Assembly (NCBI GenBank): GCA_019055375.1
Contig: JAHQIW010007131.1
Coordinates: 124,001-188,000, forward strand
Length of the DNA stretch: 64,000 bases
From: Parelaphostrongylus tenuis
Taxonomy: Eukaryota; Nematoda; Chromadorea; Rhabditida; Metastrongylidae
Reading direction: 5' to 3'
Below are positions 1 through 64,000 of the stretch, one piece after another. A program made the position numbers and the translations under genes. Below the pieces are notes generated by a model, which worked only from the letters and a program-made list of their open reading frames with translations, made no database searches and was not told the DNA's origin. How positions within the stretch are numbered: the first letter of the stretch is position 1; each line of letters starts with the position of its first letter.

Positions 1-354
1 GGTGGGCGGAGTCAAAGCGAAGTTCTTGAAGCTATTGAAAACTTGACTTGCTTGATCGCTTTTTGTTGTGGGTGGTTGACGTGGTCTGCCCATGTCTTGC
101 CAACCTGACCAGCTTCAGCAAAAGTGCTTCATCTTGAGAGATATTGACCCAATCGCAAATTTATGTCTTAATCGGATGAAATGTGCACCAATCGCAAAGG
201 AGTGCTCATTGAAGCAGCTCCAGTTCAGTAGATTGTCCAGACTTTTGTGAGCTAACACTGACGCCGTGCCGCCACACGCAAGCGCGACGCGGACATCTAC
301 TTCAGCGAGCACCGTTAGAGTTGGATGAGTGAATATTTGATCTATACAAAGATC

Positions 355-520
355 TTTGTTGGCCTATTGAGCTATGAAGTCAATGCTGCTATCCTTTCAG
401 ACAAGTCTGGTATCAAGTCGCCAACCCAGGGACATGGCAGGCTTGATAAACTTGGATCGCGAGATCGAATTGATGACATTTTGTGCATTGCAGAGCACTT
501 TTAGTCACTGCCTTCAGTTT
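355..520 (-). repeat. tRNA-derived SINE fragment, family A
   Basis: TATCCTTTCAGACAAGTCTGG through GCGAGATCGAATTGATGAC to GCAGAGCACTTTTAGTCACTG matches the head half of family A. The rest of 1-1250 holds no gene that I can support. Confidence 0.55.
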
Positions 521-1359
521 GATCGGAAAACGGTAGTATGAGTGACTGAGGTTGCCTCTCCCCTGATTTCAAATAAAATAATAAACTTCTGATCAGCCGG
601 TGACACTGTCATCACTTTACTGAGCATTCGTTATTATTTTCTAGTTTCCCAAATAATGTCAGTTTGACACTACCAGTCAACTTTTCTGGCTAAATCAATA
701 GGCTTCAAATAAATGAATCAATAAACGGTCAATGACACCTTTCAAAGTAACACAAGAAACATTTGTAGTCGATTTTTGCTTCGTAAACTTTTGAAACTCT
801 TGAACAAAAGAATAGGGAAACTGAACTACTAACCACTGTGACAACTGACAATGAAGTGAGTAATGCTACAATTTGTTTTATTTATGAGATAACAGGAGTT
901 TGTGACCTAAATCTTCGCCTGTAGTTTCGGCGCCTTTGCCCCTTTCGAAGTCGAAAAAAAATGTTATGCTACAACTTGCTTGCAAATACACATCGAAGCG
1001 CCGACAATGTTTGTCCTGCAGCCGATCTTTGCCGTAAAATGTTTATCCACGCCCGAAACACATCCCTAGAATAATCATCAGAATCTTCAGTTGTTTGTCC
1101 AGTTCAGTACATATTGCATAAATGTTTGGTTGTTAATCTCATACATACTCTCTAAGCACAATGCTTGAAAAAAAAGGTCGAATGCACGCGAAATCATCAC
1201 AATGTTAACTAAAGCATATTTATATCTACAAAATATTTTAAGCGTTTAGGCTAAATGCCTGAAAAACCGAATACGGTCGACAGAGAGATCACTTTTAGTG
1301 GAAGTAGAACTCTAACGCAAAAATCTAACCTGATTGTTGCAAGTGCAAAGGAGCCATCG

Positions 1360-1540
1360 TCGAGTGGTTGTGATGCTCGTCGCAGCGAGGCGCTGGCCGA
1401 TCTCCACCCCCTCCCAGCACTCTCCGGCAGTCAGCAACGAATGTCTACATGGAAAGCCGCAGCCAGGCTCTCCTCGACATTGGAAGGAGACGTATTCAAC
1501 CAGTATCTCACAGCGTTCAAGAAGAAGATGAAAAAGTGCT
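1360..1540 (+). repeat. SINE family B copy
   Basis: GATGCTCGTCGCAGCGAGGC, CACTCTCCGGCAGTCAGCAA and GCGTTCAAGAAGAAGATGAA match the family B body in order. The open reading frames here are incidental. Confidence 0.6.
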
Positions 1541-1689
1541 GGATTGCCTCTTTATTACCTTCGCACTATTGTTTCCTTCAGTTTTATTCTATTGAAATTG
1601 GGTTATTGCCAAAAGGCTGTAGTATGCTGTAGAATGTTCTGGTTGCGTTAGCCAGAGGGACATAAAAATGGCACGAGTGCTGCGGGTTA

Positions 1690-2200
1690 ATTAATTGAGA
1701 ATCAAAATGGATCAGCGCCAGTTATGCTCTAATAAGCTTCAAGAGTACAAGTTGGGGACCACTGCAAGGAAGACGACCGAGAAGATTAGCACTGCCTTTG
1801 AGTCAGGCACTACTACTGACCGGACTGTGGGCCACTTGTTCAAGCGCTCATACGAAATTGGCACGAGCCGTCAGCGTCATCCATACTATCGGGACAGCAG
1901 TTATCTTTGCCGAAGACGCCTTGCGTCGAGAGTTGGAAGTGCATCCGGATGTTAGTCTCGCACATTAACGGTAGACACTTCGATACGGTTCCAGCTATCC
2001 AAACGAAATGAGCTACCGCAGAGTAATGTTTTGATGGACCCCTCATGCACTGACCGACCACGATTGGGCTGCCCATGTGACCATCTGCGAAAACAATTTG
2101 CTCTAACAGCACAGCCAGGACTTTCTCAAGTTGATCATCACTGAAGATGAGTCGTGGGTTCTACTACGAAAGCAACACGTTTCATGCTTACTGGCTGCTC
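1690..2200 (+). pseudogene. Degenerate mariner transposase
   Basis: The reading starts MDQRQLCSNKLQEYKLGTTA, a mariner N-terminal helix-turn-helix, and continues to TDRTVGHLFK. After frameshifts and stops, LTDHDWAAHVTICENNLL and LIITEDESWVL follow, the region around the catalytic Asp. The order is that of a mariner-family transposase, but the frame is broken several times and no full element with terminal inverted repeats is seen. Confidence 0.75.
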
Positions 2201-2230
2201 TGTGGCGAAGATTCGTGAACTCAAAAAGAT

Positions 2231-4439
2231 AGGTCAAAACTTATGAGAAAACCTAATATAAGGTAACACCGAATTCCTAGTCACTCAAAAATGAGAAAAA
2301 CGAAGTTGATTCTTTCAAATCATACCTGCTTTACCAGAAGTTCTGATTTTCTTTGCCACTTCCAGACGACACATACCTCACCATTGCACGTTTCATTACA
2401 TCTTAACATAAATTATAAATCTCTTAGTGGAACTTCTGCAGAATCAAACCTACACCAGAACTCGCGACATCTTATGCGCCACAATATGAACAGCTTTGGA
2501 AAACACTACGAAGCTGATAGATTATAGCAATAATTTTTATGCTGCTTTTTCCTTGTAAAAAGGGAACTGTTTGTGGATCAATTAGATGGTATAGGATCAG
2601 TGAGAAAGAACGATTGGATTGTCTTAGACCTAGCAAGCTGAATATTGAGCCATAAAACTCAGACAAGGTCTGTTCTATAAAGGTTTAATTCCTCAAAAGA
2701 TGTAAACTATGTTTTCAAGATAATTGCCATTATTTCAAAAAACTGGCAGTTTTCTGATATCACGTGACTTAAACGTTATCTATAAAATTTGACTTTTAGT
2801 GTGGGGACTGGAGCAGCCACACAGGATTGGAAAAAGACGAGAAAGGGTGACTGCCCAACTGACAAGATCGTAAGATTGAAACACGTGCATCAGGCTCTAT
2901 AAGGCAGCCCTCTTCAATAGACCACTGACATGCGTGGCTTAATAAAATATTTACCCGGCATATAAAATTTTATGCACCTTCCTTTACTACGTTGTTATCG
3001 CTTGTATATCTTGCCGAGGACATATGGTTCAAAGGGTCAGCTTCTGCACTGATTATTCTAATGCATTCGAGGCTGCATGAGCAAGACAGTTTCATAGTGC
3101 CCATATCTTTCACGTCGTGCGAGGACAGATTTAGGCACACACAAACTTTACTTTAGCCCTTTGAGTCCTTTTCAACTCTTCGGTGACACAGAGCACACAT
3201 TTGAGTACATTGGCAATCAAGGAACTTTTCACAGGATACGACTTTTAACCAGAATTTCTTGACTGGAGAGTTCGTTGTTCAACAGCTCGAGAAACGCAGA
3301 GATTAATATTTGTATTGCCTGTGCTTGGTCCACTCAGTGCCTTCTCAGTGCGCTGCACCGGTAAAAAGAAAGTCACGCTTCTCTTCTGGAGTAGTGAGCC
3401 ATTTCCTTGAAATTCGCAGCGGGTATTTCTGCAACTTTTTAGTAAAGTTAAAATGATATAATCATCTTATCGTTGAGAAAGATAGCATTTAACCGGAAAT
3501 ACATCTATGAAGATACTTTTAGTACAAGGAAAGCTCATGCGCTCTGAAATCCTCAACTTTTAATGAGAAAACTGCATTGATAGGATCTCAATGTTTCCCC
3601 AACTCTTAGTGCTCATATCTACAACGATAGAATAAATTCTCTCCTATATTTCTATAGAGGTCTAAGCTCCTGAAGTACACTATTAATCATAAAATTGCTT
3701 AGAGTTATCAATGAACGGGCATAGCATATGGTGTGCAGCAGCATTTCTGGCGAGTAATTTGTTGTTTTTTGATTTTCAAAAATTTTGATAAGATTTTGGT
3801 ATTCTATGGAATGAGAAATATCAAAACAACAGAGTATTCATCAAAGTTTTCTCCACCCAATTTATAGAATTTTATTAACAATTGTGAGCGAAATATTAAT
3901 CGGTGGACATAGCGACCTCAACACACAAAATATTGCAAGTGCAAAAACGTTTCCAAAGCGCGAAGAAAATTCGATATGTAGAGAAAAATCACAACATGAA
4001 GGAACGGGCCTACGTATAAACTGCCAGAGTGGCCGATGTGATATGCATAAATGTCACATTTTCCTGATTTATGATTGCTTTCCATCACTACGCCAGCTAT
4101 TCCTCACATTAGCTTACTTTCACCTCTTTCGGGTGAAAATGCTGAGCAATCATGCTAAGAGACTCTGTCCGTGAGATGAACTGCCATGTGCATCCTTGTT
4201 ACAATACTCACTAACATTTGTAAGCCACGGTGATGCGATAAAGATTTAGGAGAGGCCCAACATAATCGATAGCTAATGAGAAATTACAAATAAGTTTCGG
4301 ATTGAACTGCTTCCTGGATCTCATTGTGATGCAATCTTGAAAACCACGTAGATAATTGCTGGTGCAGAAAACAGAACATCATGTTTAATATTTCAAGGTT
4401 TATTTATTTATTTACATACGAAAAACCCTAAAAATAAAA
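2231..4439. other. No gene seen apart from a hammerhead relic
   Basis: Apart from the hammerhead relic around 2840-2960, this stretch is AT-rich with only short chance frames. I see no exon supported by both splice sites and composition. Confidence 0.5.
2853..2895 (+). ncRNA. Hammerhead ribozyme motif, inactive-looking
   Basis: GCCCAA, CTGACAA, a GATC..GATT stem, GAAA, CACGTG and CA are present. The core G of CUGANGA is changed to A, and the U before the cleavage base is C. It is a decayed copy of the family. Confidence 0.6.
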
Positions 4440-4680
4440 AATAAAATTACTGTGCCAAATAATGTAGAGTGCTACGCAAGAACATTTGCGTCAGCAGGAC
4501 TTCGAACTCAGATTTCACTCTTTCCGGGAGCGTGTGCTAAACTGTTGCACTGCGCGCTCCCGGAAAGCGTAAGATCTGGGTGGAATCCCGGCTGACGCAA
4601 ATGCTCTTGCATAGCACTCTACATTATGGGCATATTATAAGATCATGCCACCTCAAGAGGCGGTCAAATAAATAAATTCC
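4440..4680. repeat. Fold-back element with tRNA-like arms
   Basis: TTTGCGTCAGCAGGACTTCGA at the left returns inverted as ...AATCCCGGCTGACGCAAATG at the right. Each arm ends in CTCTTTCCGGGAGCG or its inverse. The arms resemble the T-arm and acceptor half of a tRNA (GGTTCGAATCCC type). The outer end has a short hairpin (CCACCTCAAGAGGCGG). Confidence 0.7.
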
Positions 4681-5709
4681 GATTAAAAAAATATTGTCCA
4701 TTATTCTAAGATTGGGATCAACAATAAATTTATCACATGTAATGATGCGCTCTGTAAAACATGAATAGTTTGACAGTTAAGCGTAGAGCTCTACTCCTTT
4801 TTCACAAGAAGCTTTGGACCCTTACGTCAATACGAAACAGTTATCGAGTAGTCTTTTAGCTCAGTGCTTTCTACAATTATTGAGCTGACACACACTTTGT
4901 ATGAATGTTTCACTCGGTATTTCACTCCAGTGGATTCGACTCGATGCGATTACGAAGCTCCACATCGCAAAGACGAGCGGCTGTGTATTACCGACTCAAA
5001 TTAACCCGATTCTGATGGGGATGAAGAGGTCGAACCGTTAATTGATCGAATTTTTTATACCAATCTAGTGTTATCTTAAGATTTCAATGGCCAAGTCTTG
5101 TCCATAAAAGCCATACACATTTTCCAATGGTCAGTCTTGGCAAACAAAATATTCTCCTGAAGTGCTTATAATTAATCAAAAGTTTGATTCATGCAATTGC
5201 TTCCACAGATTTTATTTCGTTCACTTTGTTGACGAAGTTTGTTGCAAATAATGAAAAAGCAATAACTCACATGCTATCTGCTAATTACAAAAAGTACAAT
5301 AAAATATTTTTGTGCACAAAGAAATCTCTGCAAGTTGTGGTATCTATGAAAACCATGCCTTTTAGGTGCATGAAATCTTGTTATCGCTGTCATTAGTGTT
5401 CTTTCGCATATCATTTTGTAGAAAATCTCGTTTACAATGTAAGCTCACTGTCCTACAGCTTCGTCAGTTGCACGGCGCCTTCCTTCCGGTTCAGTCAGTT
5501 CCGCGGGGAGATATTCCCCACATAGAGGAACCGGCGTCAAAATATTTACACCTGCCTTTAGGTGAAAAAATAACCCAATGAGAAGTGCTGTACACTTGGT
5601 TGCTTTTTTTTCAGGAATATGGAGACTTGGCTCCTCTGCGCCGTTGCATTTTATTGTATTTTCCATCTAAGAAATCTTTTTCTCCATGGTTCGGAGGCAT
5701 AAATAATAA

Positions 5710-6035
5710 TGAAAGGATCTATTGAATTTTGAGAGTGATTTTGATAAAGCACTCAAAATAAGGTATAATGTGATGAAAATACCAGCCAAAGAGCAATCGA
5801 GTGCGCAAACACTCTGTGTTAGGTGAAAATTTCGCTTGACATAGAGTGTAAAACTTTCGTCTTCGATAACTCTCTATAAGGGAGTAGAGCTCCCGAGAGA
5901 ACTAACTATAAAAATATCAAAAGACGACGGGTTCTGCCCGACTGACGAGTGTGTAAGGACGAAACACGGTATCGGCCTGTACAAGAGCCTTTGCCAGACC
6001 ACATGACAAGTTGGCTTGAATAATAATGAAAAGTT
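5710..6035 (+). mobile_element. Hammerhead-family repeat element
   Basis: This roughly 320 bp unit runs from TGAAAGGATCTATTG through a hairpin around the TAGAGCTCCCG segment and the hammerhead motif (5936-5977), to GACAAGTTGGCTTGAATAAT. The same unit occurs at 11590-12185, 15560-16215, 31410-31680, 38040-38420, 56061-56877 and 60315-60750. No open reading frame is shared by the copies. Confidence 0.8.
5936..5977 (+). ncRNA. Hammerhead ribozyme motif, near intact
   Basis: Stem I GCCCGA, CTGACGA (5942-5948), stem II GTG..GAC and GAAA (5961-5964) are seen. Stem III is CACGGTA, lacking one T compared with intact copies. Stem I 3' strand is TCGGCC. Confidence 0.7.
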
Positions 6036-6069
6036 CGGAGAATATTTCAGCGTTTCTCTTAACTTACAT

Positions 6070-6285
6070 ATGCTTCATGCTTTTATCAGTACCTTCAAAT
6101 GCTTCTGATGCATAAATACTCTCTGTGCCAAGAAATAGAGCTACGCACAATTCTACAATTATAGCCGAGAAACTGATCATGAGAAGTAACATAAAGAAGC
6201 TCAAGAAGTTATAAGCGAAATTCGAATTAATTATGATCAGATAAGAAAAAACGCCCGTCCGAAGTTTGCATGTAAAGGGTGACAT
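6070..6285 (-). CDS. Possible exon of a multi-pass membrane protein
   Basis: The minus-strand reading includes a long hydrophobic segment (FLSFFMLLLMISFSAIIVEL) and ends at CATAT/GTAAGT, a strong donor. Two acceptors (near 6309 and near 6212) are possible. No homology is recognised. It could be the next exon after 7391-7600. Confidence 0.3.
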
Positions 6286-6659
6286 TGTTACGCAAGCTAT
6301 GTAATTGTATGGTTTTTTTGCACAGAATGTTTACGAGATGTTATGCAAAATATGCAAAGAGCACTTATGGGTGAGGTAATAAAATTCTATAGCGCCTAGT
6401 AAAAAAGTGTGTCATCTGTAAATACCACCTTTTCTTGCAGTGCTTAATTTTTTTACATAGAAATTCTATCGTAGACCTTTTCTGGTTTGGCGATAGCTCG
6501 TAAAACCTCAAATGGTCCAAAAAAAGCTGCCCTCTAAATAATTTGCCAATTAGTAATTTGCAACAAACTTCGTCACCAAAAAACACTTTGGAAGAGAGGC
6601 AGTCTAAACGTTCAATGATTGAATTTATTATGACATTACATAAGTTTTAGCACTAGCGA

Positions 6660-7215
6660 AAAAACACAAAAGTTATTAAACAGAAGTAATTGAAAGTGCA
6701 TGATTTTGGTACTCTCCATTTGCACATGTTCTTGTGATCTTTTGGTATACAACAGTCCCATATTTGATTAGAGATGGAGCTGTGGTGAAAAAAATTGCTA
6801 GCTACTCATGCACGAATGGCCCGCTGGGAAAATGCTAGTGAAGCGGAGTGCAAGATTAACCAAGCACCCTGTGGACGGCTCGAGAGCAGCTGGTCTTCCA
6901 GACTGTTATCTTCAGCTTGAAACTTCGCAAACCACTTCCTAGCCGTCGTTTCTACAACCGTATCATCACCCAGCTCCATTAATCTTGTGCGCCGCTTAAT
7001 CAGCATTTTCCCCTACGCGCCATTCGCGTATGAGCAGTAAGTGAATCCGTTCCCAAGACTTTCCATCTTGAAGAAAGTTTAGGCAAGTTGCATATCAAAA
7101 TATTCGCAAGAAGATGAGCGGTTGAAGAATACTAAAATCATGCCATTTCAACTAGTTGTTTTTAGTAAATTTGGTGCTTTTTGCTCTAGTGCCAAAAATT
7201 ATGGAACGACCTAAA
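6660..7215. mobile_element. Head-to-head mariner fold-back
   Basis: The two halves are inverted copies of the 5' end of a mariner element. The left half on plus reads ARWENASEAECKINQA. The right half on minus reads ETTARKWFAKFQAEDNSLED, both mariner N-terminal motifs. The outer ends (TTTTGGTA and GTGCCAAAA motifs) face outward and the centre is near 6880. The catalytic region is absent, so it can only move if helped in trans. Confidence 0.7.
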
Positions 7216-7390
7216 ATTATATTTGCTGAGATCGTTAGTGCAAGGCAGCTAACTCGTAGAAAACATCAAATGTTCATAAGTACTCGGAACAAGGAAGAAT
7301 GAGTGTCAAATAATCTAAGAGACCCTGAATATATAAAGTGACTTTTCTTACGTTAAGAGACAAGTTTAAAAAAATAAGCAGCTCACCTCA

Positions 7391-7600
7391 TGCCACTGTA
7401 TCTACCTTCGCATTGGAAACACTCAAGTGTAGCAATGACACCAATATTGCTAATGGTGAAGAATAACTGAGAAATGAATAGCATCATGTCAGTCGTTGGA
7501 AATCTGAAGACATGAAGCCGTGGAGAAAATAGTGCGTGACACAAGATAATCATTGAAGGCCATTCAGGAAATCCATTCACTTGGATTCGTCTAGACTTGC
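7391..7600 (-). CDS. Possible exon of a multi-pass membrane protein
   Basis: The minus-strand reading has two hydrophobic stretches (MIILCHALFSPRLHVF; then MMLFISQLFFTISNIGVIA), followed by a Cys-containing segment (ECFQCEGRYSG) and a GGCATGAG/GTGAGC donor. It resembles chemoreceptor-type or other polytopic proteins in composition, but no family motif is recognised. It may belong with the hydrophobic reading at 6070-6285. Confidence 0.35.
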
Positions 7601-7619
7601 CAAGCAATTTAGCACATCA

Positions 7620-9811
7620 CGAGCATCGACGACAGAAACGATTTGAAAGTCAATTGGACTGATAGAAAAAAAAGACATTTCCAATAATGAGAAAGATAAA
7701 TGAACCATGTAAAGTAGTGGAGAACGAATGCTTATGTTACAAAGTCTTTATGAGGTTGGTATAAGAGCTCGTTAGTTGAGTTACAGACGAGTAAAACTTC
7801 TTTAGAAACTCCGTATTGGCTAAAACTACTCAGAACGTTTCATTATTATTTATTCTTTGTTAACGAGCATCATTCAACACTTTCATTCTCATTTATTTCT
7901 ACATAATCCGTCATCACAATGAACTGTGCGAATCCCAGCACTTCTTGCATTTCATTCATTTTCTTGCACACATCCTCCACAAAGATCTTCAAACATGTAA
8001 CATGTCGCCTCGGCTTCTGTTTGAAATTCGTTTTCTTTTCAAACATTGTAAATTGCTGATCGAGACGACTCTGCTTGCAATCTTTGAAGTAGCCAAACTG
8101 AGGCGTTTTCCAAAGCTACCAGTTATTTGATTACAAGGGGTGTTAGGTATGGGTTCGGAACTAGCGCTTTGTTTTCACTTTGCTTCCTGTGAATCACTAG
8201 CCACTGCGATACCTCGTCCCATCCAGCACTTATCAAGTGCAAATTGTTGCCACTAGAGATATGGTGATTTTTTTAATCTAAAATTTGAAACCTTGTTTGA
8301 ATATAACGATAACAAAAGTGCAGTGCATAAAAATCTCTAATCTTTGAGTCTCCCTAAGGAGATCAGAGACAAATTTGAGTCAAGCACTACGAGCTCTAGT
8401 GTCGTAGCATTTGTAGCGTTTTTTTCTACTGGAATAGGATAAATGTCTCATTGAAAGATTGAGTAAAGTGAGCATTTTCAACGATGAGTTATCCCATTAA
8501 ATCGACAAGGAGTGAATCAGCTATCTGAAGTCGAGGATGATTTGAATAAATATGACAGTAGGCAAGATTTTTGATGGCTCATTGCTACTGATATTGACTT
8601 GCTACAAGAAGAAAATAGCGATAACAAAAGTGCACTCTTTTGTTGAGGTGATAGGCGATGACCACAAATCTCTTGAGTAGCACTAAGGTGAATATCTAGC
8701 TTTATGTATAGAACTGTTGCGATAGGTCGTCCTCAAATACTCTCAAATGCGCTATTTTTCCTTATTACTTTTCTGGCGTATTTTCTAAGGATGACAAATT
8801 CCCTCGAAAAACAAACAACGAAAATACTGCCTAATCACTCCACTGATATAAATAATACGCATTTTGACCAAAATCTCAGTACTGCTGATTGCCGGTTGAA
8901 CTGTAGAAGATATGTCTATTAACACGCACCAGGTCATTATTCGAGTTCTCCTCGTCTCAGCTAAGCCTTCTAATACTCCAGAGTTGAGAAATTAGTGATA
9001 GACTTATTTGAAAAGTTCTACCTGATCCACCATGGTAGAAGATTGCTATTGGAAAGATCTGAGGCCTATATAACTGAGCCACAACGAGAATAAATTCTAC
9101 CAACATTTAATCACATTGAAGAAGAAAGCAACGTCGTTACGTGGTAGCGCAAAACCCCTGCAGAACCATACGAGTAAAATGCACGATGATGGACTCAAAT
9201 GATTCACGTAAAAAGATTCGGTAAAATTCACATCTCGACCATAAATTATTTTATGATGCTTGACTGTAAGAAGAAGATTAACTGATGAAGCATAGAGCTT
9301 CTTGCATCGATTGATCTCCGAGTGATGCGTGATACGTTCGACACCGTCAAGCATCGTAGTGGTGAGTGACTGTATATGTGGTCCATACAAGTGACCTCGT
9401 GGTGACCCACCGTGTATAGAGTCATTGCTACTTTTCCCCTAGACAAGTGTGTTACTAATTTGCCGAACTCCGAGGTAAGCAGGCCTTGATAAATTCGAAT
9501 CGCGGTCGTGAATCAACGACCACCTATCTATTAAGGGGCACGTCTAGCCACCGCGGTTCATGCTTTTCAAGGAAATGATTAGCAAGACTGATCCAAGTAA
9601 AAAGCCGCTATTTTTGCTCTTCTTAATATAACTGGTAATGAGTTATATAACGTGAAAGCCATTTATACCAAGCAATATTTTCTATGTTTACAGTAATCCA
9701 TTCTTTCTTAGCTTAGAGTTTTCCCCTTAAGCATTGCCGCTAAATTCAGTGTTCGCGTGCATCAAAATGTTAGAAGTGTGTTTTTTTAGATTCGTCAGAA
9801 GTTAGCGTACC
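7620..9811. other. No supported gene
   Basis: A fragment related to SINE B lies near 8025-8120 and a SINE-like scrap near 9470-9540. Otherwise only short frames. Confidence 0.45.
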
Positions 9812-9952
9812 TAAGAGAATTGAGTGGTGAGCAAAAACATGGCCTCAGGCGGGAATCAAACCCGCGTTCCATCCAAACCGCTGACGCGCGCTACTACCAC
9901 TACACCACCGAGGCACATTTGTTTTTGCTCACCACTCAGTTTTCTTAGGTAT
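9812..9952. repeat. tRNA-like element with flanking inverted repeats
   Basis: A 73 bp tRNA-like sequence on minus (9842-9914) has acceptor GCCTCGG/CTGAGGC, A-box-like TGGTGTAGTGGTAG and B-box-like GGTTTGATTCCC. It sits between inverted flanks (GAGTGGTGAGCAAAAAC and its inverse). It is one arm of the fold-back family. A functional tRNA gene is unlikely. Confidence 0.6.
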
Positions 9953-11589
9953 ATAAGTAACATCATAATGCTGCTAAAAAAAGCAGTAAAAGTACAGAAT
10001 TCCTGAGTATCAAATCAGAAATTAGTGTCAGAGCAGCAATTTCATATTTCCTGCTTATGTCCTCGAAAATTCGATTCCAAAATGAATTACAATTTGAATT
10101 TCTTCCTCTACACATAAACGCGTGCTGTGCAGGTGTTGGAGGTGTCTTATAGTACAAGCTGAATATTCCGTCATTGGTTCAAGTCCCGTGCTGCAAGTTT
10201 CCTTAAGGCTTCCAGCCTTTAGGGATCGGCAAGGTAGCGGACTTGTCTGACAAGTTGTACTTTGGTAGGCCACTGCATGTCATTCTATAGAAGAAATAAG
10301 CATTTAGTCACTTTTGCACAGACTTGTCAAAGTCGAGTGTATGAAGCATCCTTCATTAATGGGGTAGGCCGCACGTTTTATCACCACTTCGCTTTCGCGC
10401 TTTGAAAATATAAAACAAACACATAAGGATGATGATAAGGACTCCAACTGCTTAACAATTCGCTGGCGAAAATGAGTAGTGGTAACATTTGGGTGCTGTT
10501 CTAGGAATCCTTTTTCCCTTTCAGTTAGAATCAACATCAAAGGAAAAGGTGAAAACATCAGAGAAAATGAGCTTACGACAACATTTATCACAGTCATCCG
10601 TTAATGAACAGTATCATGTGAAAGGGGATAATAGAGAAAATGATAAGCATTCAAGGTAATTCGTTGACTTGAGTAAATGAGAATCCCGTTGTCTACTTAG
10701 TTCTAAGCTGATTACTTCAGCAATTCCCGTGAATTGGAAATAGAACGCCATGTTTCAATTAAAAGCACACACTCGCAAACGAGTTGATGACGTTCCTCAA
10801 TACCCTGGGGAGATGCTGTCTCCCAGAGTTGGCTCTGAGCAGCTACTTTTGTCGTGTGAGTAGAAACATTTCCTTATAATTTATTTTACAGCTGGATGCG
10901 CACATTAGAGGAATTGGAGGTACGGAGGTTACCTAAATGTATATTATTCATGTCAGACTTAAGCCACATGGTGATACCAACCCATTCGAGATCGCATGGG
11001 CAATAAACTGCCCAGTGCAAAGTGAGCTAAAGATTGCGCGCGAAGTCGACAAGTCGACCAACAAGCATCATGAAGTAGAACACAATATTCTCCACAAATA
11101 GTCATATTTTGAATACGTTCTGATTATATCTGCTGTATTAGGCATCGTGCCTATAGGTTTTGTTAGAGATAGGGGAACGTCACACGTATTCCCAGAGACC
11201 TATTAACATCGTATCCAAAAATTTCATCAGAAGCGAACAAGAGACGACGTCTCCGCTATATCCAGCAACTCAGCCCTACAGATTGCGCATATAAGCCCTC
11301 ATTTTCACTCCAGAGATGCTTTGAATGCGACACCCGGTTGCCTCCACAAATAGAGTTTCCCGGCCCCTCACGCCTCTGAACGCATCATGCCTTTATGGAG
11401 AGAACGAGTTGCACGAACGATACAAACGATGATGATGCGATATGATCGCTCTCTTCGTCTTGTTACGATCGTCATGTAACTAATTCGCTTTGTTGATCGT
11501 ACACAGTTAAATTACCCAAGATTCGTTACCATTGATAAATGGTTGCTCATTGTCACTGCTACCGTTTCAACAATGATAGGTTGTTTTTG
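9953..11589. other. No supported gene
   Basis: A minus frame at 10304-10597 has some protein-like sequence (EREKGFLEQHPNVTTTHFR), but no matching donor or partner exon was found. Nothing else stands out. Confidence 0.4.
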
Positions 11590-11638
11590 TTATTATTTGA
11601 GTCAACTTGTCATGTGGTCTGGTAAGAGCTCTTGTACA

Positions 11639-11682
11639 GCCCAATACACGTGTTTTCGTCCTTACACACTCGTCAGTCGGGC
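11639..11682 (-). ncRNA. Hammerhead ribozyme motif, one extra A
   Basis: The minus strand gives GCCCGA, CTGACGA, GTGTGTAAGGAC, G-AAAA (one A more than the GAAA core), CACGTG, TA, TTGGGC. All else in the core is conserved. Confidence 0.7.
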
Positions 11683-12032
11683 AGAACCCGTCGTCTTGCC
11701 GATCTTTTTATAGTCAGTTCTCTTAGGAGCCCGGCTCTCCCTACAGAGAGTTATTAAAACGAACGTTTTACACTCTGTGTCAAGTGAAATTTTCACCTAA
11801 CACAGAGTGTTGTATACTCGATTGCTCTTTGGCTGGTATTTTTTATCATATTATACCTTCATTTCGAGTGTTTTGTTAAGACCACGCTCAAATTTCAATA
11901 GATCCTTTCATTATTATTTGAGCCAACTTGTCGAGTGTAGAGTGTAAAACGTTCGTCTTCGATAACTCTCATTAGCGAGAGTAGGGCTCCCGAGAGAACT
12001 GACTAGAAAAAGATCGAATGACAACGGGTTCT

Positions 12033-12075
12033 GCCCGACTGACGAGTCTATAAGGACGAAACACGTGTATCGCGC
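12033..12075 (+). ncRNA. Hammerhead ribozyme motif, core intact
   Basis: GCCCGA (stem I), CTGACGA (12039-12045), stem II GTC-TATAAG-GAC, GAAA (12058-12061), CACGTG, TA, TCGCGC. Stem I has one mismatch. Predicted cleavage lies after A12069. Confidence 0.8.
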
Positions 12076-12789
12076 TGTACAAGAGCCCTTACCAGATCAC
12101 ATGACAAGTTGGCTTAAATAATAATGAAAGGATCTATCAAAATTTGAGCATGGTCTTAACAAAACGCTTGAAATGAAGGTATAATGCAGGGTTGGTTTTC
12201 ATGAAAGTTTGATTTCCCATATTTGAAGTTGAATATTTGCCTCGAAAAAAAACACATTTGGCAGGATCCGGTATAGTAAAACAGCGAACAGACACAAACG
12301 GATTCGTACGAATAGGTTCAATTTCAAACCAAGCGAACTTGGTTTTCTACTTAGAAGTCAATAGCCTCCAGGAGTCTCGCTCGAACGCAACGTGGATCAC
12401 ACTACCATCGGCACATGTGCAGTATAGTGCGCATATAAAGTTTAGTGGGTTCCAGACGCCTCTTAGGGCATCATGTACATTTTTTCGATAGCTAGTCGAA
12501 GGGAGATCGAGATAGGAGAGCTAAACGAGAACGTCGTGCACTCAAGAATATACGGAAGAAACCTTTTCAAAAGGAGAGCATTGAACGGTGATTTGACTAA
12601 ATAATTTCATCTCAGTCGTTAAGGTAAATAATGATTAATTCATCATAAATCTCAAAATCGTCCCAAAGGCTGATAGAAATGCTTGTAATTTGGATTTTAG
12701 TAGTGCATACAAAATATTTATTTTTTAGGTACTTTACTGATCCGTCTCCATAGTGTTTTTTTTTTCCACTGTGCGGATCAGTACTTCTA

Positions 12790-13330
12790 GCATTCAATAC
12801 GTTTTTCGTCTTTTTCTTGAACGTCGTAGAACACTAGTTGAGCGAGTCTCTTAGAAATCTCAAGGATAACCTAGTTGGGGAGTTCCATAGAGCGTTCGTT
12901 GTTGACCGCCGGAGAGTACTGGGGTGGAGCTTGGCCCAATTGGCCATGGCGCCCTGCATACAAAATGATAGCATACATATCATTTGTGGCCATAGAAGTC
13001 TCTCCTACAACTCTTACCGCTCATATTTTCTTAGTTCCTTTGTGTTCTTAAAATCGTAGCTTATACAGTATCTATGCAAAAAAAATTTCTTTGAGAGAAC
13101 CCGCGCTGCATCTTCACTATGCGAACCTTTTTATTTCTAGCATTTCATTCATTTTTTCGCATTAATCGCTTGAGAATTCCTTCTTCATAGACGACGTAGA
13201 ATAGTCAGTGGCCAGATCTCCTTCCATTCTCGAGATAGACAAACTGGGGCTTTCCCTAATGCTTTCGTTGACTAATTGCCGTAGAGTGTTGGGAGGACGA
13301 ATCAACAGCCCAGCAAGCATCACTAACCAC
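12790..13330 (-). repeat. Two SINE family B copies
   Basis: Copies at about 12790-12965 and 13140-13330, both minus, share TTTTTCTTGAACGTCGTAGA, the GGGGAGTTCCATAGAGCG-type segment and CGCCGGAGAGTACTGGG. The second is more diverged. Confidence 0.55.
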
Positions 13331-13652
13331 TCCGCCGAACTTCCCGGAAATAAAATGGCAATATTAATAAATACTTAGATGGACAGATGGCCCATCGAGC
13401 CGGACCAAGCATTTCTTTCCATTTGTGGCTAATGACGTGGCGGGCACGGATTTCTTCTTTGACAGCATTCCGTGGCTTTGGACGTTAATGACACGAGATT
13501 TGAATGCGCAGTAGTTTGGAACTTTATCATATAATTCGAAAATACAACCCGTAACATCAAATGATAACGATAAGTAGCAGAGCTCATGATGGTAACAATA
13601 CATAGATCCTATGTGAACCTAATGTCATGGAAAAAAAACCTTTACATCTCTG

Positions 13653-16600
13653 CTATAATACATTCAACGCCTGCATAAAGGTACGGATATTACGAATTAC
13701 TGGATCTGCTCGACCGCCACTAAATAATTCAACATCTAATAACAAGTCTAAGCGTTTTAATTGCTCTTCTACTGCAGCAAGACGACGTTGACCGTCTTGA
13801 CGTCGGTTCATGTCGCTAGAGGCGCGAATCTCCTAGACAGAACGGTGAGGCAAATTTCAAGACGAAGAAGTTCCCGAACAAGATATGAAGATTATACACC
13901 TGAAGAGAAACTTACCATTGCCTCCTTCGGTGTTAAGCCGATCAATGACGAAAGAGTTGAACTATCAATGATGCAAATAAAGCTATCAATGGACACATCC
14001 TGTATAGTGACCTAAACACAAAGAACAGTCCATTGATAACCCAAATATGTCCTGCTGCAGGAAAAGAACCACGAAATCAAATACAAGCATCTATTCGTTG
14101 GCAAACCAACCTTCATGGTCCACAGATCATCAACAATTCGTAAAGGTACAACAATATCCACAACGATACCCTAAAAACTCTTTGTAAATTGGAAAAACAG
14201 GATACCTACAAAAAGCCTACCAACTAGTTGTAATTACACACCCAAGTATATGAGTGATACTGCAAAACCGTCGACCGCAAAAGGGAGTTGAACCAGTCTT
14301 TTAACTATACAAGGGGCGCCTTTTGCCACTACACCACCAAGGCCATCGCTTTATTTCGTTATATACTATCACAGCTGCCAGCAAACAGCCTCTGGAGGGT
14401 TTGGGCGGGTAAGCACATATCGGCATGAAACGCAGTTGAGTTGACAGCCATTGGAGTAGGTCTATACCTATGCGAGAGGCGGCTTCGATGGTGGCAATGG
14501 TAGTAGGCGCCTCCGGTATGAGTGTAACGAAAATTTCAACTTTCAACTGGGGTAAAATGTTTTTGCATAACACTCACCATACTTAAATGTATAAATATAA
14601 CATCGTAACACTGTTATTAGAGCAGTAAAGTAAAGAATTCTTATACTTTCAGCTGTTCTATAAAATCAAAGTTCACCTGTATAGTTCGCCGACATGATCC
14701 TACGGCGAAGCGCATTTGTTTTAATGCATCAGCTATGTACACAACGTTCAAAGCTTGGAACTTCGCCACTATTTCGTCCTCTTGAGACTTCTTCAAATGA
14801 TAAAGATGCAACACACTTCACAATTGTTAGAGGATACTAGAAAAGTTCAAAGAGACAAAGACCTGTGCAGTTTTGAACGCCTCTGAGACGGGTGGTGGAG
14901 TTCTCAACAAAGAAGTAGAGGCAGTCAGGTTACTCAGCTCAGTTGGCTTGATATCTTCCTCATCGTCTAAGTCTACGACTTCAACTTTGACCTCAAAAGT
15001 AGGAACATGACTTGTTATAATTGGGAGGAACGGCCTCCACATTATAGAATAGTGTGTTACCTAGTAAGTTAATATTGCTGTCAAAGTCAGCATACAAAAG
15101 CTCCATTCCAAAAATTGCAGAAAGTAACTACTATTTTTATCCTAAATAAGATGAATCGGACAGGTAATGTTCTCTGAGGACAACTGATGAATGACAGCCG
15201 TTATGCTACTGAAATCGGGAGTCAAGCATAGCACAGAAAGATCACCGACTGGGTTCCATTTCCTTACAGAAAGTCTACAAGGAAAATCCGGTGCCCAGCA
15301 AAATTCCTTGGCGAAGAGGATCCACTGCGCTACTCTTGCACGCGACAGGGAAAAATGAAAGACCTACTGACACCCGCTCGAATCACTTGACGATCAACGG
15401 GACAACATGTGATAGAGAAACTGCTATTTCCACCTGGATTATTTGATCTGTACATTCAGTAGCGAAAGTCATTGCAAACTCTACTGATTGAAATTGCCAG
15501 ATACACATGTCCTTGTCAACCATATAAAAGTGGGTCCATCCCACCGCCCTAAAACTATGACCTACTGACCGTTCGTTTCGAGTGTTTTCTTAGGAGTATG
15601 CTCAATCAAGTTATCTGACAATTACTTTTTGAGCCAACATGTCATGTGATCTTTTATGGGTAACCTACAGAGCCCATTACACGTATTTCGGCCTTGACAG
15701 CCTCGTCAGTTGGACAGTGCTCTTCGTCTTAGCTAATACTGTCGGGGGGATTCCCCTACAGTGAGTCGGCGACGACGTACACTTTACACATGCCGTCAAG
15801 TGTAATGAATCATTAAATCGGCAGTGTTATACACTCGATTGCTCTTGGCTGGTACTGACGAGGCTGTCAAGGCCGTAACACATGTATTGGGCTCTATAAG
15901 TTTCCATGAAAGACCACATGACATGTTATTTCAACAAAAAACACTCGAAACGAACGGTATGATATTTTGTAAATACCAGACAAGAGCAATCGAGTGTACA
16001 ACATTGCAGATCTGATGATTTATTTCACTTGACAGCACGTGTGAATCGTAAGTGGTCGCTCACTCATAGAAAGGGTTAGAGGCCCCCGAAAGGATTGGCT
16101 AAGACGAAGGGTACTGCCCACCGACGACGCTGTCAAGGCCGAAACACGTGTATTGGGCCCTATAAGTAGCCCATGAAAGACCACATGACATGTTGGCTCA
16201 AAAAATAATTATCGAATATGGCCTTCTGAATTCCACAAATCTTCCTTTGGTAAGCGCCGATATGTGCCTATGAGGCCTAACCCTTCAACGGTTCCTTGCT
16301 GACACGGCAGGATATACCGAAGAAAAAGTGGTAACAAAGGGGTGACCTCCATGGTGTAGTAGTAACACGCGCCTTTCGTACGGTGTGGAATGCGGGTCCA
16401 ACTCTCGTCTAATATTCAGCACGTAACTTGCCAAGTCTGCTGAGTGAAGGAGAATTTTAATGTCGATACCCACTACGTTCCCACCGTAGCTGGATTTTTG
16501 AACAATGATGATAACTCCACAACCATAAAAGCACTTCAATTGCCTCCGTGCCGAAAATATAAGCGCTAATGTAAATTTAGAAAAAAAAGTGCCATAGCCT

Positions 16601-19600
16601 TCAGTCTATCGAAATTTCACCTCAGTACAATAGAAGAACTTATACTTCCTGAGCGAATCTTTGTATATACTTATTGATACTTGATCCATTATTTCAAATT
16701 TCGCACTCTCAAGAACGACATAAACTTATTAGTGCATCATGAAAAGAGTAACATTCAATACCTTTTTAACCAGGGCGGGATCCACTGTCACCTCTTCAGA
16801 ACTATTTCGTCTCTGCTCATAAAGAGAACCAGAGTGGAGGTAATTTCGAATTCCTTGAAAAAAATTTGCAGATAATCAGCATTTAACAATAATGAAACAT
16901 CCCATTTTTACTATGATTAACGAGCGGATACTCATTTTTCTTAGCCAAAGCGCGTGTAACGCAGTGGTTAGTGGTGCCCCGCGACACACAGATAGTCGAT
17001 GGTTCCATTTGTGTCCAAGGTTAATCAGGGTTTCCATCGCTCCGGAGTCGGCAAACTGTTACCATACTTGTTTCGAAAGGTTGGCATTAGTGACTCGATA
17101 CAAAGGCAGACCACCAGCGTTATTGTAGAGGCTAGATCTGCACACAGGTATTCCTGACTAGGCTCAACGAAGACGAACGCATGGAACAATCTTCAAGGAT
17201 TGATCAATGCCGAGAGAGTATTATCCATTATAATATTATTGAGCCAATTTCCTGCTCTTCAAATAGCTTGTCATCAAAGCTTCATGAGTTCAACCCACAC
17301 CATCTCCGCATCCTCAAATTAATAGTGTGGATCATAATATATTAGATGGTGGACAGGCGACAAAATACTTCCCCAATTTAGGAAATCGCTTTCGCCATTT
17401 TATGAGGTTGTGACTTGTTCACGGTAAACATCTGAACGCGAATACATGAAAAGGCGAAAACACTAGGCTGTTTCTACACTAGTAAAAGGATAAAAGGATA
17501 AAGCTCTCGACGTTCATCAATCCCTAAGGGATGCGCCATGCATTCTACTTCAATTTCTAGCGTTTGAGGTGATTAAATGCTTATCTGGTCTTTACAGTGA
17601 CTCGCGGTGGCCCCCCGCTGAACCGAGTCAGTGCTGCTTATCCTTCAGACAAGTCTGAGACCTGTCTGGTACCAATTTAGTGACCCCGGAGGGATGAATG
17701 GCTTGGTGAGCCATGAGCGCGAGATCGAATCACTGACCTCGTGTGCGACGCAGAGCACCTCTGACCACTGCGCCACATGCGCTCCTCTACATCAATAAGT
17801 GGATAATATCAAAAATAAGCTGAAGTAGAGGCAGTTTTTATCTCCACTGTTGGTACAACAACAATTCCTTGTATGCGCGGAATGACAAGCGATCATTGGT
17901 TGGCTAAATCCCGAGAAATAAGTCGAGCGTTTTGATTTGATTTTTGCCGATGACTACTGATCGCATAGAAGAGACCAGACCCAAACAAGCATGCTGAACA
18001 CCTTTTCCACATGAAAAAGTTTCCCGCTTGGGTTTGAGATAGGCACCCAACACAATCATAATGAATCAACTCTGAGCAAGCACACTCCATCAAATTCTAT
18101 TCCGACGGCTAACCGGTGATCTTCTCTCGTGCTGCCCAGAAAACAGGAATGTACATTTAGCATGAAACGAATTTGTAAAGAGACTCGTCATAACCGCCCT
18201 CATTGCAGACGCCAGAATTTCCTGCATTCGATTCGTTTCGTCCGACTCGACCTCCAAAAAAACTTCAAAGATTCAACGTACTCCATCGACTGCTGCTTGG
18301 AAACTTCGTCTTCCGGTACTTTCCCGTTTGGTGTCACAGATTTCTAAGGCTATCCCCTATGCTCGACAAGAGTTTTCATAAAGTGTTAGTAATCATTCGA
18401 AAGCTTCAATTTCAAGCTATCCGTGTACATGGTCGGTTTTTGAAAAGACCCTTTTATAACGCTGCAAAATTCAAAACAAGATTTCGTAGATTTCAAAGTA
18501 AGATTAATTTTCACACGCGTATATTTCTTGCCGGACGGAGCCCTTTCTGTGGAGTATGATTAATCATCCGATATCGTAAGATTTACCATTACAATGCTGT
18601 GCTTATTTTCTGAAAAGACCGTTTCTTTATAAATCATCAGGGAAAATAAGATTGTTTCACATGCTTGAGCAAGTGTCTTTGGCCAATTCACGGGCGGTGG
18701 AATGGGGAGTAAGGGCAGATAGGCGCAAACATCGATCGATGGCACTTAAGTGAGGTGTATTTGATTAGGAATTGTTCCTCCGCTGTGGGAAAAATTCCGG
18801 ATTAAACGTCTGACTCTGATACTAGAAGATTCTCTCTATACGTTCATGTGCTTTTCGTGCTTCCAACGAAGTAATAGTTGAATTGCGCGGCTGTAGAAGA
18901 CAACTTTATTTCTACTTTTCAGCATTACAAGAGGGTTTCCAGAAAACCGACCATATATACAGATAGTTAGAGATCCAAGTTTTCTGATGATTACTAACAT
19001 TCTTTATGCAATCTTCTTACCGAGCGTAGGGGATATGTTTGAAAGCCGTGCTACACGGAAATGAACGCATGTTCCTTTTATGATGTAGAATGTTGGTCGA
19101 GACGATTCCCCTTGCAATTTCTGAGGTAGACGAGCTAAGGTGTTCTCATTGGTTATAAAAGAGCGTTGTGATAACGGATCGATCCAGCGTCCTGGTTATC
19201 ACCCCGCTTCCTGATACATAACATCAGTAGCCAATGTGCTATCGTGCTCGCAAATATAGACTACACAATGAAAATCCATTCAAAACATTTGAAAAGCACC
19301 CGTTGAGGCAAATACCTTGATCAAACTCAAATAGGACTAAAAACCTCCATTGCGTAAGAAATGGCTACTGCTGTACTTGTTGGCGTCAGCTCAAAGATCG
19401 ATCAACTAGTTGATAACTTTTACATTGTAACAAATTTTGTTTATCAAACATCTCTGAACAATGGAATGGGAATGAAAGTAAAGCTTTCAATTTATATCAA
19501 TTCAGTAAAACATACATCCTAAAGTGTTGAGCGGTTTGCAAAATATTCTATCTCAGGCGGGAGTTGAACCCACGTTATATCTATACAGGGGATGCGTGCT

Positions 19601-20917
19601 ACCACTACACCACTGAGGCCACCGCTCTACTAACACTCTTTCTTCGATATAGACCATCACAGCTGTCGGTAACCAAATTTTGACGGGTTTTGATCATTGT
19701 TACAGAAGAAACTGTGTCAGCAGAGCGGTGGTCTCGGTGATGTGATGGTAGAACGTGGCCCTGGTATGAGATAGATGCTGGTTCAACTCCCGGCTGGGGT
19801 TTAATGTTTTCTACGTCTATCGATGTTCCCAGATGTACATTAAGAACGTTATACTACTGCTAAAAAGCAGTAAAATAAAATAATTTGTTTAGATCTCACT
19901 AAAGAGATCTGCCTATCAAAGTGTGCCGATGTTTGCTCAACAAAGGCGTCGAACAAACTGAATGGAAAGGCATACCTAATGTTGCGGGACGTCTCAGTAA
20001 AACACGAGAAGCCTCTTTGATACCGACTGTATCCAATTGAGAACTGCACAAAGAAAGAATAGAGGCTGAAAATTCAACACCATAGAAAAGTATATCACAT
20101 TTGAAATTACTGATTCTAAACCAAGAAATCCACAAACTCTTCTCGCTCCCCGCTTCCGACCTGCGGCGTTCTCCATCACTACTGCCACTCTGAGATATAT
20201 CATACGGTGGCGAAGAACTAAAGCTTCCATATTAAAAAGCATGCCAATCAGTGGCAATCAGCAATCACAAGCCTCATAGTCGTTTGCATTCGATCCAGTT
20301 CAGCATCGAAATCCGGTGGGCTTTCCTCTAATGGAATCGGAGACCGACGGCTTCGAACGCCTCGTGAACTCCCTTCTTTAGAATGCATTGGTGATACCTA
20401 GAATCTATGCACAGAAGGATAAAACAACTTTAGTTTAGCTTAGCTAAGGCTTTTTACCTACATACCTGGGCAACTGGTTTCACGGATGTCCGCGAAAAAC
20501 ACTCCGACGATGTTCGAGAGAACCTAAACCTCATTATCGAGCAATTTGACTTCGATCAAATGTCAAGGACATTTGAAAGCTTTCGGGTTATAAGAAGTAC
20601 TTCGACTAACCTTTCCCTTGGCCTAAAGACTCTCAAAGAATCTTCAACATCATCAGGGTCGCTGTGATCTGACTTCGAAACCCCATTGAAGACCTCACTC
20701 GGCTTGTGCATAGTTACTTAATAAAAACATTTATTGAAGAGAAGTAGCGCCTGAATAGAGTCATAGCAGAAAAGACAACAGAACGAAAACTATAGTATAG
20801 GAACAGAACAAGCCTTTCTTAGCACTGCGTTTAGCAGCAACGCCGTTAGTAATGGAATTGTCTTCTATTCTTTTGACGCAATCAGTTTGAATACCATTGA
20901 CAGCACTACTATCTGCT
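13653..20917 (-). CDS. RMI1: RMI1-like exons 8-17: disordered middle and helical C terminus
   Basis: Exons 8-13 encode Ser/Arg/Pro-rich, probably disordered sequence (for example SRRSPIPLEESPPDF and SQSGSSDGERRRSE). Exon 15 carries VKVEVVDLDDEED, a SUMO-acceptor-like VKVE followed by a hydrophobic-acidic stretch of the SUMO-interacting type. Exons 16-17 are helical, with a coiled-coil-like run (RRLAAVEEQLKRLDLLLD), ending at the TAG at 13655-13653. I see no clear second OB fold, which vertebrate RMI1 has at its C terminus. That this part belongs to the same gene as the OB-fold exons rests on continuous phase, not on homology. Confidence 0.65.
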
Positions 20918-23900
20918 CTAAAAGGGAACGAAAACGAATGAAAAGACCAATTCTTACAAAACTTGACATAAAAGTGAATTTGTTTACGAGCCATATAAAC
21001 TCTGCAATTCGATAGAATATGTTAAGCCTATCAAGAGGTCTGAGGACGGTACTTCTAGTGCTATATGTACTTGTAGAGATAAAAAGAAAGGCATGTGCTA
21101 CTGGTGAGGGGTGCGAATAACGCCGAAATATTCTATCAGACCACAGTGTATTTTTCAGTGAGGTCTCAAAATAGTCGATTGAAAGGTTTCGTTACATATG
21201 CTTCGTAATAACCGTAAGCCATGCAATCGGCAATCAATTACTTTGAAAGAGCGCCACATCAGGTGGTCTTTTCACCTGACGTAGAGTGTTATACATCTTC
21301 GGTGCAGCTATTATCATTTGTGGGGGTAAATCGAAACGTATGTGCTAGTTATGAGGACGGCGGGTAACGTTGAAACGTACGTACAGCACTCGAAATGCCG
21401 TAATAGATCTCTTGAAATTTAGACTATATTGAACTTATGCGAGATCTCAAAATAGTCGATTAAAAGGTATATATTCAACACCGTTGAGTGATATGCAAAA
21501 CTTTGGACTTCGACGGGAGTTGAACCAGCGCTTACGCTTTTTGGGGGCCATATTAACTGCGAAACAGTGAGACGCGGTTCAACTCCCACCCGGGGTCCAA
21601 AGTTTTCAATACCATTCAAAATTATTGTATATACAGTTTTAATATCATATCACTGCTAAAAGAAGCGGTCGAACAAAGAATTCTCATTTCAAAAATCGTC
21701 GTCTTTTCATCGAAGGTTGCGCGAAATAAGTATACTTTTCGTCAGATCGACAGTTGTCTTATATGATCAGCCTGCATGATAATCGTCCTCATAGGAGTTG
21801 TTGAACACGACCCTGAGGAAGCCGAGATCACCCAGACGTTAGCCATCTATTTTAAAAAGCAAATATTCCTCTTTCGCGCAACCTTTATTGATAAAGGGAT
21901 ACGTGTAGTCCAAAGAAATCCATGTTTCATCGCTCTTTAACAGTTGCATGACGTTGTAATCAAACATTTGAGTCTGCTAAGCGGTATGCAAAACATTCAA
22001 CCCTGGGCAAGCGTTGAACCGGCGTTTCGCCCACACCGCGAGCGCGTGCTATCACCATACTTCCGAGGCCATCTCTTCGCTAATAACTTCTCTTCTTAAT
22101 GCATCAGTACTCCCAGAAATCAGTCCTTATGTCTTCGTACAACAGTCTATGTCCAACAAAGAATGGTAGCAAAGGAGTGGCATTGGTGATATAGTAGCAG
22201 CACGCGAACGCGGTATGGGTGAAACGCGGAGGGTTCAACTCTCGACTGGGGTCGAATATTTTGCATATTACTCAGCAGCTTTGCGTGCATGAAAAAAAGA
22301 GCAATGGGTGGGAAAGAGAAAGGCGCATGTGAAACTAACACTAATTAATTCAAGGCAAAAATATGTGACTGACTGAAGTGTGCCTAGAAAAATCTTGCCT
22401 TCTGCAATGATCCTCCCTTATATGGCTTTTCGTAACTCTATCCGACGACACAGAAAACCGACTCTGAGTGCTGACCGATTGCTCCCTGAATGCAAGCACT
22501 GCAAGCATTTTGGCACTTTATTATCCATCTTCACAGTGTTTTTCTCAGCGGGTGGATTCCAGTACTTCTCACAATCAGTCCTTTTTTTTTTCGTCTTCTC
22601 CATGAACGTCTCAGAATACCGGCTTAACATATCTCCTTGCAATCACGAGGATAGCCAGGCCGGGGAGTTCCATATGGCGTTCGTTACTGATGACCGTGAA
22701 ATGTTTTTAGGTGAGGATCAGAGCCCATGTTGTGCCATGCGTCACAACCACTCGTTCACAGCTCCGCTCAACCTTCACTATACAAATTCACATCTGTTAC
22801 TTTATTGTTCAAGTCCCCGATTGAACTACACAATTTCTTCAATGGTTTTTCAGTGGACAAATGGTACTTCTGACATTCAATCGCTTTTTCGTCTTTCTCA
22901 TGAACGTTTTAGAATGCTGGTTCGGCGCATCTCCTTGCAATCTTCAGGTTAGCCAGGATGAGGAATTCCACAAGGCGTTTGTTGCTGAATGCCAGAGAGT
23001 GTTGGGATGTGGGGTTCGGCCCCAAGCGCGCGACGATGTGCATCACAACCACTGGGCCACGGCGTCCCGAAATCCAAGCAAATTTAGGGAAAATCCCACA
23101 ACAGCCGGCTGTGAGTGAGGCGTACAGAAATTCTTTCAATTTTACCGCTCTTAGCGAAAGACCTTCCAACTCAAGCGCTGATTGCACCCACGTTTCACCC
23201 ATACCGCGGATGCGTGATACTACTTACATCAGCGAGACCACCACTCGTTACGACTCTTCCTTTGATCACGTAGCATCCTTGGATATTTTTTTTTTCTTAT
23301 TTGCACATAAACATCAGCAAAAATTTACTGTGCGCAGACCGGTACTCTCTCGCAAATGAAAGGATCTGAAGTCCTGATCTACATCAATGGTCGAGAATTA
23401 AAGTTGTCGTTCTATACGCCAGGCTATCCACGATAAGGTGAGCCCAACACATAACGAGCTTTGACGAGAACCGATGGACAAGAGTCGTTACTGACTGGAT
23501 TCCTCAGGATGCCAAGAGCACCATAGGAAGACCACCACCCCGGTGGTCCCTGATTTCTCCACGAGAAGCCTTACAGAAGGATATGATGGTCAATGAATCG
23601 CTGGAGACAGGAGGAACATAGAGATACTCTTGCACGTGATAGGGAAAAATGGAAGTATTACAGGTGCCGCTCGCGTAACTCGACAATCAATGAAACGACA
23701 GGTGATACAGATGATAGTAATTCTTCTAGAATTCAGTACATCGCCTCACATTCGTCGCTCCGAAGGTTTTCGCACATTTCGCGTCTTGCTTCAACTGCTC
23801 TTTGAGAATTTCAGTTCTTTCGTTGATGTCATACAATTCCGACCGAGCATACCTTGCAGTCATAGCGATATCCAGGCTAGGACACTCCCGGGTGGTTGCA

Positions 23901-26900
23901 AGAGGTTTGGGAGAGTTGGTCAAACTAGTATATTGCGTCCAAACAGTGCGCATTATTGACCACCTGGCCGTCTTCCTCAGCCACTTTATTGGTAAGAAGA
24001 AATTAAATTCATAAAAACATCTCTACAGGAAAAAATTGGATAACATAGAGATAAGCTTACTTCGAGGCTGGAATTGGTAGATTCAATTTCTCAGACATCA
24101 CCTGGAGTGGACGGCCAGTCATGAATAACGATTGAACGTCTCCACCTTAGAATTATAGTAATTAAAAGACGTATTATTTGATTTTGAGTGACAAAAACTG
24201 CCGGACAAAATCTTCTAAGAATAGACTTATAAAATTTCAGTGTGAAATAAGTGATCACCGAGGAGCTGGACGTTAGATGGTTTGAGTAAAAATACTCCTT
24301 TTCTGCATAGAATTGGAGGAATTAGAAGAATCTGGAAAGGACTGTACCATAAGAAAAGCCTAATCATGAGTGATGAATCTCTTTTTATTGGGTAAAAAAG
24401 ATCCCATTCTGATATTTTAGTCTCTAAAACATCGTCATACCTTACAACCAGGTTTTGTAAGAAGCGAAAGACTTTTTATAGAATGATACTCAATCGCTCT
24501 GAGAGTTGTTTCGCCATCACTAACCGTAAACGACAGCATACGTCGAGGCTTCTGAAAAAGGGTTATCAACGCTGAAGAAACTCCTTCGAAAACTCTTTAT
24601 TTATCTTAAGCCAAACACGGGGTTTTTTTTCACATAACCCTTGCACGAGAAATTATCGCGCTGTCAAGAAACTTTCCGGACTGTTGCGTATTTCCTGATT
24701 ATTTTTCATGCATTTAAGTTATTGTTCCTCCTATCGTTCAGAGCAAATTCTTACGGTTATTTTGATAAATAACACTTACACATTTGCTTCAAAATGGACC
24801 TGTCCAGAGAGCAAAAGCGATTGTTGATGTTATACGAGTACAGGTTGGGTTAAAGTGCTGCTTAACCAGTATAACATCAACAATCGTTTTTCCTCTTGCG
24901 ACAATTCCATCTTAAAATAAACGTATAAGTGTTAAATACCAGAATAACCACAAGAAGCTGCCCTAAACGACAGCGGAAACAAGAGCTCAAATGGATGAAA
25001 AATAACTAAGAAAAACAAGAAAGTTCGGAAAATTTCTAGCCCCACTCCAGAGAAAAGCAAAGCGTAAGATTTAGGGGCGTTATGGATAAATTTTACGCGA
25101 TATGAGACAGGATATAAGACAGTAACTTCGATGCAATGAGCGCATCTGTCGCAGCAGTTGAGGGTGTTCAGCGTCGCACACAAGGTCGATGGTTCGATCT
25201 TGCGCTCATGGTTCACCAAGCCATCCACCCCTTCAAGGTCGGTAAACTGGTGTCAGACCAGTCGCAGCTTGTCCAGGAGGATAAGCGATACAATGACTCA
25301 AGACAGCGGGAGGCCACCCCGGGTTATTGTAAAGGTCAGCTATGCATTCATTCACCTCGGACGAATTGAAAAATTGAAGGCGAATACATGGCGCTTTCCT
25401 CAGGGATTGATCAAGGCCGAGAGCTTTATCCTTTGTCCCTTTATTTGATATGGGAAGCACAAGTCTTTGTGATCTCCTTCTAGTGGTACCTGTATTTGAA
25501 CAACTCAGTGGAAGATTTATAAAAAGCGGTTAGTATAGTGGAGACCAATTTTTGTGCCTAATACGACTGGAATCTAGGTTTGGAAACTTTTTCTTATGAG
25601 ATAATGAAAGTGCTTGGGCGACTGGTTGTGGACAACTTGTACTTTCCGTGCTCCAAAGAAGGCGAAATTACCAAAATGTGCTGTCAAAAAAATTATATTA
25701 TGAAAGCCTTGTATTTAGCATGAAAAGATAAAGAGGTATTCAAAAAATGCCGAGGTTGGTAGATAGTCAATCTTGGGAGCTGTAAATTCTTTTGAAAATT
25801 TTGAAAGTCAAAGCTCTCGGCGTGAAACAATGTCTCCTCGATGCGCCATGTATTAGACTTTATCAGCACCGTCTGAGGTGACTGAAAGCATCCTACCTTA
25901 ACAATGACTAGTGCTGGCCTACCGATCCGTTAAGTCAGTGCTGCTACCCTCCCAGGCAAGTCTGCTACCAAGCGCTAACCTCGTAACCTCGTAAGGATGG
26001 AAGGCCTGGTAGCCAAGGCGCGGAATTGAACCAGACGACGCGTGTTTTTCGCAGGGCACTTCAAGTCACCCAAACGCGCCTCCTCTGAAGGCTACAATTT
26101 CGAATAAACGGATCACTCAGTAAATACGTACGGCTTCGAAGTCTTCAAGACCACGTCCACGCTCCATATCAGGCAACGGTTCAAAACCCGTGTTATCGAC
26201 AAATTCGTGTACGAGAGCACAAAACTGTGAATGAAACGACGCACCGATGTCGACAATAGAAGTGACCTATGAAGGAAAAAACGGTGCTTTATGATCATAA
26301 AGGGACTAATGAAAAATCAACCTCATTCGCTGGAGAGGAACTCTAACACTCCTATAAAAGTTCCTCTCCAGCAGACGAGGTCAGCTTTTCATATGCCCCC
26401 TTAGAAACAAAAAGAACCGAAAAATCGTTTATAAGTAGGCATAATTTCCTTAAAGTGCTATTTTCCCGAATGAAAAACAAATGGCAAAAGATTTCCTTCA
26501 AGGATTTCTCAGCCTACACAAGGTTAATAAGAAAATAAATTGTAGTTAGACATCTGATGAAGTGATATGTAAAGACTTGAAGCCTCGGGAGGGAGTTGAA
26601 CCCGCATTTCAACCTTTTCGAGGGCGATGCATAGCGGAAAGAGTGTTGGTAGAACGGGAGCTCCGGTAGTGTGGTGGTTAGCAAGTGCCCACGGAAAGAG
26701 TAAGATACGCGTTCAACTCCGCACCATGGCTCAAAGTTTTGCATTTCATTCGACATTACTGTATATAATTATAACGTGCAACCTTTGAAAAAGTGAGTAA
26801 ATAAAAATTCTCGTCATTCGGCTAATGTTCCGATATCTCTGTCCTCCTCAGAGCCAGTCGTTCCGTGAGTCGATATAGCCCATAGTCGGCCATCCTGGCG

Positions 26901-29900
26901 GAACCCCAAGACTACAGAGAACCACCACGAAGACCAAAGACTATGGACCATATCACTCGAATCGGTTGGCTTTGAAGAGAACGAACGTCGATAGGTTAGA
27001 CAAATAATAATTGCTATCAACTTTCTGTAAGCTTAGTAATCTTCAAAAATAATTTGTCTTCATTGCTCAGGCCGAGTAAAAATGATAGATTTCTGAAATA
27101 ACGAAACCCATCGAGTAGCCGTTTGATCTACACTTAATACAAACGAATAGCAAAGACTGAGACAATATCAAGAGAAAGAACATCTCGAACTAAACATATT
27201 TTATCCAAGAGTACCGAGCGGTACGCAAAAATTTGCCCCACGCGCGAGTCGAAACCGCTTTTCGTCCTTAACAAGCGCGCGTGCTACCACATCATCATTC
27301 TTCGACGTATATTTACAACATCATACCACTGATAAAGAGCATTGAAAATAGATAATTTATCTAGATTATACTCATGGAAAAAGCTTCCAGCCCAACTAAA
27401 TTTCTGTTACCATGTGCTTAGCCAACCAAATCCTGTAGAGGTGGTTGCAGGCAGCTACGATAGTTTACATCGAAGAATGAGTGGTAGCAAAGCGGTGGCC
27501 TCCGTGGTGTAGTGGTAGCGCGCGTCCTCCCGTATGGGAGTGAAACGAGTTTCAACTCCCGCCTGGGGTCAAATTTTTGCTAACACTCAATAATCTTATA
27601 TATGTATTTACAACACCATACCACTGCTTATAAACCGTAAAACAAAGAAAGCACAGATTATACTTTTATCAATTTTATCAGTCTTCACAGTGGGTTCTCT
27701 TCGGTTATAAGGGGACAAATGAATATCCGACCTTATTCGCTGGACAGGAAATTTTCGTGTGCTAGTGATTATTAGAAAGGTTAAATCTCTAGCTAGAGCC
27801 CTAAGTGGTCGGCTTATCAAAACAACCTTCTATAATGATGTAACATCCAAAATAAAATCATATTTCGCACGCCCACGCGTTTTTTTTCTCTCATCTCGCT
27901 TATATTTCGCTCTTAGGACAAAACTCCTCCCTTAGACTGCTTACTCGATAGCACAAGTCTCGAAGAACTCGAAAATGTGTTTGATTTATGGGAAAATTTT
28001 TTTTGATGTAGCTGTAGAAGAAAGAAAACGTTTGTGTTTTACACCTCGCCCACCACAGCTCTTTCTTTTGATATTCGATGAGTTTCAATGATGCAAGGCT
28101 GTTCTTATATTCAGAAAATACGGCTCCGCTGCAGTGTAGCAGGAAAAATAAGACAGAGTTTCACATATTCGGAGAGCTTGTTTACCGGCTAATCTGCGGG
28201 CTGGGGCTGGGTAACCGATCGATGACCAACAGTGATAGGCATAAGGATGCGACTAGCTATTCAGTTGGCAATTCTTCCTCGGCTTTGAAATAGATTCCAT
28301 ATAGAACTATTGACTCAGATACTACGAGATTTCCTCTACACGTTCAGATGCTTTTTGTGCTTCCAGCGAATCATACGAGTGATAAAAAGAAGGCGCGTGG
28401 GGGCGTGAAAAATAATTTTATTTCGAAATTTTATAGAGTTATAAAAGGATGCTGTGAAATATCGGTCACGTGAAACTCAAGCCAGAGATCTAAGCTTTCG
28501 AATGATCACTAATACTCTTAGAAAAAAAATCTGTCCAGCAAATGAGGTCGAATATTCATTCGCTGCCGTTTAACAGAAAAGAACCAATTAGATTCAATTT
28601 TACTTATTTTCTCCTAAATTTTCACCCATTTTATCAATTCCACTTCACATATTCGATCAATAAAAAAAAGGAGAACGGGGAATCGACCACGTACCTGAAG
28701 AACTAGCGGTTGCCTCACATAAACCTTGTGCGCATTGCCATCAATGCCAAGTTGTTTCAGTAATGGATAGGTGCTATCGCTTATATCAGTGTATTTCCAT
28801 TGCTCATACATCAGACTGGCCACACTCTTCGGATTTTCAGGAGCATATCCTTTCTGTTTTTAAATGAGATAGGGATAAGGATAAAGGATAAAGCTCTCGG
28901 CGCTGATCGATCCCTGAGGGATGCGCCATGCATTCGACTTCAATTTTTAACTTCGTTTGAGGTGATTGAATGCATATCTGGCCTTCACAGTGACTCACGG
29001 TGGCCTCCCGCTGAACCGAGCCAGTGCTGCTTATCCTCCCAGACAAGTCTGAGACCTGTCTGGTACCAATTTACCGACCCCGGAGGGATGGATGGCTTGG
29101 TGAGCCATGAGCGCGAGATCGAACCATAGACCTCGTGTGCGACGCAGGGCACCTCTAACCACTGCGCCACATGCGCTCTAAAATCACCTCAATCATGCAT
29201 TCAATAACCTCAAACGAAGTTAAAAATGAGATAAGCATCGAAAAATGAAGAGGTCCGAAAAGCAAAAGAAGAGATGATACACAAAACCTTGAAACTCCAG
29301 CGGAAATCGAACCCTTATATTACCCTTTTCGAAGGCGTGTGCTAGTCACCTTATATCGCAGGAAAAGTGATAGTAGAGCAGGAGCTCCGGTAGTCCAAGA
29401 GGAACACACGCCCCCAGAAATGGTGAGATGCGGTTTTGACATCCGCCGCCGAGGTTGAAGCTTCCGAGCTTCCGTCCAATACTCAGCATCGGCGTTGACG
29501 AATCTCTGAGGAATGCGCCATGCATTCGCCTTCAATTTCTAACCTCGTCTGAGGTGATTGAACGTATATCTGGCCTCAACAATGACTCGCGGTGGCCTCG
29601 CGCTGTCTCGAGTCAGTGATGTTTAGCCTTCTAGACAAGTCTGAGACTCGTCTGGAAAAGATTTATCGACTCTGAAGGGATGAATGGCTTGGTGAGCCAT
29701 GCGCGAGATCGAACCACTGACCTCATATGCGACGCAAAGCACCTCTAACCACTGCGCCATACGCGCTCTGTCAACATTGTCGGGTGTATATTTATAATGG
29801 CATTGTTTAAAGCGGGTAAACAAAAAGAATCCAGGTGAAAAAGGAGATTTCAACGAAATAAATCATGGAAACTCACCAATTCAGCTTCGAAGAATGAGAT

Positions 29901-30005
29901 AAGGAACGCGAGAACATTTGAGATCCATTCCTCTTTCAGTACAATATGTCGTTCCATAAAGAAATCGAACACAAACGACAGGATATCCTCCATTTCATTT
30001 TTCAT
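13653..30005 (-). CDS. RMI1: RMI1-like protein, BTR complex OB-fold subunit (17 exons, 630 aa)
   Basis: RMI1 binds topoisomerase III alpha and the BLM helicase and promotes dissolution of double Holliday junctions in the nucleus. Exons in transcript order: 30005-29877, 28853-28695, 26266-26132, 24551-24441, 24331-24259, 24145-24061, 23975-23853, 20917-20814, 20716-20611, 20523-20466, 20397-20273, 20217-20138, 20065-19976, 16853-16762, 14991-14863, 14790-14677, 13832-13653. They total 1893 nt and stay in frame across all 16 junctions to a TAG. The predicted 630 residues are close to human RMI1 (625). The N-terminal 230 residues match RMI1 clearly; residues 231-630 I cannot align to the family. 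C. elegans calls its homologues rmh-1 and rmh-2; I cannot tell which this is. Exon 7 start is the least certain boundary. A TAG acceptor just 5' of the first exon (about 30050) could receive a spliced leader. Confidence 0.82.
14285..14640. repeat. Fold-back element with tRNA-like arm
   Basis: CCACTACACCACCAAGGCC marks the inverted tRNA-like arm. The right part carries the family end TAACACTGTTATTAGAGCAG with AAAGAATTC. It lies between RMI1-like exons 16 and 17. Confidence 0.55.
15190..15425 (+). mobile_element. RTE-type LINE 3' fragment, degenerate
   Basis: Fragments of the reverse-transcriptase C terminus can be read across frames: ITDWVPFPYRKS, then CTRQGKMKDLL in one frame, while an overlapping frame gives ATLARDREK. 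The same motifs occur at 23430-23710. There are no intact frame and no visible 3' tail. Confidence 0.45.
15672..15715 (-). ncRNA. Hammerhead ribozyme motif, diverged
   Basis: The minus strand gives GTCCAA, CTGACGA, GGC..GCC stem II, GAAA, TACGTG, TA, ATGGGC. The catalytic core bases are kept. Stems I and III each have a mismatch. Confidence 0.65.
15849..15891 (+). ncRNA. Hammerhead ribozyme motif, core mutated
   Basis: CTGACGA (15855-15861) and stem II GGC..GCC are kept. GAAA has become GTAA and stem III reads CACATG. Probably inactive. Confidence 0.55.
16115..16158 (+). ncRNA. Hammerhead ribozyme motif, core mutated
   Basis: TGCCCA, CCGACGA (U to C in the core), stem II ending in GCC, GAAA, CACGTG, TA, TTGGGC. 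One core change probably abolishes activity. Confidence 0.6.
16300..16540. repeat. Fold-back element with tRNA-like arms, partial
   Basis: GGTGACCTCCATGGTGTAGTAG and GCGGGTCCAACTCTCGTC are tRNA-like on plus. The left arm is mostly lost. Confidence 0.5.
16946..17226 (+). repeat. tRNA-derived SINE, family A, diverged
   Basis: Head GCGCGTGTAACGCAGTGG and the body landmarks (CCGGAGTCGG, TTGATCAATGCCGAGAG) identify it. The copy is old. Confidence 0.7.
17482..17784 (-). repeat. tRNA-derived SINE, family A
   Basis: On minus the copy begins with a tRNA-like head (A box TGGCGCAGTGG, B box GATTCGATCTCG) and runs about 230 bp to a 3' tail of (GGATAAA)-type repeats at 17482-17500. The head-body-tail order is typical of SINEs. 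Other copies are listed separately. Confidence 0.85.
18350..19010. repeat. Fold-back family D
   Basis: GTTAGTAATCATTCGAAAGC at the left returns inverted near 18990 (TTCTGATGATTACTAAC). Related sequence occurs at 27760-28530 and 38600-38870, and a short match near 63040-63120. No coding content. Confidence 0.5.
19530..19890. repeat. Fold-back element with two tRNA-like arms
   Basis: Left arm on minus (CTCAGGCGGGAGTTGAACCC ... CCACTACACCACTGAGGCC) and right arm on plus (GGTCTCGGTGATGTGATGG ... GGTTCAACTCCCGG). The outer hairpin is CTACTGCTAAAAAGCAG. It lies just 3' of exon 13 of the RMI1-like gene. Confidence 0.65.
21455..22300. repeat. Two adjacent fold-back elements with tRNA-like arms
   Basis: Copies at about 21455-21690 (GACGGGAGTTGAACCAGC and GGTTCAACTCCCACCCGG) and 21965-22300 (CACCATACTTCCGAGGCC and GGTGATATAGTAGCAGCACG). 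The outer hairpin CACTGCTAAAAGAAGCGGT is kept in the first. Confidence 0.6.
22560..23065 (-). repeat. Two SINE family B copies in tandem orientation
   Basis: Copies at about 22560-22760 and 22855-23065 share TTTTTCGTCTTTCTCATGAACG, CATCTCCTTGCAATC and CGTTTGTTGCTGA segments. They account for several chance open frames here. Confidence 0.6.
23425..23715 (+). mobile_element. RTE-type LINE 3' fragment
   Basis: The plus strand reads ENRWTRVVTDWIPQDAKST then GRPPPRWS, the conserved C-terminal tail of RTE-clade reverse transcriptases, followed in another frame by HRDTLARDREKWKYYR. It is truncated and frameshifted. It lies in intron 7 of the RMI1-like gene, antisense to it. Confidence 0.6.
24061..26266 (-). 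CDS. RMI1: RMI1-like exons 3-6: OB-fold 1
   Basis: Exon 3 (26266-26132) gives VTSIVDIGASFHSQF, matching the INSLVDVSQPAYSQ segment of RMI1. Exon 4 (24551-24441) gives RMLSFTVSDGETTLRAIEY, matching RMLMLQLTDG..Q.MEY. Exons 5 (24331-24259) and 6 (24145-24061) join as GVFLLKPSNVQLLGGDV, matching GVLLLKPENVKVLGGEVD. These are the strands of the OB fold that contact topoisomerase III. The GG split across the exon 5/6 junction is restored exactly by the phase. Confidence 0.88.
24755..24945. mobile_element. Short mariner fold-back
   Basis: The plus strand reads MDLSREQKRLLMLYEYRLG from 24794, a mariner N terminus. About 35 bp later the same sequence returns inverted, ending near 24915 (TATAACATCAACAATCG). 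Outer flanks ACACTTA and TAAGTGT are also inverted. This is a minimal palindromic derivative of an autonomous mariner. Confidence 0.7.
25138..25446 (+). repeat. tRNA-derived SINE, family A
   Basis: A plus-strand copy: head GAGCGCATCTGTCGCAGCAG, B box GGTTCGATCTT, body, and the end GAGAGCTTTATCCTTTGTCCC. Modest divergence from the minus copies. Confidence 0.8.
25811..26085 (-). repeat. tRNA-derived SINE, family A, diverged
   Basis: Begins AAAGCTCTCGGCG and ends in the degenerate head CACCCAAACGCGCC. It lies between RMI1-like exons 3 and 4. Confidence 0.7.
26545..26815. repeat. Fold-back element with tRNA-like arms
   Basis: GCCTCGGGAGGGAGTTGAACC on the left and GGTTAGCAAGTGCCCACGG ... GTTCAACTCCGCACC on the right are inverted tRNA-like arms. 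Moderately decayed. Confidence 0.5.
27200..27660. repeat. Fold-back element with tRNA-like arms, well preserved right arm
   Basis: The right arm at 27498-27573 has GGCCTCCGTGGTGTAGTGG, a long anticodon-like arm and TTTCAACTCCCGCC. Outer ends contain TACAACATCATACCACTG and ACACCATACCACTGC. The two arms point away from a shared centre. Confidence 0.6.
27760..28530. repeat. Fold-back family D
   Basis: GTGCTAGTGATTATTAGAAAGG near the left and TTTCGAATGATCACTAATAC near the right form the inverted ends. The centre (28180-28270) resembles 18660-18740. Confidence 0.5.
28695..30005 (-). CDS. RMI1: RMI1-like exons 1-2: N-terminal helical domain
   Basis: Exon 1 (30005-29877) starts at an ATG that gives MKNEMEDILSFVFDFF and ends at a GTGAGT donor. 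Exon 2 (28853-28695) contains MYEQWKYTDISDSTYPLL, which lines up with the VFEQWLLTDLRDLEHPLL segment of human RMI1. This region is the three-helix N-terminal domain that precedes OB-fold 1. The intron between them holds two SINE copies (28866-29178 and 29483-29768) and a tRNA-like fold-back. Confidence 0.85.
28866..29178 (-). repeat. tRNA-derived SINE, family A
   Basis: A near full-length copy close in sequence to 17482-17784. The head is at 29178 (GAGCGCATGTGGCGCAGTGG on minus) and the tail of GGATAA repeats at 28870. It abuts exon 2 of the RMI1-like gene. Confidence 0.85.
29280..29480. repeat. Fold-back element with tRNA-like arms, decayed
   Basis: ACTCCAGCGGAAATCGAACCC at the left and GAGCTCCGGTAGTCCAAGAGG at the right are the degenerate arms. 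Confidence 0.45.
29483..29768 (-). repeat. tRNA-derived SINE, family A
   Basis: The head (GAGCGCGTATGGCGCAGTGG on minus) and body are present. The simple-repeat tail is missing because a tRNA-like fold-back adjoins on the left. Confidence 0.8.
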
Positions 30006-30115
30006 AATATTAGCGTTATGACGAACTCTCACGCATCTGACATCAGAACTCTAGTAAAACACCACTAAACGGATGACATGGCATTAGAAATAACGAAGGA
30101 AAAATTAACGGAATA

Positions 30116-30168
30116 AAATAAAAAAAGAAAAAGAAAAAAGAAAAAGAAAAAGAAAAAAACGAAAACGA
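30116..30168 (+). repeat. A-rich low-complexity tract
   Basis: Runs of A5-A7 separated by single G, about 50 bp. It could be the tail of a retroposon, but no body is recognised next to it. Confidence 0.7.
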
Positions 30169-30959
30169 ATGGTTGTGACGTCATCGCGGTCGACCACAAT
30201 AAAAAATTTAAATTTCGCGCCTTCGACCGCAATCACGGACTGCTCCAAATTTACGACCAATCATTGCAGGGTGAGGACTGCTGATCCCAGTGGAGCCTGG
30301 TGTTTAATAAGAGTTACCACAATTCGGAGCTCTTCTATGAACAGAGTAGGCGGAGTAGCTCAGTGGTTAGTGATGCGGTGTATCAGGAAGCAAGGTGATA
30401 AGTAGCATGCAGGTTCAATCACCGTCGGAACACTTTCCTACAATCAGTGCCTTGGGGAATGCCGTGGCTTTACCGTTGGGATATTCTTCTATGCGGGCGT
30501 TATTGAATACCCAATGATATCGAGTGGTGTGCAAAAGTGTGGCATCCGTTAGGATAAATCATACAGCTTGTAAGCCGTACAATCGAATATAAAGACGATT
30601 GCAGACTAGTTGACGACGCGCGATTGGAGTTAGAGTTCAATATCTAGCACAGAATTTTCGAAACCACACCTTTTTGACAGGTTCACTTCCGCGGACCCAA
30701 GCTGGGCGTGATTGATCGACAAGAGCTCTCACCGCGCCAGCATGGCAACGGCTCCACCCCCTCACTCTCTGCGATTCTGCGACTCTAATCTCAGCGTGCC
30801 AATCACTGTCTCTCCCACTCCTCTCTGCCACTCGGCACCCGTCCACCGGGAAGAAGACTGCTGGTTCGATTTCCTATCACGACGTTTCAACTGAACTTTG
30901 GTGTTAATATGCTCGAAACAATGGCACACCAAATCACACCATATCTCATATAGTAGCAC

Positions 30960-31285
30960 CGTAACACAAGCATTAGATGTTTGTGCAAAAGCGTTTGCGT
31001 CAGCCAGGATTCGAACCCAGATCTCACTCTTTCTGGGAGCGTATGCCAAAAAATGCACGACCGACGCTCGTTTTGCACAGCACTCTTTTAACGCTCTAAC
31101 GCGTTACCTGCCAACAGCCAACCGTGGACGGTCTGGTGCCAACGATTAGCATACGCTCCCGGAAAGAGTGAGATATGGGTTCGAATCCCGGCTGACGCAA
31201 ATATTTTTGGACAGCACTCCACATGATGATTGGGTATACTGTAACATCATACCACCGCAAGTGGCGGTCAAATGCAAAGAATTCC
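30960..31285. repeat. Fold-back element with tRNA-like arms, well preserved
   Basis: Left arm GCGTCAGCCAGGATTCGAACC and right arm GGTTCGAATCCCGGCTGACG are inverted copies. The centre has AACAGCCAACCGTGGACGG, which recurs in other copies. The outer end is TACCACCGCAAGTGGCGGTC. Confidence 0.7.
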
Positions 31286-31409
31286 GACCAATCATCATTT
31301 ATTCAACAATATGCAATTTATAACAATAAGTTTTAACAATATGCACCCTATGACAACATAGTATATGCTCATGCTAATAAAAATGTATACCAGATGAGTA
31401 AAGATATAA

Positions 31410-31680
31410 GATGATAAAAATACCAGCCAAAGAGCAATCGAGTGTACAACACTCTGTGTTAGTTGAAAATTCCACTTGACATAGAGTGAAGAACGTTTGT
31501 CTTCGATACGTCTCTATAGGGAGAGTAGAGCTCCCGAGAGAACTGACTATGAAAAGATCGAAAGACGACGGATTCTGCCCGACTGACGAGTCTATAAGGA
31601 GGAAACACGTCTATCGGGCTGTACAAGAGCCCTTACCAGACCACATGACAAGTTGGCTCAAATAATGATTGAAGGATCTG
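31410..31680 (+). mobile_element. Hammerhead-family element
   Basis: The copy starts within the unit (ACCAGCCAAAGAGCAATCG) and ends GTTGGCTCAAATAATGATTG. Its hammerhead is at 31577-31619. Its ends are permuted relative to the 5710 copy, as would happen if circular or multimeric RNA were the template for insertion. Confidence 0.75.
31577..31619 (+). ncRNA. Hammerhead ribozyme motif, core intact
   Basis: GCCCGA, CTGACGA (31583-31589), GTC-TATAAG-GAG, GAAA, CACGTC, TA, TCGGGC. Stem I is perfect. One pair of stem II and one of stem III are lost. Confidence 0.75.
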
Positions 31681-32283
31681 TACCAGATGTGCTGGATGTA
31701 AGACGTATTTCTGTTGAGAGTGTCGTGATTCCACTGCACCCCCTCTGTCGCTCGCCCTAGCGATGTCAAGGTAGTTGCTGTTCGTTATAAAGAAACAGAT
31801 ATTATTTCATACGTATTAATTGTATTTGTATTGTACTAAATGTATTATCGTATTGTTTGGATTATACTATTTTGTTATTTTCCTATTCTATGTTACATAT
31901 AAATATACGATGTTTTCATAAGTTGCAAAATGTTGATCACTATTGATGCTAAATAACCCTTTGCGATGATAAATAACCCTTTGGTCTTATGACCCTCAGC
32001 TGGGCGCTCCGTTCGGACGCTTATGAACTGAAAGCTGTATCATTTTTCCTCTTAGGTAGATTTGTGAAAAATGATGTTTTCCACATGAAGACTTGATCAC
32101 ATTTGCGATGACTTCACTCAGGAAGTTAGTCACCTCTTGTTGGTAATTGAGCAGAAATCTAGAGCTACTTTTTCAGGTGAACGTCGTCGTTGTGCTTCCT
32201 TTCCTCGTATTTGACGTGACTGTTTTGAAAATCATTCGCACACAAGAAGAATCCTAACTCTGTACGATTAAGACCAAATATTT

Positions 32284-32550
32284 GGGCTATAAGGTATAGA
32301 GCGTTTGGGCATGAGAGATTCCTGAGAGAGGCGCTACACATTCGGCTTATCAAGTACCGTCAGAGGTAAACGAATACATGTTTAGCCAATCCTATGAGTT
32401 GTGGCAGTCTGTCCATTTATTAGGTAAATGCCTCTATGCTTCCAGACAAGTTTAGTAGTAAATCGACCTTGGAATGATGGAAAGCTTGATCGCCTTCTGC
32501 GTAGGATTCAACCAACAAGCAGGTATGTGAGTTATGGCACCACAGCCAGC
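32284..32550 (-). repeat. tRNA-derived SINE, family A, heavily diverged
   Basis: The body landmarks (TCCTGAGAGAGGCGC, TTCCAGACAAGTTTAG, GGAATGATGGAAAGCTTGAT) are recognisable. The head is decayed. Confidence 0.55.
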
Positions 32551-33769
32551 CTCAGAAATGTATTAACGATGTGAAAATTTGTGTATATCATTAGAAAACA
32601 AACAACATGCTGTAAACGGCTTTGTTTACATTTTTTCCCAACACGACATGCTGTTTTGAGTGCACTCATTTCGTGTCGTCAGTCTTTCAAGAATCCCGCA
32701 CCCTCGAGCTCACTATCCCCGCCTGGCGCAGACACATTCCTTCGGCTTATTTATCCTAGACGTTGACACTCTTATCTCATCCCTTTGGTACGAGTGCGAC
32801 CAGATTCCCGCACTCGGATTTGCTCTCCCCGCTCCCACTTCCACTACCTCCCACACATCAACTATATCCTGAATGTTATACAAATCGTTCTTTGTTCTCC
32901 ATTTGAGGCTATTCGTACATGAGTAGACGATCTGATCCTATTGAATTTGAGACTGGTATTATCCATCATTTTATAATGTTGAACGTCCGTTTCTCAAGTC
33001 TAGGAATATCTTGAGTTTTTTCAGATGATTTTATAGTCGTAACTTTGCTCCACTCATTCCTTAGCGCTCATTCAACAGAAGTGATCCGTCCAAATATCAA
33101 TTATTTCACCTATACCTGATAACTGTCTCTATGTCAGAGTCATTTCTGCAGCTTCCCTTGAAATTATTCACATTCATTCTCAAAGCTACTATTTGTCTAC
33201 GGCGAAATCGAAATTTTCAGTTGGGCTATTATGCAAGCGATACGGAGAGCAGCACATATTTCATCAGCTTTCATTTGCGGCAATCATTTCACCAACTTCG
33301 TCCATCTCAAGCCGCCGCTCCGTCACTTTGAGAGGATAATCGGGCATTCGTTTTTATAGTTTTCCGTTATCCCCACTCTGTTATAGCCTTTGGGAAAAAC
33401 GCGTTTTTTGCTTTTCTTCGTTTTAGCAGTCATTCGATAACTTTGATTTTCAGGACTTTTGAGTGTGCTGTAGGATGAAAATATATTTGTTCGAGATTTG
33501 GCCATTTTTCGCTGGGCTAAGCTTTTTAACCAGAGTTTTAGTAATCGATAACCTAAAAATTCGATAGCTTAGATCTCGACGATCTCAATGGCGTACTTGG
33601 TTTTCAATGGGATTTCGCAATACTGGCACTAATCCACCGCGTTTTCGGACAACGGTTATCTGGTAGCATAAATTAGACGAATCTAGACCTAACTATGTAG
33701 AAAATTTGGTCTGTCGTTCTAGTGCTTGGGGTGCTTGATTTCCATTAAATTGCCAAACAAGCTCGCTAA

Positions 33770-33792
33770 TAAGCCTAAGCCTAAGCCTAAGC
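33770..33792. repeat. Interstitial telomere-type hexamer run
   Basis: TAAGCC repeated almost four times, i.e. the reverse complement of TTAGGC, the nematode telomere unit. It is followed by degenerate units to 33812. No coding context. Confidence 0.8.
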
Positions 33793-34662
33793 TCAAGCTC
33801 AGGGCTAAGCAGCCTAGACTATACACGAAAAGCATATGAATGTGTAGATGAAATCTTAACGTTCAGTGTTATATTTTTTATCCAGATTTTTTGAAATCGA
33901 CGAAAAACTGACGAATTTAATGAAAGAAATCGCATACCAGATGTGAAACTCGCTGTGCGACCAGCCGACAACAAATGCGCTGCGAGTGCGAAATTCAATC
34001 TTCTTTTGACTGCTACAGCACATTGAAAAGTTCTTTCAAAAGGACCAACTATGACAGTGAATTAATTGAGATTTAAGCTATCGCTTGATTACTATATTTC
34101 CAGTTGAAAAACTTTGCAGCGAGAAATGTCCAAGTGTAAAACGTGATTCTATTTAGATGCTACAGCACACTAAAGGGTTCTTTTCAGTTACCAAGTGCAC
34201 ACCACTGAACCGTGAAAGAAATGAATAAAACTTTTTACGTGAGCTGAGAAAGGGTAGGGATAAGGGAAACGATCCTTCTTTTTAATAGGTCTCTATTATT
34301 AGAAATCAGCTAGCTTTCAGAATAAAAAATAATTTACTTCAGCAATAATCGTTATATCATTCATTGAGAGAATAACAAATATTCATTCGGAATCCTAATG
34401 ACAACGTAACACTTTCTTCTTGTTGCCCAAATCACGTGGGACATCCAAAGCAATGGTGCTTGGTTTCAATGTTAATGTTTTTTTTTTCTATGAAGACACG
34501 AAAGGCGATGTGATGACGCGAGTCCTTGTAGATGTCATCAAATAACTGTAGTTCTCTGAAGCTTTTCTAACTGAGTTTGTCTAAACAACAGATCATTGCG
34601 AATGGGCTGAAGTAAAGCGCTGTAAGCAATTTTGGATAGCATTACTAGTTGTTATAATGAGG

Positions 34663-34860
34663 CTGATAGCGCAGCGGTTGAAGATGCTTTGCAATAGCGC
34701 ATTGAATTGATCGGTCGCGGATTCGATTCTTCTCTCGAGCTCACCGAATTTTCTATCCCTCCAAAGTCGCTGAATCGGTACTAGATTTGTCGGTGCATAG
34801 TAATGATTTAATACGGCATTCGATCATCGTAAGTCATTGAACACGTCCGATATGTATCCG
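34663..34860 (+). repeat. tRNA-derived SINE-like copy
   Basis: The head GAGGCTGATAGCGCAGCGG and B box CGGATTCGATTC are tRNA-like, and a body with TCCCTCCAAAGTCGCTGAAT resembles family A. Possibly a distinct subfamily. Confidence 0.5.
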
Positions 34861-37735
34861 ATCACGTCCACAATGTGCAATGAAGTGGAATGTACAACGC
34901 ATTCTTCCGAAATTCATCAGAGCCGAACGTTCTGTCCTTTTCTCTTTCATAAATTGAAGTGGATTAGAATTGAACGTACCTCATGACTGCCTGACCCATC
35001 TAATCTAATCAAGTAAAAATCATTTATTCTCCGCTAACACATGTCAGCCTCCAATAATCGATGTGTACCACTTAACAAAGTTTTTTCAAGTCCTGCAAAC
35101 AAATACGTTGGAGTTGAGAAGAAACTAACAAACAGTCTTGGTAGACATCATCCCTTAGATAAGATTAGTAGAGAGAGTACGCTTACTAAGTAGATCCTAT
35201 AGATCTTTTGAACATTAAGGAAACGATTCGTGTTAGGACTGAATCATCATTCGTTCATTTCTATTTTCTTTTCATTGTTTATCTTCTCACTGTCTTCCTT
35301 TTTCCTTCGGATTACCAAATTTGCATCCATGACAGCAGCGTGGATAGTCTGCCTGTGCAGTGCTTTATCTTCTACACAAAACATTCGTGTAATTGCGATA
35401 AGTATGTATCAGTGAACATTTTGCTTATCGCTTTTTTTATATAAGTATCATTAACGTCTTCCGTTCTGGTGATAAAATTTTTACGGAGTGTCGGAATTCT
35501 ATCTTAAAAGAATGTTTGGCGGGCTGAAATCTCAATCTCAATCTGAAGCAATAATCAACGGCTTATTAACGCTCACGACCCGATATAAATAGTTTTTACT
35601 CATGCGTTCAAAAATAACAACCTTTTAACTCTTAACGAGTTATCGCATTTTGAAGTTGATTGGTTGATAGGTGAATCAAAAGCTACTGAGATCTACAAAT
35701 CGTTCCTATAAAATCTTATGTTTATTAATCTCATTAAACGTATTTTGCATACCTTTTCCAATATGCTTCTTCTTTGGAAATGAAGAACTGAACAAGCACT
35801 ATCTTGTTCATCATACACGATAATCTCTCTAAATGTGTGGTTGATGTTTATCATTCCTGTGATTTTATTTGAAATTGAAAAAAATTTGAATCACTTTCAC
35901 ACTTGTTCTAAAAATCTAATTGTGAACAACTCTGAAGATGATGTAGCAATTTCAAGGAGCCATACTCATTCCAAAGTAGATGAAATTTAGATTTTTCTCT
36001 GAGATAATCATGTCCTTAACTCTTTAAGCAATATAGTTAGCGAAAATCATCCTGGATAGATATGACATCATCAAATTAACCTAGCTTGGCACTGAATATG
36101 ACCCTGGGCTTACAGCTTATCTGGTTTGGATCTTTCGTTTTATTTTACTCTTTCACGATAATGTATACATTTTTTTTGCACCTGCGGCCCTTTGAGTACA
36201 AATTTTTCCCGATGGATAAACCCTCTTAAGCCTTTTTGGCCCTTCTCTCATTTTTTGAACCGAAGAAAAGACGACGGTCTTAAGAAAGTAGTTGGTCGAG
36301 CCAAGACTGTACCGATCATTTGATTACACTATTACTGCTTTACTGATTCCAATCCGGTCGCTGGCCAGGCTTATTTCGTTGATCTTCGAAGGGTTAAATG
36401 GCCAAAATTGACGTAGAGTGGTTTAGACTATCGAGTTTTTGTTAATGTCATATATATTCGTTCTTGTTTTCCACCTTACATCGAAAGATCTTTATTTTTA
36501 TAGATGAACAATCTACTAGCATAAGATTTATTCGCACTGTTCAGATCAGACTCAGGACGAACTGTAATAGATGACAGTCGGAAAATCGTCGGCGATGCTT
36601 TCAGATGTTTTTGATAATCGAACATTGGAGAATGCGAACAATTTCAACGAAGGGGTAAATTATTTTCCATTAGTTTTAGAATTCACGAAAACTGAGACCT
36701 TAGTATTATAACAACCTTATTTAGAAGAGCAGAAATCTGCCCATAGCTCTTTACCTCTTGTTATTTCCATTCGATCTTTAAATTCTTCAAGTTATTGGAA
36801 TGAAATAAGATTTCGACCTTTGACTAGTTTTTTCTTTGACGATTTTAGTGACGTTATGACGACCGAAGCCCCCGTGAATAAGTCAGGAAATCAGAGCGTA
36901 GGGAAATATCTAAAATTAGAAATTGTAATTGAATATATAACCCTATACAGTACCATATACTGAGGTATAACAGTGTAGTAGTGACATTGTTTAATTTACT
37001 TTCTCTCTCAAGGATGTTCGAATGATTTATCGCCAATTTTCAGTATTTTTCGAAAACGCTGATATTTAGTTACTTTTCTCAACTAATCAATAGAACTTTG
37101 ATTGCATTGCTTGTGAAATCGTTATCTTTCGTACAAGTAGGGATCATTAGGACTGCCGTTTGATCAATTCCTCATGGAATTTGTGGATTCTTCATTCAAC
37201 AAAATTTGAATGTTAATTCGATCTGTGTAAATAGTCTACATCCATTGCAATTGCTTCAAATTTCCCTACTTGGTAATTTAGCTAGTTAGATAAATATCAA
37301 TTCGATGAAAATGATAAAAGATTTTTTAGAGATATTCGAAGACAGGTGCGCGACAACAAATCAAATGAATGAATTGCTGGGAGGCACAAGTCGTAACGTT
37401 TCACAGTAGGGGCAGAATCTATAATTCCATGTGTCAGTATTTTTATTTACCTACTGTCCTATTCATTTATTTTATCATACGATTCAACCCCTGAAATTTC
37501 AGGTTTTGTGATCAATAGAAAATTGGTTCGTTTGTCTTTTGTGTGTTTATGACATAGGGATTCAGTCAGGTAAGTTTCTAGATTTAGAACTATGCATGTG
37601 CATGTCTTTTGGTTCTGTGTGTGTTGAATTCAAAGGCGCTGGTTTATCGTTAGAAAATGATTTGACAGTCTGCTGTCAATTTATTGAAACTATTCTCAAG
37701 TTTTTTTTTTCTGTCTCTCTTTCTGTTTGTTTTAG

Positions 37736-40287
37736 TTGCCGCAGAACAAGCAGCGTCTACTACTTCAAACATCGAGAAAGGTGACAACATATGCTTAAGA
37801 ATCCTTGAAAACATTGTTGAGTACATTCTTGAAAAACATCTCATACAATAATAACTGAAAAAGTCATGACGTTTATCGATGTGACTGGAAATAAATCTTA
37901 TCAGATCATTAGGCATAAAAATAAAGACCTCCAAGCACAGTTCTCAAAGAGTTAGAAAATCAGTTCTTTCCTTGATACGCTTATGCAGTCTATTTATTAA
38001 CAAAAGCAATGGATTATTCAGTCTATGCCAAAACTGATATATTTTTCGTTTCGAATGCTTTCTTAAGACCACAGCTCAAATTTTAGTATAACAAATAATC
38101 ATTTTTTAGCCACACATTTCATGTGGTCTGCTAAAATGGGCTGACTTATAGAGCCCGATAGACGTGTTTGGACCATGCGGTCCCAACAGTCAGGTAGTTA
38201 CCCTTTCGTCATTTGCCAATAATGTGTGGGTGCTTCACTCCCCACACTAAGAGTTAACGACGACGAACGTTTTACACTCTATGTCCGGTGAAATTATCAC
38301 CTAACACAGGGTGCTGTATACTTGATTGCCCTTTTCTAGTATATTTAATATATCATATCTTTCGTTGAAAGTCAGCCCATTCTAACAGACCACATGACAT
38401 GCATAGCTCAAAAATGATTATTTGGCATATTAATATATTTTTGTTCCTCAGAATCACAATTGACCACACAAGTGACAAGGAAACCATATATTAAATTAGT
38501 TAGAAGATCAAAACTCAAAAAAGCCGGTAATGGCTTCAATAAAAGGAAAAAATATTTTCGGTTCTTCACCGTTATACGGCGCGGGACGAAAAAGCGATCC
38601 TTCTTGTTCGACAAAAACTTTCCATGAGAGGGTTAGTAATCATTTGAAGGCACAAATCTTTGGCTAGTGCAGCACTTGGCCGTTGTTGAAAAACGCTTTT
38701 CTATAATGCTGCAAAATTCAAAATAAAATAATGTTTTGCATCGGCAGCGTAATTTTACTATTACTTCGCTAAAAAGCACGAAAAGCGCATCATCGTTCAG
38801 AGGAATGTCGCAGTATCAGAGTCATACGTTTTATCTCGTGTTTCTTGTAAAGCGGAGAGAAAGTTTCCAATGAATAATGAAAAGCGCACTTCACATGTGA
38901 CCTGTCAATGAATTACAATCGATCGACGCTGGGCTGCTGCATTGAATCTATGGCGGCCACCCACCCGACCGTAGCTTAATCGGTAAATAAGCGGACCAAT
39001 AATGTGAAAGTTTATCTTGTTTTTCCTGTTACGTTGCAGTGGAACGGTCTTTCCAGTGAATGAGCACAACATTGGAATCATGGAAACTTATGCTGTCGAA
39101 CCATTACTAGTAAATTAGAGGAAGGGCTCTATCCTGCGAGAAATATGCGCATGTGGAACACAAATGTTTTCCTTTCGCTGAAGCGTCATCAAAAGACTTT
39201 TTCATAAACGACCACCTACGGCACTAATCAAAAACTCAAGTATTCAAATTTTCAAATTAAAACGCTCTTATGGAAAGCTTTTGTCCAGCTAGAGGGATCT
39301 TTTCTTCATTCCGTTTCGTCAAATGCAAGAGAACCAGTTTTTAGTGGTTCTGTTCCAAGAATGTCAAAGAACCCCCTGTTTGGTCAAAGGGTTTCAACCA
39401 AACGTTATTTCTTCTCCTAGGTCTTTGGAATAAAATTTTAGATACCGCGCTTTCAACGCTTGAAATCAGCTAATTCACGAATGTTTTTGATTAGCAAACC
39501 CTTACATAATTTTATGACACTCGTTCTATTAATATCGCCCTAGTTTTTTTTTCTTTTGGTCAAAAGCGCTAGTGCTATTCAATCGTTGGTATAATTTATA
39601 AATGTAAGCTATCCGTTTTTACGCTATTAGTGTGTCTTAGTAAAATGCTGAAAAGCATCATACCACCTCTGTGCAACTTATAGAAATGACAGTCCGGAAG
39701 ATGGATTGAACTTATCCAAAATCTATGTATTTGATAATGATGAAACTGTGAATTTCCTTGAACAAAGCCACTATTGGACCGACGATTGGCAGGATGTTTT
39801 CTTTTTGATTTAGCCTTGGCGAAACGCTGACAATGTTATATGGAAGCCTATTTTATTATTCTCGGATCTAATCTGAGCGAATGTCTGTAGATAGCCATTC
39901 TTGTGCGTTCGCATGTAGTCATCCTTGTGAACTGAACCGTAGCCTTCCGTTCGACGCCAAATTATGCGATGATGTCAGTGATTCATGAAATTGTTTTTGG
40001 CGTTAATCGATATTCCATATGCCAAAATTCCACATCTCATCCTAGACAAACTTGATAATTGGCTGAGTTTCCTATTCCACATTTCAACATCGACATAAAC
40101 TATCTCGTTTTGGTAAGGTGAGAGTCAGAAAGGACAAAAATTCGTTTATAGAAGAACAATACTTTGTGAAAAATCCAAGTTTAGTAAATATGGAATGAAA
40201 ATTTGCAATGAGAAGCCTTTACTTTATTACAGGTTACGGTCAGGAGAAGCCCAAGGCAGTGGAGACTGCAAAAGACGTTGTTTCATT
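37736..40287 (+). CDS. Two short 5' exons of the giant repeat protein
   Basis: Exon 37736-37780 (45 nt) lies between a TTTTAG acceptor and an AAAG/GTGACA donor and reads AAEQAASTTSNIEK. Exon 40233-40287 (55 nt) lies between TTACAG and GTAAGT and reads GYGQEKPKAVETAKDVVSL. Only one reading frame joins both exons to the large exon without a stop, and the codons split by the introns (G/GT and TT/G) are then completed. The intron 37781-40232 holds a degenerate hammerhead-family element (38040-38420) and a fold-back fragment. Confidence 0.6.
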
Positions 40288-43200
40288 GTAAGTCTTCTAG
40301 AAATTTATAACAACCTCTCTCAGATTTCCACGTGTCTCTTTTTTACGAACACCTTCCAATTCCGCATTTGTCTTTCAGGACAAAAAAACGCGGCCGACCA
40401 GTTACAGTTAGTCCTCAAAAGAAAGAACTCAAGCTAAACTTACGCCGCCAGCAAGAGAAACCTCCAGGAATTAGGTCTCCACTTTCCAATGAGGGTCACT
40501 TTGCGGAAAAACTACCGACAGAAGTTCATGCAGAGTCGAAAATGGAAATGATTCCAGAAACGGATAGCGAATGTGTTCAGCAAGACAATACAGTGGTGAT
40601 TGATACCGTAGGTGAAATCCTAAGGGAAGGAACTAAGTCCGACCACACTGAGAGGTTCAAAATGAATGAGGATCCACTAGTCCAAGAATTCGCAAAGGTG
40701 AAGATTAGTGGAGTAGAAGGTCGCCTAGAACGAAGTCAGGAATCAAACAGACTAACGTGGAAGAATCTCAGAAGGATATTGACTTTAGAGAAAAGAATCA
40801 ACTCCACTATGCCATGAAAAGAGAGAGGGGCGATGAAGTGATAAAGCGGACAAGCATGAAACATGACGAGAACATCGTCAAGACGAGCGAAATTCTTCCT
40901 ACTGAAGAAAGTTATCAGCAGAAGCAGAGTGAGACGTCACAGGCTAGTTACCTTGACTTGAAAAGCAACGAAACGTCGACTGTCCTTCGTGAGAAAGCGA
41001 TCACAGAGTCGGAATTAACTAGACCAACCATTGAAGAAGTGGAACCTATCGATTACCCGATGAAAATAAATACAATCGAAGAGTTACCTAGTAAAACCAA
41101 ATATGATTTAGATGCTGAAGAAAAGGATAACGCCAAGTCGACCCGAATGAAGAAGGATATCTTACCGACGAAGGAAAGTGTCATACATGGAAGGTCGCTG
41201 GGAACGAAGGATTCGACGAAGTACCCACAGAACCATGCCAACACTACTATAATCTCTGTATTCTTGAGCAAAAATGAATACGAAGCTACGAATAACGCAC
41301 TTACGGTGATAAATTATGAGCAAATAAATTTCGAAGAACAATCTCTGAGTGTGAACATTGTAAAATGCACTAATGAAGACCATGTGTTGTATCTAAATCG
41401 GCGCACAGATGGTGGCAATCAAAAATTATTAGAAATGAATAAGAGCGGTGCACTATTGAGAGAGAGCATGTCTGAGGATGTCCAAAGAGAGCTGAAAGAT
41501 ACAAATAATGAAGAGACAGTTTATGAAGAGCGATTAGTGAAAACGAAGCTTGTGAAGCCTGGTGAAGGACTCGGTATCTCCCATACAAAGGTAGCTTCAA
41601 ATGAAGACTCCCATTGCTATGCAGAACGAAGGAGAGATGTTAATTGCTTAGTAAGGCCGATTTTGATCACATCCAAAAAGGACTGAGGAGCACTTACAAG
41701 GAGAAAATGAATTATGAAGAACAACTGGTGAAAATGAAGCTTGTGAAGCCTGATGAAGGACTCGGTGTTTCCCACATAAAAACATTTCAAGCGAGGTTTC
41801 TCAAGGTTATACGGAACGAAATCGACATGCTACTCTGGCAAGTGATGCTCATTTGCAACGTATTCATGAAACTATCAAAGACACAGAGAAGGAAAAAGCG
41901 ACTTATGGAGAACGATCATCGAAAACAAACCTTAAGAAACCTCGTGAAGGCCTCAGTGTTTCGCACACAGAAACATTCTCAAATGAATATGCCCAAAGTC
42001 ATGCAGAACGAAGTAGAAATGCTAAGTTACTGAGTAAGGCTGATTCCCAACATATTCAAAAAAGTAATGGCAGGCACAACCAAGGAAAAGACAATTTATG
42101 AAGAGCGATCATTGGAAACGAGGATTGCGAAACCTGATGAAATGCTTAATACTTCCTATACAAAAAACATTCTTAAGTGAGTATTTCCAAGGCTATGCAG
42201 AACTAAACAGAAATGAGAGTTTATTAGGTAAGGCTGATTTGGAACGCATTGAGAAGGAAATGGAAGATATAGCAAAAGAGAAGACTACTTATGAAGAACG
42301 ATCAACGAGAACGAAGCATGCTAAGCTAAGCGAAGGACTCAATATTTCCTCTACAGAGACACTATTTAGTGAGGAGTTTCAAGGTTATGCAGAGCGAAAT
42401 CGAAATGTTAATTTAGTAATCAAAGACACTTTGGAACATATTTATGAAGAAATGAAGGCCACAGCAGAGGAAAAGGTGATTCATGAGGAATGGTCGTTGG
42501 AGACGAAACTTAGGAAGCCCGATAAAGGACTTGATATTTCCCATGCAGAGACGCTTTCGTGTAAGGATTTCCAGGGCTTTGCAGAACGAAATAGAAATGT
42601 TTGTCTATTAAGTAAAGCAGATCTGGAACAAATTCAAAAAGAAATAACGAACATAGCGAAGGAAGAAGCGATTTATGAGGAACGATCGCTGAAAACGAAG
42701 CTTGGTAAGCCCAGTGGACTCGGTACTTCCTATATGGAGACACCTCCATGTAAGGATTTTCAAGGCTATGAAGAACGAAATCGAAATGCTAGTCTAATTA
42801 GTGAAGCCGACTTGGAACAAATTCAAAAAGAAATTAAGGATACAGCGAAAGAAGAAGCGATTTATGAGGAACGATCGCTTGAAAACGAAAGCTTGTATGG
42901 GCCCAGTGAAGGACTCGGTACTTCCCACATAGAGACACTTCCATGTAAGGATTCCTCAAGGCTATGAAGAACGATCGTTGAAACGAAGCTTGGTAAGCCC
43001 AGTGAAGGACGCGCTACTTCCTACATAGAGACACCTCCATGTAAGGATTCTCAAGGCTATGAAGAACGAAGTCGAAATGCTAGTCTAAAAGTAAGGCTGA
43101 TTTGGAACAAATTTATGAAGAGATGAAGGACACAGCGAAAGAAAAGGCGACTTATGAAGAACGATCGTTGAAAACAAAACTTATGAAGCCTGATGAAGGA

Positions 43201-46200
43201 CTCGATATTTCCTATGCAGAGACACTTTCGTGTAAGGATTTTCAGGGCTTTGCAGAAAGAAATAGAAATGTTAGTCTGTTAAGTAAAACCGATCTGGAAC
43301 AAATTCAAAAAGAAGTGAAGAACATAGCGAAGGAAGAAGCGATTTATGAAGAACGATCGCTGAAAACGAAGCTTGGTAAGCCCAGTGAAGGACTCGATAC
43401 TTCCTATATAGAGACACCTCCATGTAAGGATTTTCAAGTTTATGCAGAACGGAATCGAAATGCTAGTCTAATAAGTAAAGCCGATTTGGAACACATTCAG
43501 AAAGAAATGAAGGATACTGCGAAAGAAAAGGCGATTTATGAAGAACGATCGTTGAAAACGAAGCTTGGTAAACCCAGTGAAGGACTCGGTACTTCACACA
43601 TAGAGACACTTCCATGTAAGAATTTTCAAGGTTATGAAGAATGGAATCGAAATGCTAGTCTAATAAGTAAAGCCGATTTGGAACACATTCAGAAAGAAAT
43701 GAAGGATACTGCGAAAGAAAAGGCGATTTATGAAGAACGATCGCTGAAAACGAAGCTTGGTAAGCCCAGTGAAGGACTCGATACTTCCTATATAGAGACA
43801 CCTCCATGTAAGAATTTTCAAGTTTATGCAGAACGGAATCGAAATGCTAGTCTAATAAGTAAAGCCGATTTGGAACACATTCAAAAAGAAATGAAGGATA
43901 CAGCGAAAGAAAAGGCGATTTATGAAGAACGATCGTTGAAAACGAAGCTTGATATGCCCAGTGAAGGACTCGGTACTTCACACATAGAGACACTTCCATG
44001 TAAGAATTTCAAGGTTATGAAGAATGGAATCGAAATGCTAGTCTAATAAGTAAAGCCGATTTGGAACACATCAGAAAGAAATGAGGATACTGCGAAGAAA
44101 AGGCGATTCATGAAGAACGATCGCTGAAAACAAGCTTGGTAAGCCCAGTGAAGGACTCGCTACTTCTTGTATGAGACACTTCCATGTAAGATTTCAGGCT
44201 TGGAACGAAATCGAAATGCTAGTCTATAAGTAAAGCCGATTGGAACACATTCAAAGAATGAAGGATAGCGAAGAAGGCGATTTATGAGAACGATGTTGAA
44301 AACGAACTTGGTAAGCCCAGTGAAGGACTCGGTATTCCTGTATAGAGACAACTTCCATGTAAAGATTTTCAAGGGCTATGAAGAACGAAATCGAAATGCT
44401 AGTCTAATAAGTAAAGCGATTTGGAACACATTCAAAAAAGAAAATGAAGGATATAGCGAAAGAAAAGGCGATTTATGAAGAACGATTGTTGAAAACGAAG
44501 CTTGGTAAGCCCAGTGAAGGACTCGGTACTTCACACATAGAGGACACTTCCATGTAAGAGATTTTCAAGGTTATGAAGAATGGAATCGAATGCTAGTCTA
44601 GTAAGTAAAGACGATTTGGAAACACATTCAGAAAGAAATGAAGGATACTGCGAAAGAAAAGGCGATTTATGAAGAACGATCGCTTGAAAACGAAGCTTGG
44701 TAAGCCCAGTGAAGGACTCGCTACTTCTTGTATAGAGACACTTCCATGTAAAGATTTTCAAGGCTATGAAGAACGAAATCGAAATGCTAGTCTAATAAGT
44801 AAAGCCGATTTGGAACACATTCAAAAAGAAATGAAGGATACAGCGAAAGAAAAGGCGATTTATGAAGAACGATTGTTGAAAACGAAGCTTGGTAAGCCCA
44901 GTGAAGGACTCGGTACTTCCACACATAGAGACACTTCCATGTAAGAATTTTCAAGGTTATGAAGAATGGAATCGAAATGCTAGTCTAATAAGTAAAGACG
45001 ATTTGGAACACATTCAGAAAGAAATGAAGGATACTGCGAAAGAAAAGGCGATTTATGAAGAAACGATTGTTGAAAACGAAGCTTGGTAAGCCCAGTGAAG
45101 AACGCGCTACTTCCTATATAGAGACACTTCTATGTAACGATTCTCAAGGCTATGAAGAACGAAATCGAAATGCTAATCTAATAAGTAAAGCCGATTTGAA
45201 CACATTCAGAAAGAAATGAAGGATACAGCGAAAGAAAAGGCGATTTATGAAGAACGATCGTTGAAAACGAAGCTTGGTAAGCGCAGTGAAGGACTCGCTA
45301 CTTCTTATATAGAGACACCTCCATGTAAGGATTTTCAAGGTTATGAAGAACAGAATCGAAATGCTAGTCTAATAAGTAAAGCCGATTTGGAACAAATTCA
45401 AAAGAAATGAGGGATACGCCGAAGGAACAAGCGATTTATGAAGAACGATCGTTGAAAACGAAGCTTGGTAAGCGCAGTGAAGGACTCGCTACTTCCTATG
45501 TAGAGACACTTCCGTGTAAGGATTCTCAAGGCTATGAAGAACGAAATCGAAATGCTAATCTAATAAGTAAAGCCGATTTGGAACAAATTCAAAAAGAAAT
45601 GAGGAATACGCCGAAGGAAGAAGCGGGTTATGAAGAACGATTGTTGAAAACGAAGCTTGGTAAACCCAGTGAAGGACTCGCTACTTCTTATATAGAGACA
45701 CTTCCATGTAAGGATTTTCAAGGCTATGAAGAACGAAATCGAAATGCTAATCTAAGAAGTAAAGCCGATTTGGAACAAATTCAAAAAGAAATGAGGGATA
45801 CGCCGAAGGAAGAAGCGGGTTATGAAGAACGATTGTTGAAAACGAAGCTTGGTAAACCCAGTGAAGGACTCGCTACTTCTTATATAGAGACACTTCCATG
45901 CAAAGATTTTCAAGGCTATGAAGAACGAAATCGAAATGCTAATCTAATAAGTAAAGCCGATTTGGAACAAATTCAAAAAGAAATGAGGGATACGGCGAAG
46001 GAAGAAGCGGTTCATGAGGAACGATCGTTGAAAACGAAGCTGGATATGCCCAGTGAAGGACTCGGTACTTCCCATACAGAGACACTTCCATGTAAGGATA
46101 TCCATGGCTATGAAGAACGAAATCGATGTGCTAGTCTGGTGAGCAAGGCCGATTTTGAACAAAATTATAAGGAAATGGAGGACCCTGCGAAAGGAAAGGC

Positions 46201-49200
46201 GATATATGGAGAACGATGGTTGAAAACGAAGTTTATGAAGCCCAATGACGGCGTCAGTACTTCGTATACAGAAATATCCTCAAGTGAGTATTTTAAAGAT
46301 TATGCAGAACAAAATCTTATTGCCAATTCACTACACAGGGCCGATCCTGAACTTATCGAAAAGGAAATGGAAGACACATCGAAAGAAAAGGCGACCTTTG
46401 AAGAATTATTATTATCGAGGGCGATAATTGTCAAGCCCGATGAAGTACTTGATATTTTCCACTCTGAAACACTCTCGGCTGAGAATTCTCAGGGATATGA
46501 AGAAAAAAGTCGCGATGCTAATTTGCTAAGCAGAGCCGATATGAAACATATCGAAAAGGAAATAGAAGACTTAGCGAAGGAAAAGACTACCTATGAAGAA
46601 CTATCGTTGAAAACGAAGCTTGTGAAGCCTGAGGAAGGTCTAAGTATTTCGCACGCGGCGCCATTCTCAAGTGTGGCTGGCCAATGTTACGCAGAACGAA
46701 ATAGAAACGCTAATTTGCTGTGCAGGACCGATTTGAGACATGTCGAAAAGGAAATGGAAGGCACAGCGAAAGGAAAGACCACTTATGAAGTGGGATCATT
46801 GGAAACCGAGAGTCAAAAAAAATCGTTCGCGCTCTAATCATTCTATTCCCATAACAAAATATTTATCAGATGAGACAGAAAAACTGCTCAAGAATAGAGC
46901 TAGAAAATCGAAGGATATTGTTGATGATGATCTGACTATTGTTGAAAACCTGAAAAGTCCATCGGCTTCACAATTTGTCGGAGTAAATTTGGTTGAGCCA
47001 GAAATGGGTGAGACAATAGGAAATGAGTTCAAGTTTGATAAAAAGGGCATCGAAGAGATTGCGAAGTCTAAAAATGATTTAGATGCCGCAACTGAGCGGT
47101 CTGCTAACGATGCACTCGAATTCAAGGCGACCCCGATACCTGTAGATGACAGTGAGCTCTTCCGTCCAACCTATCCAACACGGATCGTGGCGGAACTGCA
47201 AATTGAGTGTTCCGGAAGCGAGATGGGAAAGTGCATAGCTGGAACGTCTACAGTGAGAGGTGCTGAAGTCACAGCATTGGTCGAAGATGAGGTAACCATG
47301 CAAAAGACAGTTGATGGAGAAAAACATGAACAGCATAATAAGGAGGAGTCGTTAACAGGGATAATGAGGAAGGATCTCGTAAATGTCTCCTCAGGGAATG
47401 CAGGGCAGAAAATAAGTGCTGATGCTCCAAAGCTGACTGAAATCAGTGCTTCATACGAACCTCAAAAGAAAGAAGTCCAAGAGAGTGCGTTGTTTTTGAA
47501 CGAGAGTAGAAAAAAGTACTACTGTCCCAGTGTTCGATAGGACCCCCATTTCTCGTGAAGTCTCTCCCGAGATTGTAGCCAAAAAAAAGAAGAATATACC
47601 GAAATCGCTGACCATACCAGATCATATTAGCTCTCGTTTCGGAGATCCAAGTATTTTGCTTTCGCAAGCTAGTCTCTCTGCGAATATAACAGCGCAAGAA
47701 AGTTGTGCCGAAATCATCTCACCACTCAAGCGCCCACAGTCAGTTAGTATATTCATGAAGGTGAACAGTGGTAGTTTATCCAGCTCGAGGGCTGGCACAC
47801 CTTTCGAACAACCATCAGCATTTGAGTATCCAACAATTATGAAGGAGTCGGAAAAGGAACCATATAGTAGGAGTGTTGTTGAAATGGAGGCTATATCGAT
47901 TATTCCAAGTATGAGCGGGAGCGGACAGAGGCAACACCAAGAAATAGCAAAAGATCCGTCGAAGGAGAAAGAGCTTGCCACATCTGAGACGAGACAACAT
48001 GAACAAACAATCAGAAGCACTAGCGAGGACATCGCCCTCGCCATAAAAACCGGAGAAATAGATTCTAAAACTACTCCAAGTTCAATCTTAGATCCTTATA
48101 TGTATAAAGCTAAATTAGCAGAAGTGGAAAAATCTTCCGATGCATTATCCTTCGGAGAAACCCAAAATATGCTATGTATTTCTTCAGTAAAGGAAACATT
48201 GGTAAGTGACAGTAAGACTACTCCAGGCAATCAAACTGACTTAGTAAACAAACGGGATCAACCTAAAGTTTTTGTCAGTGAGGGATCGCCCGCCACTGTT
48301 ACTCGAAGTTTGCTAAGCGTCAACGAACCCCTAACTGATAGCGATCTTCAAGACACTGGATTGATTTCACATTATGATATTGAGTTTTCAAAACTATCTG
48401 GGATGAAGGGAGTCTCAGAAATGACAAAATACCTCAAACGCACACTTATTGACCAACAAATTAAGCCTATAACGGAATCATCTGAAACAACGCTGATATC
48501 ACCAGGTGCTGCAGAAGAAGAGGCAAAATCAGCTGATGTTACTCTAAAAACTAAGCAAAGACAAAAAAAGCTCAAGCCTTCTGCAATAATAGATAGCGAT
48601 ATCGTTTTTCTGTTACCAACACAATCAGCTAGTGCAGCTACTACACTGCTATTGAAGAAAGATGGTAGGAGCGAAACAGCAGTGAAGGCTGTTGTTCCCA
48701 CATTGGAAGCAAGATCTATTGACAACGACAACGTGTACAGTTTTACCGTCTCAGGTACACATACTTCGTGATGTTTCAATTTTTAAACAGTTTGAGTGCA
48801 GTACCATTATTAATTTTGAACGCTCATTTTTTATCGCTGGAAAAGTTTACATTTTTATCTAGAATGGAAAGTGGCTGGAGATGAATCTGAGAAATTTACT
48901 GAATTATGTGTAGCTCTTCCGCATGCATATAATGAAAGACGGATGCGAAAGAAAGCCGCTAAAACAGCTGAGGTATACCCATTTGCTTTGATTACGAGGT
49001 GAAGCTTTAGTGTGTTTGAAACAGAATATCACGGAAAAAGTTTACATTTTTCAAAAACAGAAGAATCAAGAGCAATTGCGTAAGTCTGGTACGCGATTAA
49101 GGCCACTGGAGTTTGCTGGCACACATGAGAGTTCATTAACAGCAGAGGAGTTGGTGCAGGGTGATTTTTTTTGAGCATTAAAACAGACTGTCTCACTGAT

Positions 49201-52200
49201 GATATCTACAAATGAAATCCTCATAGCTGTAACGGCATCAAACAGGGCGACTGTGACATGTTATTTGTTCTCCTGTGTTATTAGAAAAAGTTCTTGTAGC
49301 CTCTTTTAATAGTGTTCCTCAGCCGAAGTAAATCACAATGATATCTTTGTCCGCAGGGAATATGTAATTTACACGTTATTTCGTAATCATATAGCTCAGG
49401 AAAGAAATAAGTACCAGGTGTATCGTGACTAAATTATTACTTATTTGCTGATAAATCAAGTTCCATTTTTTAAATTTTTTCTTTTGATATGTTGCATTCA
49501 CCCTTTCGGGCCCATGGACAAACAGACTCCGCATCTTTAGCTGGAAACGCTGGGCAGTCTGCTCCACTTTTTCTGCATCTCTAACCCCCCACAGGGGATG
49601 CAAGAGGTACCCAGCCTACCGGGAAGAAGGTTGCTGGTTCGATCCCCTACCATCCTCTACCACGACGCTTCACTGTAGTTTTTTTTTGGTGCTATCTTTG
49701 TGATGGCGATTAATATCAAATTCTTCTATGCCGCAATTATCACAGCAGAAAACGTTCAGTTGTCTAACACCTCTCTACTTCTTGGTACAAAACGTAAATC
49801 CATGGGTAATAGAGCATATCTAACATTTGTTGCCTTTCTATCAACGATATTGTGTGAGATATGGGTGATATGCTTTCAGTGATTTTATCACATTGTATTG
49901 GAAGCAGAAACATAATACCTGAAAAAAAAAAACGATGGAACGTCGTGGTAGGGAACTGGATCATCAACCTTCTTCCCAATGAACGGATGCCGAGCGCCAG
50001 AGAGGAGTGGGACAGACAGTGATTCTGACGCTGGGGTTAGAGATGCAGAGGAGTTTGAGCAAGCCGCCCAGCGTTCCCATCTAGGGCGCAGAGGCCGTGG
50101 GTCTATAGTCCCGAAAGAGTTTAGATTGAAGTAAATGCTCTTCCTTCGGAGTACTTATATTTGTGAAGATGATCCTGTAATCCAGTGATAACGTTCTGAT
50201 CTCAGCAGATCTTAGTAGTCACCAGCTAAGTAACATGCTACCTTTGAAAGTGATGTTCACGAATAATCGACAAATTTCCTGAATTATCCTTCTTCCACGA
50301 GGTTGTTATGAAATTTGCTGAATGAAGTTTTTTAAAAACTTTGAACAAGTTCTTGAACACTCTAATATCAGGTCGTTCCATAACTTTTGGCACTAGAATA
50401 ATAAACACCAAATTTATCAACCAAAAGTAATTAAAATTTCGTGATTTTGGTATTGTACAATTGCCATCTTCTTGCGAACGTTTTGGTATACAACTTCCCT
50501 TTACTTCCTTCAAATGGATCTGTCGTGGGAACAAATTTGGTTGTTATTCATGCACGATTGGCGCATAGGGGGAAAATGCTGGTGAAGCAGCGCGCAAGAT
50601 TTATGGAGCTTTCTGTGGACGGCCCGAGTGAGACTGATCCTCCAAACTGTTCACTCTAACTTCAACTCCGCAAACATCTAGCCATCCCTTCTGCCACCGT
50701 GTCATCGCTCCAAGCTCTATCAATCGTGCGTACTGATTTACTAGCATTTCCCCTACGTGCCATTCGTGCATGAGTAGCAAGCCCATTTGTTCCCACGACA
50801 GCTCTATCCTGGAGCAAGCATTGGCAAGCTGTGCCAAGGTGTTCACAAGAAAATGCGCAGTTGAAAGATACTAAAGCCATGCAATTTTAATTACTTCTGC
50901 TCAATAAGCTTGGTGTCTATTGCTCTAGTGCCAAAACTTATAAAACGGTCTATGAATATCTTGTTCTCTAATTTTTCTTCAACACAAACTATTGAAAATG
51001 ATGAGATGTATTTAGAAGAACGAAAATCTGGCTTCTCAGAATCTCTCATGGAGCTCTCTAATAGACGTTAGAAAATGCTGTGTTCTCGACTATTCTATCG
51101 AAAACTACAAAACAAAGATGCAAGGAAGTGGTCATTCACTGCAGGTTCAACGGACTCACCTTGTATACTAGGTTATGCTTCAATTTATTTGCCATTTCAA
51201 TACCCTGTACTTCAAATTATATTTTCGAGAATAGTGACTTTACTTGGCTGATAATGTGCAAGGCGTCTGATGAGTAGCACTAGTGAAAAGAAATCCTTTT
51301 GATCAACCGCTTTTAGAGGTGGTAGGAGTTATATAATAGCCAGTAATATTGAATGATGCGCAAAGCTCTGACGTCAGGCGGGATTCGAACTGCATTTCAC
51401 CCATTTCGGGGCACCCAGTTGCATTACCGACTCCTGTTTTGCAACCACTCTTTCCACGTTACAACTTCTGAAACAGTTTCTTCAACTACTGATATCATCT
51501 CCCAGAGTATGGTTAGTTTTTTAGAAATGCGCGTTAGCGCTTCCAGTTGTCGCTTCCGCTTGTTTATGAAGGATGAAGTTGTACCAAGGCACAAAAGTAT
51601 ACTACCAAATGTGCATTTAATTTCAGGTCAGTTTAGGAAATTCGTCTAGATTTTTCGAAGGTTCATTCTTCGTTTTCAAGACAATTTTATGAAATTTGAC
51701 TAACGTAGTTCTATACGACACTTGAATTTTTGCTAATTCGCTTAGTAGCTCAAGCGGACATCACCAAGTATTCATTAGAGTGAGCTTGGAAGGCCCAGAA
51801 ATTTGCCACGCTTGTCTTGTGAAGCTAGTGGAAGCTAATCGTTCGAATCCATGTTTACTTCCTAGAGAAAGTATACATTCATTTTTGGTTTGCATCAAGG
51901 TACATGCCAAAAGCCACCGCGTTGCCTCGCACGAACCACCATATATAGATTGTGTTGTATTAGAAAATTAATGAATGCCGTCTATTAAAACATTTTATTA
52001 TTGGCAAAATGTTTTTTGTTACAGAGGTGACGCCACAGGGAGAAGAAAAATTTCTAGCGACACCATCGTCAGACTCCACTACCCTACTGGAAAAACCTCG
52101 GCTTATGAAGGATGCGTATCGCGTTGAAATCAAAGAGGTTTTTTTTTGATAGTAAAATTGGTAAAACTTAGAGAACAAAGCTTTTGGCGTTGGCAAATCT

Positions 52201-55200
52201 TTGAGGTATGCGCCATACATTAGACTCAATAAAGCATCGTAAGAAGTAATCGAGTACATATGTTAGCCCACACAATGACTCGCGGTGGCCTAACGATGTG
52301 TCACGTTAGTGCAGCTGTACATCCAGCCACGTTTGATACCAACCTACATGGATGGAAGGATTGATGAGACTGGAGTGTCGATTTAACCAATGTCCTTGTA
52401 TGGAAGAGCACCTTATGATTGCGCTGCACGATCCCCCAGTGTTAAATTACCTAGAAAAATACACAATAATGTGAAATACGAAGCTTAATAGGGGATGACT
52501 ACTTGAATAGAAGATAAAAGGATAAGGGATAAAGCTCTCGGCGTTGATCAATCCCTGAGGGATGTGCCATGCATTCGTGTTTAATTTTTAGCTTCGTTTG
52601 AGGTGAATAAATGCATATCTGGCATTTATAATGACTCGCGGTGCCCTCCCGATGAGCCGAGTCAGTGCTGCTTATCCTCCTAGACAAGTCTAAGACCAGT
52701 CTGGTACCAGTTTACCGCCCCCGGAGGGATGAATTTCTTAGTGAGCCATGAGCGCGAGGTCGAACCATTGACCTCGTGTGCGACGCAGAGCACCTTTAAC
52801 CACTGCGCCGCATGTGCTCGAGCAGAAGATAAGTGGTGGATTTTTTATCGTTCTCCAATAGGCACATTATATGTGGTTTCATTACTCACAAACATTCAAT
52901 ATCTTCCGACCACTTCTGCTAAGTTTTGGTTTTTCACAATAAGAGCAGAAAAAAAACTTGAAAACTTTGAAAGGTTTGATAAACTATCCATGGATGCACT
53001 ATACATTCAACTCCCTTCGCAACATGAAAGGACTGATGAATGCAGACTCGGTCTATACAACACGTTTTGGAATTCTCCCAATGTACCAACTCGTTATCCT
53101 TCATTTAGGCAAATCTAATGCCAACTTTTCGGTCCCTGGAAGAGCAGAGAGTTTGGTTAAACCAGGGCGAAGAGTGGAACGAAAAATAAACCGTTTGTTG
53201 CACGTCACCTCTGTATTCTTTGAATTGGCCAATTTGTATTAGTAGAGATTAGCGAATAGCAGAGTTCGGGTTCGATACAGAAGGCCAGTGCACCAAATTC
53301 AGTATAATTCAGAGTTTCGGGAATCCCCAGCTCAGAATAATTACTACGACGAAATAGAATGCTCGCTTTTTACACGAGGCTGCCACGCGAAACTCATTAA
53401 CCTAGGTATGAAGAACAATCACACACTTGGATTTTAACTGTTTATGACAATAAAAAAGTGTAATATGAGCTATGTGGCGATATAAAATTGAGTGAATAGG
53501 CACGAATGAAGTTGGGGCAACACTGGAACACTGGAACACAGGAACTCTGGAACTCTGGAAGCTCCGGTACATATTGGAGTCAGGCCTACATAGGGCCGAT
53601 GACAAAGGTTTCGTCCACTGAAACACCAAGTCAAGGGAAAGTAAAAGCCGTATAGCTCTTAAAAAGTGTGAGCACAAAAGATTACAAGCGCGCCTCTAGT
53701 GGGAGAAAGTTCAGAGCGCCAAAAAGTTACAAGTGCACATTTTGACGGGAAAGAAATAAAACAGTCTGTAGTAGAAGTGCATGTGAAAGCGATGCTATTG
53801 CGTCAAAGAAAAATTCATGGGAAAGCAATGAGTTAGTATGTGGTAAATGTTGTTGTGAAACTATATGACAGCTTGATTGTAAGTTTAAGTATATTCAATT
53901 AAGAAAGAATAGATGTTTGGTAATCACAATTAATAGTTAATCTAGGAAGCTCACGACAATGTAAGAATAGGAACTATTCGGGGAACATATCCAGTAACGT
54001 AGGGTGATCTGTAAAACTGGGCCATTTGGGCCTCGAACCCACATTTCACACAATCCGAGGTCGCGTGCTCTAACCCGCTGCACTACTGACTCCCGTTTCC
54101 ACACACCACTCTTTCTACACTACAGCGCACTTATCTGCCAGCAAACAACCGTCAACGGTTTGGCCTGGGTAGTCGGTATCAACGTTGAATCCAGTCACGT
54201 TGACTGATATTGTGTATTAGATGATCAGATCGGATTCTCTAATCGCTTTTAATGAGGTATGATGCTGTAATATATCGAGTGAAGTAGGATGATGTGCAAA
54301 ACTTTTGCGTCAATTGGGACTCGAACCCATGTTTCACCCTATCCGAGGGCGCGCGCTCAAACCGTTGCACTACCGACGCCTGTTTCGACACCACTATTGC
54401 TACGTTACAACGCAAGATTGGTGTCAAAACAGCGTCGGTAGTGCAACGTTCAAATACGCGCCCCCGGATGGCGTGAAATGCGGATTCGAGTCTTAGTTGA
54501 AGCCAAAGTTTTGCACATCATCATACTTCACTGGGTTTACTATAACATCATACCACCGCTAAAAACGGTTTAAACAAAAATAATTTCAAATGATTTTTCG
54601 GGAAATAATTACTGGAACTTCCAACTGTTGCGCACTGTAATATGATTCACATTGAAAAACGACTGGCGACACGAGCTAATGAAAAATTATGTGTTAACAT
54701 ATATTTTTCCAGGCTGAATCGATTTCCTCATGGAAGACCGTATGTTCAACCTCACTCAAAAAAGACTTTTACACCTTCGGTGGCTTCAAGCCAGGAACAA
54801 AATATGTAGTGACGATTTATGCTGCAACCCCTTCGGATAGAAATTTTCCATTAAAAGAAAGCCGCTCTCTTCCACAAGAACCGATCCAAGGTTTGTCAAA
54901 TGAAAAGTCTCTCCTTTAGAGAAGAAAAATCTAAAGACATTTAGAGATCGGATTTTTTAAGAGTTGATAATGATGATATAAATCTTAGAGTAATTGGAGC
55001 AGTAATAAATTCAATTTTGAACGCTAAACTAATGTTTTTTATCTCTCGGTAGTTTGTGAATGCTCAATTACTTTTTATGGATTTGAACAATCTAGTAATT
55101 TCAGTTCAAAAAAATTTCACAAATATCACTTTACCTGAAGATTCCATGGTTACCAAGCGTTTTTGAGGTAAGGTTATTTTCGAAGTTTGACCATTGTCAC

Positions 55201-57532
55201 TGGGTGAAATGCACTGATTCAAAACGTATCCATTCGTCTTCTTTCGTTATGACTATTTCTGTCTGCCACTCTTTGATATTCAGGAAATTTTCTTCGGAAA
55301 ATGGCATGACACTGAGACAAATGACTTTATCTCCTCTCTCTCTGTCACTAAAATAAATGAGGATAACCACGAATACTACGAGGCAAGTACTTACTAGTTC
55401 CGGTTTCAGATCTTATAAAAACTTTCAGCACCACGCTTTGTTAGACGCTTGATTGAAACTTATTCAGTCACTTGATTCTTTGAAATTTCGATGAGGCAGA
55501 AACTTATGGGGCTCACACAATCGCGCGATAGCTTATTAAAAATCGTATATGCGCATCTAGAAATACTGAATGAAAGTCCTGAATTTTTCGCATCAACGCA
55601 AGAATGGTTTCTTCAAAATATTGTTTTCTTCCTCTAATATTTATTGTAATCCAAGTTGTCTATTTGTTTCAACTGACTGAGAACCGTTCTTGTCGTAAAT
55701 ACTAACTGTGCTATGTGATTACATCTACAAAACAATTCCGTGAGAGCGAAACTTATTCCATCAATTGGAAAAAAATCCGGAATTTTTAGAAAGGATTTCA
55801 AGAAGTCGAGTAGAACTTTCTTAACAGCTTTTGATGCACTTTCATGCCAATCACATATTGTGACAATGGTTCATTGGAGTAGACGCATGTGTAATTTCAA
55901 CAAAAACTATCCATCAAAGTGAAATCATTTTTTATTTGACCGCCTTGCGGTGTTATGATGTTACTATAGACCCAAAGATGATGAAGAGTGGTGTGCAAAA
56001 ACGCTTGCGTCAGCAGGGATTTGAACCCAGATCCAACTCTTTCCGGGAGTATGTGCTAAACCTGATAATCATTATTTGAGCCACGCATGTCAGTGGTCTG
56101 TTAATGAGGGCTGACTTATAGAGCCCGATACACGTGTTTCGATCTTGCGATCTCGTCAGTCGGGCAGTTACCCGTTCTCGTCTTTTGCTAATCTCTGTGG
56201 GTGCTCCAGTCCCCACAATAAGAATTAGCGACGACGTATGTTTTACACTCTGTGTTCAGTGAAGAACTCACCAAACACAGAGTTTTTTTACACTCGAATG
56301 CTCGTGGCTAGTATATTTAATATAACATATCCTTCATTTCGAGTGTTTTCTTAAGACCACAGCTCAAATTACAATATGCCTGATAATCATTATTTGAGCC
56401 ACGCATGTCAGTGGTCTGTTAATGAGGGCTGACTTATAGAGCCCGATACACGTGTTTCGATCTTGCGATCTCGTCAGTCGGGCAGTTACCCGTTCTCGTC
56501 TTTTGCTAATCTCTGTGGGTGCTCCAGTCCCCCACAATAAGAGTTAGCGACGACGTATGTTTTACACTCTGTGTTCAGTGAAGAACTCACCAAACACAGA
56601 GTTTTTTACACTCGAATGCTCGTGGCTAGTATATTTAATATAACATATCCTTCATTTCGAGTGTTTTCTTAAGACCACAGCTCAAATTACAATATGCCTG
56701 ATAATCATTATTTGAGCCACGCATGTCAGTGGTCTGTTAATGAGGGCTGACACGTGTATCGGGCTCTATAAGTCAGCCCTCATTAACAGACCACTGACAT
56801 GCGTGGCTCAAATAATGATTATCAGGCATATTGTAATTTGAGCTGTGGTCTTAAGAAAACACTCGAAATGAAGGATATATGTGCTAAACCGTTGCACCAC
56901 CGACGCTCGTTTCGCACTCCACTCTTTCCATTTCGCAATCCATCAAACTAATTTCTAAGAATGTTAGAACCTTACCCCGAGGTTGGTGCAACAAGGTCAT
57001 ACATCGGTGTTTCGGAGGTCTCGACCTCCTCGTCAGTGACCTACGCCCCACATTAAGCCCTGCATTGTAGCAAGTAGGGCGGCGTAAGTGGTGACGGAAG
57101 AGTGTACGATGACACTGTGCCACCAAACCATTCCATAACATCCAATCGCAATGTCGACTTGAAATTAGTATTCATTGAGTGAGTAATTAGTAATGAGTAA
57201 AGACTCGGATAACCAATTCTTAAGATTGTGAGGTCCAGAATGAGGGAAAAGAGGTTATACAGAGATCAAGGGGTAAGAAAATGGTCTGAAAGAGCAGTAA
57301 ATATCACACTTATGTACACTATAGTGTACACATGGTACAGAATGGGTTTGAAGTTTGAACGTCACATCACTAATCTTTCAGACTAATCTGCAAAGTATCT
57401 TCGATGTTTCTGAACAGGGATTTTTACTAAATGTCAATCCATTTCCACCGGAACTCATCCAATCCGATCGTTGCCCCAATGTGCTCATCCATGGCAAAGG
57501 CGATACTGTCAAACTCCGTCTATCTCTCTCAG
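37736..57532 (+). CDS. Giant repeat-rich protein with fn3 and Ig-like domains (partial gene)
   Basis: Exons with compatible phases: 37736-37780, 40233-40287, 40379-48754, 48863-48972, 49025-49160 (or from 49061), 52025-52137, 54713-54890, 55105-55167, 55284-55382, 57382-57532. The protein has a short N-terminal stretch, about 27 tandem 64-residue charged repeats, a 600-residue disordered linker, an fn3 domain and the start of an Ig-like domain. The layout recalls titin/obscurin/twitchin-type muscle proteins, but no specific family member is recognised. The model probably continues past 57532, since the last exon ends in phase 1 within an Ig domain. The start is not found. Several frameshifts in the big exon and one in 55105-55167 break the reading frame as given. 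Confidence 0.7.
38040..38420 (-). mobile_element. Hammerhead-family element, degenerate
   Basis: The unit on minus has inverted ends: CATGTGGTCTGCTAAAATGGG at the left returns inverted near 38380. The hammerhead (38153-38193) has lost the core (GAAA to CAAA, CUGANGA disrupted). It lies in the intron between 37780 and 40233. Confidence 0.7.
38153..38193 (-). ncRNA. Hammerhead ribozyme relic
   Basis: The 3' half (CACGTC, TA, TCGGGC) is recognisable, but GAAA is CAAA and the CUGANGA box is broken. Included as part of the family only. Confidence 0.45.
38421..40232 (+). other. Rest of intron before exon 40233
   Basis: Fold-back D sequence lies at 38600-38870, and a tRNA-like scrap (CCGTAGCTTAATCGG) near 38970. 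Nothing coding is recognised. Confidence 0.45.
40379..48754 (+). CDS. 8.4 kb exon of the giant protein, with frameshifts
   Basis: The exon starts after TTTCAG with TKKRGRPVTVSPQKKEL, an AT-hook-like KRGRP core. It then runs through Glu/Lys/Thr-rich sequence, the 64-residue repeat array and a Ser-rich linker, to a TCAG/GTACAC donor. Frame changes occur near 40745, 41640, 41790, 42060-42175, 42890-43095 and repeatedly at 44010-45415, then at 46815 (A8) and 47510 (A6). At the last two, removing one A restores the frame. Runs without breaks include 43102-44010 and 45407-46815, so selection for an open frame is evident. The breaks look like consensus errors, with real pseudogenisation as the alternative. 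Confidence 0.75.
41489..46830 (+). repeat. Tandem 192 bp coding repeat (64 aa x about 27)
   Basis: The period is exactly 192 bp in the clean stretches; for example AAAGAAATGAAGGATACTGC recurs at 43501 and 43693. Each protein unit contains KDTAKEKAIYEERSLKTKL, then a K-P-S-E-G-L-G-T-S segment, ET.PCKDFQGYEERNRNA and SLISKADLEHIQ. Copies in the centre (43.3-46.0 kb) are nearly identical, while outer copies are diverged, as expected if the array grows by unequal exchange from the middle. The units are highly charged and predicted helical. I do not recognise the repeat. Confidence 0.9.
48863..49160 (+). CDS. Two linker exons of the giant protein
   Basis: Exon 48863-48972 begins after TCTAG and reads EWKVAGDESEKFTELCVALP, ending GCTGAG/GTATAC. 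Exon 49025-49160 reads to SSLTAEELVQ and ends CAGG/GTGATT. A second in-frame acceptor at 49060 would give a 12-codon-shorter form. The final G pairs with AG at the start of exon 52025-52137 to make GAG. No domain is recognised in this part. Confidence 0.6.
49490..50110. repeat. Fold-back repeat, third type
   Basis: GGGAAGAAGGTTGCTGGTTCG (49619 onward) returns inverted near 49970 as a GGATCATCAACCTTCTTCCC-type segment. A related single arm is at 30640-30870 (GGGAAGAAGACTGCTGGTTCG). It lies in the intron after the exon ending at 49160. Confidence 0.5.
50385..50955. mobile_element. Head-to-head mariner fold-back in intron of giant gene
   Basis: Left arm on plus starts after ACTTTTGGCACTAGA and reads MDLSWEQIWLLFMHDWRIG. 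The right arm on minus reads SWEQMGLLLMHEWHVGEML and VNSLEDQSHSGRP. The terminal inverted repeats contain TTTTGGCACTAGA at both ends. The family is the same as at 6660-7215. The catalytic domain is missing. Confidence 0.75.
51300..51490. repeat. Half of a tRNA-like fold-back
   Basis: Outer hairpin ACCGCTTTTAGAGGTGGT, then GACGTCAGGCGGGATTCGAA and TTGCATTACCGACTCC, i.e. the left arm only. Confidence 0.5.
52025..54890 (+). CDS. Fibronectin type III domain split over two exons
   Basis: Exon 52025-52137 ends KPRLMKDAYRVEIKE, and exon 54713-54890 continues AESISSWKTV..., then GFKPGTKYVVTIYAATPSD. This is the typical fn3 pattern Y-R-V-E ... W ... G-x-x-P-G-T-x-Y-x-V-x-V. The join is phase 0 and falls between two strands. 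The 2.6 kb intron between them carries SINE copies and a tRNA-like fold-back (54255-54585). In intracellular giant proteins such domains pair with Ig domains. Confidence 0.75.
52172..52435 (-). repeat. tRNA-derived SINE, family A, heavily diverged
   Basis: AGCTTTTGGCGTTGGCAAATC at the left and ATGACTCGCGGTGGCCTA inside match the family. It starts only 35 bp after the exon ending at 52137. Confidence 0.6.
52511..52819 (-). repeat. tRNA-derived SINE, family A
   Basis: A full copy with the tail (GATAAAAGGATAAGGGATAAAG region) at the left and the head at the right, in an intron of the giant gene. Confidence 0.85.
53990..54585. repeat. Two tRNA-like fold-back elements
   Basis: A partial copy at 53990-54240 (GGGCCTCGAACCCACATT) and a complete one at 54255-54585 with arms GCGTCAATTGGGACTCGAACC and GGATTCGAGTCTTAGTTGA. 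Outside those are TGTGCAAAACTTTTG and its inverse, and the outer hairpin ACCGCTAAAAACGGT. Confidence 0.7.
55105..57532 (+). CDS. Three exons leading into an Ig-like domain
   Basis: Exon 55105-55167 has an in-frame stop as written. With one A fewer in its A7 run it stays open and ends in phase 0, matching the next exon. Exon 55284-55382 reads WHDTETNDFISSLSVTKINE and ends GAG/GCAAGT, a GC donor. Exon 57382-57532 contains NVLIHGKGDTVKLRLSLSG, the A'/B-strand pattern of an I-set Ig domain just before the usual G-x-P-x-P. The intron 55383-57381 holds the hammerhead tandem array. Confidence 0.55.
56123..56165 (-). ncRNA. Hammerhead ribozyme, fully intact
   Basis: Minus strand in order: stem I GCCCGA, CTGACGA, stem II GATC-GCAA-GATC (4 bp capped by a GNRA tetraloop), GAAA, palindromic CACGTG, TA, and TCGGGC closing stem I perfectly. 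All conserved core bases are present. The expected cleavage site is GUA/U, between 56129 and 56128. This is the open-stem-I (type I) arrangement. Stem III has no loop, so an intramolecular fold would be unstable and a dimer is the likelier active form. Confidence 0.88.
56441..56483 (-). ncRNA. Hammerhead ribozyme, fully intact, second tandem copy
   Basis: Identical in sequence to the motif at 56123-56165, exactly 318 bp away. Cleavage at both sites of one transcript would release a unit-length 318 nt RNA, the product type that is ligated into circles in known hammerhead satellites. Confidence 0.88.
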
Positions 57533-59391
57533 GTGCGGAATAAGTCAACAGTTGCAATTTTTGTAAAAAAATTGAGTTAATCATAGGCAGCAATTATGGT
57601 AGCAGCGATATTGATAATGATTAATTGGATAATGAAGAAGATGAGCGATCTTTCACGTATACACCTGGCGGTTACTACTTTGTAGTAACTCAGTAGTGAC
57701 TTCTGACAACTCACACAATTGCCATGAAGCTGGTATATTAAGATAGACAACAGTGCCTCAATCAATATAGCGGTTTAATTAACTAGTTTAGATCTTTACT
57801 AATTTTTTTAAACATATTTTGCTCTTTCGCATCAACCACATACGTAATTATTACTCGCTGACTGCCCTTTCGAGTTTTCATACTTTTAGACTGTAAACTC
57901 CAAAAAATTTTTAAAAAATTCAAAAGTTTCTAGTTTTCTTACACAAAAGTGTACTTGCAAAGGCTAAGGAATGCATTGAGGAACATTATCTTATCCTGAT
58001 GGTCAAAATTCTAGTTGTTCAATTGCCTTCGTATCCCAAGTATGAACTTTACAACAATAAATTTGACATTCTTTAGAGCATAGATACTTAACTGTAGTAA
58101 AAGCAGAAAGCATCTACTACGTGTTGATATGGATTCTAACTGTTCCTATGAAAATTAACAGAATTTACTCTGAGCTGAGACATGCTAGTATAATATCAAA
58201 ATGGCCGTCATTTCTACTTCCTATGACTCCCATAAGAGGTCACGTAGTCCCAAACGTGTTGAAGAGTAACAAGCATTCCAGGTAATTTCCTATATTAAGA
58301 CAAACCAAGGTCTTCATACCTTTGTTCTTACCGCTAACGTTTCGGCGGTTCCACTTTCCATTCAGAGCCTGGAAAGATAGGTTGTCCACAAGTCAGCCAA
58401 ATAGTTTTTTTTTTTCTGTTGGACTAATATTGAAGGATCAGCTGTCAAAATAAATTGTATTAGGATCTCGTGTTTGGCTTACAAAGAAAAAACTGGGAGA
58501 TACCGAAGATTGCCAGGGTTAATAGATAGGCAGTTTCGGGAATCAAATTTGCTTTGAAATTTCTAGTACCGTCAACGCTTGCCGTCAATCATAATTTAAT
58601 CGAGTTCTATAAAATATTTTCACTTTATTTCATAAGCTACTTATTTTGAGCTGATACGAGGCCGTCGAGCTATATTTCTAAATCTAAGTGACTAACATGC
58701 TTGACAGCTCCGTATCTTCAGATCTGTTCTCTACTGATTTTTCTGACAGTGTGACTATGGATTAGTCCATAATAATAAGATTAACTCAAAGTCAGTCTTT
58801 GTATGCTTGAATGCTTAGCCCTCTTTTTTATGTTTGATTACGTAGAGATCTGATCTAATTACCATGTTGTTCGTATGATTCAAATCTTGGGTTTTCCATA
58901 TTTGCTTCATAATCGTGAAATATACAATATATAAAAAATTTACTCAATTATTCGAAAATCTTTTATACATCTGTATTTGAAAATGTAAATCACAAGGTAA
59001 TCGAATGAGCTAGCTGTGGCTCTTATAAATGCCAACGAATAAAAGAAAAGGAAAACAACGATATCCCGAAAATCGTCGACCAGAATCTTGCATAGAAAAG
59101 AACATTGGAAGTTTGATCAGTGATATGTTATCTATGATATTTGATAGCTGTTTTATTAGGGCATTAGTGAAAGCTGAACAATTAGAAGGCCTAAAACGTT
59201 TCTAATTGGATAAGTGAATAGAACTTCGAAACTCAAATATGCTTCCTTTCTCTGCTTTACTGGAGTTACTGAAGAGCGAAAAGAAAACTTACATCGCTCC
59301 ATACTGATGAATACACGTATTCTGTTGTAGAGAACTATACCATATAGTGAAAAAAGGAAAGAATAGTACACAGTGAGGCTATGAGAGGTGG
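57533..59391. other. Region between giant gene and K+ channel
   Basis: The plus-strand gene should continue, since its last exon ends in phase 1, but no exon starting with two bases and fitting an Ig domain was found. AT-rich, without recognised repeats. Confidence 0.4.
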
Positions 59392-61756
59392 TCATTGATG
59401 AGTCCAGTCTTCATCACTGTGTAGCATCGACTGGAGGACGAGCTCATGCCGATTTTGATCATGCTTCGCCTGCTCGGCTTGTTGTTCATCTTGTGCTACT
59501 TTGATGAAGTTATCCACAATGATTGTAATCGGTAAGGCTAACACCAATACTCCACACATGATTGCCGCTGATGCGATGATCTTTCCCACTGAAATGTCTC
59601 AAAAAATTGTCGATTCACTTTTTTATCTTTTAGTCCATTCATTTATCTTTTATGGGAGCGCCGTGGCTAAGTGGTAGTGATGCTCGTCGCGGTGCGAGTG
59701 GGACTGATCCCCAACCCCCACACTCTTCGGCAGTCAATAGCGAACGCTACGGTCAGGCTATCCTCTGGATTGCGCGGAGACGCGTTCAATGAATATTCTA
59801 CAACGTTCGAGAAGAAGACGAAAAATTGATCGAATTTTGCAAGTAGTGGGAATCGCACAATGAAAAAGGGAAACACTATGAAGCGGTAGATAAGATATCT
59901 AACGTTATCATTCTATTACTTATTATTATACCTTATAATATCGAACATTCTTATTACTTCCTTTTTCACACAAATAAAGCCGAAAAAGTAGTCCACAAGC
60001 CTTACTGTTCGTTGTGTTTTAAACTCTTCTTATAGCATATAGATGAAGTATTTTCCTAAAGTGAGCATTGTGAATTCTACAACCTCGTTTAATGCACGAC
60101 GAAAAAAACCCACAAATTTCATAAACTAAATGTGAAATTTCCTCGTTGCCTATTTCTAACCCAGACTACTAATATTTTTCCCAAATGATCTGAATCCTAT
60201 TTGAAGCTTCTGTCTACAAGAGGATTGGGTAAACTTAATCAATTTACTTGTTATGACATGGAAGAAACCATTCAAAAACCTGTCTCCCATTTTTCATAAA
60301 AGTTTCTGTGAATAGTTTTATTTTGAGTGTTTTATTAAGACCACGCTCAAATTTCAATGGACTCTCCATGATTATTTGAGCCAACATGTCATGTGGTCTG
60401 GTAATGGGCTTTCGTACAGCCCGATACACGTGTTTCGTCCTCACAGACTCGTCAGTCGGGCAGATCCCGTCGTCTTTCGATATTTTTATAGTCAGTTCTC
60501 TCAAGAGCTCTGCTCCCTTACAGAGAGTTATCGAAGACGAACGTTTTACACTCTATGTCAAGCGAAATTTTCACCTAACACAGAATATTTGCTCACTCGA
60601 TTGCTCTTTGGTTGGTATTTCTACTATATTATACCTTTAATTCGAGCGTTTTATTGAGACCAAGCTCAAATTTCAATGGATTATTCAATATTATATCTGA
60701 GCTAACACGTCATGTGGTCTGTTAATGGGCTCTTGTGCAGCCCGATGGCTTTCTGTGAATATCTTTCAGAAGCATAGATTCCGGTCATAGCTATTTCTCC
60801 GATTTTTGAGAACTTCTCCGTTGATTAGTATTAGCAGTTGAGATGGTCAAGACTTGTGATACGTGTGAGTAAGATTAACATTTACAAATTCGAGAACTGC
60901 TCTTGGAAACATCAAACTGAACGAAAGCCTGATAGTCTTGCATGAAGACTTTATCTTCTTTGCGAACTTCGTGAAGTGCTAGTCGGGCAGATTACCTATC
61001 TTATTGAGTCAATAATTTATTCTAATGCGATGACCAATGACGCTGAGATTGGTCGATCTGCCATGTGCTAATCGAATAATCGAAGAATAAGGACCGAGTA
61101 AAAAATTATGCATAGCATTTTTGAACAAAGTATTATAAGTAAAACCGAACTTGGAAACTCACTAGTAGTGGCTGGAACTGCATCTCCATATCCAACTGTG
61201 GTCATGGTCACAATGCACCACCAATACGCCGCTGGTATACTAGTGAATGGCGTACCATCTTCGTCCTTCTCGAGAAAGTATATCATTGTCGAGAAGAAAA
61301 CGACACCCGTCAGTAACACTATAGTCATCATTTGCAGTTGTTTTTTGTGATCGTTGTAAAGTCATACCAAATGTTTGCAATCCGGATGAGAATCGACCAA
61401 GTTTTATAATTCGGATTACTCGTAGTACTCGTAGTATTCTCACTACAAGAAATGCCCATCGTAAGTCACGTAGTTTTTTTGTCATCAACACCACATAGAG
61501 TGAGCAATAATTCGAGGTAGAAAGGCACGATAGCGAGCAAATCGACGAGATTCAACGGTTTAAGTGCGAAACGTAACTTTCGCGGTGCTGCAAATAATCG
61601 TAGGCAATACTCGACAGTGAAGAATGCAATGCAGATTCGTTCAGTGAAGACAAACACCGGATGCTCGACTCTCATCTCTTCGACCCTTTCCACCACTGTA
61701 ACCGTGCCATTTGGAAGCACTATTGTTTCATTGTGCGGAGGCATGTAATGTGTTAC
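59392..61756 (-). CDS. Voltage-gated K+ channel, Shab/Kv2 type (S2 to C terminus, EXP-2-like)
   Basis: This is the pore-forming alpha subunit of a tetrameric plasma-membrane K+ channel. Exon 61756-61163 holds the S1-S2 loop with N-glycosylation sites, S2, S3, S4 (RILRVLRVIRIIKLGR, charges every third residue), S5 and the pore (TMTTVGYGD). Exon 59588-59392 holds S6 (MCGVLVLALPITIIVDNF) and a short tail. The intron phase gives ACT-A/TG-GGA. EKDEDGTPFTSIPA before the pore matches Kv2/Shab, and C. elegans exp-2 is the best candidate, by memory only. Two frameshifts, at A7 (61475-61481) and A6 (about 61351-61356), are each cured by removing one A. T1 and S1 exons are not found and should lie upstream (higher coordinates). 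Confidence 0.88.
59652..59835 (+). repeat. tRNA-derived SINE, family B
   Basis: Head GCGCCGTGGCTAAGTGGTAG (A-box-like), then ACTCTTCGGCAGTCAA and CAACGTTCGAGAAGAAGACG. The same unit, mostly on minus, occurs at 12790-12965, 13140-13330, 22560-22760 and 22855-23065, and on plus at 1360-1540. Confidence 0.65.
60315..60760 (-). mobile_element. Hammerhead-family element in K+ channel intron
   Basis: One full unit on minus (hammerhead 60419-60461) is followed by the start of a second (about 60640-60745), again head to tail at roughly unit spacing. It lies on the sense strand of the channel intron 59589-61162, so it would be present in that pre-mRNA. Confidence 0.8.
60419..60461 (-). ncRNA. Hammerhead ribozyme, fully intact
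   Basis: Minus strand: GCCCGA, CTGACGA, stem II GTC-TGTGAG-GAC, GAAA, CACGTG, TA, TCGGGC. Stem I is perfect and the core complete. It lies on the sense strand of the K+ channel intron, so cleavage would occur in that pre-mRNA if active. Confidence 0.85.
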
Positions 61757-61989
61757 CTAAACGGAAATCATATCGTCCAAACTGCATCGTTCTTGATCAA
61801 ATGAGGTTTTTCTAAGGTTCGTCTAAAATAGGAGGCACTGTTTCACAATGCACTCATCCTATAAAACAATAAATATAAATAATCCTATAAAACAGCGCTT
61901 GCTCATAATTGGAATTAGGTCTACTGAACTTGTGCAGGTCATAGGAAACAGGGAGTAATGACTGTTTTGTATGCTATATTAAGCTAAGA

Positions 61990-62245
61990 AGTTTTTCGCG
62001 TCGGCCATAAGCATCCATTCGACATCATCAAGTACCATTAGAAGGTGTATGCATATCTAGCTTATATGGGCTTGAAGTAGGCTTCCGAAGTATAAATCAG
62101 TGCTGCTTTCCTCCCACACAACTATGGTTGTAGTTTACTGATTCCTATGAGATGTATGACTTGATGAGCGCACGACGCTGGATCAAACCAATGGTCAGGT
62201 TTTGTTAGCATAGTACCCTAAACCTCTGAGCTACGCGAGCCCCAT
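61990..62245 (-). repeat. tRNA-derived SINE, family A, heavily diverged
   Basis: CAGTGCTGCTTTCCTCCCACAC and the degenerate head (CTGAGCTACGCGAGCCCC) match. An old copy. Confidence 0.55.
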
Positions 62246-63856
62246 AATGCATGTGCATAATAGATCATGAAATACGTCATCAAATATTGGTAAGGGATTG
62301 CCTTTTTTCGCGCTTCTCGCCCTACACATAATGCTGTGAATCGAATTTTACTTCCAAAAAATTCAATATGCTGAAGTGGACACGACAACTCTGCTATTCA
62401 TAAATTCATTAAAATCATTTCGAAAAAACTGACATGCGAACCAAAGTAGAATGAAATGCTCTGGCTCATTTCTCGAAATTGAAGAAAACCTGTTTCTAAT
62501 GCATTAACGGAATATAAAATTTCTTAGAGAGAGTCTAGCAAACCGTTATCTTTATGCCTACGAGAGAATTATTGTGTTCTATTCCAATAAGTGAGACTGA
62601 TCACGTCCATGTCCTTCTAGATTACAGAAAAAAACATTATGATGTGGGCGTTTTATTCCCATGAAAATGTTATTTTTGCCATCTCACTATTTTGACAAAA
62701 TTTTTAACATGAAGAAGCAGAAAATTTATCCTAGCAATGTAATTCCTAAATCTCTGTCGCCATCACACAATGGGAGGCTGTGGCGCAGTGTTCAAGCATT
62801 TCTCTACAACATGTACCGTTTTCGTTACACGATTAATTAAAGGTCTTTTAGCTGGACACAGAATCTTCGCTAAACCTTTAGTAGTCGTTCAACATCTTGA
62901 GATAAGGCGATTTCAACACTATGCCTGGTTTGTGAAAAGCCCCTCTTATTGCGCTATAGCAGCCAAGAGAAAATTACGTTTCAGCCAAAGCGCCCATTGT
63001 TTGCATGGCTGACGTCTGTGCTTGGCTTTTCACCAAACTTATAATACTCTTCGAAAGCTTGGAAAAGATGGTTTTGAACTAGGTTTGTATTTCAAAAGGC
63101 CATTACAATGCGCTGTAATAAAAAATGACTAATACATCTCACCCTCAGAGTTTTTTATACAAATAAGAGCTACAAGCACCACTAGCCTATAAACACGTAG
63201 ACAACATTGTGAAGTATCAGAATACTATGAATAACTCAAAAATTCTTCCGTAACGAAAAAAAATTCTACTTCAATTTTTTCCTATTCTCTTTCTATTCTA
63301 CTGAATAACGGAGGTGGCACCCTTTTGGAACGGCAGTTGAATCGCTACATGCACCGCAATGCGCATTATCGTTGAACTGACATCGCATGCAGAGTATCAT
63401 TTTTAGCGAACTCTTCACTCTTATGTTTCTGCAAACAGTGAATTGGATTTTAGATATTGTATAGAATAAAAAAGTCTCAAAAAAGAATAATCGGTAATGT
63501 TCGTTGCACAGCTTTTTCGGTTCTAAATGTCATGAATACTACGATTGCATAGTAAACGAGCACTTTTTCTTCTCCTATAAAAGTTTTATATGCATGAAAA
63601 TATGGGAAGGTATGCAGAAAAACCACTGGCCATCTGTCAAAATGAAGGAAGAAAACCCCTAATTACGTAACGAAAATTGTGTGCCGCTTGTGATTCGCGC
63701 TGTGCACATCGATCAACTGGTGCACCGAAAGGAATATAGGTGGCCTGTAACATACAAGTTGTAATCTACTTGTTTCTTTGTTCTCACTGGGTCTCCTATA
63801 CCTCCAAGATTACTAGATTGATACAAAGCTTAATATATGTTAACTTGGAGGCTTGC
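62246..63856. other. No supported gene
   Basis: A fold-back D-like fragment is near 62880-63120. The T1 and S1 exons of the K+ channel were looked for on minus and not found. Confidence 0.4.
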
Positions 63857-63927
63857 CTTCAGTAACTGTTGCGGTATTGGTATCAGTTGTTGTTGACTCT
63901 CGATGGCTGATGTTTCGACGACTTCGC
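63857..63927 (-). CDS. Possible exon with GC donor at the window edge
   Basis: Minus-strand reading between an AATAG acceptor and AAG/GCAAGC gives EVVETSAIESQQQLIPIPQ, open for 23 codons and ending in phase 0. That phase fits the K+ channel exon starting at 61756, but the T1 and S1 domains would still be missing between them, so it may belong to another transcript. The evidence is splice signals and composition only. Confidence 0.3.
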
Positions 63928-64000
63928 CTATTTTAAAATTTGAATATGTGTGGTTTCAAACAACTCTATTCTTATAAGTCGGTGGATTAGTTGCAGTGAT

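Follow-up and report, generated by a model that had tools for sequence, protein, structure and literature searches.

A dispersed nematode repeat with type I hammerhead motifs and insertion structures suggestive of Penelope-type movement

The window, the whole 64-kb stretch of DNA that was analyzed, contains a Kv-channel gene that is 98% identical to A. caninum, and this comparison supports the nematode host proposed in an earlier note on the locus. Eight insertions (I1–I8, Table 1) of one dispersed repeat occur in the window and carry 12 hammerhead copies; I8 is situated in the sense orientation within an intron of the Kv gene. The repeat unit is approximately 318 bp, is arranged in tandem in I7, where the direct units are 99–100% identical, and has a GC content of 42.1% (40.5% for the I8 unit). 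Three subfamilies exist, and all eight insertions align to one common unit. The nine copies that the earlier note had regarded as decaying are all members of this repeat family, according to blastn and the alignments.

Table 1. Insertions of the repeat family, their hammerheads and end sites (positions within the window; TSD, target-site duplication)
Feature	Position	Strand	Description
Insertion I1	2796-2963	+	5'-truncated; decayed hammerhead 2836-2910
I1 TSD	2781-2790/2961-2970		10 bp; unmatched bases separate left copy from element
Insertion I2	5697-6063	+	about one permuted unit; 3' end ambiguous
I2 hammerhead	5919-5992		core kept; one stem I pair and one stem II pair lost
Insertion I3	11589-12189	.	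head-to-head inverted pair; hammerheads 11624-11699 (-), 12033-12075 (+)
I3 hammerhead, plus-strand copy	12033-12075	+	cmscan 29.4 bits, E 0.0037
Insertion I4	15572-16213	.	head-to-head inverted pair; third subfamily
I4 hammerheads	15657-15732 (-), 15837-15907 (+), 16099-16173 (+)		
Insertion I5	31397-31680	+	direct; hammerhead 31560-31634; 5' border not sharp in alignment
I5 TSD	31388-31396/31681-31689		9 bp
Insertion I6	38047-38432	.	inverted arm 38369-38432; decayed hammerhead 38138-38212 (-)
I6 TSD	38037-38046/38433-38442		10 bp; overlaps last bases still aligning to unit
Insertion I7	56061-56878	-	two 318/319-bp direct units and partial third (56061-56751)
I7 inverted 5' arm	56750-56878		129 bp, 100% identical
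I7 hammerhead 1	56123-56165	-	cmscan 27.7 bits, E 0.013; predicted cut between 56129/56128
I7 hammerhead 2	56441-56483	-	cmscan 27.7 bits, E 0.013
I7 TSD, lower side	56050-56062		TATGTGCTAAACC, 13 bp; 11 bp if two element-fitting bases are assigned to the element
I7 TSD, upper side	56878-56890		within tRNA-like part of SINE-like repeat
Site 1	56373-56387 on one I7 unit	-	unit positions 60-74; 6/12 outer ends
Site 2 ("tail" end)	56324-56333 on one I7 unit	-	unit positions 114-123; 5/12 outer ends
Predicted hairpin	56354-56417	-	AGACCAC/GTGGTCT and GCTCAAAT/ATTTGAGC; loop contains site 1
Insertion I8	60317-60746	-	1.36 units, without inversion; 5' end at predicted cut, 3' end at site 2
I8 hammerhead	60419-60461	-	cmscan 31.5 bits, E 0.00075, top Rfam score
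I8 TSD	60303-60314/60750-60761		12 bp; 2-3 unmatched bases between TSD and element

The hammerheads of the repeat family are real motifs. The features of a type I hammerhead, including the CUGANGA...GAAA...UH core, the three-helix junction, and the open stem I, are complete in three of the 12 copies, which retain all core bases and all 12 pairs; all core bases are kept in eight copies, and the remaining four contain core changes. The intact copies at 56123, 56441 and 60419 lie where the earlier note had placed them, all three on the minus strand, which it had not specified, and its predicted cut site at 56128/56129 is correct. The core pattern CTGACGAN{4,30}GAAACACGTGTA has four matches in the window and none in 100 dinucleotide shuffles. 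Similarly, a strict descriptor demanding the full core, a stem I of at least 5 bp, a stem II of at least 3 bp and a stem III of at least 2 bp recovers the three intact copies and one new site in the window, with no hits in 100 shuffles; by this descriptor, a second hammerhead, unrelated to the repeat family, is located at 56994-57042. In the covariance-model search, Rfam Hammerhead_1 (cmscan, window) matches four repeat copies (E 0.00075-0.013), all of which, at 27.7-31.5 bits, remain below the gathering score of 34. The motif and the dispersed family are each supported by cmscan, the shuffle control, blastn, and the core count, and self-cleavage is predicted from the motif. Meanwhile, viral contigs contain no exact matches to the ribozyme, start-site region or second hammerhead patterns. 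Eight scattered matches to the core pattern in prokaryote contigs, with spacers of 13-30 bases, are attributed to chance, given that a gapped pattern of 19 bases was searched across 257 billion bases.

Covariation in stem II, which the earlier note had emphasized, is real, with few events that reflect mainly the three subfamilies and not many independent changes, and is thus weaker than claimed. Column 34/44 contains UA five times, AU three times and GC three times among 11 distinct rows, and none of 500 shuffles reaches either the covariation score (0.288) or the proportion of paired cells. In 144 of the 500 shuffles, however, there are at least as many pairs changed on both sides (3), and in 263 at least as many further pair types (11).

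As far as tested, the ~318-bp unit is non-coding. No recognized domain is found in it, the longest stop-free stretch per insertion spans 36-113 codons in the eight insertions (65 codons in I7), and the two stretches of at least 90 codons that overlap I8 match no Pfam family. Pfam shows neither a reverse transcriptase nor a GIY-YIG domain in any of the 60 stop-free stretches of at least 90 codons in the 64-kb window. Predicted circular folds lie well below shuffled sequences (z -5.3 and -5.0, 200 shuffles each), with 62% and 60% of bases paired, compared with the 70% quoted in PMC4918200, and the antisense fold of I7 nearly equals the sense fold (-90.4 vs -95.9). Single intact copies are not predicted to adopt the full hammerhead as their optimum fold, nor does the optimum homodimer fold form the double hammerhead.

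Around the outer borders of the insertions, 11 of 12 3' ends cluster in two short intervals, site 1 (60-74 nt past the predicted cut) and site 2 (114-123 nt past it), and each of the four inverted insertions contributes one end to each site. Two arcs covering 40 of 318 nt span all 12 ends; among 200,000 random sets, one was as compact (none of 200,000 in a repeat run), the statistic having been chosen after the two clusters had been seen. The exception is I2, whose end is placed by automatic alignment at position 97, outside both sites. In I6, the site 2 end is at 120 by alignment and at ~112 with the target repeat as the border, leaving the end-clustering test unaffected. The predicted hairpin of this region corresponds to the consensus fold of eight copies and is conserved in sequence; none of its 19 predicted pairs is changed on both sides, and the covariation term (+1.78) acts as a penalty.

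In addition, five of the eight insertions are bordered by direct repeats of 9-13 bp, with chance probabilities of 0.004 to 0.0001 each. The control is anchored at the borders and omits the insertions and a tandem array at 42-47 kb; it gives P of about 0.0001 for the duplication at I7, whereas a looser earlier control gave 0.028 for 13 bp, the higher value being ascribed to that array. No target-site repeat exists at I4, only an imperfect one at I3, and at I2 a weak 8-bp repeat lies away from the aligned border. A head-to-head inverted arm is present in four of the eight insertions, two of which also possess exact target repeats (10 bp in I6, 13 bp in I7). Furthermore, the joined flanks of I7 align across the junction to five insert-free places of the SINE-like repeat, which serve as paralogous empty sites. 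Since I7 sits in tRNA-like sequence, a SINE-plus-ribozyme composite resembling Sm-alpha was considered and rejected: the tRNA-like repeat is also present at places that lack the insert, and similarity to this repeat begins downstream of the second hammerhead.

The preferred reading, with a probability of roughly two in three, is that the repeat is a non-autonomous retrozyme that depends for its movement on a putative Penelope-type enzyme acting in trans. The repeat would be transcribed as a multimer, and cleavage of this RNA at GUA^U by the type I hammerheads would release units of ~318 nt. The ribozymes probably work in pairs, because stem III has only 2 bp and its eight bases, ACACGUGU, are palindromic and can join two ribozymes. 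A Penelope-type reverse transcriptase/endonuclease would make staggered cuts ~9-13 bp apart, and reverse transcription by this enzyme would begin inside the RNA, at the observed sites ~60-74 or ~114-123 nt past the cut, in and just after the conserved predicted hairpin. Two DNA ends primed at different sites may generate the head-to-head inverted insertion, and a single primed end a direct copy, which would be tandem with a long template. Because the aligned pieces cross the cut junction, the copied RNA would have been an uncut multimer or a circle; the 5' end of I8 lies at the cut, where copying of a cut multimer should leave it. Several results count against this mechanism: the window has no reverse transcriptase or GIY-YIG domain among its 60 stop-free stretches, the sample is eight insertions from 64 kb, the I2 end and the target repeats of I2, I3 and I4 do not conform, and the fold predictions favor neither the full nor the double hammerhead and hardly separate sense from antisense. 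The wider proposition, that animal retrozymes owe their movement to Penelope-type enzymes and that the insertions record two fixed internal start sites next to the hammerhead, each used by one DNA strand to give head-to-head inserts, is only slightly favored.

Three other origins are less likely. It is very improbable that the repeat is a DNA satellite or miniature transposon resembling a hammerhead by chance: DNA elements too occur as tandem and inverted copies, but the full catalytic core is kept in eight of the 12 copies, stem II is maintained through changes, the strict descriptor finds nothing in 100 shuffles, and the target repeats differ in length. Movement by a LINE-type reverse transcriptase, with the inverted arms as twin-priming products, is unlikely, albeit the most credible of these alternatives. 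LINEs also give target-site repeats of similar length and 5' inversions. Twin priming would not be expected to place the outer boundary of the inverted arm at a fixed position, but each of the four inverted insertions has its outer ends at sites 1 and 2, and no A-run longer than five occurs in the 14 bases past any of the 12 ends. LINEs are nevertheless left possible as retrozyme movers in PMC7229834.

The boundary is thin between the retrozyme reading and one in which a Penelope-like element lost its ORF and left the 318-bp unit behind as a solo or tandem pseudo-LTR, with no retrozyme lineage of its own. The layout of I7, with direct units, an inverted arm and a tail, equals a Penelope insertion minus the ORF (as described in PMC3846280), and minimal hammerheads are reported in Penelope pseudo-LTRs (PMC7761336). 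This origin is nonetheless considered improbable, in that stop-free stretches do not exceed 113 codons in any insertion, those of at least 90 codons are without a Pfam domain, and one unit with three subfamilies looks like a self-propagating lineage.

Under the retrozyme reading, hammerhead retroelements would be extended to this nematode group, and insertions with a Penelope-type footprint make the question of the mover directly testable in one genome. If true, Penelope-type movement would answer the question of the retrozyme-moving enzyme, at least for this host group. The intact I8 hammerhead, in the sense orientation in the potassium-channel gene intron, may affect the host transcript.

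Compared with Penelope-like elements, as described in PMC11167929 and PMC3846280, the repeat shares the hammerhead, the tandem or partial tandem units, and the inverted arm. In the Anolis element (Frangieh 2024, PMC11167929), both DNA strands are cut and extended, and two adjacent internal start sites explain the "tail"; the equivalent sites here are read from genomic ends only (11 of 12), and their spacing is ~50 nt, against Penelope-like tails of 30-40 bp. In the same report, hammerhead mutants left in vitro insertion unchanged, the ribozyme cut only with the protein, and no reads ending at the cut were found; these results count against the proposed mechanism, and any role of the ribozyme in moving is therefore putative. 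The rotifer Penelope elements (Arkhipova 2013, PMC3846280) possess an inverted pseudo-LTR, an optional 31-bp tail and duplications of 8-10 bp, similar to the 9-13 bp here. Penelope-like elements favor AT-rich targets; here two of five duplications are wholly A/T and the others 56-75%. Unlike the repeat, they encode a reverse transcriptase and a GIY-YIG endonuclease; no such ORF is found in the 64-kb window, and the repeat is therefore not classed as a Penelope-like element.

The short, weak stem III resembles that of the newt and axolotl hammerhead satellites, by their description in PMC7229834, where dimeric action is shown; here it is proposed. Schistosoma Sm-alpha, as described in PMC4918200 and PMC6155905, is likewise a type I hammerhead repeat in a parasitic worm, but it carries a tRNA, whereas the tRNA-like sequence here is a separate repeat hit by I7. 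The earlier note knew of no description of the present family. A literature search pairing hammerhead or retrozyme with nematodes listed no paper on such elements, and the main text of PMC7229834 contains none of the terms nematod-, inverted, tail or worm. The family fits the class described in that paper (Cervera and de la Pena 2020), the animal non-LTR retrozymes, for which it names Penelope-like elements as a strong candidate mover by shared features and co-occurrence. As in the retrozymes described there, the hammerhead is of type I, the units are tandem, within 150-450 bp and under 50% GC, the target repeats exceed 4 bp (9-13 bp in five of eight insertions), and the unit is, as far as tested, without coding capacity. 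The unit RNA is also predicted to be self-paired, although its 60-62% of paired bases fall under the 70% quoted in PMC4918200. Beyond the traits of that class, the present repeat shows head-to-head arms and two fixed end sites.

The twelve hammerhead copies listed in the earlier note all belong to one repeat, as revealed by blastn and alignment, and the type I hammerheads are present at these places; four copies match Rfam Hammerhead_1 (E 0.00075–0.013), all below the gathering score of 34. The core pattern occurs four times in the window and in none of 100 shuffles; a descriptor requiring the full core and paired stems likewise finds four sites against none in 100 shuffles. All core bases and all 12 pairs are retained in three of the twelve copies and all core bases in eight, two of which carry small indels, while the core is changed in the other four. 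Copy 11639 has one additional base at GAAA, and the stem III loop of copy 5936 is one base short. Stem II varies among three subfamilies with pairing mostly retained, and its covariation score is equalled by 0 of 500 shuffles. However, the pairs changed on both sides number three, a count reached in 144 of 500 shuffles, and the further pair types are equalled in 263 of 500; hence, the covariation previously claimed stands as retained pairing but comprises few independent changes.

A covariance model built from the twelve copies, which recovers those twelve by construction, yields nine extra matches up to E 5, two of them below E 0.01 and the remaining seven at E 1.4–4.4. One of the two covers the junction between the arms of insertion I7, and the other is a second hammerhead, single-copy within the window at the sensitivity applied. 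In Rfam, this hammerhead matches type III with a score of only 13.9 bits (E 2.1). The optimum predicted fold of a 54-nt piece is exactly the hammerhead, and that of an 82-nt piece is a different fold with a stability like that of shuffles (z −0.36).

Hammerhead motifs and neighbouring features of the window
Feature	Position	Strand	Details
Hammerhead_1 match	60419–60461	−	Rfam, E 0.00075
Hammerhead_1 match	12033–12075	+	Rfam, E 0.0037
Hammerhead_1 match	56123–56165	−	Rfam, E 0.013
Hammerhead_1 match	56441–56483	−	Rfam, E 0.013
Second hammerhead	56994–57042	−	unrelated in sequence to repeat; full core; stems I 6 bp, II 6 bp, III 3 bp
Twelve-copy model match, I7 arm junction	56714–56779		E 0.0049
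Twelve-copy model match, second hammerhead	56979–57059		E 0.0091
SINE-like repeat	4459–4675		close inverted pair
SINE-like repeat	30982–31273		close inverted pair
SINE-like repeat	54290–54588		close inverted pair
SINE-like repeat	55928–56062 + 56878–56906		
Tandem array	41483–46812	+	~192-bp period; 17 copies (42963–46231; 88% match)
Kv-channel exon	61164–61756	−	
Kv-channel exon, continuation	59407–59592	−	
Kv-channel intron	~59589–61162		
Insertion I8	60312–60750	−	
Kv exon with frame breaks	61340–61480	−	two, each at a run of A

The unit comprises 318 nt counted from the predicted cut, with a GC content of 42.1%. The longest stop-free stretches of the eight insertions (I1 to I8) are 55, 62, 60, 68, 71, 36, 65, and 113 codons; at I8, two stretches reach 90 codons or more, neither with a Pfam match. 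Penelope-like element domains are absent from all 60 stop-free stretches of at least 90 codons in the window; therefore, the repeat is not classed as a Penelope-like element. A long, coding-looking tandem array elsewhere in the window gives only scattered weak Pfam matches, of no single stretch. Folded as a circle, the unit has a predicted stability far above that of shuffles (z −5.3 in I7, −5.0 in I8); 62% (I7) and 60% (I8) of its bases are paired, somewhat under the 70% quoted in PMC4918200. Pairing apart, the unit agrees at sequence level with the animal non-LTR retrozymes described in PMC7229834. Among the literature matches listed, judged by title and abstract opening, there is no case of a hammerhead retroelement in nematodes, and the nematode passages seen in PMC8490949 are unrelated to hammerheads. 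The predicted antisense fold is nearly as stable as the sense fold in I7 (−90.4 vs −95.9 kcal/mol) and clearly less stable in I8 (−67.4 vs −87.4 kcal/mol).

Stem III of the hammerhead consists of 2 bp around ACGU, where eight bases (ACACGUGU) are self-complementary. The double hammerhead, as a forced fold, reaches −39.3 kcal/mol in I7 and −38.1 kcal/mol in I8, compared with −16.3 and −13.0 for the best single fold with stems I and II, formed without stem III (−32.6 and −26.0 when doubled). The free optimum differs from the hammerhead, both for one molecule (−19.3 and −17.5) and for two (−46.5 and −46.9). These predicted energies are compatible with hammerheads acting in pairs.

All insertion evidence derives from eight events within 64 kb. 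Direct repeats of 9–13 bp border five of them (I1, I5, I6, I7, and I8). When 30,000 random pairs were drawn as a border-anchored control, the chance of each repeat was between 0.004 and 0.0001. In I1 and I8, unmatched bases lie between the border repeat and the element, the border of I5 is not sharp, and the border repeat of I6 overlaps unit bases that align. I2 has a weak 8-bp border repeat and I3 an imperfect one, and no border direct repeat was found at I4. I7 is inserted in a tRNA-like, SINE-like repeat that lacks the insert at five other places, to each of which the joined flanks of I7 align across the junction. This SINE-like repeat (GCGTCGGT...CTGACGCA) is tabulated above at four places, the first three of which hold copies as close inverted pairs. 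A head-to-head inverted arm exists in four of the eight insertions (I3, I4, I6, and I7).

The 12 outer 3′ ends, positioned by automatic alignment, cluster at two sites of the unit, site 1 (positions 60, 65, 68, 71, 73, and 74) and site 2 (114, 114, 120, 120, and 123), with the I2 end outside both at position 97. Their two-arc span, a statistic picked after both clusters had been noticed, is 40 of 318 nt, a value reached by 1 of 200,000 random sets and, when the test was repeated, by none of 200,000. Leaving out I2 shortens the span to 23 nt (0 of 200,000). Each of the four inverted insertions combines a site 1 end with a site 2 end. In a hairpin predicted from eight copies, site 1 is located in the loop and site 2 approximately 20–30 nt beyond the 3′ side. 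The 5′ end of I8 follows three unmatched bases and lies no more than one base from the predicted cut. Aligned pieces cross the cut junction in all insertions except the short arm of I6, which argues against a simple linear cut monomer as template.

I8 lies in sense orientation within an intron of a Kv potassium-channel gene. The flanking exons are joined through the splice sites GTGAGT (donor) and TTTCAG (acceptor), and the joined protein gives a 98% match to Ancylostoma caninum over its whole length. Of the 120 matches listed out of 7834, the organism-named ones down to P0031 are all nematodes, the name Bombus occurring inside the title of one nematode record. These matches suggest a hookworm host, either Ancylostoma or a near relative. 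Two frame breaks, which may stem from assembly error or from decay, are also present in Kv exon sequence. Because the I8 hammerhead is intact and in sense, this predicted ribozyme could cut the Kv-channel pre-mRNA.

The unit, its core, the tandem and inverted layout, the target repeats, and the fixed ends are directly established, and the repeat is best read as a retrozyme mobilised by an enzyme of the Penelope type. The repeat would be transcribed, its RNA would be cut by the hammerhead, and a circle or multimer would serve as the template for the putative enzyme. According to PMC11167929, a Penelope-like element of Anolis has two neighbouring internal start sites for reverse transcription, accounting for the tail seen in its genomic copies, and the two strands of the DNA are each cut and extended. 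In that element, the ribozyme cut falls 26 bp inside the ORF and reverse transcription starts most often at 111–118, thus 85–92 nt past the cut, compared with 60–74 and 114–123 in this repeat. The same paper reports that Anolis hammerhead mutants unable to cut insert equally well in vitro, that cutting required the protein, and that no reads terminated at the cut, which speaks against a simple ribozyme role. For a rotifer Penelope insertion described in PMC3846280, the authors judged the terminal repeats enough for integration in trans and read the inverted junctions as self-priming on antisense RNA, whereas here each DNA end may prime at a different site to give the head-to-head product. Besides two pseudo-LTRs in direct orientation and one inverted, that insertion has a 9-bp duplication and, optionally, a 31-bp tail; I7 shows this layout minus the ORF.
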